Positions 1-64,000 of a stretch of DNA of 64,000 nt are shown in pieces. Each line of letters opens with the position of its first letter. Within the stretch, counting starts at the first letter, position 1. The DNA lies in NCBI GenBank assembly GCA_020152595.1, contig JAIGNY010002754.1:987501-1051500 (forward strand). The letters are read 5' to 3'. The DNA is from Chiridota heheva. Its lineage: Eukaryota > Echinodermata > Holothuroidea > Apodida > Chiridotidae. The notes under the pieces are model-generated. The model saw only the letters and a program-made list of their open reading frames with translations. It did not search any database and had not been told where the DNA came from. Position numbers and translations under genes: made by a program.

Positions 1-925
1 TGGGACAGTTTGTGAGGTTACGTCTTAATAGGCCAAGTACAGAGTTTGCTATGTTGTGTATATGTTTATCCCATCTGAGTTTATTATCAATTTCAACACC
101 AAGGTACGGGTGGGAGTTGACATTTTTTAGCGGCTGGTTGCACAAGGTATAAACTGGTGATTTATAGCATTTTCTAGGAGATATTGTGAGGATGTAGCAT
201 TAAGAGGGGTTGAAATTCATTTGCCATTTATTTTGCCATTGTTCAAGTTTTAGATCATCTTGGAGGCCGGATTTGTTGGCCAGAGGGTTTATCAGTTGTT
301 CTATACACAAGACAATCATCAGCAAACAGTCTAACCGTGCTGTTTATATTATCAGGGATGTCATTGACATATAAAAGGAAGAGTAAAGGACCTAAAATGG
401 TACCTGGTGGTACACCAAATAGAACTTGTTTAAGATTTAAGATTTCGCCATCACAGACAACACGCTGAATGCGGTTGCTGAGGAAGGATGCAAACCAGGC
501 CAGTAGATTTCCATCAAGGCCATATGCGGAAAGTTTAGATAACAGACATTGGTGTGGGACTTTATCGAACGCTTTTGAGAAGTCGAGTATAGCCATAAAG
601 ATGGTACTGTTTTGGTCAATTTGTTTAGAAATATCATTTATTGTTAAGAGAAGTTGTGTTTCAGTTGATTTTTTGTTCGAAAGCCATGTTGGAGATCAGT
701 TAAGATATTATGACTATCAAGAAATTTCATCACATGTGAGTGGATTATATGCTCAAGGATTTTATTACACACGCAGGTAAGAGAGACTGGTCTGTAATTA
801 GCTGGGTCGTGTTTATCACCTTTTTTAAAAACGCTACATATGTATGCATCTTTCCACTTGTTTGGGATAGTACCGTTATCAACAGAGCTTTGGAAGAGAT
901 CAGTTAGGATTTTATGAAAGTGTTA
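1..925 (-). pseudogene. LINE reverse transcriptase fragment, open at left edge
   Basis: Read on the minus strand, this is the middle and C-terminal part of a non-LTR retrotransposon reverse transcriptase. From right to left I see ANYRPVSLT (about 780-820), DFSKAFDKVPH (about 565-590), GVPPGTILGP (about 385-415), the catalytic FADD at 316-327, and LGVEIDNKLRWDKH at about 60-110. The family makes cDNA by target-primed reverse transcription. The coding frame changes near 600-660, so the copy is dead. The usual GVPQG is GVPPG here. Homology stops near 925, so the copy lacks its endonuclease, and it continues past base 1. The closest type is the jockey/CR1-like group common in marine animals; the exact clade is uncertain. 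Confidence 0.85.
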
Positions 926-1360
926 CGCATTCTTTAAAATTCTTTACCGAATGAATATTTACAAGTACATCACACCTTCCTCTTCACACTCATGTATCCT
1001 CTACGATTAACCAGAACAGGCTTCTTAAGTTCTTAGCGAACAAAGGGTTTGTTGCCTTCAAGTTTATTTAGCATTATGGAAAATGAAGCAAACTCCCGCT
1101 CACTGATTTTTCTCCCACAATTAACTGCAACATGTTGCTGATCAAAGGACCACTTTCATGTTTTTTTTATAGCATTAAGCATCGTAGTTATACGCTTAAC
1201 TTTGTAGTATACACCTGTTACTCTCCGGATTGCTATAGGATCATACTTTATTTTTTAAGTAAAAAAAACGAATTTCTATGACATTATACTGCGGATGTAC
1301 ATTAGTTTTAAAAATTTACAGACAAATACATTCTATTTGTAAAATAGTTTTACTATTATG
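926..1360. other. Non-coding stretch, nothing recognised
   Basis: AT-rich spacer between the LINE fragment and the first minisatellite. I see no open frame, splice pattern or repeat structure that I can support. Confidence 0.5.
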
Positions 1361-1905
1361 TCACTACGACTGTGACTTAGCCTCCAACAAAGGGGGATCA
1401 GCTCAATCACGCGTCACTACAACTGTGACTTAGCCTTCAGCAAAGAGAGACTGGATACAACTGCGACTTAGCCTGCAACAAACGGGACTGTACTACAAAT
1501 GCGACTTAGCCTTCAACAAAGGGGGACTGTAATACGACTACGACTTAGCCTCCAACAAAGGGAAGGAGGAGGGGGTTGTACTACTACTGCGACTTAGCCT
1601 CCAATAAAAGGGGATTGTACTACGTCTGTGACTTACCTCGCCTCCAACAAAGGGGGACTGTACAACTTAGCCTCCAACAAAAGGGGACTGTACTACGACC
1701 ACAACTTAGCCTCCAACAACAAAAGGGGACTGCACTACGACTTTGCCTCCAACAAAAGGTGACTGTACTAGGGGACTGTACAAAAAACAACAAAAGGGAA
1801 CTGTAATACAACTACGACTTAGCCTCCAACAAAGGGGGACTGACTCCATCATCTCATGCTGTCACCAAGACTGCAACCTAGCTAGACTGCAACCTAGCCT
1901 CCATC
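1361..1905. repeat. Degenerate ~36-bp minisatellite
   Basis: About a dozen imperfect units built around GACTTAGCCTCCAACAAAGG followed by GGGACTGTACTAC. Units differ by short insertions, and the last ones decay to CTGCAACCTAGC. The short open frames seen here on both strands follow the repeat and are not genes. The array lies about 0.7 kb upstream of the LSG1 start codon. Confidence 0.9.
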
Positions 1906-2601
1906 TTCTTCACTATCTCTTTGTGACTCTTCAAAAAATATTTAGGTGTAATAAATATTTTCTATTATGTTTCTGGAACAGTAAAAATTTCTCAACGATA
2001 TCATTCTTCATATCACGTTTTGAAGGTGGCTGTTAAGATATTGGATTGGCATAGGAACTTTTCGTCTGCGTTCCTCAACATTGCCAATTTGCATAATTTT
2101 TGCGAATAAAAACAACGCCATAAATTTTTGAAATAGCATTGCTGAAATTTATTGTAGCGTCGTTATCATTAAAATACCACCTTCAATAAATAACACTTAA
2201 ATTGAAGTCCACATTGTCTTTATCAAATTAAATTAAAAATAATAATTCCTAATTTAAAGATGGCGGATTTTGAGCATGGAGTTTACAATACTAGACAGAA
2301 GGCCACGACAGAAAAATCCCGGGATTCGGGGAAGTCAACGAATTTTTAGGGATTAGCCTTAAGGGTCCCACGGAACTGGATCATGAGAGTCCCTATAATA
2401 GCGTATTATAAGTTATACCTAAGCCCACGGAAAAACTGGCCCGAGGGTCATAGGCCATAGCAAGGATGATAAGCATCTTGATTGTTTTAGTTCACACTGT
2501 TAGCATCATCAGTGAATATCTGTAGTGCTCCCTCAGAAGTTGTGCAACACACCACAAGGTTGTGAATTTGTCGTTGATATTTTCTGCCAAGTTCTAACAT
2601 C
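1906..2601 (+). promoter_or_regulatory. Probable LSG1 promoter and 5' untranslated region
   Basis: Unique, non-repetitive sequence just upstream of the LSG1 start codon, with no TATA box at a convincing place. It holds a YY1-like element at 2257-2266. The start codon context (A at -3, G at +4) is favourable. The transcription start is not visible from sequence, so this boundary is inference. Confidence 0.4.
2257..2266 (+). promoter_or_regulatory. YY1-like element AAGATGGCGG
   Basis: Exact match to the AAGATGGCGG core that YY1 binds near start sites of many TATA-less vertebrate genes for translation and ribosome functions. It lies about 340 bases before the LSG1 ATG, a plausible place for a start-site element. 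Function in this species is inferred only from the motif. Confidence 0.35.
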
Positions 2602-2691
2602 ATGGGCAAGAAGAAGAATGCAAGCGGGAATTTAGGAAAGAGTATTATCAAAGACCGCTTCCGTAGTTCTGGTGGTCAACCAAGTTCGTGG
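2602..2691 (+). CDS. LSG1: LSG1 exon 1 (start codon)
   Basis: Thirty codons from [14 protein letters not shown] to GGQPSSW, a short basic N-terminus as in other LSG1 proteins. The ATG is chosen because of its good context (A at -3, G at +4) and because the family begins MG followed by basic residues. The donor is TGG|GTAAAT, phase 0. The next exon resumes with [11 protein letters not shown], which is what follows SW in the vertebrate protein. Confidence 0.85.
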
Positions 2692-5600
2692 GTAAATATT
2701 TTTATTTCGAGTTTTAAATTTAGAGACACTGACACAAAATAACTTTACCTTGAAGATAATCATATACCTATTACACGAATATCTCAATTAGTTCGTTTGG
2801 GAATGATAAGTCCTCAGGAATTAAACCTACCCCAATCTTTGGGCTATTTTACAAATACAAGGATGCTTTTTTGTAGTTCTTCTGAATGAATGAATATCTC
2901 ATCATTTCTGACAATTTCAAAATTGTGAATAATTAATATTATTAAGGTTGCCACTGTAAAAAAGGCAGTTTTTTTATGATATGGATTTAATGGTTACATG
3001 GTTGGAAAGAGTTCTTCCAAAGAAACTCAAAACAACAAAACGAGTGAAAAAGTATTTAGTGGTCCTTCAATTTTAATGATATGTGCAATTGTTGCAATGA
3101 CGGAATAAAATGCATTTTTCAAAAGGCCTGCATTTTCCTTTGGTAATTCAAGTATTCGGTCATCTGGGAATTTTGAAGATCTGGGACTCTTTGTAGGTGC
3201 TACGATTTGTGCACAAGTGAACACCACGCTTTATTCTACGTACTGTATCTACCATACGTATTTTCAAAATGATCTTTTTTATGATATTTCCTCCACATTT
3301 GCAACAATTTCCTGAAAAATTAGGAAGCGAACGTAGAGATTCAGGCCTCTAAAAGTGACTGATTTCACACTGGCTGTAATGGTAAAATGCTTTTGTTTTT
3401 ACCAGCAAACTGGTTATTCAGATTTACACACGTTCTTGTGACGTCATCCCGAACACTCAAATATCGGCAAACTTGCCTATCTAGCAGAATGGGCAACATT
3501 CTCCCACAAAAAACAAACTTTACCAACATGAATTATACATTTAAATGCTTACACCAGTTCAAATATTGGAAAAATACACATTAGTAACATGTCACATTTT
3601 GACCTATTTGACCTATTGGCCTAATTAAGTGGAAACATGCATTTTTAATCATCTTTAACTTCATGATTTAATACCCCATCAGCTTGAAATTTTAAGAGGT
3701 TGAAAACTACCCCATTCTAGGCTAAAATGAAAATTCAAAAAAAAAAAAATGAATTATTAAGAAACTATGATCTAATGAAATTAGCAATTTCTCTAATGAA
3801 CCAGATATCCATCGAAAGTCAAGAATGGCAACTGGCATTCCAAAAAATTATCATTTTAAAGGTCATAACAGGTGTACATGAGACATGTTTAAAATGTCCA
3901 CTTCATATACTATTAAAATGTAGAACAAAGTCATATTGGTCACTTTTAATTAAATTAACTAATAATTTGCACCCTAATTCTAAATGATAAGTATATATGT
4001 AATTACTTGGTTTACATACAAAATTACAGTATGTGCAAAAATTGATGTTTACGCTCAAAGGATGTAGCTGATAATTAGTAATGCACTTTGCACTGCGTAG
4101 TAGTAGTTGAGTATTTGTGTAGAACAATTTTTATAATTTGAAAACAGATGCATTGTGTACAATTGTACACAAATCCTTGCAATGTTTTCACCAACAAATG
4201 GTCACGGATACACACATGTACAACAAAATGCCAAGACGAACGAATAATACAAAATGTATCATACATCTTCATGTACAGTACCGATGCGAGCAGATTGACA
4301 GTTGCGCCGGTAATTTTGATGCTGGTGAAGCGCCGGTTAGCCGCCGGTAAAGCGCCAATAAAACGCTGGTAAGGCCGCCGGTAAAGCGCGGGAAAAAAGC
4401 GTTTCGAAGCCAAAAGCGTGGTATTAGTTTTCATGCAACTTGCGATTGAATTTTTCAATACAAAGATACTATCACAGCGTTATTTTCCAATCACAACTCT
4501 TATTTCTTTCAGCGAGGAAAGTCCTCGGTCTACTCTGTGTGATATTTAACGTCTGCTGCACACGTGCGAACCTGCAAATTTCTTTAGTTTCGAGATCACG
4601 TTTAAACTGATACAAATTGCCGTTTTAAGCAAAATTAAGTATTTCATTTCCCGTGTCTTTTCAAAGGACACAGATCAGCCTACAATAAATTGGTAACGAC
4701 AATGCAGAGTGTACAGAGAGATTTCACGATCATTATTTATTTTCAATAAGTTCAACAAAAATTACATCCTGAAAAGTAAGGAACCGTGGTAACGCAACTT
4801 GTGTCTGCACTATCGGCGGGCACTGCCATTTTCGTATAAATCATATAGTGAAAATTGAATAAATTAATATAAACTAAAGCTAAAATGATAAGCGAAATAA
4901 AAGGAACAACGAAATAAAAGTAAACAAGTTTAACTTCCTGAGATTTCCATGTTTTATTCCGAAATATATAGTATTCCAAATAGTCGGGTAAAGATTTAAT
5001 TCGTGAAAAATTTCCACCAAAATATTAAGAAACGTTGTCATAAACTGTTTAATATGTTAAGTAGTACCATATACAGTAAAAGTGAAACGCGAAATAAAAG
5101 AATAGAAAAGAATAATTCTGAACTAAGCAATCTTCGCTTAGTGTTTGTAACACAGACTTCCAATGTTGAAAAGAACGCATCAAAATCTATGTCCAAAAGT
5201 TCGAAATCAGCGATGTAAGTAAACAGAAACATACATGTTGCTCCCACTATTTGATAAGCTGAGGTGCAGAGGAATTATTTCTTTATAGATTAGATCGTGC
5301 GAAAATGTCTTTCCTTCCAACAGAAATATTCTAATTCTTACCCGAAACTTACTAACATTAATCTCCAATAACATAAATCTCTATGAACACATACCGCAAA
5401 AACACGGCAAACTTCTAAAGAATCATAAATAATGCCTCTGCCCCATTCCAGCACCTTTGACAGATTTGTTTACAAATTGACGCCACATGTGTCTGGCCTT
5501 TAGCCTAGCGTAGTCCAATTGATTGAGATTGGCACATTTAAAGGGAACTACTTACAAAGGTATATGCCCCCTCCCGCTTCTCGTAACCTCTGCCAATTAT

Positions 5601-8600
5601 TTGAAGTCTAAAGACATAAACTTAAGTTTGGTGGTTATGGGTAAGGGACCGGGGATCACAGCGGTTAAAAGCAATCTGGAGGGGTACTCTAAAGTGATTC
5701 CTTCTTCTACATGTTTAATTTAATATTATCAGGCTATCAAATTTAGGGTGGGAGCATTAATCTCCTTTATGAAAACATAGTTTGGTAGATTATCTCGTCC
5801 CCTCTTCAATTTTCTTCAATTTCTCCACAAAAATTAAAGTATCACGACAGCAAGAAGGGACGAATGGGGGCGGGGAAGGCGAGGGCGGTGGAAGAGCAGA
5901 TCTTTGTTATGAACCCCTAGCTCGTTGGCAAGTTGAAGCGACAAACTGGGATCGTTAAACTATTTTATTTGGGGTGGGAGCATTCTCTTTTATGAAAACA
6001 TAATTTTGTAGATCGTATCGTCCCCTCCCCCATTTTCTTAAATTTCTCCACCAAAAATGGAAATATTACAAATAGGAAGAAGGGGTGGGTAGGGGCGGGC
6101 TGCGGGCAGCAGTGCCACGGTTCTTTGTTAAGATCTTCCCGTATGCAGGTTTCAAATGGCAAATTGGATCGCCAAACATGGAATTTGTGGGGAAATTCTT
6201 TTTGCTGTGAAAACGTACTTGGTATATGATATTGTCCCTTCCTCCTCCCCATTTTTATGATTTGTTTCCCCGAATGAAGATAAGGCGATGCTTCTATCAT
6301 CCCTCTCCCGTGCTCAGTGAATTTCCTCATATTTCTCAAATCACAAAATGCTAGATGTCCACTCCCCCTCCTGATTTTGGTATTGTCTTTTTTATGGCTT
6401 TCCTCCATTTTGAATCTTTACATAAAAGTGTCATGCATGCAGTTAAACATGTCTTTCAACAACTAAGCGCCACGTGGTCTAGGAGTTCGAGGAAACCTGT
6501 CGCCAGGTTATAAACAACGCAGAAGTAACATGTGAAGGTGGGCTTGGGCAACATATCATTAAAGGAGATATATATTATTTTTTTTGACACAGTTCTAATG
6601 ATTTTGCGTTAATAAGTAGAATTTATACTGATGCAATGTCCTATGAGAAGTTTCAACAAACTTTTCTTTATCTTTGGAAACTTATTTTGTTAAAGTTTTA
6701 AACAATTCTTTTGGACCAGGACTTAATATTCGGAATATGAATATCTGAGATCTGAGTAAGTTGATGTTGTTAATTCCGTTGTGTATTCTCCCATACTTTT
6801 TTCAAGTGTGCTTTGTACATATTTTCCTGTAATTTGAAAGTCCTAACAACTTGCTGATCGCTGCAATAAACATTGCGGAGCTTTTTTTGTCTCGTCTAAG
6901 GAATTGGGTCTTTTGAGGTTGGAAAACAGTTTTGCTAACCTTTTTTAACTTGACACACTTTCAAAATATTCCATGGATTACCGTGAGCAATTAAGAAATG
7001 AAACACTAAAATCACTCAATATCGGGCCGTGTTATAATGGCTGTACGCTAAATTCCTTTTATAGAACATGAAGTTCTACTTTTTTTAAACTACCAAAGCT
7101 CAATTATATAGCTAAAATGTTTGCTTAGAATTGTTGGTTATACATGTATCTATTTCACCGAGATTTAATTTACATACACAAATGTTGGAATGTTGGAATT
7201 AAAACTAACAGAAAAGGAAAAAAGTACAATCAATATTACTAGCGACTAAAAATAATCTGCACATTAAAAGAAAAACACTTAACTGGAAGGAGAGTAGAAA
7301 CTTTATTTCCATAGGGGATTGTTTTAATTTTCGTTTTGATTAAGCTCGTTTTATAATTCGTAATAATAATCAGTTATGACTTATTTTTATTAAATTCATG
7401 AATGATTTTTTTTAATTTCGTTGTGATGTTCTAATAATATTCTAATGTGAATATTCCGACGTGATATTCACATACTATTGATGTAGGCCCTAATAATACT
7501 TCGATATGATGTTTTAAACTCCCATTGCATTTCAATATTGTCAAATGTTTTAACTCAATTCAGACCTTTCATTGATTACTTAACTGAACAGAGCACGACA
7601 ATATTTTTATGTTGTAACGACACTGGCTACTCGTTGTTTAATTTAAATTGTTTTGCAGTGGCGATGGCTTGTGAAACTGAACAAAATATCTCCCGATTTT
7701 GTCATTTTCAAACTAACCTGTAAAGTCCTGATAAAAGCATTGGTGAAGGTAAAATGCCAAACAAACTCGCCGGTGTCAAACTGCTGGCATCGGTACTGTA
7801 GGTGTAGATATACCACAGTATGTTATTATTTCAAAATATGAGTTTTTAAGAAAGAAACAGAAATCAACCAAATTTGAGGTTGTTTCTATGCAGCCTAACA
7901 CTATAGATCACCATGGTTGTCAAGTGTGGCCTATAGTCAATTGAGGTAAACCTTGTAAAAGACATATTTAGTTAATTGAGCTAAACCTTGTAAAAGACAT
8001 GTTGAGTTGAAGTGTGATTTTTCATGTCTGTTTACTGCAAATAAAAGCCTGATTTTGATGTGGAATATTCAGTCTTGGGTTTGTGTTTTTTTGGTTATGC
8101 AGACAAATTTCTATGTATGAAAAGGTACACTAAAATTACCATTTAATTTCCTCATAATCTGTTAACAGTATATTCCACTGCCCAAGAAAATTATACATAT
8201 GCCTTGAGTCAGAAAACATTTTGGAGGGTATTGTGTAATACAAAATGATGTACAGCTAGGTATTCAGCTCACTAATATCTGGTACAAAATTAATTTGTAT
8301 TGCAAAAAATATTCTTACTTTATAGTACAGTCATTGATTTCTAACAATTATACAACACAAAGGTTGGAATACTATTGCACTGTAATAACTTGTTTATTGT
8401 ATACTAAACCAAAAACAAAAGAGAGCAAAACTAAAGATTGCCTATTAATGAGAAGATTATTTAATTGCATGCAGCGAAAGTGGAGCATTTTTTATCTTCC
8501 CACCTTGAAAGCTTGATAAACTTTTGCAAACAAATTGAAAGCAACTTTAATAAGTAATACACATATAAAAAAAAAAAAATGCACCCATGTATTGGAAGTA

Positions 8601-11600
8601 ATTAGGCTGCAATACAACATATAGGCCTATTCCAAAGAGTTTTTATGATTATTTTTGATGTTAAAGTTTAGGAATTTAGGGCCTGCAATTGTTGGTAAAT
8701 GATGTTGAACAGCAAAATGTGAATGAAACTGAAAACGTATACAGTAGTTTATTAAAATGGAAATAAAAGTAATAAGTGAGCAATTTGATTTACTGTATCT
8801 CAACCTATCTAAACAAGTTGGCAGTTAACTTACATTTACTGTGTTTTATACACACCTATCTGCCAGCTGGTCAGCCTATTAACTTTGTTGTGTTGATAGG
8901 CAAATGCCGACTATAAAACTAATTAGACCTTTATTGGTCTCATGCCCACCCCACCCTAGCTAACAATAGTAATGCTGCATTTCAAGCATGGCCTTTTTAT
9001 CATGACATACATTTACTATTTTCCTTTGTTTTTAATTAGCTAACAATTTCTTTTTTTGTTAATGACTGCTGACATTTATTGATACTGTACAATGTATTCA
9101 AATCCAGTAAATGTTACTAGTGTACACATAACAAATGTCCAATAGTAAATGCGCATGTACAGTGACTAATAACTAACCCCACCCCACTCTGCTATACATG
9201 TATAACTGATCTGGAAACCATCTTTCTTGAGTATGTGGAATAGGATGGAATAGGAGAATAAGATAGAATAGGAGATGATCCCTCAATAACAAAACAACAA
9301 AAGTAAAATAACATAATGCAACGAAATAAAAAGTAATATTATAAGTTTGAAATGAGCATGTTGTTACAAATTCTTATTACCAAATTGATGAAAAACTTGA
9401 AGGCTTGAAGCTTTTTCACATCAACACCATGGTAATGTACATATATAAGCCCTAATGTTAGGCTACCAAATTGCAAATGTTTTCACACAATGTAGGCCAA
9501 GGCCTATGTTACACTAACTTTACATTACTGTAGCCTGGCTAGTCAACACAATGGCCTATGATTACCCTGCCGACGCTTTTTTAAAGCAATCAATCGCTAT
9601 ATACAGTGTACATGTCTGAATAAAATAAGATTTGATAAGCAACTTATTCTTGTTCTTAAATAAAACTGAAATTATTGCCCATATTTGTCAGCATTTACGT
9701 CAGTCAGTTAAGGTTAAACTAATGACGTACATACGGCGTTAGCTTTAGACTGTTTAACAACAAATGGCACAATTACGATAGTACATTATTTAAGGTCTAC
9801 TAAAATTGTTCAAGACATCTACTAGTTTTGGTCATTTATCCCTTATCAGAACAATTTTTCGCTTGGTACAGTGTATATACTTACTGTAGGTCTAAGTTAT
9901 TAAGCGCGATACATGCCTGTCTACAATCTAATGCTGCACTAAAGTGTTGTCGTTCTGCATGTACTGTAAAAAGAAATCACTCTTTTCATATTCTTGTTAG
10001 AAATAAAATAAACATTAATCTTGATTAAAAAGACAAGTTATGATTAAAACTAATATAAATATAATTAATCTTAGTGTAAAGAATTTCATTTTTTTTTTTA
10101 GGTAAAATTAGCAGTTTGCCTGTTTTTAATTGTCTCCAATGTTCAATGTACCGACATATCTGCTGCCCTCTTTGGAACCAATATGGGTGGAGGATGAACC
10201 AAAAAGTATCATGCTCTAAGGTATAGGAGTTTCGACTCTCTGCCTTTGGCCTATATGAAATATAGGCCCAATGACGTCACACTCTCTGGTGTTACTATCA
10301 ATAGTGGTAAGGATATGGCTGAGGTTTTGAATGACTACTTTGTGTCTGTTGTTACTAGGGATTCCTTTGCTGATGATGTTGTGGATTATCTTAGTGTGCA
10401 CTCTCTAATATCCATTAAGGATGGTGATTTTTCAGTTGATGTTGTGTCTAAGAAGTTGAAGGGTTTGAATTCACATAAAACACCCGATGGTATATATCCT
10501 GCTGTTTTATGTGAGTGTTCTGATGTTCTTTCTGTTCCCCTCAGTATTATCTTTTCAAAGCTCTTTGATGTTGGTGTTGTTCTTAGTGATTAGAGAATTG
10601 CTGTTATGCCACTCCTATTTTTTAAAAGGGTGACCACAGTTTGCCCTGTAACTATAAACCAGTGAGTCTTACTAGTGTTGTGTGCAAGGTCATGGAGTCC
10701 ATTGTTAAAGATGTTGTACTAGATCATTTACTTGTCAATGGTTTGTTGAATTTGTCCCAGCATGGGTTCTTACCTAAGAGGTCTTGTGTTTCTAATTTAT
10801 TGGAGTTTCTTGATTATGTCACTAAACTAGTTTTCTATTTAGACCTCCAAAAAGTATTTGATAAGGTTCTGTTAGGCAGACGCATAATGAAAATGAGCGC
10901 TTGGTGTGGAGGGAAAGTGTGCCAGTTGGATAAATTTTTGGTTAATTGACAGGTCACAAAGAGTTGTTGTTAATGGTGAAGTATCTCCATGGAAGAAGGT
11001 TACAAGTGGTGTTCCTCAGGGCTCTGTATTGGGTCCGCTTCTTTTCTTAATCTTCATTAATGATATTGATGTTTTCCTTGGCTCCAGGATTTGTAAATTT
11101 GCTGATGACACTAAGCTGTACAGGATTGTTGATGATGCTAGTGATTCATCACTTTTGCAAACTGATCTGAATAAGTTAGTTTCTTGTTCCCAAACATGGC
11201 AGATGTCATTCAATGTTGATAAATGCAAAGTCAAAGCAATTTGGCTTTTGATTACTGCATGAATAGTTCAAATCTTGGTTGTGTTGATCAAGAAAGGGAT
11301 CTAGGTTTTGTCATTACTAGCAATCTGAAGCCTTCTAAACAGTGTGCTTTAGCATCTGCAAGGGCAAATAGGATGCTTTGTTTGATTGAAAGAAATTTTT
11401 GTTTGGTAGAGAGGCTGTTCTTAATTTGTTTAACCAGCTAGTCAGGCCTCACCTTGAGTATGCTATTCAGGCTTGGAGTCCCTTTTATGAGAAGGATAAG
11501 TTTATTTTGGAGCAGGTTCAGCGTAGAGCCACTAAACTTATTCCCGAAGTAAGGATTTTCTCTTATGAATCTAGGTTGCGAATTCTTGGTTTGACCACGC

Positions 11601-14600
11601 ATGAGTTGAGAAGAGTAAGTGGCGTATGATTCAGGTTTTTAATTTCCTATCTAATAGTGATGCTTTGACTTCCTGTTATTTCTTGCATGTTTCAGCTAAT
11701 ACTCATGTGACACATGGTAACAGTTTTAAGTTGACCAAAGAGTTCTCACGGATAGATATTTGGCATTTTAGCTTTTCGCAAAGAGTTTTTAATGAGTGGA
11801 ATGGTTTGCCTGAGTGGGTAGTTAGCTCTAATTCTGTTCACAATTTCAAAGTCAAAATTGATAAGTTCTTCACTAACTCTGGGTGTCTTTTTATTTATTT
11901 TTTTGTGGTGGTGGTGGTGTTATTTTGGGCTTTTTATGGGGTGACTAACCCTTCTTTGCCCATTCTCTTATGTTATGTTACAATAACCTAATTGCACTAA
12001 AAATTGAGAAAATATTTACCCAAACTTTTGCTTTGCGTGAGTTACAGCAGTAACGTACCAATACAAAACATTTCTTAATTGAAGGAGAAATAATTAGGCT
12101 TCCTAATATTGTGTATGATGAGAAAAAAACTTCAGTCAAAAAATAGCAAAAAAATCAAAATTTAGTTTATACTGATGAAGAACCCCATAAAAAAACTACA
12201 AGACATTATATGCATCATTTTAAAACTGAAAATATTGTCTTTTTATTTAATTAGTTTTTATTTTAGCAATGTAGATCGAGTGCACAGTAATTACTTCACA
12301 GGCTTTCCAGATTGCATGCCACAGTGCATTTTAACAATAGATCTATATAAGCCACTAAACAACTAGTGAGTGACTCCGAACACAAGCTACCCAAATCACA
12401 AAATATGTTCTTCAATGAAGTTAGAAAAGGGGCCTAAACTATAAGAAATATACAAATTGATAACATATTTTCCCATAAAGGTAAGTATTTTAAGGAAAGA
12501 ATATATTTTATTAGTATTTTGGGTTCAAATTTGTTTTCTCTTTGAAATATATCGGACATTTTGTTCGTAGGAATAGAGTGCGTACCAACATGGAAGTGAA
12601 AACTGGCATTACGTCTTTTGAACAACGGTATCAATAGCAACCTTATTTTGATAAGATTATTGAAATGGTCACGCCTATAGACCTGGCTGTTGGGCCTATA
12701 ATATTTTGTTTTAAACTATAGACCCAGCTGCCTGGTGTATAGCATTTCGTTCAAAACAATGGACCAGGCGGTCAGGTCCATAACATTTCATTAAAAACTA
12801 TAGACCCGGCTGCCTGTTCTGTAGCATTTCATTAAAAAATATGGGATTGGTCCAGTGGTCAAATAAGTCCATCTTATATGAAAGAAGACTTAAAAAGAAA
12901 CAAAATGGTGAATAGAGCACACAAAAATTGTATTCAAGTAAGGATATATATAAGTTTAAAGTTTGGTATAATTTGAAACGACTGAAATCAGACTACTTGT
13001 GATGTCAGTTGTGATGTCAATGATTCTTTTTAAAGATGGCCACAGCACAAGTTGGCCAAGTGTCACAATCATATTTTTGGTTCGCATGCGAAGCATAATG
13101 CGAACCTATGTAATGGCGATACTGTCCATCTTGCTGGCCAGCTGTCCACAGTTTTTCCTGAGATTTCCTCAGAAATGTTAAAAGTTTTTTGAGAGTTCCT
13201 CAGAAAATAAAATTTCTTCAGGTTTCCTCAGAAAAAGTAAAAGTTTTTTCAGATATTCTTATGGAACGTTAGAATTTTCTTATAAAATGTTAAAGTTTTT
13301 TAGAGACACTTAAGACAAGATTGAAGAATAGTTTTCTTAAGAAGTCTACAAAACATTTGTTATTTCCTTAGAAGATAAGTGTAAAATAATATAATTTTCC
13401 AATATTTTTCAGAGATCTTTAAGTCTGTCTCATAGCACTGGAGATTAAAATTCTCCAAAATATTTGGGCACCAACCGTTGTATCAGGCATGATTATTAAA
13501 CTCCGCCTTTTTATTGTGGTCATTTGCATAAAGTTGCTACAGTTTATGAAGTGAGCAGACTGATTTATTATGCTCAGTCAGGACAGGATGTGACTGCATA
13601 TGGACTTATGGAGGGATGCCATGTGGGACATGGGGTGGGATGCCATGTGGAACAGGGTGGAATACAATATGATATATGATGGAGTGCCATACAGGACATA
13701 GGGTGGAATGCCATGGGATGGGATGTCATGGGGACATGAGATGTCATGTGGGACATGGGATGTCATTTGGGACATGGGGTAGGATGCCATGTGGGACATG
13801 GGGTAGGATGCTACGAGTAACACAGAGTGTGACGTAGGTTGGGATGCCATGTGGGACATAGGGTAGGAGGCTATGTGGGACATATGTTGGAATGCCATGT
13901 GAGACATACTTTATGGTGGTATGCCATGTGGGAGATATAAAAGAATGCCATGTGGGACAAGGCATGGGATGGGATGTCATGTGGGACATAGTGGAATGTC
14001 ATTTGGCATATGGGATGGGATCCATGTGGGACATAGAGTGGGATGCCAAGTGGGTCATAGGATGTGATGCCATGTGGGGCATATGGTGTATGCCATGTGG
14101 GACATGAGATGGGATGTCATGGGGTGAGATGCCATGTGGTTCATAGTGTGGGATGCCATGTGGGACATATAGTGGACTGCCATGTGAGACATACTGTATA
14201 GTGGAATGCCATGTGGGAGATATGGTAGAATGCCATGTGGGACAAGGAATGGGATGGGATCCATGTGGGACATAAAGTAGGATCCCATGTGGGTCATAGG
14301 ATGGGATGGCATGTGGGACATATGGTGGAATGTCATGTGGGACATGGGGTGAGATGTCATGGGGTGTGATGCCATGTGGAAGATATGGTAGAATGCCATG
14401 TGGGACAAGGGATGGAATGGGATGTTATGTAGGACATGGAGTGGGATGCCATGTGGGTCATGGGATGCCATGTAGGACTTATTGTGAGATGCCATTTTTA
14501 TAATTGGCCGGGTCATATGATATGGGTGTCAATTTGCATGGGCATGCGAACCATGACGGTATTTACCATTCTAGTTTATAGTTTAAATACTTAATGCAAA

Positions 14601-17600
14601 ATCATATCTTGCAAACTACAACATTTATTAAACAACATTTAACAAAATGTACCACAATTGTAACTATACATATTAAATGTAATAAATATTTGTAGGGAAA
14701 CCTTATGCCAAATGAAAGATAAAACATTACTGTAGTATGTGTTCTGTGAAATATTCAATGTGTTTATGTTAGTTGTTTACCAAAATTCTTCCATCCAATA
14801 ACTTGTTCAACATTTATTTACCTTCTAATAAACATCAACTTATACCATAGAACTCTTAACTCAAATGAAACTTTGTGAATTGTTTTGATTTGTATTAAAC
14901 ATTATAACTTGTAATACACAGTATTTGAACATGACATGTCCTATTACATGAACATTTTATAATATTAGTTTTGCACTTTTTTTTAAATGAGGGGATGAGA
15001 GGGGGTATATCAAGACACACAGTGGGTCAGTGGTGTGTGTATTAAAACATGACACAGAATGATTATTATTTGTATCAATACCATTAAAGCTAGATGAATC
15101 TCATGCTAGGTGGTTAGGTGTACATTCCCTGTTTTTAAACTCAATATAGGCCTATGATAATGACTTTTAAAAACAACATTTTCTGCTCTCTATTTTCAAG
15201 GGTTTTATGTACAATTTCCTAAGCTGGGTTGTGAAGGTTGACTTTTCAATCCTTTTAAGTTCCACCCATTACACAGAGTGTAATGAGTGGAACTTATCAA
15301 ATCATACATGAGCTCCCCACATGTGCCTGTGCAATGGTTTGCTTTAAAATGCATCTCCTCCTAGGTTTTAACAGCTTTGCTCTTAAAATTTTGGCTCAAA
15401 CAAGATTTTTGTACGCGTCATATACTGTAGCTTGTATTTTGCTAAGAGATATTCTATGTGTTTTTTTATTAAAGCTCCTAAAAGTTTTCACTACAGTATC
15501 ATATTTCATACGTAATGGTGCTAAAAATAGCTAGCTGTAGACATAATGCTCTGCATATCGCACATGGCTAGGTTCTCATGCATTCAGTACATGTGTTTTC
15601 TATTAGCACTACGATATTTACTACTTTTATTAAACATATCTAAAAGCTGGCGTAATATTATCAACTTGTGTAGTAGTACCTTTCATATAAAACCAAAATT
15701 ATGCAATTTCATGAAAATTTGAGTGAATTACAGGATGATAAAAAAATCTATATCAGAGATTTGATGCCGTGTAAAATTTTTGGGACGTGACTTTGTGTTA
15801 TGTCAGGGAGTTGGCATTAACCCTTTACCAGGGCTTTGAAAAAAGCAAGCCCAATTTTTTTAACTTTTTTTTTATATGCATTTTTGACAACTTTCCTTTC
15901 ATTTTCTCTCTTACAAGTTTGGTTAGAATAGGGGCTATGATATTTATCTTTTGAGTAATGAAAGCCAAATTAGGAAATATTGGACAAAAATATGCAAATT
16001 AAGCAATTTTCGGCTAAATTTGGTCAACAAATGGTCAAACTTTGCAGAAGTATAACTTCTTGTCAATATTGAAAACAGAGATTTGTTCTACATGTTTAGA
16101 TTCTTTTTAAAATTTCCTTTTCAATGATGCTAATCAAGAATTTTTAGAAAAATAGGAAAGATGAAAAAACACCCAAAATGATTATAGTCAAAAGACTCCT
16201 GAAAGCTGCAGCAGAAAAAAAAAGTTACGCAGTGGTCACGGTGAGACTTAAACCTGGAGTGCTCGCTTGCTACTCTGCACCACGTGGTCATTGAAATTGA
16301 AGAGGTGTAAAATAATTCTTATAGAAAAAGTTCTAAATAGACTGGGGCATGCCATTATTTATATATCAAATGAAAGGAAATTGCAAGCACTTTTGATTTG
16401 TACGTAATGTTAAGCATAACTTACTTATATTTAGGTAAGCTTAATTAAATGATTTATCAGCTGGTTTTAGAGTAAATTTAAGCCGATGTCCGCCTGGATT
16501 TCAGCATGCATGATGCAGTACTGTTACAGTACCTTCGTAACGTAACTAATGTAGTGTAGTGTACACAAATGAATACACTGTGTGTAGTAGGGAGTACTGC
16601 TTTAGCAGCCATTCTCGACTGCAATCTGTAGTACAGGCCTACTATGAATAACGATTTATGTTCAGTTATTGTGTACGGACCATCTATATGTCTTGATCTA
16701 TATGTATAATTTGTTTAGTTGTGGTATTGCTGAGAGAAACTTACTTTTGATTCAATAAAAATATTTTTTATTTCATTTTTTTTCTTCTTTCGTTTTCATA
16801 AAAAATTACTTGATACTTTAAACATTTTAATTAATATTCATATTAAATCAATTCAATAACACTTAGTCACATGTATGGTTCAAAGTTGTACTATATCAAC
16901 ATCTTATTGGAATATTACAAGTTCATTCAAATTGGTTTTAATCAAATTAAATGCATCTAGTTTTAAACAATGTCATAGCGAGTAAATAATCCAAAATGTG
17001 TGGAATTCCAATTAATTTCATATGATTATTGATGATTTTTTTTAATTATGTATTTGTTTGTCTTGTTATTTGAATTATACACACAGTTTAGCTAGAAACT
17101 TACAAATCAGCTTAATTATTTATTTGAAGCACACTGAAATAATTTCAGATTTGCACACTTGACCCAATCATGATTTGTCTCACTTTTTGTCAATGTTAAT
17201 TAATTATTTAGGTCATTAATTAGACTTTCCCTTTGTTTAGTATGTCCTTAGATGCTAATTCTATACATGGCTAAACCATTTGCTAAAAACGCAGCTTATT
17301 TAGTTTCAAAACTGCATTTAACTCAAATTTAGCAAATTTTACATTAAATCACATTTGTCCCACTTTTCCAAATTAGTGTATGTTATTGTTTGTTTACACT
17401 TAAACCATGTCAATTAATTCTTTAACGATGTCATATCATCATCCATTTATTTTTTTTAAGTTGGAAGAGAATATTGTACAGAACAAGAAAATACTTGATA
17501 GCATTGGTAAAGTAATATGTCCAAACATTTATTATGCTTTCAAAATGCTTAATTCTTCAAAATTGACCAAGATTTGGCCAGATCTGATTGTCATGGAAAC

Positions 17601-20600
17601 GATCATCAACAACTTAGAGGTAAACAGATTTAAGCTAAAAATGAGTAGACTTCAAGAAAATCTTCAAATTACATTTGAAAAGATTGAATATGACAAAAAT
17701 AAAATTGCTTTGAAAATAAAACCAGTCAGTTGGTTTTTGCACTGCCATGGGTTGAACTATAACATCATTGATGTCTAGTTATGTCTTGAACTTGTAGAAG
17801 TTGTAGTCTTGCTGAAGTATTATCCTCAAAACTTTCTTGGCTGGTCCAAACATGCTGTGACATTCAGGGGTTGGAATACGTGTGAGCAATGCGGTGGCAT
17901 ACATACTAGGTGAATGTCATGGGCTTTTGTTGCTGTGATGAGATCTACAGTGATGTGACTTATGTGCCCTTCAAATAGTGTACTGCAGTTGAAGATATGC
18001 ATGTTCATGTGCAAGATTGTTGTAAATAATGTACATGTGGAAGGTTGTACAGATTGGTGGAAACTTGTCTAAAAACTGAAAGTTTGTCGTTTTAGATATT
18101 AGCGAGGTTAAAAGTATATGTTAATGGTTTTAGCTAACTACTCTACTTCCACCAATGACTAACATACAGTAAGAGTACTTATTTAATTTAGCACTAAGTC
18201 CAACATATATACTTTAGCTTGTTTTTGTGTCAAATTTGACATTATGTGGTAGAATTTATTACTGGGTCGTTTTACCCCGAGGCACTTCCATTTGCTTGGG
18301 GCAAAAAGGCCCACTTAAGTATGACTGAATGATAAACAAATTTAATGATTAATCATGATGTTATTAAGCCTCTTTAAAATCTATCTACTTAGTTATAATG
18401 AAAACTTCCAAGATCATATTTTGAAATGAAGTTTTGAGAGATAGGCTAAAGTTTCGACTGCCACTTTCTTTCACATTATTTTACAGATTGTATTCAAAAG
18501 CATCTATCTATCGGTGAACCAAACTATATATTGTCATTCTTTCCAACAGTTGTTTTATGTACAGTGTACTTATTAAAACTATATTTTATGTAACAAGACA
18601 TCTTACCATATTTGACTACGAGTAAAAACAAATTGGTGGGCCATTTTCGCCAAAGGGCCTTTTGGCCATTTTCCCCTAAGAGCCTTTTGGCCATTTTTCC
18701 CCAAGAGCTTTTTGGCCGTTTTCCCCCCAAGGGCCTTTTGGGCCTTTTGGCCATTTTCCACCAAGAGCCTTTTGGCCCCAAGGGCCTTTTGGCCATTTTT
18801 ACCCAAGGGCCTTTTTACCCCGGTTTTAATACCATATAGACTTTCAAAGCTTGTCTGCTCAAAGGGAAAAGGGTCTGTGCCTCACAGATTGGTCTCTACA
18901 GTCATCAACATAGCATGTTGGTGACATTTTCTCTTAACCTCCTCCTTCCCCTTTTCCCAAAACCCTCTCTGACATCAAACCGCTTATCGCTTCTCTTGTT
19001 CGTGACCGCTGGCAAACCTTATGGAACTTCCAAATTGATAACAAACTCCATGTTATCCAGCCCACAATCGATCAAATCCACCATTAACAACCTTTTCGTA
19101 TCGACAACGTTCATATTACCCGTCTTAGAATTGGTCACACCCACCTCACTCACTCCCACCTCCTTATTGGTTCCCCCAACCCCTCTGTAACAATTGCCAC
19201 TGCATCCTTACAATCCAACACGTTCTCCTTGCTTGCCCCCTGTACAACCTTCCCAGAGCTTCTCTCGCTCCCACAACTCAATTGCTGAGTTCTTCCAAAA
19301 AAATCCTCCAGATAAAATAGTCTCCTTCCTTCAGCATGCATCCCTCTACAACCATATTTAATCCTCCTCTTCCACCCCCTCTCTACTCTGTTTTTAGTTT
19401 TACCCATGCACCTCCTCTCTCGATCACAGCTTTCTGGCTTTTGTTCTTGAATTTCTCTCATTCTTCCCCTGGTCTCTTTCCTTACTACCTCTAAAAAGAT
19501 CTGACCTCTCAGGCACAATTTGACCTTCGTTGTCGTGGTGCCGTTAAGACCTCATCAAACAAACAAACAAACTCTTCCCTTTATCCTTGCATGTGAGGAC
19601 TCAGCTATTAACTAAAAAACAAGATTGACTGTTTTTATATTTCATGCATGAAATAAAATGCACATGCCTGATAACCCAGGGACCTTTATGGTGTACAATC
19701 ATTTTTGTCATTGATATGTATAGCATAGAGAATTGTATCTAAGTGTGATGATCTCTGTCACCTTTTACAGCGGCATACTAGTGACTTGAAAGATGGTTAC
19801 GATTGGCATTGCATCAACCTCAATTCTGTCACGGAGCAGAATTCCTTGGATGAATTTTTAACGACTGCAGAGCTTGCAGGACGACGTTTTACAGCAGGTA
19901 AGATATGATTCATTGCAACTAATGGGTAAATTAATCACCAATGGGTGTGGCCTAATATTCACATTAAAAAGCTTGATGGCAGGTTTCCTGCAAAGAAGTG
20001 AAATATTAGATTAAAGGGAGAAATTCCCACAAGGAAAAATAAAGGAATTATTTTTGAACATTATTTTGCTGGATATTGATTTGCAAGGAATTGATCTTTC
20101 ATTGCATTGACACCTGTGCATAGTGCACTGGTCACATTTTAACACGGATGGGTGCAATCTTTGAATATTATTACTTCAAAAACATTTTTTTTCACTAAAT
20201 TTAATTTGTTTCTTTAAATGTCCTCTATCAAAGGTATGACAATGAAAATATACAGGAATATACTGTATTCCTTTACACAGTTGAGACATATTTGGAAAGA
20301 TAATTTTTTGTTCTTTCAGAAAAAATGAACATAAGCGTGATTGATCCTCAACAACATTGTGGTTTGCCATCTGTTGAAGAGACAGAAGCCATCATTCAAG
20401 CTCAAGAACAAAACAAGGCTCATCTGAAGATACCGAGAAGGTGAGAAGTGATGTGCTTACTCATGCTAGGAACTTTTATACTCTGCTATCATAAAGACAG
20501 TGGAAATATGTTGATGGGCATGAAAGATGGTCATTCACAAAGTTTGAAAAACAACAAATACAAGCTTAACATGTGGCAAAAAAAAGTACATATATTATTG

Positions 20601-23600
20601 GCTGTACTCAGATTCAGTATGTGCCCAGGTTCTATGCAATGTCATGTACCAACAGCATAACATGTTAGTTATTAACCCGGTGGGTCTGCAAACAGTGAAT
20701 TCACAACTGGTTACCAAAGGCCGTGGCCGTCTTGATATAATGTCCAGCACTGGATGCTTTCGGGACGTTAAACCTTGCTATGCTATGCTAACACTTTGAT
20801 ATAATATATGATATCTTAGTTGTCAGTAGTTTACTAATGTCTATATGGTGTTCATTAGATATGACAAGTGCTACTTTCTACTTGAGGGAAATCACAAATT
20901 ATTGCGTTTTAAATCTGGTTTTGTATCAGTCACATGTTTAAGTTTCTGACCTCTGACCTATTTTCTCCTTCGTTAGACCTCCATGGGATGAGAACACAAC
21001 AGCAGAGGCGCTTGAGCTGAGAGAGAGGGAAGGATTCTTGGACTGGAGGAGGCAGCTTGCAAGGTACACATCTGTAGTTCAAAATAAAGCTCTTGGAAAC
21101 AACTGAAGGGAATCAATTTGACTCAGGGCTCAAAATTAGTACCGTATTAGACAAATTAAGCTCCCTTGCTCTAATAAGTGCCTACTCAACATTTTTTGAC
21201 TGATAATATAATTGTTTTAATCAATTTGAAGACTTAAAATAAATTTTGTTACATTATTTGCTTATTTTGCATCTGACGCTGACAATGTGTTTTTGGTGGT
21301 CATTGTGGGGCTAGTATAGAACAAGTTCACACAATGAAGTCTGAATAGCACACTGTGTGTGGCCCCAAAGCATGGGCGCTTATTAGGAAGAAATTTTGCA
21401 CCTAAAAAGCTCTGTAATTCTATTTTCGTAAGCGCCCCCGGTGCTTATTATGTGGAATATGGTATATGGTTATCACTAGTCCATCAGGCTAGCAGCTTGT
21501 CTCACTTTTCACTAGCCTGAATGAACTTTTTATGAGCCGGAAATTGGCATGCATACTGGTATCTTTTTGATTAGATAAGTTAGACCACATTATTTGATTG
21601 ATATACTTGCCCGATGGACTTTAGGGTTTGTGCCTGTACATGAAATCACCTAGTCCTGGCTAATGCCCTGCTATTGATGATATATTCTAATGAAAATTTG
21701 ATGATGTCGGACTTGCTTGATGGGAGAAGTAAGTTTTGCTTTGCTTTATTTATTTGGTTCTTCACAACATATTTACATATAACAATATACAATATATACA
21801 GATATTCAATTGAGTTTACAAATATTTGAATTGTTGAAATACAGTTATCAACATATAGAAATGTGGATAGGTGTAGGATATAATAATATACAATATGTAT
21901 GTGAAAGGAAGTGTTGCAAAAAAACTCTGGAGAGCTTAACTAAGTACAACACTCCCTGGTTACAAAGTAAGTTAATTTTAGCATAAACTACCCACCCCAC
22001 CCCTTCGAAGTTACTAGACCTCCCCCCCCCTCCCTAATTTACCATCCCCCTACCAAAAATACCAGACCCTATTCCCCACCTATCCCCTACCCTTAAGGTT
22101 ACGGATAGAATATAACAAGTAGTAATAGAGTATTTAGTAATTATTTATACAATTTTGTCTAATGATTTTCCGAAAGCTGGCAAGAGAATTACAAGTTTGT
22201 ATGTCACAAGGGATGGAATTCCAAAAATCAATGGCTCGTTTACAAGTATTAAATCTAATCAGATTAGTGCGACATGGGGGACAATGAATCTTATTTGATT
22301 GACGGGTATTATATGGATGAAAGTTATTGTTTGTCTTAAATAGATTAACTAAAGGAAATGGGAGGTCATTATGTGTTGCACGATAAACAATAGTTGCAAG
22401 ATTGATTTGGATCAGGTAAGGCAATTTCAGAAGATTAAGCGACAGAAAAAGCTTGCTGGTACTTTCACGATAATGAGCATTGGTAATATGTCGAATAGCC
22501 TGTTTTTGTAAGACAATCAATTTATTTAAAGTGGTTTTAGTTGCACTTGACCAAACACTGCAACAATAAGACAAATGAGGCAAAATAAGAGTTTGATACA
22601 AGCACCTTAGAATATTTCTTGGAATATAATATTTTAATTTAGAAAGGATACCAACAAATCTAGAAATTTTGTTACAAATTGAATAAATATGGTCTGACCA
22701 GGAAAGATTGGAGTCGATGGTCACCCCTAAAAATTTGGTTGAGGTTACTTTATGGACTATTATACCATTCAAATTGATAGTGACATTCCAATTTTTACTA
22801 AGAGTACCAAAAACAATATAATTAGTTTTAGCTGCATTTAAAGAAAGCTTATTAGCACAGAACTAGTCATCTTGTAAATCATAAGCGTTACTACCATGAT
22901 AAAAAATATTTGTGTCATCTGCAAATAGAATTAAAGATGATTTTAAAGACACATTACTTCTATCGTTAGTATATAAAATAAATAGAAGTGGTCCTAATAT
23001 AGAGCCTTGAGGGACTCCACACTTAACACGAGAAAGATCAGAACTGCAATTATTATAATACACATACTGATGCCTATTAGAAAGGTAGCTATAAAACCAA
23101 TCAAGAGCTTTACCTCTTATGCCATAAAATGATAACTTTTTTAATAAAGTGTGATGATCAATGGTATCAAAGGCCTTAGACAGGTCAAGGAAGATTCCAA
23201 CTGCTGAATCTTTTTGTTCAAGGGCTTTATATAATTTATTTATTGCAGAGATAAGTGCTGATTCCATAGAATGACCTGGTCTAAATCCATACTGATCATC
23301 AAATAAAATGTTGTGTTTGTCAAGGAAAGCTAATATACGATTAAACATCAACCTTTCAATGATTTTAGATATACATGGTAAGATAGATATAGGGCGGTAG
23401 TTTTCATAAACATGGGGATCATCTTTCTTATAGATGGGGACAACTTTGGCAATTTTTAGTCTGTTAGGAAAAATACCTGTGATGAATGATAAGTTGGAAA
23501 TGTGAGTTAAAGGTTGAACAATGTGATGAATTACTAACCTGATTATACCAGGTTTGAGGTTGTCAGAACCAGCAGACTTATTAGATTTAAGACACGAATA

Positions 23601-26600
23601 CGCTACTTTAAATACTTCGTTAATTGTTACAGGATTAAGGAACAAAGAACTTAAAATGCTCTTGTTTGGCTCTAAGTACTCATCAAAGGATTTGTTACCA
23701 TTTATATTGTTAGCAAGAGTAGGGCCTATATTGACAAAAAGTCATTAAAATGATTGGTAATAGTTTTGGGGTCAGTGACTGGATTGTCTCCATCACTGAA
23801 TGAGGATACCAATTACTTGACCTTTTATTTAAAAGTTCATTTATTATACTCCAAGTACTTTTGGCATTATTTTTACAATTGTTAAATTTTTCATTAAAGT
23901 AGTTCTTTTTGAAAAGCGAATAACATGATTTAATTTATTTCTATATTTCTTGTAGTTGGTTTTGTTTTCACTAGATGGATTTCTTAGAAACCTTCTATAT
24001 AATTTATTATTAACTTTGATTGACTTAAGAATTCCAGAAATTATCCATGGATGCCATTTACGATTAGTTTTAGTATTTATAGTTATATGTGGAAAACAAT
24101 TATCATAAATATGATCAATGGTATTTACAAATCAATCATATTGGTAAGTTCTGGACTGCGCCAGAGGGAGATTTATATTGCTGTCAATATCAGTATGTCT
24201 GCCTACAGGTAGCAAGTGCCAGATTCCCAAAAAGGAAGAGTCCACGAGATGATGCCAATATAACATGAACAACTAGAATATTACCACTCTCTAGAGCGCA
24301 TACCTTCGCCCGCTGCAATTCCAACATGCATAGAATAATTTAATAGAATATTCATTTGGTCCCCATAGCCATTATAATATACCTCAGAAATCCTAGGCCC
24401 ACCAAGATTCATCCCCAAGTTTTGATCTGTAATGAACATTTGCAATCTGAACACTTCAAGATTATCATCTGACTGGCTTTCTTCCTAGGCCATACCATTG
24501 TTTTCAGTTTTATTCAAGTAAAGCACCATTGTTTGAGCTGTATTCAGCCAGGTTTCAAATTCCATCATTTTTCATTCATGGCAGAAACCAATTGTTTCAT
24601 TTTCATTGATTCCAAAGAACTCGTGATATAAGTCTCTTTGAGTCCAGAAAATTGATTGTTTGGATCTTCATTCAGAGTGCAAAGTCATAGTTCAGCACAT
24701 TCCATTGGAAAGTTTCAAATTAGTCTTGACAACTAAGTCTTGACAGATCTCATCCTAAAACATCCCACTCCTCAATTTCTGCTCTTCCAATTAGTCCCAA
24801 ATTTTAATCACTTCTTCATAAAACAGTAACAAATCCTCACACCAAAATTTATCCAAATCCAATTATCAGTTCTGGAGATATCTTGATGACATACAAACTC
24901 AACTTCAAATGTCCACACCCCTCCATTTGCACCCTTTTTCTGTTCCAATATGTCTCAAAATTTAATCACTTTATCCTTAAGCAGTAACAAAACCACACAC
25001 CAAATTTAATTCAAATCAAATTATCAGTTCTGGAGATATCTTGATGACAGCCAAGCAAACAAGAGGCAAAAACATGTCCCCACCCCCCATTTGCACCCTT
25101 CCCTGTTCCAATACTTCCGAATTGTAATCACCTCTTCCTAAAGCAGTAAAAAAAAACACACATCTAATTTAATCAAAATCCAGTTATACTACTTGAGATA
25201 TGTTGATGACAAACAAACATAACCTCCTCCAACGAAAATTGATAAGTGAAATACGTCACTTAAAGATTTGGTCTAAAGTACAAAGTTATTGTCCGCTGAT
25301 TAATTTTAGGCTTGGTATGACAACATTAGACATTGGTCATGTGATTAGAAATTTTCAGGACAAAATGAAAATCCATAAACAAATCTGGTCAATTCAGACA
25401 TTAAATTCAAATAAACAAGCTATTTTTTTCAAGTTGTTTAATTTGATTCAGTGTATATTTGGTTGAAGTAAAGCTGATGAACTTAAAGAAAGGAAAAGTG
25501 AATTAATTGGATAATCTCATAGTGTTATGAGGGAGAATATGGTAGGTTTTAAATCTAACGAAACAAAATTGGCTCCAAACTGTGTTCTCCTGCCTTTCAG
25601 TGTTGTAGTCTTGTGTACACACAGACCATTTACCAAACGTTCATCTTGATCCATAAAACAAAAAGGTGCCAAAGACCAAAACAAAAAAAAATTACCAAAA
25701 TGGGCATGTAAAGGTCGAAATATGTTAATCCCCATCTTTTCTCTCTCTTCAGTCTTCGAAATATGTTTCATCTTTTCTCTCTTCAGTCTTGAGGGAAAGG
25801 AGCAACGAAATATGTTAATCCCCATCTTTTCTCTCTCTTCAGTCTTGAGAAAAAGAGGCAACGAAATATGTTAATCAGCATCTTTTCTCTCTCTTCAGTG
25901 TTCAGGAAAAGGAGCAACGAAATATGTTAATCCCCATCTTTTCTCTCTCTTCAGTCTTGAGGGAAAGGTGCAACGAAATATGTTTTCTCTCTCTTCAGTC
26001 TTCATGTTAATCAACATCTTCAGTGGAAAAGGAGCAAGTCTTAAAATATGTTTAAGTCAGTTAAATCTTTTCTCTCCTCAGTCTTATCTTTTCTCTCCTC
26101 AGAAAAGGAGCAATGAAATATATTAATCAGCATCTTTTCTCTCCCTTCAGTCTTGAGGGAAAGGTGTCGAAATATGTTAATGCATCTTTTCTCTCTTCAG
26201 TCTTTAGGAAAAGGAGCAACGAAATATGTTAAATCCCATCTTTTCTCTCTTTCAGTCTTCAGGAAAAGGAGCAACAAAATATGTTAATCATCATCTTTTT
26301 CTCTCTTCAGTCTTAGCAACGAAATATCAGCATCTTTTCTCTCTTTAGTGTCCAGGAAAGGAGCAACTTAAATATGTTAATCAGCATCTTTTCTCTCTTC
26401 CGTCTTTAGAAAAAGGAGCAACGAAATATGTTAATCATCATCTTTTCTCTCTCTTCAGTCTTCAGGAAAAGGAGCAACGAAATATGTTAATCAGCATCTT
26501 TTCTCTCTTTAGTGTTCAGGAAAAGTTAATCCCCATCTTTTCTCTCTCTTCAGTCTTCGAAATATGTTTCAGCATCTCTCTCTTCAGTGTTCAGGAAAAG

Positions 26601-29600
26601 GAGCAACGAAATATGTTAATCCCCATCTTTTCTCTCTCTTCAGTCTTGAGGGAAAGGTGCAACGAAATATGTTAATCCCCATCTTTTCTCTCTTCAGTCT
26701 TCGGGAAAAGGAGCAACGAAATATGTTAATCAGCATCTTTTCTCTCTTCAGTGTTCAGGAAAAGGAGCAACAAAATATGTTAATCATCATCTTTTCTCTC
26801 TCTTCAGTCTTCAGGAAAAGGAGCAATAAAATATGTTAATCATCTTTTCTCTCCTCAGTCTTGAGAAAAAGGAGCAATGAAATATATTAATCAGCATCTT
26901 TTCTCTCCCTTCAGTCTTGAGGGAAAGGTGCAACGAAATATGTTAATCGGCATCTTTTCTCTCTTCAGTCTTTAGGAAAAGGAGCAACGAAATATGTTAA
27001 TCAGCATCTTTTCTCTCTTTAGTGTTCAGGAAAAGGAGCAACAAAATATGTTAATCATCATCTTTTCTCTCTCTTCAGTCTTCAGGAAAAGGAGCAACGA
27101 AATATGTTAATCAGCATCTTTTCTCTCTTTAGTGTTCAGGAAAAGGAGCAACGAAATATGTTAATCAGCATCTTTTCTCTCTTCAGTCTTCTCTTCAGCA
27201 TCTTTTTCTCTCTTCTAATCATCATCTTTTCTCTCTCTTCAGTCTTCAGGAAAAGGAGCAACGAAATATGTTAATCAGCATCTTTTCTCTCTTCAGTCTT
27301 CAGAAAAAGGAGCAACGAAATATGTTAATCAGCATCTTTTTCTCTCTTCAGTCTTCAGGAAAAGGAGCAACGAAATATGTTAATCAGCATCTTTTCTCTC
27401 TCTTCAGTCTTTAGAAAAGGAGCAACGAAATATGTTAATCAGCATCTTTTCTCTCTCTTCATGCAGTCTTGAGGGAAAGGTGCAACGAAATATGTTAATC
27501 AGCATCTTTTCTCTCTCTTCAGTCTTCAGGAAAAGGAGCATTTGATTTTGACCCCCTTTGAGAGGAACCTAGAGTTCTGGAGACAATTGTGGCGGGTGAT
27601 AGAAAGAAGCGACGTGGTTGTGCAGATTGTGGATGCAAGAAACCCTCTTCTGTTCCGATGTGACGATTTGGTGAGTGTGGCTCTTTGTTTCTGTCTTTGA
27701 AATTTTATCCTTTAAATAATTTTATGAGCAGCATTTACAAAGGCCATGCAGCATGAATTTGGGGGTGCTTTAAACGTCCAGTAGAGAGAAATCAATAAAG
27801 TAAGTTGTGTATCTGCATACTTTTATATTAGAGAAATGTTGTAAACAATGTCAAAAGAAAAGGAACTATCAAAGTAAACATATCTTGAAAAATGTAGATG
27901 ATTTTGGTGGGGAAAAAATGGCAGGGTGGAGGGAAAAAGGGACAGGGAGAGGATAATAAGGGCAGGGCTGGAGCTCTTACTGAAAAAAGCCTAACTAGGG
28001 GCCTGTCTTTGAGTGCAAATTTTATGGGGAGTATAGAGAAGTATTTTTATTGGGACTTACAGGCCCCTAACTTGAGCCCAAAAGCGACATGCATGCCAGT
28101 GACTAATTGGGGGTATTTACAATGTACATGGGCTATTCAGCGTGAAGTTTGAGGAACTTGAAATGCAAATTGGAGATTAATCAATACAAGTGCTTGTACC
28201 TGCATCTTTTTTATCGGGGAACTGTCAACGGCATGACCAAAAAGTAAAGCAATTCTCAAAATACTTTTATTGTTGAACAAACTGTATCAGTCAATGACTT
28301 CAGTTCATAGCAACTTTACAGGCATTTTTGTTGGTGGATTAACCTTTACTCTACCAGCACTTGTTTTAAATGCTACTGGAAAATGGAGTCAAAGTAAGAG
28401 TTAAGCACAGGCTGATTATTGAAGGGTCCTCTGCCTTCAGAGCAGCAAAGTTGGGCTCGTTCCACTTTAGTAACCCGGTGGGCCTCCCACCAGGAACATG
28501 CTGCATATTTTTTTGAGTTGGTGCATTTGTCGCAGGTTGATTGACCCTTACTCTACCAGCGCTTTTTTTTAAATGCGCCTGGGAGGCAGAGTCAAAATGG
28601 GGCACTCAAAACAGCAATAATATTGCCATGTGGTAGAGTAAGGGTTAGTCTGACAGAAACCCTGGAACTATATATTTCATACAACTCTAGAATAAGTGCA
28701 AAACACAAAACAATTAAATCAAAACAATATTATTGTGATACATTCTTTCAGAGAGCAGAAACAGTGAATATTCCAAATATATACTTTATATTCTAAAAAT
28801 GAAAATACTCATCTCTTTACACCTCAAATGATATCAATAGCTATAATTTTATTGCCACAGGAGAAATATGTGAAAGAGGTTGGATCTAACAAGGAGAATA
28901 TGATTTTGATCAGCAAAGCCGATTTTTTGACTGAAGAGCAACGTTTGGTGTGGGCAGAGTTCTTCAACCAACAGGGCATACAAGTGGCGTTCTGGTCAGC
29001 TGTGAGCGAAACGGAGAGAATAAAAGCAGAGGTAAAGTACTTACTTTTACTTTAAGATGAAAAAAATGTAAAGAAAGTGCAGACATATCGTACTTCACAG
29101 AATTTAAAGTGTTTTAGAACATCTTTAATGTATTGATATAGCTTTGTTAGGTTACATTATAATCTGTCCATTCACATAATCTCCTTGTGACTGCTTTTAT
29201 TGATGGTATTATACTCAGAAGTGCATACTTTTAGGTGTATGGACAGGTAGAGGCAACACGAGCTAAATTGATATAGGTGTATTGCAAATCAAGCTAAAAA
29301 ATTCATGAAGCTAAATTGATTTGAAATCCCTAAAAACCATGAAGCTAGCGAAAAAAATCATCAAAACAGTTAAAAATTTGCCATTTTACAGCTTTTTGAA
29401 TATTTTTGTGCAAATATGCAAATTTTTGTGTTACTCATGTGATGTATGAATGGGACATAGTCTCTATTCTCTCATGTAAATTCATCGTTTTTTAGCCCTC
29501 TGCAAATTCTCTTTGAAAAAGTGAATATAATTCTAATGAAGAGGATTTAATCTTTAATTTACCCTTGACCAATTTTAAGCTGAAGAAGGCATTTTGAACA

Positions 29601-32600
29601 TAATTTGAAATTAAGGGAAGAAATATAAATAAAAACAAAGCATTTTCCTGTTCATACATCACATTTTTTCAATGAAAAAAAAAAAATTGATTAAATTTGA
29701 TTAAAATTTGAAAACTATGTTATTATCAAAATTCAACGACTATTCAACTCAGAATGTAATACTCTTTTGGATCCGTGGTTGAATAGAAAACTTTCTAAGT
29801 GGTATAGCTAAAAGCCTAGTAGAATAAACCAAATTGATATTAAAGAACAAGTTAAATGGCAAATAAATGGAAAGTTTTGAGTTGAATTGGTAAAATATCT
29901 CACATAAAGAATGCCATTAGAAGATAAGGAAAGAAGATGTAAAATAATTGTACCTTAATAGACAGTATAAAAACTGTTGTTTCAAATGACATCATACCCT
30001 AAATATAGAAATGATAAATCCACAAATAATATTAAAGATTATCTCTTTAGTTTTTATTCTGCAGCATAGATTGGGCACATGAAGAAAATTCATTGGGAAT
30101 AATCTGTGGTCCTGTCCTTGTTTCTTGAAAGATGACTTAAAAACATTAATTTAAGTTCCTTTACTTGGGAGTTGCTGACATTATCAGCAGGGGCATAAAT
30201 ACCTGGGAGGGGGTGTGTGGGGGGTGTTACAACCCCACTTTTGGTGAAGCTGTCAGTAAAATTGAAGACCTGTTGGTAAATCAAGGTCCGCATCAGTAAA
30301 ACTTCCATGAAAGAAGATAAAAACTTTTCTAAACAGATTGAAAAAAATAAATATTATGGCCTCGTTCTGTGATTTTGAAGAAATGACCCTTTTTTTGCTT
30401 TTCAAATTTTGATGTTATGGGGGCTCTGAATTCAGAATATATTTTTGTCTGTAGCATCGAACTCTTTTGTTAGTAAATTTGTAATTTTACCCCCCCTTCC
30501 CCTCAAAAGGGTCTACTGACGCCTCTGATTATTAGTGTCAGAAGCTGAAAAGGCATTTGTTGTCAAGTACTTCATTCACTGTGGAATTTTATTTTCATTT
30601 ACAGGAAGCTCTGGCACAGATCGCTGAAGAACAAGCTGAAAACAAACTGAGGATGAAGATAAAGATGAAGACGATGAGAGTGAAGATGGGGAAGATGTAG
30701 TTGCATTTGAATCTGAAGGCGATGAACATCCGCATACTTCAAACATTGAAAGAAATTTAGAACAAATGAAATTATCTGATAGCAATTCTGGTAGTAATCA
30801 TGATGAGGAGAGTCGTTTGTCCAGAGAGATGGTGATTCTCCTGATCTTAAAGAACAATGTGAAAATGTTGATACAATGCCAATCACTCAAACAGACAAAC
30901 GAGAAGAAAACGTACACTGTGATGTCAGTGCATCAGATTGTGTGAATAACGCTGCAGTGAAAGAGGACAGTGACGCTCAGTCTAGTAGTCCCCCTTCAAA
31001 AGTGGAAGTCCTTATCCGACCCTTCTACATTGCCAAAAGTGGAGGAGTCACTATCCGATGAATATTCAAATGATGTGGAAGGCGCCAGAAATGAAGAAAT
31101 CAATTCCCAAAGTGCAATGAATAGCAGCAACTCTCTTGAGGGAAAATTGAATAGTGGGAAACTGGTGACAGGGGATGAACTGCTGCAGATATTCAGCAAT
31201 GTGTGCAAGGGCGATGAGAGGGTCAGTGAGGGTATCACAACAGTGGGACTGGTATGTGCAATTCACTCTAACCCACCTATTAATAGTTCAATTGCCAGAA
31301 TTTTGAAAAACTTGGAAGTTTGGTGTGCCAAACATAGGTTGCATCAAATTTATTTGTATCAAATACCACTTATTTCCTGACCTAGTAGAGTTATAACTAA
31401 TAGAACCTAAAATCAGGAAGTGGGTAGCATTTGTTACAATGTCAAACATTTCTAACCCAGCTACTAATTATGCGAGTTGGGTGGGTTTCCTCATGATTTA
31501 TAGGGCCCTTATGCATAATGCGGATCAAATTTCTAAGAATATTTTGATACATGCAAAAGATGTGAATACATAAGTTAAAAGGAAACCTTTTTCACAAACG
31601 AGACAAAGTGCTTTCTTGGAAAACATAATAATACACTTTATCACTCATCAAGATTTCCAATGTTGTGTTTTGAGTATGAAATATTCATATGGCAATATTT
31701 CATTGTTAGTGGCTTTTTAATCGTCATATCTTCAATGCTAATAATATTATTGATGCTGCTTATGTTATGAATATGCAACAAGAATATTTTTGTGATTTCA
31801 GTATAATGAGGTATTTACATTTGTAGCAAATTACTTTAGATGTTTCTGCAAAGATTCAGATTACCCAAAGATAGTTTATTAAACTATCATATGGTGCAAA
31901 GTTTTCAGTGTTTTTAAAAATCATAACCCTGAAATCTGAATGACAGATGAAAAGTAGTTAAAGAATTAGTTCAGTGGTCAAGCAAGTCAATCTTATATGG
32001 AAGAGGAACTCGTAAGAACAAAATAGTGATGAGAGCATTTAAAAATCTTATTCCGTTAAGAAGATATTTAAGTTTAAAGTTATGTTCGTTATGTTCCATG
32101 TGCTTCGACATTATAGAATACCAGAAGCTGTGGTCAATGCCTTTAAGTGCACTCTACAACAACTCAAAAAGTGCAGTAATGGTAGATGGCAACATATCTG
32201 ATTCTTTTGATGTCTCCACTGGAGTTCTACAGGGTGATGTTCTGGCTCCATTCCTAGTCATAGTGTAAGTAGACTTTTAACTAAGGAAGGCCACCTCTGA
32301 TCGTGACTCTGGAGTTGTAACACATCCTCATCACTCCCAGTCGTTCTACAGTTAAAACGTTAAAATGATTTGGATTTTGCTGATAACATTGCTCTGTTGG
32401 AATCCACTATTCCCCCGCACAGGCCCAGCTGACAAGAACTGCAGCTGCAGCAGAAGATCTTGACCTCATAATAAGTGTATCCAAGACTGAGTATATGACT
32501 GTTAGCTGCCATCCCCATCCAACACTCCTAGTACACGGTCAACCCATCAGCCATGTTTCAGATTTAAAATATCTTGATTTCAAAATGACATCTGCTGCAA

Positions 32601-35600
32601 GTGACTTAAAAAGACCAAAGACATTAGCATGGTGCACTTTCTGGAAACTGGAACATCTGTGGAGAAGTCCTCAACTATCCATCTCTGCAAAAGTGAAATT
32701 ATTCTACACTACCTGCGTGACTATCCTCCTTTATGGCTGTGAATCCTGGGTGTTGTCCCAGGACATAGAGTGCAAAATCAACGCTTTTGCTACATTATGC
32801 TAAATATCAAATGGAGAGATCGTGTCTCAAATGCCAGCATATATGACATGACCTACACTGAGTCTGTTATCCACTGTGTAAGGAATCGGCAACCGAGATT
32901 CTTGGGACACATCCTTCGTCTCCCAGAGGAGGAGCTTGCTAGGCAATATGCTCTCCACATCCTAACTGATGGCAAAAGAAGACCGGGACGTCCACGTACC
33001 TTTTATGTTAACTACATTCAATGTATGTTAGGATATGATGAAGACATCCAAGCAGAGCAGATAGCCACACTTGCCAAAGATCGTTGTACATGGAGAAATC
33101 TTGTGGTTGCCTGCTCCGCAGCCAAAGGATAATGATGATCATTTGTGTAGAAATGACTGAAATCAGACTAGTTGTGACGTCACAGCCTCAGATGCCTCAA
33201 AGTCTTTATGTAGTCTATCATATTTTGTCTTGCGATTTTATGGCTAAAAAACAATGGATATGTCAGGAAAGTAGTCAAACAGAATTGAGTAAGGGTAATT
33301 ATGATCAACCACCTGTAGAATGTTCAAGGAAAAATAATTCAAGTAGTAATAAATTCGAATACATTAACAATTGTTAATAATGTGAGGATGAGGGCGCCAA
33401 CCTTCCATAGTAGACTTACTACACCAGTCATTTTTACACGGATGAGAAAGAGCTTTAAACTTGAATATCTACTAAACAGAATAAGATTTTTGAATGCTTT
33501 CTTCACCATTTTGTTTCTTTTAAAGTCTTCTTTTGTATAAGATGGACATGTTTTATCTCGAACTAATCCTTTAATGGAATAAGATTTTGATTGCTTTCTT
33601 CACCATTTTGTTTTTTTAAAGTCCTCTTCCATATAGGTGTAAGATAAACTTGACCACTAAACTAATCCCTTAATGCATTATGACTATAAACATGCTTTTC
33701 AACATTTTGTAGCTTATGGTTTCTTTAACACAGCATAGCATAGCAAAGTTTAACATCCCGAAAGCATTTAGTGTTGGACATTATATCAAGACGGCCATGG
33801 CCTTTGATAATCAGTTGTTGCAGACCCACCGGGATTTGAACCGGGACGTGCGGGTGAGAGGACAAAGCACTAACCACTACACCACGGAGGTCTGATCATA
33901 ATTGGAAAGTTTGCTCAGCAAATTTATTTTCTTTTAAGAATAATCCTTCTTCTGTTGTGTAAGAATATTTTGCCATTAGCCGTGTATTTTTGTTTTATTA
34001 ATTCAGGTCGGGTACCCAAATGTTGGCAAAAGCTCCACCATAAATGCTTTATTGCAACAGAAGAAGGTTCCTGTGTCGGCCACTCCAGGCAGAACCAAAC
34101 ATTTTCAGGTTTGACAGTTGCTTACTTTTTTTAAAGAATTGATATCATAAGTCTGAGAAATAAATATATTCAGCAATGTTCCTTTTTCCAGATGGTATCA
34201 TTGAAGTTAGCACCTAAGTTCAATTTGTATTGAATGCATTAGAAGTCAAATACATCCAGCATACATGTAGATCGATTGAGCAAGGGGTAGGTGTAGGGTA
34301 TAACTTTCGACCAAAAGATCTCACCTTTAAGCTGTAATTGCAGGTGTTCCTCTAACACTGAAACGTAATTACACCTGCAATTTTCTTAACATAGTTAATT
34401 TGACCAACTAACTACAATTACAATTGTTGAATGAGTGGTAAGATTCACTTAAAGGAGTAATGAAGCCTATACGATCATTATTTCACATGATAGAGGATAT
34501 CAATTTTAACCTACCAAAAACAGCAAGTCAAAATCTTATTTCTATCTCAAGTTATTGTTGTTTGAAGTTGACACATGGAGGCTGCCATTTTGTTCAATTC
34601 TGTATTGAATATTGTGCATGATGACATAATTTTCCCAATAGGGACATAAGGAATTTAATGTACATGTATTTCTTTATAAATGTGATTAAAGGTTTAATTC
34701 CAAAACGATGTGAAACAAAGTTTTAACAGAATGTTTTGTTAATTTCATGTGTACACAAAACATTCCTTTACCCTTACATACAAAAAATAAGAGAATTCTC
34801 ATAACTTATAAATCTTGAGTTAGATTATAAAGAAATACAAAGCATTCCAACATCCTGCTGGGCTGATGACATCATAATCTGCATGTTTTAAAATCAAAAG
34901 GGGGGCTCCCATAGTACTATTTGTATTTAAATTAAAGTTTTTAATGATTATAGTGTTGGATTGCTTAAGGGTGTATGAAACTTGGCCAGAAAAATCTGTT
35001 ATTTTTGATTTTATCATGTGAAATAAGGATTATGTCAGACTTGATGTCTCCTTTAAGAATATCTTTGCTTCCTTCCTCTTTCCACTGCACAATGATGAAT
35101 GATAATGCTCCCCCACCCCACCTGGCATATACTTGATACTGAAATGAAAATGAAGACCTTAAAGACTGGGAGGCTCGTCTGAGTTCGTACAACATTTGTC
35201 TCTGTAAAGTTGGAGGATGCAGAGCTCTGACGTCTCTTCCTGTTGTGGAATGCAGAAGATCCTTGTCTGTTAGTACATGCGCATAAATAGCGTTGTGTGT
35301 GAAGATTGAATTGTAGTGCATAACCGTTATTACGATCTACGAGACACTTGTTTTTTTTAACGTATTTGTTAAAAAGAAAAAGGTGGAAGAGAAAGATTAG
35401 TAAGATAATACTACAATAGCAGTCACTATACGAAAATTACAATGAGCCAAAAAAGAAAGAGAAAAATTCGAGAAAAAAGGTTCTGGGAGATTTGAACCTA
35501 CAAATGTTGGTGTGAAAAAAATTTGAATTTCACAACATTACTGACTGGGCCACATCAAGGGTTTGTCAAACTTGGGGTTTTGATTTATATATACTGTAAA

Positions 35601-38600
35601 ATAGGGGCTAATGAATTGTGTAGCGATTGGTTGAAACTTCAACCAATCAAACAATTTGAATCGAGTTCTAAACATTTTGTCCACATGACGATTTTACCTC
35701 TTTGATCAAAGGTGGCTTAGACCCATATGTGAGGGCATCTTTTTAGTAAAATTTTTTTCAAATATTCAACGCCCTGTTTTGCCCCCCATAGTGATAAAAT
35801 GGTATTGTATATGATCTCTGATAATAACTGGGTAGAAATATTGGCGGTAAAGATGTTTTGTTAGTCTCTTGAAGGGTCAGAAAGCTTGTCTAGTGCGTCT
35901 TTGAAATAATAGTAGCAATGTTAGGATATACAGTTGTTCCATGCTCCTATCCTATTTCTTGTTTTAAAGCTTATTTTCCTGGATATGTGTATTTGTAGTT
36001 CATTGACTTCAGTATTTGTCTTTGTCAGAGCTTAGTAAACAGTTGTTCCAAGTACTACCAATATATCAAAATATTTGCTTGGGTAATTTGTCATTCTGTT
36101 TGTTCAAAATTATCTCCTCAAGTCGTCCATTAAGTTTGCAGCAGTTGTTATGTTCTGATCGTCCTCGTAACGGAAGATTTGTGTGCTGAGAAATGAGTGC
36201 TGCATCCAATACTTAATTATTTTTTGTAATGTGTTACGTCCAATTAAGACCCCATGTTCTAGCGGTCATAGCAGGTTTAATTTCTGGTGGGTCTCCAACC
36301 ACTGCTTCACAACTGGTTTTATGAAATGGCTGTGGACATCTCTATATAATCTTAGCCTTTGAGAAAAAGATGTGAAATACCCCTCAAAAACAACCACTTA
36401 ATCTGCCGCTGTAAGAAGGCCTTCCTTTCTCTGATCTAAAAAGCAACTAATCTCTAAGTCCAGTACTGGCTAGTGATTTATAAGTGTTGTATCTATCTTT
36501 TCTACAGACACTCTTTGTTGAACCAACTCTCTGCCTCTGTGATTGTCCAGGTCTGGTCATGCCGTCCTTTGCGACCTCTAAAGCTGAGATGGTGGTCAAC
36601 GGTATCCTGCCAGTAGATCAACTCAGAGACTTTGTTCCTCCTGTGTCAGTGATATCCTTTCATCTTTTGAAAATTTGACCTTTCACCTTTGTCATCCCCA
36701 TCTAGGGATAAAGGATTCTTACTGTCTGGGAGGGTGTAACAGGAATGGGATATACAGTTTGATGGTGGGGGGTGGTAGGTGAATGGCATATGTGTAGGTT
36801 AATGGAGGACGATAGATGGAAGGGGTAATGTACGTTAGATGGAAGGGGTAAGGTTTGTTAGATGGAAGGGGTAATGTACGTTAGATGGAATGGGTAAGGT
36901 TTGTTAGATGGCAGGGGTAAGGTTTGTTAGATGGAAGGGGTAAGGTACGTTAGATGGAAGGGGTAAGGTACGTTAGATGGAAGGGGTAAGGTACGTTAGA
37001 TGGAAGGGGTAAGGTACGTTAGATGGAAGGGGTAAGGTTTGTTAGATGAAAGGGGTAAGGTTTGTTAGATGGAAGGGGTAAGGTACGTTAGATGGAAGGG
37101 GTAAGGTACGTTAGATGGAAGGGGTAAGGTACGTTAGATGGAAGGGGTAAGGTATGTTAGATGGAAGGGGTAAGGTGCGTTAGATGGAAGGGGTAAGGTA
37201 CGTTAGATGGAAGGGGTAAGGTACGTTAGATGGAAGGGGTAAGGTACGTTAGATTGAAGGGGTAAGGTACGTTAGATGGTAGGGTGAATGGTTTGTAGTG
37301 TATATGGGGTAGAAGATGATGGGGCAAAATGAGTGAGAGATGGGAGGAATTGGTGAAATGAGTGAGAGATGGGAGGATTTGGTGAATGGAGTGAGAGATG
37401 GGAGGAATTGGTGAAATGAGTGAGAGATGGGAGGAATTGGTGATATACAGAAGATCAAGTGGAAAGTGAACACTGCAGAGCAAGATTGAGGTGGAGGGCA
37501 GCGCTTGTGTATATCATAATTGTAGTTCACTGTATAGTGCATACCTCTGCCCCAGTTTATTTCCGTCCCCAGTATAATCTACCTCAGAAACCCTAGGCCC
37601 ACCAAGTTCTTGCCCCCCCCCCAAAACCGTTTCTCACCTTTGGTCTGTATTGTCATTTGCATTCAGGATCTACCTTCTAATTGATTTTATTGTTTTCAGT
37701 TTTATTCAGGCTAAGCATTCATTGCTCAAGTTCCAATCAGGCAAGATTCACATTCCATCATTTTTCTTGCAAGAAGTCACTTGTTTTGCTTCTCATTAAT
37801 ATTATGTGTCCCAAGGCAGTGGTGGGTTATTTGTATCATTTAGTGATGCCGTGTTAGTATTGGACTGAAATTTATCTTGTAGAATTTATTGTCTGTTGTT
37901 GTCTTTCTGTCCCCAGATGTCTTTATTTTGGGAAAAATAAGGTTATAATTTGGTAATGCCTTTAATTTAAACTGGTTTATTGAAACCAGAGGGAAGAGTT
38001 TAATTCAGGTTATTGTGAGCCAGTCCCAAGAATTATCTGATGTGCAAGATGTTAGTCTTTAATTTCTAACCTGCTAAGCTAACTGACCCTTTTACAATGT
38101 TCAATGTTGGGATACAAGTTAGACAAAAAAATGCTTTGGGTTATATCTCTGCAACATTGAACCGGGGTATATGGGGAGAAAAAAGTGCAAGTACTTTTGT
38201 CCTGGATTGTAGTTAATGATTTTTATCCCGATCTAATAAATCTGCAAAATGGATAAAGCGAATTGTATATTAATGTTGCTTTCTTTTATTACATTAGCTT
38301 TTGAATGTGTAACAGTTGTTCAAAGTTGGGCAAATTAAAGCACAACACCTTTCTTATTTGGTGCAAGAAAAAGCTGTGTCTGTGAAGATTCTGTAGATAG
38401 GATCATTAAGACTGACATAGATTTAGTCATTTCTATGACTTAGATGTTACAGAGAAAATTATGACTTACCAGGTTATCTCAGGTAGACAGAAACATGACT
38501 TACTTATCCCTGCGTATTAGATGTTACGGAAAAAATTATGACTTGCCAGGTTATCTCAGGTAGACAGAAAAATAACTTACTTATCCCTGCGTATTAGATG

Positions 38601-41600
38601 TTACGAAAAAAATTATGACTTACCAGGTTATTTTAGGTAGACAGAAACATGACTTACTTACCCTTGTATATTATATTTATCTTTTTTAACACTAGAAGGA
38701 TGTTTAAAAAAAGTATAACATGATATTGTACTTGGAAATTTTGGGCATTATAAAATGTGTGTCAAGTGGTTGTTTATAAAGTCATTGTTTATAAATTAAT
38801 TTGTATCATTTTTATGACAATCGGTAAGATCTAAAAAAACCAATGACCTAATGTTGTCATGATCATCTTATCAGTCCATCTATTTATGGAATGAGATGAT
38901 GATGCTCATTATAGTGTGTTTGTCCATATATGAATGTATGTAGTATCCCTTAACTTTTGCTCACATTTGTCAAAATATCCCGAGAGAAGTATTGGAAGCA
39001 TTTTACAGCATCAACATCATCAAACCTAGGGAAGGAGAGAATCCAAACAGACCAGCAACAGCCATGGAGTTCCTTAATGCATATGCATGTAAGTAAACCT
39101 TGATGAATATGGATGTTAGTAAACTTTGATGTATATGGATGTTAGTAAATCCTAATGTACACGTAAGTAAAAATTAATGAATATGGATGTTAGTAAACCT
39201 TGATGTATATGGATGTTAGTAAATGCCTAAAATGTGGATACAAGAAACCTTGATGTATATGGATGTTACGTAAGTAAAAATTAATGAATATGGATGTTAG
39301 TAAACCTTGATGTATATGGATGTTAGTAAATCTTAATGATGTATATGGATGTTAGTAAATCCCAATGTGCACGTAAGTAAAAATAAATGAATATGGATGT
39401 TAGTAAACTTGATGAACATGCATGTAAGTAAACCTTCATGTATATGAATATAAGTAAACATTAATACATGTGAATGCAAGTAAATGCTTAATTTATGTGC
39501 ATGTAAGTAAACCTTGATGTATATGGATGTTAGTAAGTCTTAATGTGCAGGTAAGTAAACATTAATGAATATGGATGTTAGTAAACTTGATGAATATGCA
39601 TGTAAGTAAACCTTCATGTATATGGATACAAGAAACCTTGATGTATATGGATGTTAGTAAGTCTTAATGTGCACGTAAGTAAAAATTGATAAATATGGAT
39701 GTTAGTAAACTTGATGAATATGCATGTAAGTAAACCTTCATGTATATGAATATAAGTAAACATTAATACATGTGAATGTAAGTAAATATTAAATTTATAT
39801 GCATGTAAGTAAACCTTGATGTATATGTTTGTAAGCAAACCTCAATGATTAATGAATATATGCATGTAAGTAAAAATTAATGCATATGCATATAAGTAAA
39901 CCAAGTAAATATTAATGTATATGCATGTAAGTAGTAAATCTTTATGTTTATGCATATAAGGAAACCTAAATTGATATTCATGGAAGTAAACCTAAATTGA
40001 TATTCATGTATGAAGTAAACCTAAATTGATATGCATGTAAGTAAACTTTTAAAGTGTATGTATGTAATCAAATCGTAATGTATATGCATGTAAATAAATC
40101 ATAATGTATATGTTTGAAAGTAAACCTCAATGCATTTGCATGTAAGTAAACCTTAATGTATGTTCTTAAGGAATATGAATGTAAGTAAACCTTAATGTAT
40201 ATGCATGTCCTAAAGGCATTCAAATATAAGTAAATCTTAGTGTATATGCATGTAAGTAAACCTTAATTTATATGCATGTCCTTAAGGCACACGATTGTAA
40301 GTAAACCTTAATGTATATGCATGTTCATAAGGCATACGAATGTAAGTGAACCTTAATGTGTATGTATGTAAGTAGACTTGATTCCTAAGCATGTAAGTAA
40401 TTTTCAATAAAAATGTATGTAACTAAACCTTAGTTATAGAGTGTACATGTAACTTAATGCATATCAATTTAAAGGCCAGTTATCGTGTCATCGTGGACAG
40501 AAATATACAAAACAATTCAACGTTGTTGATTGATCGAAACATTTGTACATATATTGACAAGCCTATCAATAATTGCAGCTGAGGGACTATGTACATTATT
40601 CCCTCTTCAAGTAAACCTTAATGTATATGCATGGAGGTAAACTGTGTTAATTTGATATTTATTATGATTATAAATCCTGTTTTAAATCAAAATCATTTTC
40701 TTGTTTTCAGTTACAAGAGGAATGATGACCCACAAAGGAGTGCCAGACTGCAGAAAGGCTTCCAGGATCATCTTGAAGGACTATGTGAAAGTAAGCAAAA
40801 CTAGCTACTATTTTTGTCAAAGGAATTGCATTGACATATTGTATGGTGTTTGTTGTTATTAAATTGATTAAATGTGTCTGCTGTTAAGAAGTGGTTGTTA
40901 GGGGTGCTACCAGACTTTTTTGTTAGGAGGGAAGGGGTGGTCGGGATGCTATGAAATCTGGTGGGTTCAAAGGGGATCTAAAAAAGGTCTCACCTAAACT
41001 CCAAAGTAATCATCTTCTAAAAAATAGCCAAAAAGATAACTACCCTGGTTGAATGGAAATCATCTTTTTGTTTCATAGTCATGGAATCTATGGCTGCACA
41101 ATGCTATGCTGTGTTGTTTGTTGAGTGGGGTATTTAGATAAGCAAGCAGTGTATGTGCATTTCAACAGGTCTGACCCCTGAACTATTCCCTATGTGACTT
41201 CTGTCTCAGAAGGTAGGGGGTCTCAATACTCTCAGGTTGTTTGCCAATAGGTTGTGCAGATCTTCCTCTGTAATGGAGCGCTTAGTCAACAAGTATCTGA
41301 CTAAGATTGATTTCAATTGGTTTTAATCATCTTGATTTTTTAATTTTTTGATTGAGAGTAGTTCTTGACAAATGTTCTTGGATTTTAGTCCCACCTTCAA
41401 GTAATTTTTGAGCAGAAGATTATCTTTGTTATCAAAGATTTAAATAGGTAGAAATTCAACTGAATAACCTAAAGGTGTTGTGCTACCTGTCTTCCCATTC
41501 TTGTATCTCAAAATATTTATTATCCTTGTATTCGTAATTTGTAAAAAAAAAAATCCGCGGTTTGTTCCTGGGGGTGGCAGAGGGTGGTGGGGTGTTGGTT

Positions 41601-44573
41601 AAACCTATTATTTATCAGTATTTCTATTACCATTTTTGTAAGCTTAATCTGTATTGTTGTTCTTCATATCGCTTATATTCATTTATGTGATACATCCACA
41701 GTGCCTATTAAATCCATGTCCAAAAAGCAAAATCCATCCGAGCCATTAGGCTCATTGAGCAGGTGCTTATCCCTGGTTTCCAATGTGAAAATGGATGAGA
41801 GTACATGACTCCCCCTGGACGGGACGCTAGTCCATAACAGATTAACTCCCCAGCAGTGCTGGTACTCATTTTACAGCTGAGTGGACTGAAGCAAGTAGAG
41901 TAAAGTGTCTTGCTCAAGGACACAATGCAGCACTCATGATGGGAATCAAACTCGGTACCTCTTGAAAACGAGCTTGACTCCTTAACCACTGAGCCAGAGC
42001 ACCTCTGCAAATCCATATGTCCATTAAGTTTATTTTTCATAATATATGGGGAACCATCTTGTAAAAGCTTTTATATGTTTGTTATGGTCCCCCACCACAT
42101 TGAACATCCATTGTTTCTTTTGTATATATTGTAAATATTTAAATACGTGGAAATGAATAAAAACATGAAGAAATCCACAAACTTAACTATGTGACCATAC
42201 TCAAATATCTTTATTCAGAATGTTAGTTTTCTAATTGGAAATAAAACTGAAAGTTTATATAGTAGTACATATCTCTTTATGTTACCATGGAAACATGATA
42301 ATCCGATTGATGTTCCTTCTCTTGCTCTCAGGGTCGTTTGTTGTATAGACAACCCCCTCCTGGTTTGTCACCGCAAGAGTTTAAGTCAGTTCAGTGATGA
42401 AAGTGAACTGATGACTAAGTTTGCTTTAAGCAAACCAAGTAGACCAATTATCACTGAAGATGGAACTCAGGTAAGATATTTATTATTATTTTTAAAGGAC
42501 TAATTTAGGGATCATGCAAGTTTATCAGGGGTCATGCAAGTATATCTTATGTTAGAAGAGGACTTCATATATATGACACAAAATAGTGAAGAAAGCATTC
42601 AAAAATCTTTTTCTGTTGAGGAAATATCTAACTTTAAAGTTGGCATCATTTGTGTAGGAATGACTGAAATCAGAATAGTTGTGATGTCATAGCTTCAGAT
42701 TCCTTAAAGTCTTTTGTGTATTCTATCATATTTTGTCATGTGTTTTTGTGGCTTAAAACCATGGGACATGGCAAAAAAGTAGTAAAACTGAATCTAGTAA
42801 GGATATTTATAATATACCACGTGAAGGAAGTTCCTGGAAAAATAATTTAGATAATTTTTTCTTTAAAATACATATTTACAATTGTTATGAATGTAAGGAT
42901 GAGGACGCTTACTTTCCATTGTAGACTTACTACACCAGTCATTTCTTTACAGATAAAACAGCTTTAAACTTGAATATTTCTTAACCGAATAAGATTTTTG
43001 AAATCTAATTTGTGTAGGTGTGCCCTGTTTTTGGTGGTGATATCATTGCCTATTAATAAGTGGGATGGGCTTAAAGTGAAAATTGAGAAAAAGTGATAAA
43101 TGAGCAACTGTATGTCTGTTTTGGGCATGATAATTTTGTTTGATATTGTGTACATGCTTATGTTATCAGCAGATGTCATTAGTATGCATGGTGGGCATGG
43201 CTTAATGTGAAAGTGCTAAATGATGTAAACAGGTAAACACCCTGCCGTCCTCCATGAACAATACATCATGTTTATGCTATGTCTGGTACACAGATGGATC
43301 ATGGTCTGCACATATGTTCTAATGTTGTGGTAGTGAATATAAATGAGTAGTAGGTGGGCTTACTGACAAATTCATGCAATAGGATAAGTGAGCAATCATT
43401 TTTGCATCATACTTACTATGATAATGTTGTTAATCATTGTGCAAATTGCTAATGTTGTCAACATTTTTATTGATCTGCATGGTGAGTGTAGTTTATAAAT
43501 AAATATCCTGGAACAAATATTTCATGATATGCAATGACATGACAGAGAGTACAGAGTTTGCAAGTCAATCAGCATATGAAAAAGAAGCATCGGAATTACA
43601 AAACATTTTGGTTCTGGGGTTTTTTCAATGAATTTGTTAGAAAGAAAAAAGTTAAAGTGAAAGATTAGTAAGATACTACAATAGCAGTCACCAGACGAAA
43701 ATAACAATGAGTGAAAAAAGAAAAAGCTTAAACTGACTGGGCTATATCAAGCGTTATACATGCTTGGGGTTTTATTGAATATATACTATCGAAAGAGCGC
43801 CAACGAATCATGGAGCAAGTGGTTGAAATTTCAAGCAATCAAACAATTGGAATTAGTTTTAAACATTGTGTCCATATGACGATTTTGCCTCTTCAAACAG
43901 TTAGTTTCAGATGGTGCAAAACTATTTTCAACACAACAGAATTCACTTGATAAGTTAGACTAATCAAGTGGTTGTAAAGTGAGGGCTCACTACACAAATA
44001 CAATAAAGTTTCTTAGGTGGCATGCAATTATTTAGGCCTCGTGCACCTCTATGTTATTTTAGATTGAATAACCTTTTCTCTACAGGCATGTGAGACTTCA
44101 GCTATTTTGCTGATTGCAGCTATTTTCCAAGCTAATTTCACTTATTTTCTGAATAATTGGCAATACTTAGCTATTTTGATGAGAAAATTGATCAATTTCA
44201 GCTACTTTTATAAATCATCACTCACATGTCTGTCTTAACAAAGATTTAGTAACCACATTTTACCATGAAAATTGTTGTGCTTTTTATACCCCTAGGATGC
44301 AAAATCTCTAGAATATTTTACCTTTTTTCTTTGTTAAAGCAACGGGGAGTCACAAGCGAGACCATCGATAACGAATTCTTCCAAGAGAAACAAGTTTTGG
44401 CTCATAACAAGGGGCCTATAGGGCCCAGGGGACTGACTAAAGTGAACGGACGGGTTGTGTACTCAACTCAAGGGTCAGAGGAGGAGTTGGTCTCCAAGCC
44501 TTGGAAGAAACAGGGCAAGAAGATGAAGAAAGAAAAAACAAGGAAGATGTTCAAGCATTTGGATGTCAAATAA
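2602..44573 (+). CDS. LSG1: Large subunit GTPase 1 (13 coding exons, frame broken in exons 7 and 12)
   Basis: LSG1 is a cytoplasmic GTPase that drives release of the export adaptor NMD3 from pre-60S subunits as RPL10/uL16 is loaded. The GTPase fold is circularly permuted. I see G4 as SKAD (residues 209-212), G5 as SA (237-238), then a long acidic linker (about 255-440), G1 GYPNVGKSS (466-474), G2 in ATPGRTK (489-495) and G3 DCPG (510-513). A basic tail ends in HLDVK. The N-terminal part ([35 protein letters not shown]) also fits the family. The model gives about 737 residues against 658 in human, the extra length being in the linker. Four single-base frame changes (exon 7 three, exon 12 one) break the reading frame as assembled. 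Introns 4 and 10 and the 3' end carry minisatellites seeded on exon boundaries, and intron 9 is AT-AC. Confidence 0.93.
4301..4395. repeat. Small GC-rich repeat cluster
   Basis: Four or five imperfect copies of a motif like GCCGGTAAAGCGCC in an otherwise AT-rich intron. The local base composition contrasts sharply with its surroundings. No function can be assigned. Confidence 0.6.
5745..6300. repeat. Three diverged ~215-bp tandem copies
   Basis: The start motif GGGTGGGAGCATT followed by TTTATGAAAACATA recurs at about 5745 and 5971, and a weaker copy begins near 6180 (GTGAAAACGTACTTGG). Each copy then has a CGTCCCCTC block, a TTTCTCCAC block and a purine-rich GAAGAAGGG block. A 147-codon minus-strand open frame crosses the copies but has no coding character. 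Confidence 0.65.
7936..8012. repeat. Two-copy ~40-bp direct repeat
   Basis: The phrase TAAACCTTGTAAAAGACAT occurs twice about 40 bases apart, each time preceded by a TCAATTGAG or TTAATTGAG variant. A short local duplication in intron 1. Confidence 0.75.
10225..11990 (+). pseudogene. CR1/Rex1-like LINE, 5' truncated, several frame breaks
   Basis: A plus-strand non-LTR retrotransposon remnant in LSG1 intron 1, in the same orientation as the gene. In order I see the pre-RT region ([14 protein letters not shown]), [16 protein letters not shown], a decayed palm block ([12 protein letters not shown]), [15 protein letters not shown] (about 11005-11050), the catalytic FADDTKLY (about 11097-11120), and the C-terminal block [10 protein letters not shown]...[13 protein letters not shown] (about 11525-11610). 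The endonuclease is missing. Frames change at about 10590, 10950, 11240, 11440 and 11630. The 3' end is a short TTATGTTATGTTAC run, typical of CR1/L2-type tails. The clade call rests on the C-terminal block. Confidence 0.88.
12675..12843. repeat. Four ~43-bp tandem units
   Basis: Units built on CTATAGACCCGGCTGCCTG followed by TAGCATTTCATTAAAAA. The later units are closer to each other than the first. The array directly abuts a copy of the inverted-repeat element described at 31960. Confidence 0.85.
12846..13040. mobile_element. Partial copy of the 32-kb inverted-repeat element
   Basis: The left end (GTCCAGTGGTCAA, then ATCTTATATGAAAGAAGACT) and an internal block (CGACTGAAATCAGACTA, then TTGTGATGTCA) match the element at 31960-33670 and its copy at 42497-43005. 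The right half is missing. Non-autonomous, with no coding capacity seen. Confidence 0.7.
13145..13420. repeat. Degenerate CCTCAGAAA / GTTAAAAGTTTTT repeat
   Basis: The phrase TTTCCTCAGAAA alternates with GTTAAAGTTTTT for several rounds with variable spacing. Strongly diverged, probably an old minisatellite. Confidence 0.6.
13590..14515. repeat. GGGATGCCATGTGGGACAT minisatellite
   Basis: About 40 imperfect units of roughly 20-24 bp around GGGATGCCATGTGGGACAT, with frequent internal slips. Long open frames occur on both strands (minus-strand products rich in Met-Ser-His), but they simply read the repeat and are not genes. Confidence 0.93.
16215..16290 (-). mobile_element. tRNA-like SINE head
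   Basis: On the minus strand the sequence shows an A-box-like GTGGTGCAGAGTAGC and, about 25 bases on, a B-box-like GGTTTAAGTCTC. This is the internal RNA polymerase III promoter layout of a tRNA-derived SINE. No cloverleaf acceptor stem can be drawn, so it is not called a tRNA gene. The rest of the element may extend leftwards towards 15800. Confidence 0.5.
17815..18014 (-). pseudogene. pogo/Tigger-type transposase fragment
   Basis: About 62 minus-strand codons read [13 protein letters not shown], then [19 protein letters not shown]. This matches the stretch around the second catalytic aspartate of pogo/Tigger/Jerky DDE transposases, where the family has DGHxSH and later PPHxTHxLQPLDV. In this copy the catalytic Asp position reads Glu (EGH), and the protein is only a fragment, so it cannot be active. 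It lies in intron 1, opposite to LSG1. The neighbouring 17407-17778 open frame may or may not belong to the same insertion. Confidence 0.75.
18637..18830. repeat. CCTTTTGGCCATTTTCCCC minisatellite
   Basis: Seven or eight units of about 20-27 bp around GGCCTTTTGGCCATTTTCCC, each holding the palindrome GGCCTTTTGGCC or a variant of it. The open frames on both strands are repeat artefacts. It lies just before the LINE tail at 18930. Confidence 0.9.
18930..19575 (+). pseudogene. 3' end of an RNase H-bearing LINE
   Basis: The plus strand encodes the C-terminal end of the same LINE found at 52339-54545: [19 protein letters not shown], then [16 protein letters not shown] and later [18 protein letters not shown]. 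Several stops and shifts are present. The 3' untranslated part ends in GTCGTGGTGCCGTTAAGACC and a run of CAAA repeats (about 19556-19571), the element's tail. Severely 5' truncated, as is usual for LINE insertions. Confidence 0.85.
19771..19897 (+). CDS. LSG1: LSG1 exon 2
   Basis: Acceptor TTTTACAG|CGG and donor GCAG|GTAAGA, ending in phase 1. It encodes [11 protein letters not shown], then [20 protein letters not shown] and RRFTA (residues 31-73). This is the conserved N-terminal block of LSG1 before the GTPase domain. Confidence 0.95.
20320..20440 (+). CDS. LSG1: LSG1 exon 3
   Basis: Acceptor TTCTTTCAG|AAA and donor AGAAG|GTGAGA. The split codon from exon 2 gives Glu, then [25 protein letters not shown] and HLKIPRR (residues 73-113). 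It matches the family's EEN-rich helix and IPRRP motif, which is completed in exon 4. Confidence 0.95.
20672..20800 (+). mobile_element. SINE fragment (3' part, family A)
   Basis: Starts at AACCCGGTGGGTCTGCAA and runs through CCAAAGGCCGTGGCCGTC, TGATATAATGTCCAGCACT and CGGGACGTTAAAC to a GCTATGCTATGCTA tail. The same order is found in reverse at 33729-33893, where the tRNA-like head is also present. Inserted in LSG1 intron 3. Confidence 0.85.
20977..21063 (+). CDS. LSG1: LSG1 exon 4
   Basis: Acceptor CGTTAG|ACC and donor GCAAG|GTACAC. It encodes [17 protein letters not shown] and [11 protein letters not shown] (residues 114-142), the conserved RPxW...FLxWRRxL block. It ends two bases into a codon, which exon 5 completes. 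Confidence 0.95.
21732..24150 (-). pseudogene. CR1/L2 (Crack-like) LINE, nearly complete RT and C-terminus
   Basis: Minus-strand non-LTR element in LSG1 intron 4. The N-terminal linker reads [20 protein letters not shown] (about 23820-23880). Then come [52 protein letters not shown] and the intact catalytic FADDT (about 22905-22925), followed by a long C-terminal domain ([19 protein letters not shown] ... CCSVW ... [10 protein letters not shown]) to a stop at 22134. A single in-frame stop at 22863-22865 splits the frame, and one frame change occurs near 23735; otherwise the copy is young. The endonuclease is missing. The 3' untranslated part runs to about 21732 and is AT-rich. Confidence 0.9.
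24270..25215. repeat. Interspersed repeat with internal tandem units (family D)
   Basis: The left part (ACCTCAGAAATCCTAGGCCC, then TTTTCAGTTTTATTCAAG and AAATTCCATCATTTTTC) recurs at 37545-37800. The right part holds three diverged units of about 120-150 bp, each with CAGTTCTGGAGATATCTTGA or a close variant at about 24868, 25026 and 25183. Related units are seen at 62562-63125. No coding capacity; possibly a non-autonomous transposon of an unidentified class. Confidence 0.75.
25725..27540. repeat. ~56-bp minisatellite built from the exon 5 splice acceptor
   Basis: About 30 units. Each contains ATGTTAATCAGCATC, a CTTTTCTCTCTCTTCAG pyrimidine tract with AG, then TCTTCAGGAAAAGGAGCA and ACGAAAT. 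The last unit runs straight into the real exon 5: its AG at 27521-27522 is the true acceptor and its TCTTCAGGAAAAGGAGCA is the first 18 coding bases. Homology stops exactly where the exon continues with TTTGATTTTG. Each unit therefore carries a possible branch site, a tract, an AG and exon-like sequence. Unit length varies through small deletions, most strongly around 25980-26340. Confidence 0.95.
27523..27670 (+). CDS. LSG1: LSG1 exon 5
   Basis: The acceptor CTCTTCAG|TCTTCAGG is chosen because it completes the split codon and gives [20 protein letters not shown], the same spacing as the family's block before LILTPFERN. Then come [20 protein letters not shown] and [10 protein letters not shown] (residues 142-191), the start of the GTPase domain. 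Donor TTG|GTGAGT, phase 0. The first 18 bases are shared with every unit of the upstream minisatellite. Confidence 0.95.
28336..28650. mobile_element. MITE-like element with TTACTCTACCA inverted ends
   Basis: The left end TTAACCTTTACTCTACCA (28339) and the right end TGGTAGAGTAAGGGTTAG (28631-28648) are inverted repeats. A second left-type end, GACCCTTACTCTACCA, lies inside at about 28543, so this is either two nested copies or one element with an internal duplication. No open frame. It lies in LSG1 intron 5. Confidence 0.65.
28861..29031 (+). CDS. LSG1: LSG1 exon 6 (G4 and G5)
   Basis: Acceptor GCCACAG|GAG and donor GCAGAG|GTAAAG, phase 0 at both ends, 57 codons (residues 192-248). It carries the G4 guanine-specificity motif as [10 protein letters not shown] and G5 as FWSAV. 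The expected G4 is NKxD, and this copy has Ser at the Asn position. The order G4-G5 before G1 is the hallmark of the circularly permuted family. Confidence 0.95.
29225..29670 (+). repeat. Interspersed repeat, copy 1 (family F)
   Basis: Begins near TAGGTGTATGGACAGGTAG and includes TTTTTGTGCAAATATGCAAA, GGGACATAGTCTCTATTCT, CTGAAGAAGGCATTTTGAAC and CTGTTCATACATCACAT. The reverse complement of the same blocks in the same order is at 56995-57420. No coding capacity. It lies in LSG1 intron 6. Confidence 0.8.
30605..31251 (+). CDS. LSG1: LSG1 exon 7 (acidic linker, three frame changes)
   Basis: Acceptor TTTACAG|GAA and donor GGACTG|GTATGT. It encodes the linker between G5 and G1: [13 protein letters not shown], then an acidic stretch ([18 protein letters not shown]), a Ser/Asp/Glu-rich middle ([30 protein letters not shown]), and a C-terminal part ([12 protein letters not shown] ... 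ITTVGL) that resembles the family's HLVSKQELLELF block before G1. The frame changes by one base near 30645, again between about 30804 and 30825, and back by one between about 30961 and 31015. The length of 647 is one base short of a whole number of codons. Read literally, translation stops at 30698-30700. Confidence 0.8.
31960..33670. mobile_element. Inverted-repeat element split by an RTE-like LINE
   Basis: The left end (TTAGTTCAGTGGTCAAG, then CAATCTTATATGGAAGAGGA) is inverted at the right end (TCCTCTTCCATATAGGTG, then AACTTGACCACTAAACTAAT). Internal blocks (AATGACTGAAATCAGACTAG, GACTTACTACACCAGTCATT) match an unsplit copy at 42497-43005. That copy runs from TTTAAAGTTGGC into ATCATTTGTGTAGG without a break, so about 1.06 kb (near 32078-33137) is a later insertion. 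The right part is partly duplicated (TGCTTTCTTCACCATTTTGT occurs twice). Lies in LSG1 intron 7. Confidence 0.8.
32080..33137 (+). pseudogene. RTE-like LINE, 5' truncated, nested insertion
   Basis: In order: [32 protein letters not shown] (the GxxQGxxLxPxL block), [11 protein letters not shown] at about 32375, [80 protein letters not shown] and [14 protein letters not shown], then a stop. The catalytic FADD is FADN here. Frames change at about 32270 and 32800. The 3' end is GATAATGATGATC, the kind of short repeat tail RTE elements carry. No endonuclease remains. RTE-like is my best guess at the clade. Confidence 0.82.
33729..33893 (-). mobile_element. tRNA-derived SINE (family A, full copy)
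   Basis: Read on the minus strand: a tRNA-like head with A box TGGTGTAGTGGTTAG and B box GGTTCAAATCCC, a central block (GATTATCAAAGGCCATGG), a 3' domain (TTGATATAATGTCCAACACT, then CGGGATGTTAAAC) and a GCTATGCTATGCTG tail. This is the layout of a polymerase III retroposon moved by a LINE. It inserted in intron 7, just before exon 8. Confidence 0.88.
34007..34108 (+). CDS. LSG1: LSG1 exon 8 (G1 and G2)
   Basis: Acceptor TTATTAATTCAG|GTC and donor TTTTCAG|GTTTGA, phase 0 at both ends, 34 codons (residues 465-498). It encodes the P-loop [16 protein letters not shown] and then [14 protein letters not shown], where the G2/switch I threonine lies. The donor is weak apart from its CAG|GT core, but the join to exon 9 ([15 protein letters not shown]) is exact. 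Confidence 0.96.
34453..35052. mobile_element. MITE with ~45-bp inverted ends flanked by TTAA
   Basis: TTAA at 34449-34452 and again at 35053-35056 flank inverted ends that start AGGAG and end CTCCT. The two ends match over about 45 bases, including TTATTTCACATGATA on the left against TATCATGTGAAATAA on the right. The inside has no coding frame. The TTAA flanks suggest insertion at TTAA targets as in piggyBac-type elements, but the terminal bases are not the usual CCC. Lies in LSG1 intron 8. Confidence 0.78.
35345..35735. repeat. Interspersed repeat with tRNA-like part, copy 1 (family G)
   Basis: Shared blocks with 43605-43910 are AGATTAGTAAGAT, CTACAATAGCAGTCAC, GACTGGGC, TTGGGGTTTT, TATATACT, CAATCAAACAATT and CATATGACGATTTT-like. 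This copy also carries a minus-strand B-box-like GGTTCAAATCTCCC near 35480-35500, suggesting an RNA polymerase III origin. Lies in intron 8. Confidence 0.65.
36243..36355 (+). mobile_element. Degenerate SINE copy (family A)
   Basis: A decayed copy of the element at 33729-33893: TCTAGCGGTCATAGCAGG, a B-box remnant GGTTTAATTTC, then TGGTGGGTCTCCAACCACTG and GAAATGGCTGTGGACATC. The tail is lost. Lies in intron 8 just before exon 9. Confidence 0.6.
36508..36651 (+). CDS. LSG1: LSG1 exon 9 (G3), ends at a U12 donor
   Basis: Acceptor TTCTACAG|ACA, 48 codons in phase 0 (residues 499-546). It encodes [20 protein letters not shown], where DCPG is G3, then [19 protein letters not shown] and PPVSV. The 3' end is placed at GTG|ATATCCTTT, because this keeps the frame and joins to [10 protein letters not shown] exactly as the family requires. 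No GT donor gives that join. Confidence 0.94.
36811..37290. repeat. 23-bp minisatellite
   Basis: About 20 units of GGTAAGGTACGTTAGATGGAAGG type, with TTTGTTAG and TACGTTAG variants. Each unit contains GGTAAG, a decent match to a major-spliceosome donor core. It starts about 160 bases downstream of the U12 donor. No exon sequence is included in the unit. Confidence 0.95.
37318..37445. repeat. ~30-bp minisatellite
   Basis: Four to five units around GAGTGAGAGATGGGAGGA followed by ATTGGTGAAAT. It lies just after the 23-bp array. The minus-strand open frames rich in Ser-His-Leu across both arrays are artefacts. Confidence 0.92.
37545..37800. repeat. Interspersed repeat, family D (left part)
   Basis: ATAATCTACCTCAGAAACCC, TAGGCCCACCAAG, TGTTTTCAGTTTTATTCAGG and ATTCCATCATTTTTC follow the same order as at 24370-24610. 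The internal tandem units of the other copy are missing. Confidence 0.75.
38438..38668. repeat. Three ~77-bp tandem units
   Basis: Units start TTAGATGTTAC and contain AAATTATGACTTACCAGGTT and AGGTAGACAGAAACATGACT. The three copies differ by only a few bases, so the duplication is recent. Lies in intron 9, about 300 bases before its 3' end. Confidence 0.92.
38965..39088 (+). CDS. LSG1: LSG1 exon 10
   Basis: Begins after CTCAC at the AT-AC acceptor and ends GCAT|GTAAGT in phase 1. It encodes [40 protein letters not shown] and A (residues 547-588), the helical C-terminal part of the GTPase domain. The last ~18 bases (CCTTAATGCATATGCAT) plus the donor GTAAGTAAACC are the first unit of the array that follows. 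Confidence 0.94.
39071..40460. repeat. ~26-bp minisatellite built from the exon 10 splice donor
   Basis: About 50 imperfect units of CCTTAATGTATATGCATGTA followed by AGTAAA, with GGATGTTAGTAAA variants. The first unit is the end of exon 10 itself with its true donor (GCAT|GTAAGT at 39085-39094). Most units keep GCATGTAAGT, a full-consensus U2 donor in the same local context. A last fragment appears at 40608-40640. Units nearer the exon more often have GTTAGT in place of GTAAGT. Confidence 0.94.
40711..40790 (+). CDS. LSG1: LSG1 exon 11
   Basis: Acceptor TTGTTTTCAG|TTA and donor GTGAAA|GTAAGC. With the split codon it reads [20 protein letters not shown] and ILKDYVK (residues 588-614), the family's YMRGFMT...ILKDYV block. 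Phase 0 at the end. Confidence 0.95.
41745..42008 (-). mobile_element. tRNA-derived SINE (family B)
   Basis: On the minus strand, a head with GGCTCAGTGGTTAAGG (A box) and GAGTTTGATTCCC (B box), then GTCCTTGAGCAAGACACTTT, TGAGTACCAGCACTGCTGGG and a block around GGACTAGCGTCCCGTCCAGG. The body recurs at 57470-57720 on the same strand. Lies in intron 11. Confidence 0.85.
42332..42470 (+). CDS. LSG1: LSG1 exon 12 (one extra base)
   Basis: Acceptor TTGCTCTCAG|GGT and donor ACTCAG|GTAAGA. It starts [17 protein letters not shown], matching the family's GKLLYCHPPPG. After about 42377 the good frame is one base over, giving [20 protein letters not shown] and ITEDGTQ. The exon is 139 bases where 138 would keep phase 0 at both ends, so exactly one extra base is present between about 42377 and 42392. 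Read literally it meets TGA just after. Confidence 0.85.
42497..43005. mobile_element. Uninterrupted copy of the 32-kb inverted-repeat element
   Basis: Has AAGAGGACT, AATCTTTTTCTGTTGAGGAA, TTTAAAGTTGGCATCATTTG, AATGACTGAAATCAGA, TTGTGATGTCATAGCTTCAG, GTAGACTTACTACACCAGTC and TTTAAACTTGAATATTTC in the order seen at 31960-33670, without the LINE. The right terminal repeat is missing or decayed. Lies in intron 12 just after exon 12. Confidence 0.8.
43605..43910. repeat. Interspersed repeat, copy 2 (family G)
   Basis: Same block order as 35345-35735, from GTTAGAAAGAAAAAAG through ACTACAATAGCAGTCACC and GCTTGGGGTTTTATTG to CATATGACGATTTTGCCTC. It lacks the B-box part. Lies in intron 12. Confidence 0.65.
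44340..44573 (+). CDS. LSG1: LSG1 exon 13 (stop codon)
   Basis: Acceptor TTTGTTAAAG|CAA; the tract upstream is good (TTACCTTTTTTCTTTG). It encodes [38 protein letters not shown] and [19 protein letters not shown], ending HLDVK (residues 661-737). The DxxFF motif and the strongly basic tail are family features. The stop TAA at 44571-44573 overlaps an AATAAA hexamer. Confidence 0.95.
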   Translation, partial: QRGVTSETIDNEFFQEKQVLAHNKGPIGPRGLTKVNGRVVYSTQGSEEELVSKPWKKQGKKMKKEKTRKMFKHLDVK

Positions 44574-44820
44574 ACTTGGCTTGATGGACAAATAGATTTC
44601 ATCTAGATGTCAAGTAAACACGACAACAAATAGATTTCATCTGGATATCAAATAAACATGTCTTAATAGACAAATAAATCTCATTTGGATGTCAAATAAA
44701 CATGTCTTGATGGAGAAATAGATTTCATCTGAATGTCAAATAAACTTGACTTGATGGACAAATAGATTTCATCTGGATGTCAAATAAACTTGGCTTGATG
44801 GAGAAATAGATTTCACTTGA
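44560..44820. repeat. ~44-bp minisatellite built from the LSG1 stop codon
   Basis: Six units. The first is the end of the coding region: GGATGTCAAATAAACTTGGC, then TTGATGGACAAATAGATTTC and ATCT. The others differ by a few bases, and the second has a 6-base deletion. Every unit but the second keeps AATAAA inside AAATAAAC, so the 3' untranslated region carries a string of possible polyadenylation hexamers. Confidence 0.94.
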
Positions 44821-44894
44821 TCATACATGAATGTATGTATGTCTGGAAAAGAGATTCTTTTAGCTGAATTTGAAGAGTAATATTGAAAGAACTG

Positions 44895-44900
44895 AATAAA
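44895..44900 (+). terminator. Candidate LSG1 polyadenylation signal
   Basis: AATAAA about 320 bases after the stop codon and just past the stop-codon array, followed by AT-rich sequence. It competes with the AATAAA copies inside the array, and which is used cannot be told from sequence. Confidence 0.4.
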
Positions 44901-45245
44901 GATTTATCACAGACTTCTTATTGTGATAAAAAGAGATTGAAACTTGAGCTATGGCTTTCAGAGTATATAAGTATCTGAAAATGTGCATCCATACATGAAA
45001 ATATTTTGTACATTTCGTTTACTCTACTAACTAATAATGCTTAGTTTTTATCACATGTTTAAAATGATGGGTATTTGGTAACCTTTCTTTTTGAAATTTA
45101 AATGTGCATCTTACAGAAGTGAAGGGTGCTTCTGCTTATCAAGCTATTTAATATTCACAGCCTGTGAGCTCTTTAAGGAGTAAGGGATAAAATATCTACA
45201 TCAAAGAGGAGACAAGACACAGGAGGCAGTGTGCACATTAGTGTT

Positions 45246-45318
45246 TTCCCCCTGTTTATCAGAACACTCCCCCTTGTTTATCAGAACACTCCCCCTTGTT
45301 TATCAGAACACTCCCCCT
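45246..45318. repeat. Three 24-bp units
   Basis: CCCCCTTGTTTATCAGAACA followed by CTCC, three times and almost identical. Confidence 0.93.
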
Positions 45319-45319
45319 T

Positions 45320-45972
45320 AGAAATATTACAAAGGGAGGAATTTCCAACATTTACCACATTACATGTTAATCTCAGCACAGATTAGTCGATCAAACCAAT
45401 AATTCCGCCTTAATTTTCGATCACCTGATGTAATTTCAAAGTTTTTTTAGGTATATGATTAGGTTTGTTTGACGATCTTGCACTTTTGGAAAACACCTTG
45501 TTTTACTTGATCAAAAAAACAAAACTCTGGATAAGGCACTATTGCTCATGAAATATGAAAAGTGTTGTGCGATGTAGAAGTATGGTTTAATCATAAAACT
45601 AATCTTTAAAGTTATGAACAGAAAGATCATTTTTATTGCCTATAGTGGAAATCACTTTTAAAAAGGCCCTGGATACATGGTTCTAATGAATGTACAGTTC
45701 TAGTTATCAGCTCTTACACATTCAACAGTAAAACTTGCTGTTCTCTTGTTTTTCAATATGAAATGGTCAAGTGCCCTTCCATATCAAAAACGAACCCTCT
45801 GCTTGGGGGCTGAGGGTAGTGTGCACACTAGAGTTCCAAATTTGGGGGGATTCCCCCCTCCCTGTGTAATTTTGGGATGCAATTTTTTTTTTTTTTTTTG
45901 GGGTTCTTTGTGAGAAAAAAAAAGGCCCAAAATATCCCCAAAGGCCATAATCCACTAGAGAAAAAAAAAAAT

Positions 45973-46010
<38 letters not shown>

Positions 46011-46448
46011 TGAAACGGGAATTTCTCCACTCTTTCCCTATAATTATTTTTGAGTAGCAATTTGATAATATGTGTGGGAATCTCTAATGTGAAAATTTGC
46101 TGAGGGCCTCACATGAAAAGGGGCATTACTTGAATCCTGCAAAGAAAGAAAAAGTGAAGAAAAATTGCAGTGTGCTTCATTTTACACTAAGTGAAGTTAA
46201 GAAATACAATCAACCAATAAATCAGCTTTCTGTTGCAAGAAATCAAATTGCTTTTCCTGGTGGTAGCAGTTATTAAGGTTAAGGCCTCGTGTCTTAACCT
46301 GGCCCTGAAAGTAGGCTTTGTTTTACATTCCTTCTAGCCGTGAGATCTGCTGGACTGTTGAAGATTACCCTGTGACATAAAGTCCATATTGAAACAAATC
46401 AAATACCTTAAACTTTTAATAGATCAAAAACGAGACAGATCCGTCGTA
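45320..46448. other. Non-coding stretch with homopolymer runs
   Basis: No gene seen. It contains poly(T) runs at about 45881-45899 and 45976-46008, the longer about 30 bases, and a short poly(A) run between. They may be retroposon tails or assembly-uncertain homopolymers. Confidence 0.6.
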
Positions 46449-46500
46449 TGGTTTGTTTGATGAGGTCTTAACGGCACCACGACAACGAGGGTCAAATGCT
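46449..46500 (-). mobile_element. 3' tip of the RNase H LINE
   Basis: GGTTTGTTTGATGAGGTC then TTAACGGCACCACGACAACG is the reverse complement of the last ~50 bases of the LINE ending at 19571 and of the copy ending at 53778. Extreme 5' truncation. Confidence 0.8.
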
Positions 46501-46830
46501 CAGTGCTGTAAGGGCTCTGAGCAGTGTAGTGCTGTGTTGGCTGCAGCTGTGAGCCTTAAAAGTTTCTACATGGTAAAGCGCATTGAGTTTGGATACTCTT
46601 GTAGAAAAGCCCTGTATAAAAACCAAAGTATTATTATTTCACATTGTACTGTTAAATTGTCTTATATTGAGTAAGTATTCTTTATTTTTTTTGTTTTTCC
46701 AAAGTTTTTTTAGTTTGTATAAAAGCTACCTATGTGAAAATATTTTGTTTCATTTTCTGTCTCTAGTTTGTCCATTACAATAAATTGAAAAAGACAAAGT
46801 ATAGACATCTGTATACTTTTTGTTACTGTT

Positions 46831-47308
46831 CAATTAACCTTTCTGGGTTTAGTGAGTGACAGCTTGTTTTAACCAATCATGGCACGAATTTGCCTAGCAA
46901 CAAAATCTGCATAACTAAGTGGAGGCAAACATCCTATGTGGCACTGGTACAGTACAGCTAGCTAATGCAATACAACTTACTGTACAAAACAAATTTCTGC
47001 ACACACAGACTGACTGACGGCAAAATGGTAACCAAAAATTGCACTTACGGGCCCTGCTGCAGGCTTTGTAAATCTGATTGCTGTTACCCAGAACTGTTAG
47101 CAAACTGAATTTTGTTTATCCCTTTTGCTAAAAACTCAAAAGATTAGGAGAAGTGCCATAAATAAGTCAAAGCTTACGGCAGGCCTCGCGAACATCTAAA
47201 TGTTAACGCATTAATGCACAATTGCGGATTTGAGGTTTGTTTGCTCCACATAGTTACCGTGTTGCTATGGTGGGCGTGGCCTATTTGGAAACCTGGAAAG
47301 GTTAATTG
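46831..47308. mobile_element. MITE with 20-bp inverted ends
   Basis: The left end CAATTAACCTTTCTGGGTTT and the right end AAACCTGGAAAGGTTAATTG are inverted repeats with two mismatches. The roughly 440-base interior has no coding frame. I cannot define the target duplication. Confidence 0.72.
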
Positions 47309-47309
47309 T

Positions 47310-47690
47310 ATCAAGGAGAGATAAAGAGATTTCACATGGGAATCAAGATGTGGGAGAAGAGACCTCTAATTGAAGGTACATCAAAGGTCATTGTACTTTT
47401 AAACTCAATTCCAAAAGGTGTTGGGTGTAGCTTGATTTACCGGAAATGAAGGGATTCTTGCTGCCTGTTTTGGATTGGTTTATTGCTCAGCACCCCCTCC
47501 CCTCCTCTCCCCCTGCAGGTGGTATACTGCCTGTACAAAATACAATACCCAGACGACCCTTTGCCCAGACTACTAGCAAGCTACTATTCACACACAGAAT
47601 GTTTATATTGTTTGAAAGAGTTTAAATTTAAGCAGTTCAGTTTTTGAATTGAAAAAAAACCCACTTTTAATATTGACTTCCCTGGTGAGC
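47310..47690. other. Non-coding stretch, nothing recognised
   Basis: Intergenic sequence with no supported gene, repeat or signal. Confidence 0.5.
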
Positions 47691-47694
47691 TTAT

Positions 47695-48190
47695 AGCAAA
47701 TTTTAGCTAGAAGTGATAATTTTAAGCCTAGATGGTGATTTTAAGTTTAAGCGAAATATTTTGGATCTACAATTCGATAATTACCCTGATTGCAAAATAA
47801 CTAGCCGAAACTTTACACCTACCGCTGAGCAGACATGTTGACTGGTAAATGCTAATCCAACTAATTTGTGAGTGCTGTTCAACCAAATTACAGTATGAAC
47901 TCCATTGCTTTTGTGCCCCCACTGATGAAAAACATCAGGAAACAAGCAAAGAGCTTATTGACAATTTTAGCCAAGAGTGATCATTTTAAGCCTAGGTGAA
48001 CGAAATATTTCGGAATCTACAATTCAATAGAATTCAATAGAATTCGCGATTGCGAAATAACTGGCCAAAACTTTACATGTACTACCGAGCAGACATGTGC
48101 CATCTTGAGCGCTAAATGCTATGAAAGCTGTTGAACTGAATTATGGTTTCTTTGATTAGAAGTCTAATGCTTTTGTGCCCCCAATGACAA
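47695..48190. repeat. Two ~255-bp direct repeats
   Basis: ATTTTAGCTAGAAGTGAT, CGAAATATTTTGGATCTACA, AACTAGCCGAAACTTTACA, GAGCAGACATGT and TGCTTTTGTGCCCCCA occur in this order twice, starting near 47699 and 47964. A diverged local duplication. Confidence 0.85.
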
Positions 48191-48239
48191 AAAACATGTA
48201 TAGGGAATGAATGGGCAATGAGGGCCATTTGTCTTGCAG

Positions 48240-48545
48240 ATATTGTAGACATTCTTAGTTTGAATTTATATGTGAAATTATTTTGGTGTGTTCCTCCTTC
48301 CTTGCAGAAAATCAAACAGAAAAATATGCAACAAGGGTATATAAAGAATCTGCCCCTTCTTGAAGTACTTGTTCCCCATTCGAGAAAACAGGGTACACAT
48401 TGAGTAGACATTGCTAGCTTAAATATATACATCAAATTATTTTGATCTCTTCCCCCTATGGAAAATCAAACAGCAAAATATACAAGCCTACCAAAGTGCC
48501 CCCCTCTTGAAGTACTTGTTTTCTGTTTGAGAAAAGTCCTGGCTA
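48240..48545. repeat. Two ~150-bp direct repeats
   Basis: GTAGACATT, AATTATTTTG, GAAAATCAAACAG, AAAATAT, TCTTGAAGTACTTGTT and GAGAAAA recur in order at about 48246-48393 and 48408-48537. Confidence 0.8.
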
Positions 48546-48949
48546 TTGGCCCAAAAGAAAATGGTTATTACACCAAATTTAGACTTTAACAAGCTTACAT
48601 TACTTTTCACGAACAGCTGATTCCAATTTAAAGATCTGCCTAATGAAAGTGGGAGAAAAAATAGAATTTACCTCCTGAAAGTGTTAAGAGGGGGGGGGTA
48701 AAGTTACAAAATCACACTAAGATACAAATAATCACTATACAAAAGATATAAATACGAAAAAAATGGGGAGAGAGTGAACGCCCCCTCCCCTCTCCCTCTC
48801 CATAATAGATGGTGAGGAGTGAACATACATCATGGAAATAAGTGACTATATATAATATTCATGATATTGGTCAGGATCTTTCACCTGGAAGGTTTCTGTA
48901 TGAGTAACCTTCTATTAATCTCTCTCCCCCATTATCCTACTCCTCCACC

Positions 48950-51690
48950 AGCCATGATCCTGCCTTCTGCCAGCCATGATCCTGCCCTCTGCCAGCCATG
49001 ATCCTGCCCTCTGCCAGCCATGATCCTGCCCTCTGCCAGCCATGATCCTGCCCTCTGCCAGCCATGATCCTGCCCTCTGCCAGCCATGATCCTGCCCTCT
49101 GCCAGCCATGATCCTGCCCTCTGCCAGCCATGATCCTGCCCTCTGCCAGCCATGATCCTGCCCTCTGCCAGCCATGATCCTGCCCTCTGCCAGCCATGAT
49201 CCTGCCCTCTGCCAGCCATGATCCTGCCCTCTGCCAGCCAGCCAGCCATGATCCTGCCCTCTGCCAGCCATGATCCTGCCCTCTGCCAGCCATGATCCTG
49301 CCCTCTGCCAGCCATGATCCTGCCCTCTGCCAGCCATGATCCTGCCCTCTGCCAGCCATGATCCTGCCCTCTGCCAGCCATGATCCTGCCCTCTGCCAGC
49401 CATGATCCTGCCCTCTGCCAGCCATGATCCTGCCCCTGCCAGCCATGATCCTGCCCTCCGCCAGCCATGATCATCCTGCCCTCCGCCAGCCATGATCATC
49501 CTGCCCTCCGCCAGCCATGATCATCCTGCCCTCCGCCAGCCATGATCATCCTGCCCTCCGCCAGCCATGATCATCCCGCCAGCCATGATCATGCCCTCCG
49601 CCAGCCATGATCATCCTGCCCTCCGCCAGCCATGATCATCCTGCCCTCCGCCAGCCATGATCATCCTGCCCTCCGCCAGCCATGATCATCCTGCCCTCCG
49701 CCAGCCATGATCATCCTGCCCTCCGCCAGCCATGATCATCCTGCCCTCCGCCAGCCATGATCATCCTGCCCTCCGCCAGCCATGATCATCCTGCCCTCCG
49801 CCAGCCATGATCATCCTGCCCTCCGCCAGCCATGATCATCCTGCCCTCCGCCAGCCATGATCATCCTGCCCTCCGCCAGCCATGATCATCCTGCCCTCCG
49901 CCAGCCATGATCATCCTGCCCTCCGCCAGCCATGATCATCCTGCCCTCCGCCAGCCATGATCATCCTGCCCTCCGCCAGCCATGATCATCCTGCCCTCCG
50001 CCAGCCATGATCATCCTGCCCTCCGCCAGCCATGATCATCCTGCCCTCCGCCAGCCATGATCATCCTGCCCTCCGCCAGCCATGATCATCCTGCCCTCCG
50101 CCAGCCATGATCATCCTGCCCTCCGCCAGCCATGATCATCCTGCCCTCCGCCAGCCATGATCATCCTGCCCTCCGCCAGCCATGATCATCCTGCCCTCCG
50201 CCAGCCATGATCATCCTGCCCTCCGCCAGCCATGATCATCCTGCCCTCCGCCAGCCATGATCATCCTGCCCCTCCGCCAGCCATGATCATCCTGCCCTCC
50301 GCCAGCCATGATCATCCTGCCCTCCGCCAGCCATGATCATCCTGCCCTCCGCCAGCCATGATCATCCTGCCCTCCGCCAGCCATGATCATCCTGCCCTCC
50401 GCCAGCCATGATCATCCTGCCCTCCGCCAGCCATGATCATCCTGCCCTCCGCCAGCCATGATCATCCTGCCCTCCGCCAGCCATGATCATCCTGCCCTCC
50501 GCCAGCCATGATCATCCTGCCCTCCGCCAGCCATGATCATCCTGCCCTCCGCCAGCCATGATCATCCTGCCCTCCGCCAGCCATGATCATCCTGCCCTCC
50601 GCCAGCCATGATCATCCTGCCCTCCGCCAGCCATGATCATCCTGCCCTCCGCCAGCCATGATCATCCTGCCCTCCGCCAGCCATGATCATCCTGCCCTCC
50701 GCCAGCCATGATCATCCTGCCCTCCGCCAGCCATGATCATCCTGCCCTCCGCCAGCCATGATCATCCTGCCCTCCGCCAGCCATGATCATCCTGCCCTCC
50801 GCCAGCCATGATCATCCTGCCCTCCGCCAGCCATGATCATCCTGCCCTCCGCCAGCCATGATCATCCTGCCCTCCGCCAGCCATGATCATCCTGCCCTCC
50901 GCCAGCCATGATCATCCTGCCCTCCGCCAGCCATGATCATCCTGCCCTCCGCCAGCCATGATCATCCTGCCCTCCGCCAGCCATGATCATCCTGCCCTCC
51001 GCCAGCCATGATCATCCTGCCCTCCGCCAGCCATGATCATCCTGCCCTCCAGCCATGATCATCCTGCCCTCCGCCAGCCATGATCATCCTGCCCTCCGCC
51101 AGCCATGATCATCCTGCCCTCCGCCAGCCATGATCATCCTGCCCTCCGCCAGCCATGATCATCCTGCCCTCCGCCAGCCATGATCATCCTGCCCTCCGCC
51201 AGCCATGATCATCCTGCCCTCCGCCAGCCATGATCATCCTGCCCTCCGCCAGCCATGATCATCCTGCCCTCCGCCAGCCATGATCATCCTGCCCATGATC
51301 ATCCGCCAGCCATGATCATCCTGCCCTCCGCCAGCCATGATCATCCTGCCCTCCGCCAGCCATGATCATCCTGCCCTCCGCCAGCCATGATCATCCTGCC
51401 CTCCGCCAGCCATGATCATCCTGCCCCTCCGCCAGCCATGATCATCCTGCCCTCGCCAGCCATGATCATCCTGCCCTCGGCCAGCCATGATCATCCTGCC
51501 CTCTGCCAGCCATGATCATCCTGCCCTCTGCCAGCCATGATCATCCTGCCCTCTGCCAGCCATGATCATCCTGCCCTCTGCCAGCCATGATCATCCTGCC
51601 CTCTGCCAGCCATGATCATCCTGCCCTCTGCCAGCCATGATCATCCTGCCCTCTGCCAGCCATGATCATCCTGCCCATGATCATCCTGCC
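48950..51690. repeat. 2.7-kb satellite with 21-bp then 24-bp units
   Basis: The first ~500 bases are 21-bp units CATGATCCTGCCCTCTGCCA+G, about 23 copies. From about 49455 the unit is 24 bp: an extra ATC gives CATGATCATCCTGCCCTCCG+CCAG, about 90 copies, very homogeneous. From about 51490 the 24-bp unit has CTCTGCC like the 21-bp type. Because both lengths are multiples of three, open frames of up to 194 codons run through it on the minus strand; these are artefacts. Short deletions mark single units (about 49575, 51050 and 51290). Confidence 0.97.
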
Positions 51691-51900
51691 GCATCCCTAT
51701 GACCTTCCCATCCCCATGACCTTCCCGTCCCCATGCATGATCGATCCCTCTCCTCCATGATCCTGCCCTTCCCCATGAACCTTTTCTTCTCTCCATGAAC
51801 CCTTCCCCTCTCCCTTCCCCTCTCCATGGACCCTTTCCCTCCCCATGGACCCTTACCCTCCCCATGAGCCCCCCCCCTCCCCTCCCTCCATGATACTCCC
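51691..51900. repeat. Degenerate C-rich flank of the satellite
   Basis: Irregular CCATGACCTTCCC and CCATGGACCCTT units that look like decayed satellite edge, running into CCCCCCCTCCCCTCCCTCC. Confidence 0.75.
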
Positions 51901-51914
51901 TGTAATCCTACCCT

Positions 51915-52338
51915 CTCTTATTAAGCCTGGTTATAAATGACAGTTTATATGTACTTCTTATTGAGCCTGGTTATAATTGACAGTTCATATGTACTTTTTA
52001 TTGAGCCTGGTTATAAATGACAGTTCTTATATACTTCTTATTGAGCCTGGTTATAAATGACAGTTCATATGTACTTCTTATTGAGCTTGGTTATAAATGA
52101 CAGTTCATATATACTTCTTAATGAGCCTGGTTATGACAGTGTATATATACTTCTTATCGAGCCTGCTTATAAATGACAGTTTGTATGTACTTCGTATTGA
52201 GCTTGGTTTTAAATGACAGTTTATATAAACTTCTTATTGAGCTTGGTTATAAATGACAGTTCTTATAAACTTCTTATTGAGCTTGGTTATAAATGACAGT
52301 TCTTATATACTTCTTATTGAGCCTGGTTATAAATGACA
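51915..52338. repeat. 40-bp satellite, left block
   Basis: About ten units of CTTCTTATTGAGCCTGGTTA followed by TAAATGACAGTTCATATATA. It ends abruptly inside a LINE open frame at about 52338. The right block of the same satellite begins at 54548. Confidence 0.96.
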
Positions 52339-53777
52339 GTTCTAAGACGGGTAATATGAACGTTGTCAATATGAGAGAGGTTGTTGATGGTGGCTTTGAT
52401 CGGAATTGTGGGCTGGATGACATGGAGTTTGTTATCAATTTGGGAGTTCCATGAGGTTTGCCAGCGGTCCCGAACAAGAGAAGCGATAAGCGGTTTGATG
52501 TCAGAGAGGGTTTTGGGAAAAGGGGCAGGGAGGAGGGTGAGGGCAAGCTTAGCGGCTGCATCAGCCCTGTCATTACCCGGGATGCCAACATGGCTGGGTA
52601 TCCAGAAGAAAAGAATACTTTTCCTGCAGAGGGTGGGAGAAAGGAGTTTGCGGAGGAGGAGGTGGCATGTGAGGTTATCCCATTTAAGGTTGAATAAAGA
52701 AGTAAGAACAGCCTTTGAGTCGGAGAAAATAACAAAGTGGCTGAGCAGAGAGTACTCAATAAAGTTGAGGGCAAGGAGAATGGCCTTAGCCTCGGCTGAA
52801 AAGATGAATGAGTAGTCAGGAAGTCTGCTACTGAGGGTGATGTCTTGGATGACTGCAGCAGCAGCTGTCTTGTTGCCCTCCTTGGACCCATCAGTATAGA
52901 TGGAGGTGTAATTTGAGAGTTGGTCTTTGACTTGGTTGTGGAGATTGATGAAGAGGTTAGGATGGGTTTGAGCTTTGTGATGAGTGGAGAGGCCCAAGTG
53001 GACAGAAGGGAGGGGGGTGGCCCAAGGAGGAAAAGTGGGCCAGGAAAAGGTGCCGAGAGTGGTGGGGTTGATGTCGAGATGGAAGAGGTCTGATTTAATG
53101 CGTAAGCTGAAGGGAGGAGATAGGGTTTTAGTCCTATCAAAGAGGGTGGAGAATTTGGGGTACCTAATGAGGTTGTAAACAGGGTTCTGGGTGTTGGTGA
53201 GGACCCTAAAAGCATAGGATAGGCTAAGCTTTCTACATCTAAGTAGAAAGGGGAGTTCGTTGGCTTCAACATGAAGGCTGGTGATTGGGGAGGTCCTGTA
53301 AGCACCTAGACAAAGCCTGAAGGCTTCATTTTGGATGGTGTTGATGTGGTTGAGGTACGAGTTGTGAGCGACACAGTAGACAATATTGCCGTAGTCAAGC
53401 TTGGCACGAATGGTGAGCCTGAAAATTTTGAGGAGAGCAAAGCGGTTCGCACCCCAAGTGGTGTTGGAGAGGAGTCTGAGGATATTGAGGGAGCTGTTGC
53501 ATTTCAGTTTCAGGTTGGTAATGTGTTGCTTGTAGGTAAGCTTAGGGTCTAGAGTTAGACCCAGAAACTTTGTGTGTTCAACTTTTGAAATGCGATTACC
53601 ATTGAGCACAAAGTTCGGGTTGGGGTGGAGGTTGTTGAAATGACAAAAGTGCATGCGGACTGTCTTGTCTTTGGAGAATTTAAAGCCGCTTTTGTTGCTC
53701 CAGTCTTGCAGCAGGTCGAGGCTGGTTTGGAGCCTACTTTCAACAATAGGAAAGCTCGGGGAGGAGTAGAAGATAAT
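52339..53777 (-). pseudogene. RNase H LINE copy 2 (RT C-terminus plus RNase H)
   Basis: A minus-strand open frame of about 440 codons. It starts MHFCHFNNLHPNPNF; KFLGLTLDPKLTYKQH and NEAFRLCLGAYRTSP are the RT C-terminal domain. The RNase H domain follows: YTDGSKEG (catalytic Asp), SAEAKAILLAL (Glu), FSDSKAVL (Asp) and WIPSHVGIPGNDRAD (Asp). All four acidic positions are present. The frame stays open to the satellite junction, where it is cut inside HITRLR, so the natural 3' end is missing. Upstream codons (SLDLLQDWSNKSGFKFSKDK) lead back to 53777, right after the tail of copy 1. It most resembles the I/Nimb group of LINEs with RNase H. Confidence 0.9.
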
Positions 53778-54545
53778 GATTGTTTGTTTGTTTGATGAGG
53801 TCTTAACGGCACCACGACAACGAAGGTCAAATTGTGCCTGAGAGGTCAGATCATTTTAGAGGTAGTAAGGAAAGAGACCAGGGGGAGAATGAGAGAAATT
53901 CAAGAACAAAAGCCAGAAAGCTGTGATCGAGAGAGGAGGTGCATGGGTAAAACAAAAACAAAGTAGAGAGGGGGTGGAAGAGGAGAATTAAATATGGTTG
54001 TAGAGGGATGCATGCTGAAGGAAGGAGATTATTTTATCTGGAGGATTTTTCTGGAAGAACTCAGCAATTGAGTTGTGGGGAGCGAGGGAAGCTCTGGGAA
54101 GGTTGTACAGGGGAAAGCAAGGAGAACGTGTTGGATTGTGAGGATGCAGTGGCAATTGTTACAGAGGGGTTGGGGGGAACCAATAAGGAGGTGGGAGTGA
54201 GTGAGGTGGGTGTGACCAATTCTAAGACGGGTAATATGAACGTTGTCGATACGAGAAAGGTTGTTGATGGTGGATTTGATCGGGATTGTGGGCTGGATGA
54301 CATGGAGTTTGTTATCAATTTGGAAGTTCCATAAGGTTTGCCAGCGGTCACGAACAAGAGAAGCGATAAGCGGTTTGATGTCAGAGAGGGTTTGGGGAAA
54401 AGGGGAAGGGAGGAGGGTGAGGGCAAGCTTAGCGGCTATATCAGCCCTGTCATTGCCAGGGATGCCAACAGGGATGCCTGAGGGCTTCATTTTGGATGGT
54501 GTTAATGTGGTTGAGGTATGAGTTGTGAGCGACAATGAAGTCATC
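53778..54545 (-). pseudogene. RNase H LINE copy 1, internally deleted, with natural 3' tail
   Basis: On the minus strand a short RT piece (about 54490-54540) joins directly to the end of RNase H at GIPGNDRADIAAKLAL, so the main RNase H part is deleted. Then come [31 protein letters not shown] and [18 protein letters not shown], a 3' untranslated part, and the tail TTAAGACCTCATCAAACAAA at 53780-53810. The part shared with copy 2 is almost identical, so both are recent. The 5' side abuts the 40-bp satellite at about 54546. Confidence 0.88.
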
Positions 54546-54547
54546 CA

Positions 54548-56015
54548 CATATATACTTCTTATTAGGCCTGGTTATAAATGACAGTTCATATGTACTTCT
54601 TATTGAGCCTGGTCATAAATGACAGTTCTTCTATACTTCTTATTGAGCCTGGTTATAAATGACAGTTTTTATATACTTCTTATTGAGCCTGGTTATAAAT
54701 GACAGTTCATATATACTTCTTATTGCGCCTGGTTATAAATGACAGTTCTTGTATACTTCTTATTGCGCCTGGTTATAAATGACAGTTCATATATACTTCT
54801 TATCGAGCCTGGTTATAAATGACAGTTTATATGTACTTCGTATTGAGCTTGGTTATAAATGACAGTTCATATATACTTCTTATTGAGCTTGGTTATAAAT
54901 GACACTTCTGATATACTTCTTATTGAGCCTGCGGGTTACTTGTTGTTGAGCCTGGCTATAAATGACAGTTCACATATACTTCTTATTGAGCCTGGTTATA
55001 AATGACAGTTCATATATACTTCTTATTGAGCCTGGTTATAAATGACAGTTCATATATACTTCTTATTGAGCTTGGTTATAAATGACAGTTCATATATACT
55101 TCTTATTGAGCCTGGTTATAAATGACAGTTCATATGTACTTCTTATTGAGCCTGGTTATAAATGACAGTTCATATATACTTCTTACTAAGCCTGGTTATA
55201 AATGACATTTCATATGTACTTCTTATTGAGCCTGGTTATAAATGACAGTTTATATATACTTCTTATTGAGCCTGGTTATAAATGACAGTTTATATGTACT
55301 TCTTTTTGAGCCTGGTCATAAATGAGTTCATATATACTTCTTATTGAGCCTGGTAAAAAATGACAGTTCATATATACTTCTTATTGAGCCTGGTAATAAA
55401 TGAGTTCATATATACTTCTTATTGAGCCTGGTTATAAATGACAGTCTATATATACTTCTTATTGAGCCTGGTCATTAAAGACAGTTCATATGTACTTCTT
55501 ATTGAGCCTGGTTATAAATGACAGTTCATGTGAACTTCTTATTGAGCCTGGTCATAAATGAGTTCATATATACTTCTTATTGAGCCTGGTTATAAATGAC
55601 AGTTCATATATACTTCTTATTGAGCCTGGTTATAAATGACAGTTTGTATATACTTCTTATTGAGCCTGGTTATAAATTACAGTTTATATATACTTCTTAT
55701 TGAGCCTGGTTATAAATGACAGTTTATATGTACTTTTTATTAAGCCTGGTCATAAATGAGTTCATATATACTTCTTATTGAGCCTGGTTATAAATGACAG
55801 TTCATATATACTTCTTATTGAGCCTGGTTATAAATGACAGTTCATATATACTTCTTATTGAGCCTGGTTATAAATGAGTTCATATATACTTCTTATTGAG
55901 CCTGGTTATAAATGACAGTTTATATATACTTCTTATTGAGCCTGGTTATAAATGACAGTTCATATGTACTTCTTATCGAGCCTGCTTATAAATGACAGTT
56001 CATATATACTTCTTG
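54548..56015. repeat. 40-bp satellite, right block
   Basis: About 37 units of the same 40-bp repeat as 51915-52338, with scattered AATGAGTTCATATATA units lacking ACAGT. It starts TATATACTTCTTATTAGGCC and ends at about 56015. The two blocks together read as one array interrupted by LINE sequence. Confidence 0.97.
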
Positions 56016-56990
56016 TTCCAAAATAAATTCTTCACAGGATTATCACACAAGTGTATTTCACATTTTTATTCCATTCTACAGTTTTAACTAAAAAGTGCAT
56101 TTGACAAAAAACTTCAAAATAGCCCCTAATGACCGATATACTCGCACTATTTTTTCCTACACATATCTTTTGCTTTAAGTGAATGGTGCGACTAAGAGTG
56201 ATCAAATGAAATGACAAAAAACAAACATACTTTTAGGAATTCCAAATAATTAATGGAATGTTATTATTTGCACATAATATTCAAGGTGAAAATACAAAGT
56301 CACTTTTCTGCATAACAGGTATCATTATTCGTTCACTTAATATCGTTATCATTACACAATTAGTGATAGAAGCAGGATTAATAATTTAGATGAATATTCT
56401 TATGCTTAAACAAGTACATTCTATGTGAAAGAGGAAAATAATGAAAATGTGTAAAAACTACTTGGATATAATGTTCCGTTATAAAATTATCTTATTTCAA
56501 GAGTTACACAAGTGTGTTTAAAAGAGACTGGTGTAGTAAGTCTAACTCAGAAGTGTGATGCCATAAAGGAGATTCATGACAATTTATGGTTATTTGTTTG
56601 AAAATTAATCAATTCTTAATAAATGATTGTTGGAGTGTAACAAGTATTTTATATGAGCATGTTTTGCCCCTCTGCATATTCATGTACCCAATAGGTCTTT
56701 ATTAAAATCCACATATTTTTGAATAGAATATTTACAAACCACTTTGGGGAATGTGACGGTGTGATGTCATACTTAGCCTCTTATCAACCATTTGCCCACA
56801 ATTCTCACCGAGCTGTAAAGTTCAACAACTCAATCGATTTTCACCCCTTTGTTTCTTTAATTGTCCTCTATATCAACTTGTGAATGCATGTGTTTGACCA
56901 TAAGATGATATTCTTTCAAAGGTCTTTGGACACTTTTCTTTTCAACCAATATCGAGAAGAACATTAACTTGGAGTTCATAGTTTTAATTT
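56016..56990. other. Non-coding stretch, nothing recognised
   Basis: AT-rich intergenic DNA. The phrase ACTGGTGTAGTAAGTCTAA at about 56528 matches the reverse of the 32-kb inverted-repeat element interior, so a small relic of it may be present. No gene seen. Confidence 0.5.
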
Positions 56991-56994
56991 TTTC

Positions 56995-57420
56995 ACTTTA
57001 TTCGAAAAATGTGATGTATGAACAGGAAAACACCTCAAAATATTCCCAAACATTTTCTTTATATTTCTTCCCTTTAATTTCAGACCTTGAAAATGTTCAA
57101 AATGCCTTCTTCAGCTTGATTGGGGTATGGAAAAGATCAAATCCTCTTCAATAGAATGATCTTCCCATTTTCAAAGAGAAATGGCAGGGAGTTAAAAGAA
57201 TTAATGGATTTACATAAGAAAATAGAGACTATGTCCTAATAATACATTATAAAAGTAACACAACTTGAAATTTTGCATATTTGCACAAAAATCTATAAAA
57301 TGACTCATTTTCAATTGATTTTGATGAAATTGTTTGCTTTGTTTATATCTTTTTAGTAAATTCTAAATCAATTTAGCTAAGAAATGTTGCCCCTACCTGT
57401 CCATATACCTTTAATTGCAG
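56995..57420 (-). repeat. Interspersed repeat, copy 2 (family F, inverted)
   Basis: GATGTATGAACAGGAAAA, ATGCCTTCTTCAGCTTGAT, AGAATAGAGACTATGTCC-like, TTTTGCATATTTGCACAAAA and CTACCTGTCCATATACCT are the reverse complement, in reverse order, of the blocks at 29225-29670. Confidence 0.8.
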
Positions 57421-57469
57421 GGTAAACTTCATTTACAAATCAAGGTTCAAAGTTTGATCCTTATACTTA

Positions 57470-57720
57470 GGCCATGATGACCCATCTGGCTGGAGCTTAC
57501 CCCCTGGTTCTTTGGTGGAAGCAGATGAGCTCCCATAGCTGCCCCTGGACAGGACGCCAGTCCATTGCAGCTTAACATTCCATGATTTAAGCAGTGCTGG
57601 TACTCATTAACAGCCGGCCAAGTGGACTAGAACAACTAGGGTGAGCCTGTCTTACTCAAGAACACAACACAGTAGTCACAACTGCAGTCGGACCAGGTAT
57701 CTCCGCATATGAGAATTCCA
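57470..57720 (-). mobile_element. SINE family B, body with decayed head
   Basis: Shares CCTGGACAGGACGCCAGTCC, AGCAGTGCTGGTACTCATT, AGTGGACT and TGTCTTACTCAAGAACACAA with 41745-42008 in the same order and strand. The tRNA-like head (57690-57720) is too decayed to show clear A and B boxes. Confidence 0.78.
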
Positions 57721-57965
57721 AATTGAAGATCCAAAGAATTCCACTGGCCATTCAAGAAATCGTTTTTGAAAATAGACCTAGGCAAAGGTGACCGGCCTTT
57801 CAGAATTCTGCAAAAGACATGCTAATAAGAAAAGGTCATTGACCTTTAGTCTACTAATCACACACTGCCAGGAGCTTCATTAATCTTTACACATTAAAAT
57901 TCACTCAAAGCAACTTTTTTTTAAGGATAACTAGACCTATATGTGAGGGCGTCTAAAAACTATCT

Positions 57966-58215
57966 ACCTACTGTGGTGTAGCGGTTATCGTACCTGTCTA
58001 CAGACCACGAGGCCCCGGGTTCAATCCTGGGGTGGGTAGACACGCCAGTGCACCACAACTGCTTATCAAAGGCCGTGGACATTGACTTGGTTGTCGATGT
58101 TATGTCTGTCCGTATGTCGTACCTGTGTTCTCGTCCGGGTCGTATTAAGCGTTTCATGATAGCATTTGTACTATCATAAACGAATACGCAGGCGACGACC
58201 CCGTCATTGTAATTG
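57966..58215 (+). mobile_element. tRNA-derived SINE sharing the family A centre
   Basis: A head with A box TGGTGTAGCGGTTATCG and B box GGGTTCAATCCTGG, then CAACTGCTTATCAAAGGCCG+TGGAC, which matches the centre of family A. The 3' half (TTGTCGATGTTATGTCTGTC onward) is unrelated to family A's ATAATGTCC/GCTATG end. It is thus a second SINE with the same centre and a different tail. Confidence 0.82.
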
Positions 58216-58219
58216 TGTC

Positions 58220-59650
58220 TTCAACTCTCTCTAGTGATTAAATATTCATCGACTGGTTTTGCCTCCTAAAAGGGGTAAAATGTCGGTTTATGAATCCGAA
58301 ATAATAGCTTGGTATAAATTTTAGTGTTAAAGAATATTTCATCGCTCTCCACATAAGCCGGAAAGCTGCACTAAATATTTTAAAGTCTCTAAAAAATTGT
58401 GCCCTACTTTTCATCAAGTGCCCCTTTAATTGTGACAAATGATATCACATTTTCCATCAAACAAAATTAAAATTCTTCCATCAATATTTCAAAAAGATTC
58501 ACAAGACATGATGCTTGAATATTGGAAAGGGAGGGAGAGGGGGAGAATAACAATGTATCACATGTTGTTAATAAGTGCAGACATGACTATGTCTCTTAAA
58601 ATAGTATCTTGAATACTAAAATTGAATACTAAAATTGAATACCAAAACTGCAAAATCTTTATTATAATGGCAACCATTGCACAAATTCAAGGTGAAAATC
58701 TGTAACACAAAACAATTTAATTCTTACACTCTCAAGGCACAACTATACAAATTATAATTTAACTTTATCAAAATCTCAGTTAAATAAATCAAGCTAAAAA
58801 TGAAAGAAAAACACTTCCAAAACCTAAGCTTTCCCATGCCATGAACTTCCACCAAATCTACACCCTCAATATTCAGGTAAAATGGTATTGTGGTAAATCA
58901 CTAAATAGAGAATCTAGATTTTATTATTAGCAATTTATTTCAAAGATGTTACAAAAGTCATTAAAAAACACACAATTTATATATCGTCTTCAGAATTAGG
59001 GAATGTTCAGCAGACGCTAGATTTGTATAGTTTTTTACAGCTTTTGATGCATAACATAAACATGAGCTAAATTCAGCTATGGCATTAGTTCTCTAATCAT
59101 ACGTTACAAAACTTAAATTAAGCAAATTGAACTTTCAAAAATCCTGACACATTCCCCACAAACATTTTTTGTTCAGTTTATATCTTAAAAACTATCGAAG
59201 CTTTTTGTTATATTTAAAAAGTTACTTAATATTCAGTTTGAAATGAAAAAAAATCAAGCCATTGACATCCACTGTCATCCAGTCCTTTCAATTTTAAAAA
59301 TCTGTCAATTTCTGAATACTTCCACCACAATGGGATGTGTAAATGACAGTATCAGCACAGATACCATCTGGCATGGGCATTTTCCGACTGAATATGGAAA
59401 TATCAATAGCTGTATGGAAGTTAAAATCAAATAAAGCTAATTCTATGTAAATATCAAAATAAATAAAAAATTGAATGCAAATTGACTGAAAAATACTGTC
59501 TTGTATTGCTACAAAGCTTCTGTACAAATGCATATGCTATATAAACCTATGATGCAAAATCATTCAATGGTGCATGTCTCGAAAAAAAGTATTCTGGACA
59601 AACTATTCTGAGGTGAAAAATATACCACTTTTAAAAAAAATCCTGGTAAT
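58220..59650. other. Non-coding stretch
   Basis: AT-rich intergenic DNA with no supported gene. A triple TTGAATACTAAAA motif lies at 58610-58650. Confidence 0.55.
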
Positions 59651-59654
59651 GAAA

Positions 59655-60055
59655 ACTGCAATTGAAGATTATGTAAATCAAAGCTATGCCAACAAAAGTT
59701 ATATAATTGAAAGTTATACAATTCAATATTCTGCAATTGACTGTTAGGCCTATGCAATTGAACATTATGCAAATGTTATGCAATTGAATATCATGCAATT
59801 GATCTTGAAGCAACTGAACATTATGCAATTGAATGTTATGCAAAAGAATGTTGTGCAATTGAATGCTATGCAATTGAATGCTATGCAATTGAATGCTATG
59901 CAATTGAAAGCTATGCAATTGAAAGTTATGCAATAGAACATTATGCAATTGAGAGCTATACAATTGAACATTATGCAATTGAATGTTATGCAATTGAAAA
60001 TAATACAATTGAACGTTATGCAATTGAATATTCTGCAATTGAACATTATAGGCAC
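59655..60055. repeat. 15-bp minisatellite with CAATTG in each unit
   Basis: About 25 units of GCAATTGAATGTTAT type, irregular at both ends and cleanest at 59840-59950. Each unit contains the palindrome CAATTG. All frames stay open because the unit is 15 bp, giving meaningless 70-135 codon frames on the minus strand. Confidence 0.94.
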
Positions 60056-60059
60056 TTAC

Positions 60060-61970
60060 AATTTACTGTAATGTGATTCATTAATTTTCTACCTTCTCTT
60101 TGGTATATACTGATGAAATCCTCCATTTTGGGTTTTCTGCCTTATTTACATCAATAATGAGACCATACTTGACACCTTCTAATCTGTTGTCCACTTTAAC
60201 TCTATGGTTTCACCCTACACCCACCTAGACACATAGTCAAAATAGTTGGGAACTGGAGCATATACTTTCTCTGGCATTACTTACCCTCCCCCCTCCCTCT
60301 CCTTTCTCCCTTTTCAAAGTTGAGAACTTTGTGAGAAAAGACGTCTGTTGTCAATTTCAGTAGGCCTATTTAGGGTCTTTTTCTAAACAAGTTTTGCTCA
60401 AGTTTGTGGCCCTCAGTCCCATCCTCAAATTTTCTAGCCCCTAACACTTTTACCCTATCAAAATTTAGCCTCTCCCCTGCCACTTTCGACTTCAACCGTT
60501 TAAACTTCTACCTCCAGCCTCAGATCTAAATTACTTCCTTCTGGGGTCCATAATTTCAGAAAGATACGTTAACAAAAAGAAATAGCTAATCCACCATGCA
60601 TAAATTAAGTATCATGATGCAAACATACATGAAACGGTATATTAAGATATAATATAACATATGGTATTGAACATCACATACACACAGTAATAACTACATA
60701 TTAGAAATACTAGTAAGAATACATTTACATTATAAGGCTGTTGGTCACCAGCTGTTTCATATGAAAGACTTTGTCCTTATTAGTCAATTCTAGTAGCTTT
60801 TTTAATATTTCTAAAGCATCTGATTCCAACACCCATGCACTTTTGAGTTTTAAACATTTATGAAATCTATATATAATAACATATTTTATATGCTAGGAGA
60901 GATTGTCTCTGATTAATCAATTATTTCAAGGCACATATTCTTTTCATCTCACTGACCATGCCACTTAGTATGCACATTGTACCAAAAAGTATCACATCAT
61001 ACTACAATAAAACTTATATTTGATTGTCATCCAGTGCCAAGCTTTGCTGTTTCAGAAAGGTAGCCCACCCGCCTCTCCTTGGCACACCCTGCCCCTCCTT
61101 GGCATGCCCCACTCCCTTTTGGTTCACCCTGCCCCTCATCAGAAAAAATGTTTTTTTTATAATATTTACAATATAACTTTAAAAAATAAATACAAAAAAG
61201 TTATAAAGAGATTCTTTATGGCTTAATAATCTTGATTAACCTCATAAATGAAATACCTACATGGAAACAGAACAGACTGATAGCATAGTAAGCAATTGTC
61301 CAGTTTGGCTCATGAATGGTCCTTGCAGTCAGAATAGTTTCATTCTCAAGAAAGTATGATTATAGCTAAAATCCCAGATCTTCAGGGGGGGCTAGCAAAT
61401 AAGAGCCTCAAGGGGGCCCCTGAACCCCATGCCAAAAAGGTGCAGCGTTTCGCGCGCACATTAAAGTGCCCCTTTTGAAATCGAGCTCGGGATCTGTCAT
61501 GCATTCCTTGTTTTAGCCAATGTATTATCACACAGTAGCAATATTATAATCACTTTGTCTGTCTTTGACAAAGATAGGTACAAATTTCATACAAAGCTAA
61601 TAAAATCCCAGTCGGCCATTTTTTTTTATCAGTTTTTAAGTTTTAAATCTGCAAAATGCAAAATTTTTGTATCATATATTTCACATTACTCTGATTTTTC
61701 AGAAAGAAAAAAAAGCCCACTTCACAAATAATTTTAGACTTCTATTGGTGATAAGATAAATTATTTTCTGATTAAAAGTTAGTAAAAGAGGATGAATGCT
61801 TCCAAACAGGACGTATGTATCAAAAATAAAAGGCACCATAACTTGTTATCAAACTTGACAAGTCTACGAAACCTAATGACTGACCCTTTGACATTACTAA
61901 TACTTTCTTTAATAATTGGACATATAACCCTGCAATTACAAGTTTGGTTATCAGGCACATAATTTGGTGT
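60060..61970. other. Non-coding stretch
   Basis: AT-rich DNA without a supported gene. It includes a short minus-strand frame at 60081-60215 (discussed under rejected items), C-rich imperfect repeats at 61060-61140 (GCCCCTCCTTGGCA twice) and simple T runs. Confidence 0.5.
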
Positions 61971-61971
61971 T

Positions 61972-62048
61972 GGATGGGTAGGGGATGAGGGTAGGGGATG
62001 AGGGTAGGGGATGAGGGTAGGGGATGAGGGTAGGGGATGAGGGTAGGG
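61972..62048. repeat. 14-bp minisatellite
   Basis: Five units of GGATGAGGGTAGGG, nearly identical. Confidence 0.95.
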
Positions 62049-62261
62049 TAACTGTCAAGTTTAAATGCTCACACACTGGTTGAGGTTGGTCACTCACAAG
62101 ATTTGACCACTCACAAGATTTGTTCGTTTTATACTCAACAGTGTGCCAGAGAATCCAGGAGATTAATTAACACCAAATTCCAATAACTTTATTATTGTAA
62201 TTTCAGTTTTCTGAAATTCATTGTATAAATACTCCAAGTTTCTAAGAGACAGTCCATCATA

Positions 62262-62335
62262 ACTTTCCAATGCACCTGACAAACTTTCCAATGCACCTAA
62301 CAAACTTTCCAATGCACCTGACAAACTTTTCCTTT
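62262..62335. repeat. 21-bp units, three to four copies
   Basis: TTTCCAATGCACCTGACAAA followed by C, repeated with a single GACAA/AACAA difference. Confidence 0.93.
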
Positions 62336-62561
62336 CAACTCAATTGCCACTTTCCCTGTTGGTTGTTCATTTATGAGGCCAAAATAGAAATACTACTATG
62401 TATGCAAGGGTCCGATTCCCAATTGACCGTTAGATGAAAGTGCTGACCTTAAAATTTTAATGCCATTTTCAAATAAAAAATTATCCAGAGGGAGAAATCC
62501 CATGTGGTTCCGATGCCAACTTTGGATTGGAAGCAATTAGTATTCTTCAATTGTATTACTT

Positions 62562-63125
62562 CGACATTAGCACCATGAACAATACTGCTCATCTACAGAC
62601 CAGAGCATGACATAAATCCAACACACCGTTTTTGAGATATCGTGTTTTTAAGTTTGTTAACAGAATTTTACATTTATCCCCGCCTACAAATTGATATCCA
62701 TGGACATCAGCACCAAAAATAATAGGGATCATCTACAGACCACAGCACATCCATATATCAAGTATGACATAAATCCACCTCACGATTCTTGAGATATCGT
62801 GTTTATAAGCTTCTTAACAAAATGTTACATTTATCCCCGCCTACAAATTAATATTCATGACATCAGCACCAAAAGCAACAGGTATTATCTACAGACCACA
62901 ACACATCCATATGCCAAGTATAGAATAATCTACCTGAAGATATTGAAATATTATGTTTACAAGTTTGTTCACAGAATTTTACATTTAGCCCCACCTAGTA
63001 ATTAATAGTCATGACATCAGCACTAAAAACAATAGGGATCATCTACAAACCACAATACACTCACATAGCAAGTATGACATGAATCCACTGCACGGTTCTT
63101 GAGATATTGTGTGTACAACCCTCTG
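62562..63125. repeat. Four ~150-bp tandem units (related to family D)
   Basis: GACATCAGCACCAAAAA, ATCATCTACAGACCACA, AAGTATGACATAAATCCA and TTCTTGAGATATCGTG recur in order, with unit starts near 62562, 62703, 62858 and 63012. The GTTCTTGAGATATC part resembles the CAGTTCTGGAGATATC of the units at 24.8-25.2 kb. Confidence 0.85.
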
Positions 63126-63513
63126 TCACAGACACACATATAGATACATACACACGCCAGCATGAGTACATAACCTAACATTTGCCAATTTCACTGATCT
63201 GGAACATAAATCATGAATTCCTTCATGCAAGTAAAGAGTCAATTAAGAAGGGGAAAAACAATATTTTACTTTGGCCCAGCATGCGGCAAATGATACCTCC
63301 GGTTGCCTGGGACAACCAAAAAACATATCTAGGTAACCATGACATTTACTTGACCTTCTCGAATGGACAATTTAGTTTTCAGCATAATTTGCATTGCATG
63401 TAAACACAAACAAAAAATACACGGGCAACCTTATTTACTGTCAGGACAACCATAAAATCAGATACTCCTGCCCGGAAGGCAAGTTGGTTTGTTGATCTCT
63501 GCTTTAACCTGAT
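63126..63513. other. Non-coding stretch, nothing recognised
   Basis: Short spacer between two arrays with no supported gene or signal. Confidence 0.5.
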
Positions 63514-64000
63514 TAGATATCCCAACTGAGAAGACCACTCATTGAATAGGAATGGATAGGATATCCCAACTGAGAAGACCACTCATTGAATAGGAATGGA
63601 TAGGATATCCCAACTGAGAAGACCACTCATTGAATAGGAATGCATAGGATATCCCAACTTAGAAGACCTCTCATTGAATAGGAATGGATAGGATATCCCA
63701 ACTGAGAAGACCACTCATTGAATAGGAATGGATAGGATATCCCAACTGAAAAGACCTCTCATTGAATAGGAATGGATAGGATATCCCAACTGAGAAGACC
63801 ACTCATTGAATAGGAATGGATAGGATATCCCAACTGAGAAGACCACCCATTGAATAGGAATGGATAGGATATCCCAACTGAGAAGACCACTCATTGAATA
63901 GGAATGGATAGGATATCCCAACTGAGAAGACCTCTCATTGAGTAGGAATGGATTGGATATCCCAACTGAGAAGACCACTCATTGAATAGGAATGGATAGG
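63514..64000. repeat. 44-bp satellite, open at right edge
   Basis: Eleven units of GGATATCCCAACTGAGAAGA, then CCACTCATTGAATAGGAATG and GATA. Spacing is exactly 44 bases where measured (63559 to 63603). Units are nearly identical, so it is young, and it runs past the window. Minus-strand open frames through it are artefacts. Confidence 0.97.

What the first reader, a model, noticed from the sequence alone, without database searches (positions are those of the whole stretch)
25725..27540. A minisatellite made of copies of the LSG1 exon 5 acceptor
The ~56-bp unit contains the pyrimidine tract, the AG and the first 18 coding bases of exon 5, and the true exon is the last unit. About 30 near-identical 3' splice sites thus precede the real one, all on the same strand. 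Splicing to a decoy would add LQEKEQ-like residues and soon a stop in most registers. Either the spliceosome ignores them, or the cell makes many extended isoforms. A minisatellite seeded at a splice junction of a conserved gene is unusual.
Basis: partly seen in the sequence, partly recalled or inferred. Interest (0 to 1): 0.85.

Follow-up and report, generated by a model that had tools for sequence, protein, structure and literature searches.

The report
Repeated decoy splice sites in LSG1
A stretch of DNA holding the cutting signal in front of one exon of a ribosome-assembly gene has been copied about 33 times in a row inside the intron, a quirk already reported in lancelets under the name "mirage", and the same gene carries two more such arrays at other exon ends.

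Summary
A minisatellite of mostly 54-56 bp units fills window 25716-27540 (34 rows). Its last unit is the real 3' splice site and first 18 coding bases of LSG1 exon 5. By a fixed rule 33 acceptor-like sites precede the real one. Four are identical to it over 31 nt. All 33 would meet a stop inside the array, so decoy use is unproductive. Human LSG1 aligns without gap across the exon 4/5 junction, so the exon seeded the array.
New here: the same gene has two more. A 26-bp array of about 50 units copies the exon 10 donor (39072-40420). A 44-bp array of six units copies the stop codon and an overlapping AATAAA (44556-44813). Whether arrays favour exon edges depends on the null.
Best reading: a tolerated passenger, with exon definition picking the last acceptor. 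The organism is unidentified, and two exons carry frame breaks, so assembly errors or a decaying copy stay open.

The parts
25716..27484 (+). Array 1: 33 decoy rows of the LSG1 exon 5 3' splice site unit, some truncated or scrambled
   Evidence: TRF; wraparound decomposition; acceptor-like AGs
27485..27540 (+). Authentic terminal unit: branch-like TATGTTAATC, pyrimidine run, AG at 27521-27522, first 18 nt of exon 5
   Evidence: equals in all 56 columns the reference unit that I chose; the majority consensus differs from that unit only in the pyrimidine tract
27523..27670 (+). LSG1 exon 5 ([49 protein letters not shown]), donor TTG|GTGAGT
   Evidence: human LSG1 6lsr chain 1, (E 4.5e-24); exons 1-6 together (E 3.3e-91)
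20977..21063 (+). LSG1 exon 4, ends AAG|GTACAC in phase 2; the splice partner of exon 5
21064..27522 (+). LSG1 intron 4 (6.46 kb), contains array 1 and a separate repeat of 158-bp period at 24785-25211
39072..40420 (+). Array 2: 26-bp units (majority CCTTAATGTATATGCAT|GTAAGTAAA) copying the exon 10 donor; first unit 39072-39097 is authentic; 51 further rows with at least 60% of columns; 24 GTAAGT
38965..39088 (+). LSG1 exon 10, donor CAT|GTAAGT at 39089
   Evidence: exons 8-11 together against human LSG1, (E 2e-67)
44556..44813 (+). Array 3: six 44-bp units (first authentic) copying the last codons, stop codon TAA and overlapping AATAAA of exon 13
   Evidence: exon 13 matches the human LSG1 C-terminus, (E 2.1e-9)
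2602..44573 (+). LSG1 gene span, 13 exons: 2602-2691, 19771-19897, 20320-20440, 20977-21063, 27523-27670, 28861-29031, 30605-31251, 34007-34108, 36508-36651, 38965-39088, 40711-40790, 42332-42470, 44340-44573
   Evidence: boundaries set by homology and splice dinucleotides; homology; exon 7 (three breaks) and exon 12 (one break) do not read through in one frame

Best explanation
Array 1 is a mirage-type minisatellite. A segment of about 56 bp straddling the intron 4/exon 5 junction of LSG1 was tandemly duplicated, perhaps through the AAAGG present on both flanks (inferred). It then expanded and turned over by unequal exchange or slippage (inferred from mosaic unit variants). Because the exon half is coding, the real junction stays as the terminal, exon-proximal unit while copies lie on the intron side (position shown, cause inferred). 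Most decoys carry a branch-like motif, pyrimidine run and AG like the real one (shown by sequence; splice strength not measured). Four match it exactly over 31 nt, so the choice must come from context: the last acceptor is the one that pairs with the exon 5 donor 148 nt away, by exon definition in a 6.5-kb intron (inferred). The array has no donor-like site at the cut-off used, so decoys can hardly form internal pseudo-exons and would lengthen exon 5 (shown for that cut-off). Each such product tested has a premature stop (shown) and should be removed by nonsense-mediated decay (inferred). The array is thus most likely a tolerated passenger with a small splicing cost, mainly from the few decoys that would give an exon of 500 nt or less.
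For:: array structure, real unit last; human LSG1 ungapped across the junction; 33 of 33 rule decoys stop before exon 5, and the missed unit at 27467 stops inside it; four decoys (26459, 26808, 27079, 27243) identical to the real site over 31 nt (-18 to +13); six rule decoys give an exon of 500 nt or less (27467 would be a seventh); 0 donor-like sites of 7/9 or better in array 1; the same architecture at the exon 10 donor and at the CDS end, each with the real signal as the exon-proximal unit; lancelet mirages have the same anatomy and are said to leave splicing normal.
Against: No transcript data were available, so real splice-site use is untested. Exons 7 and 12 carry frame breaks, so the gene copy, or the assembly, may be imperfect, and indel errors could also shift frames inside the array. 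The unit's splice core looks less variable than its exonic part (28 of 34 rows), which pure passengers do not predict; with all 34 rows the contrast ranks only 6 of 55 rotations.
Confidence: 0.72

Rival explanations
1. The array is a regulatory poison element: decoy acceptors are used in a controlled share of transcripts, giving stop-containing mRNAs that lower LSG1 output (unproductive splicing), and array length tunes the level.
For: All 33 rule decoys lead to a stop. Branch-like motif, pyrimidine tract and AG show fewer substitutions than the exon-like part in the 28 of 34 rows used (0.011 against 0.086 per cell).
Against: With all 34 rows realigned, 23 of 61 variants fall in 31 of 55 columns (core plus spacer), rank 6 of 55 rotations, so constraint on decoys is not established. 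Published mirages are said to leave splicing normal. A stop in every decoy is also what neutral repeat DNA would give.
Confidence: 0.1
2. The locus is a decaying LSG1 copy (pseudogene), so its splice sites are free to degenerate into repeats.
For: Exon 7 needs three frame changes and exon 12 one. The G4 motif reads SKAD where human has NKAD.
Against: The other 11 exons are open and the 12 introns can be given 11 GT-AG and one AT-AC ends that also fit homology (boundaries chosen with those dinucleotides in mind). Matches to human LSG1 are strong, E 3.3e-91 and 2e-67. The frame breaks could be sequencing indels (not tested). Other LSG1 copies of the host could not be searched.
Confidence: 0.12
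3. The array, or its copy number, is an assembly artefact.
For: The frame breaks in exons 7 and 12 suggest residual indel errors. A lancelet mirage was once mis-assembled in a genome draft.
Against: Units differ by many shared and private variants and truncated forms, and two further arrays with unrelated units show the same plan. An assembler stutter would be expected to give near-identical copies.
Confidence: 0.06
4. The exon start was captured by a pre-existing intronic array.
For: None found beyond the identity of the first 18 coding bases with other units, which either direction would give.
Against: Human LSG1 aligns without gap across the junction, and yeast aligns from residue 3 of exon 5. 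The same plan at three exon ends with three unrelated units would need three captures. No close relative could be examined.
Confidence: 0.02

Closest known systems
Lancelet 'mirages' (Adh3, globin BflGb6 and BflGb9, troponin C, PGBD5)
   Same: Minisatellite-like tandem duplication of an intron/exon boundary; 3' and 5' boundaries both occur; many but not all units keep AG/GT; splicing said to be normal (passages of PMC3087553 and PMC3902484).
   Different: Here one gene carries two splice-boundary arrays plus one at the stop codon (PGBD5 also has two arrays, at exons 3 and 4). Copy numbers (33 decoy rows; about 50) exceed the 3 and 6 units of BflGb6 and the 2-7 units of PGBD5. The host is unidentified. 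Adh3 units are given as 10-72 bp, a range that includes these unit sizes.
[quoted passage not shown] seen only as a title in a reference list)
   Same: Tandem repeat units that each carry a splice site, as array 2 does for donors.
   Different: Per its title the repeated donors are provided to a transcript; in array 2 all 28 decoy donors of 7/9 or better lie behind a stop. That IFI6 is the gene G1P3 is recalled; the paper itself was not seen.
Intron gain by tandem duplication of proto-splice sites (Drosophila, abstract and section list of PMC2891723; human internal tandem repeats at exon-intron boundaries, passages of PMC2812944)
   Same: Tandem duplication multiplies splice signals and can make new introns.
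   Different: No new intron is seen here; the copies lie inside an existing intron or the 3' UTR.

Membership tests
mirage (tandemly duplicated intron/exon boundary) | Repeat unit spans an authentic intron/exon boundary, including coding bases | tested here: met
   Unit holds intron 3' end plus 18 coding nt; exon confirmed by human LSG1 alignment
mirage (tandemly duplicated intron/exon boundary) | Copies in tandem, minisatellite-like | tested here: met
   TRF; 34 rows
mirage (tandemly duplicated intron/exon boundary) | Many but not all copies retain the AG/GT splice signal | tested here: met
   AG in register in 30 of 33 decoy rows; rows 6, 7 and 13 lack it
mirage (tandemly duplicated intron/exon boundary) | Normal splicing is not disturbed | not testable with these tools
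   No transcript reads available
mirage (tandemly duplicated intron/exon boundary) | Length polymorphism between haplotypes, somatic instability | not testable with these tools
   One haplotype only; no genome held
mirage (tandemly duplicated intron/exon boundary) | Host is a lancelet, as in the cases found in print | tested here: inconclusive
   Host not identifiable: no genome held, no Rfam match at gathering threshold. Window GC 0.369; the lancelet figure of about 0.41 is recalled
LSG1 (large subunit GTPase 1) | Homology along the protein including GTPase core and C-terminus | tested here: met
   each give human LSG1 6lsr chain 1 as best hit; Pfam MMR_HSR1 in exons 8-11, no Pfam family at E 0.001 for exons 1-6. 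Most of exon 7 and the rest of exon 12 were not matched
Minisatellite providing multiple functional splice sites (IFI6-like) | Several of the repeated sites are used in mRNA | not testable with these tools
   No transcript data; 33 of 33 rule acceptors and 28 of 28 decoy donors would yield premature stops

The most novel reading that the evidence does not exclude
Exon ends act as preferred, self-renewing nuclei for minisatellites. An array seeded across an exon edge cannot lose its terminal unit, because that unit is part of a gene under selection, so it can regrow indefinitely, whereas arrays inside introns decay. In one gene this has happened at a 3' splice site, a 5' splice site and the stop/poly(A)-type signal, possibly in an animal other than a lancelet.
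Probability: 0.25. Interest if true: 0.7.

Novelty: new member of a known kind. Interest (0 to 1): 0.5.

Why it matters
With 33 decoy acceptors, four of them identical to the real one over 31 nt, the locus is a natural test of what tells the spliceosome which acceptor to use when local sequence cannot. Three exon-end arrays in one gene make an open question testable: whether tandem repeats arise preferentially at exon edges and supply raw material for new introns or intron sliding. If the host is not a lancelet, it would also extend mirages beyond the group in which the papers found here report them.

Tried and rejected
Not kept as a result: conservation of the decoys' splice core. It looked strong when six scrambled or short rows were left out (28 of 34 rows) but was weak with all rows (rank 6 of 55 rotations; the uniform binomial p of 0.004 ignores shared ancestry). 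I do not claim selection on decoys.

Ambiguous: enrichment of arrays at exon edges. With randomly placed seed units, 0.32 of 16 array clusters are expected to straddle an edge and 3 do (P 0.0034; second null with whole arrays, P 0.0038). Leaving out the reported array, at least two of the other 15 has P 0.032; among clusters of five or more copies, P is 0.00016 for 3 of 7 and 0.003 for 2 of the other 6. With random points instead of seeds, 47 of 400 control positions have a strong local copy (0.1175), against 3 of 26 exon edges (0.115), and no edge exceeds the control 95th percentile: no enrichment.

Ambiguous: growth from the exon end. Identity to the real unit falls with distance in array 1 (33 decoys, Spearman -0.38, p 0.03), not in array 2 (51, -0.09, p 0.55), and rises in array 3 (5, +0.97, p 0.005).

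Nothing found: Rfam 0 matches; no own genome. Array units elsewhere in the window gave only a stray array 2 unit at 40609-40642. I made ten paper searches and saw listings: all hits, but 15 of 26, 20 of 1,457 and 15 of 48. In what I saw, mirages were reported only from lancelets; most listed papers were not opened. The paper cited for the name (PMC117041) is not held, so it is cited through others.
Full report
WHAT IS THERE. Window 25716-27540 is a tandem array of a unit of mostly 54-56 bp, ACGAAATATGTTAATCAGCATC-TTTTCTCTCTCTTCAG-TCTTCAGGAAAAGGAGCA. A wraparound alignment to this reference, which I chose, gives 34 rows. The last row (27485-27540) equals the reference in all 56 columns; the majority consensus of all rows differs from it only in the pyrimidine tract. 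It runs on into TTTGATTTTGACC..., the body of an exon that reads [49 protein letters not shown]. Its best match among solved structures is human LSG1 (6lsr chain 1, E 4.5e-24).

THE GENE. I built a 13-exon model of LSG1 over 2602-44573 from homology and splice dinucleotides. Exons 1-6 and 8-11 align to human LSG1 with E 3.3e-91 and 2e-67. Exon 13 matches the human C-terminus (E 2.1e-9); the start of exon 12 and the end of exon 7 also match. Exon 4 ends in phase 2 and joins the T of TCTTCAG to give [20 protein letters not shown], ungapped against human [20 protein letters not shown]. So the exon start fits the ancestral length and the array was copied from it. Exon 7 needs three frame changes and exon 12 one. 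These may be assembly indels or decay; I left them as they are.

THE DECOYS. Under a fixed rule (AG after at least 8 uninterrupted pyrimidines), 34 acceptors lie in 25700-27545: the real one and 33 decoys. Eleven lie in the rest of the window on this strand. The rule's 33 and the 33 decoy rows agree only in total: rows 13 and 33 have no rule hit, rows 7 and 28 have two each. AG is in register in 30 of 33 decoy rows. Four decoys (exon starts 26459, 26808, 27079, 27243) are identical to the real site from -18 to +13. The real site's uninterrupted pyrimidine run is 16 nt; the decoys, chosen for at least 8, have 10-16; the 11 other acceptors of the gene have 0-7 by the same measure. Splice strength was not scored beyond this. 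Joining exons 1-4 to each of the 33 rule decoys, all 33 meet a stop 4-283 nt into the extension, wholly before exon 5. The unit at 27467, missed by the rule, meets one inside exon 5. Indels in the assembly could shift single cases. Array 1 has no donor-like site at 7/9 or better to MAG|GTRAGT (four of the gene's own 12 donors score 6 and the AT-AC one 3, so this is no proof), so a decoy would mainly lengthen exon 5; six rule decoys would give an exon of 500 nt or less.

TWO MORE ARRAYS IN THE SAME GENE. Exon 10 ends CCTTAATGCATATGCAT|GTAAGTAAA, and this 26-bp segment is the first unit of an array running to about 40420 (54 rows including end fragments; 51 rows besides the real one have at least 60% of columns). 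It holds 24 GTAAGT and 29 donor-like sites of 7/9 or better, the real one included; all 28 decoys lie behind an in-frame stop, which comes first in GTAAGTAA right after the real donor. The last exon ends HLDVK-stop. Its final 18 nt, CATTTGGATGTCAAATAA, open a 44-bp unit present six times (44556-44813), in which AATAAA lies in register in five of six units. In all three arrays the real signal is the exon-proximal unit.

IS THIS MORE THAN CHANCE? The existence of the arrays, yes. Preference for exon edges is uncertain. If each of 16 array clusters in the gene grew from a randomly placed seed unit, 0.32 would straddle an exon edge; three do (P 0.0034). Leaving out the array I was given, at least two of the other 15 has P 0.032, or 0.003 among the six with five or more copies. 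Counted by random points, however, 47 of 400 positions in the gene have a strong local copy (0.1175) and so do 3 of 26 exon edges (0.115). I regard the seed model as closer to how arrays arise, but a single gene cannot decide it.

HOW IT MOST LIKELY WORKS. Shown: tandem copies of a 3' splice-site segment on the intron side, real site last, some decoys locally indistinguishable, decoy products truncated. Inferred: origin by tandem duplication (AAAGG occurs at the left flank, GTAAAGGTCG, and in the exon, GAAAAGGAGC, and could have served as microhomology); turnover by unequal exchange; choice of the last acceptor by exon definition with the donor at 27671; decay of mis-spliced products. I weighed a regulatory role. 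In 28 of 34 rows the splice core had 0.011 substitutions per cell against 0.086 in the exonic part, but with all 34 rows the contrast ranked 6 of 55 rotations. Constraint on the decoys is therefore not established. Nor is growth from the exon end: identity to the real unit falls with distance in array 1, is flat in array 2 and rises in array 3.

WHAT IS KNOWN. [quoted passage not shown] 6 and 3 units in two haplotypes) and BflGb9, with Adh3 data and globin RT-PCR said to suggest regular splicing, and a proposed role in intron gain (PMC3087553, passages). PMC3902484 adds troponin C and PGBD5 in lancelet (passages). The paper cited for the name was not held. A human minisatellite with many donors is known to me only from a cited title. 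In the listings of ten paper searches (three of them shown in part) I saw mirages reported only from lancelets; the library lacks most subscription journals. I could not identify the host. Window GC is 0.369 and LSG1 exon GC 0.444; from memory lancelets are nearer 0.41 overall with more compact genes, so the host may be another animal, but this is a weak argument.

VERDICT. Array 1 is a new, large member of a known kind. The more interesting part, not in the first report, is that three exon ends of one gene carry such arrays, one of them over a stop codon and poly(A)-type signal, which the mirage passages I read do not describe.

Noticed in passing
39072-40420: 26-bp array seeded at the LSG1 exon 10 donor, about 50 units, 24 GTAAGT; all 28 decoy donors of 7/9 or better lie behind an in-frame stop.
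   Followed up: yes
44556-44813: 44-bp array seeded at the LSG1 stop codon; units repeat TAA and an overlapping AATAAA.
   Followed up: yes
36652-38964: LSG1 intron 9 looks like a U12-type AT-AC intron: starts ATATCCTTT, ends CCCTTAACTTTTGCTCAC; protein alignment across it is ungapped. The U12 consensus is recalled.
   Followed up: partly
30605-31251 and 42332-42470: Three frame breaks in exon 7 and one in exon 12 of an otherwise open LSG1 model; the G4 motif in exon 6 reads SKAD against human NKAD.
   Followed up: partly
51916-56014: A 40-bp minisatellite lies in two parts, 51916-52342 and 54548-56014, about 2.2 kb apart, with a frame bearing an RNase H domain on the minus strand between them.
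   Followed up: no
48934-51676: GC-rich 25-bp minisatellite, 112 copies at 96% matches, the longest array TRF lists in the window.
   Followed up: no
22866-23741 (-), 258-695 (-), 10626-11259 (+): Interrupted reverse transcriptase frames (Pfam RVT_1).
   Followed up: no
40609-40642: A detached copy of the array 2 unit about 190 bp beyond the array, in the same intron.
   Followed up: no
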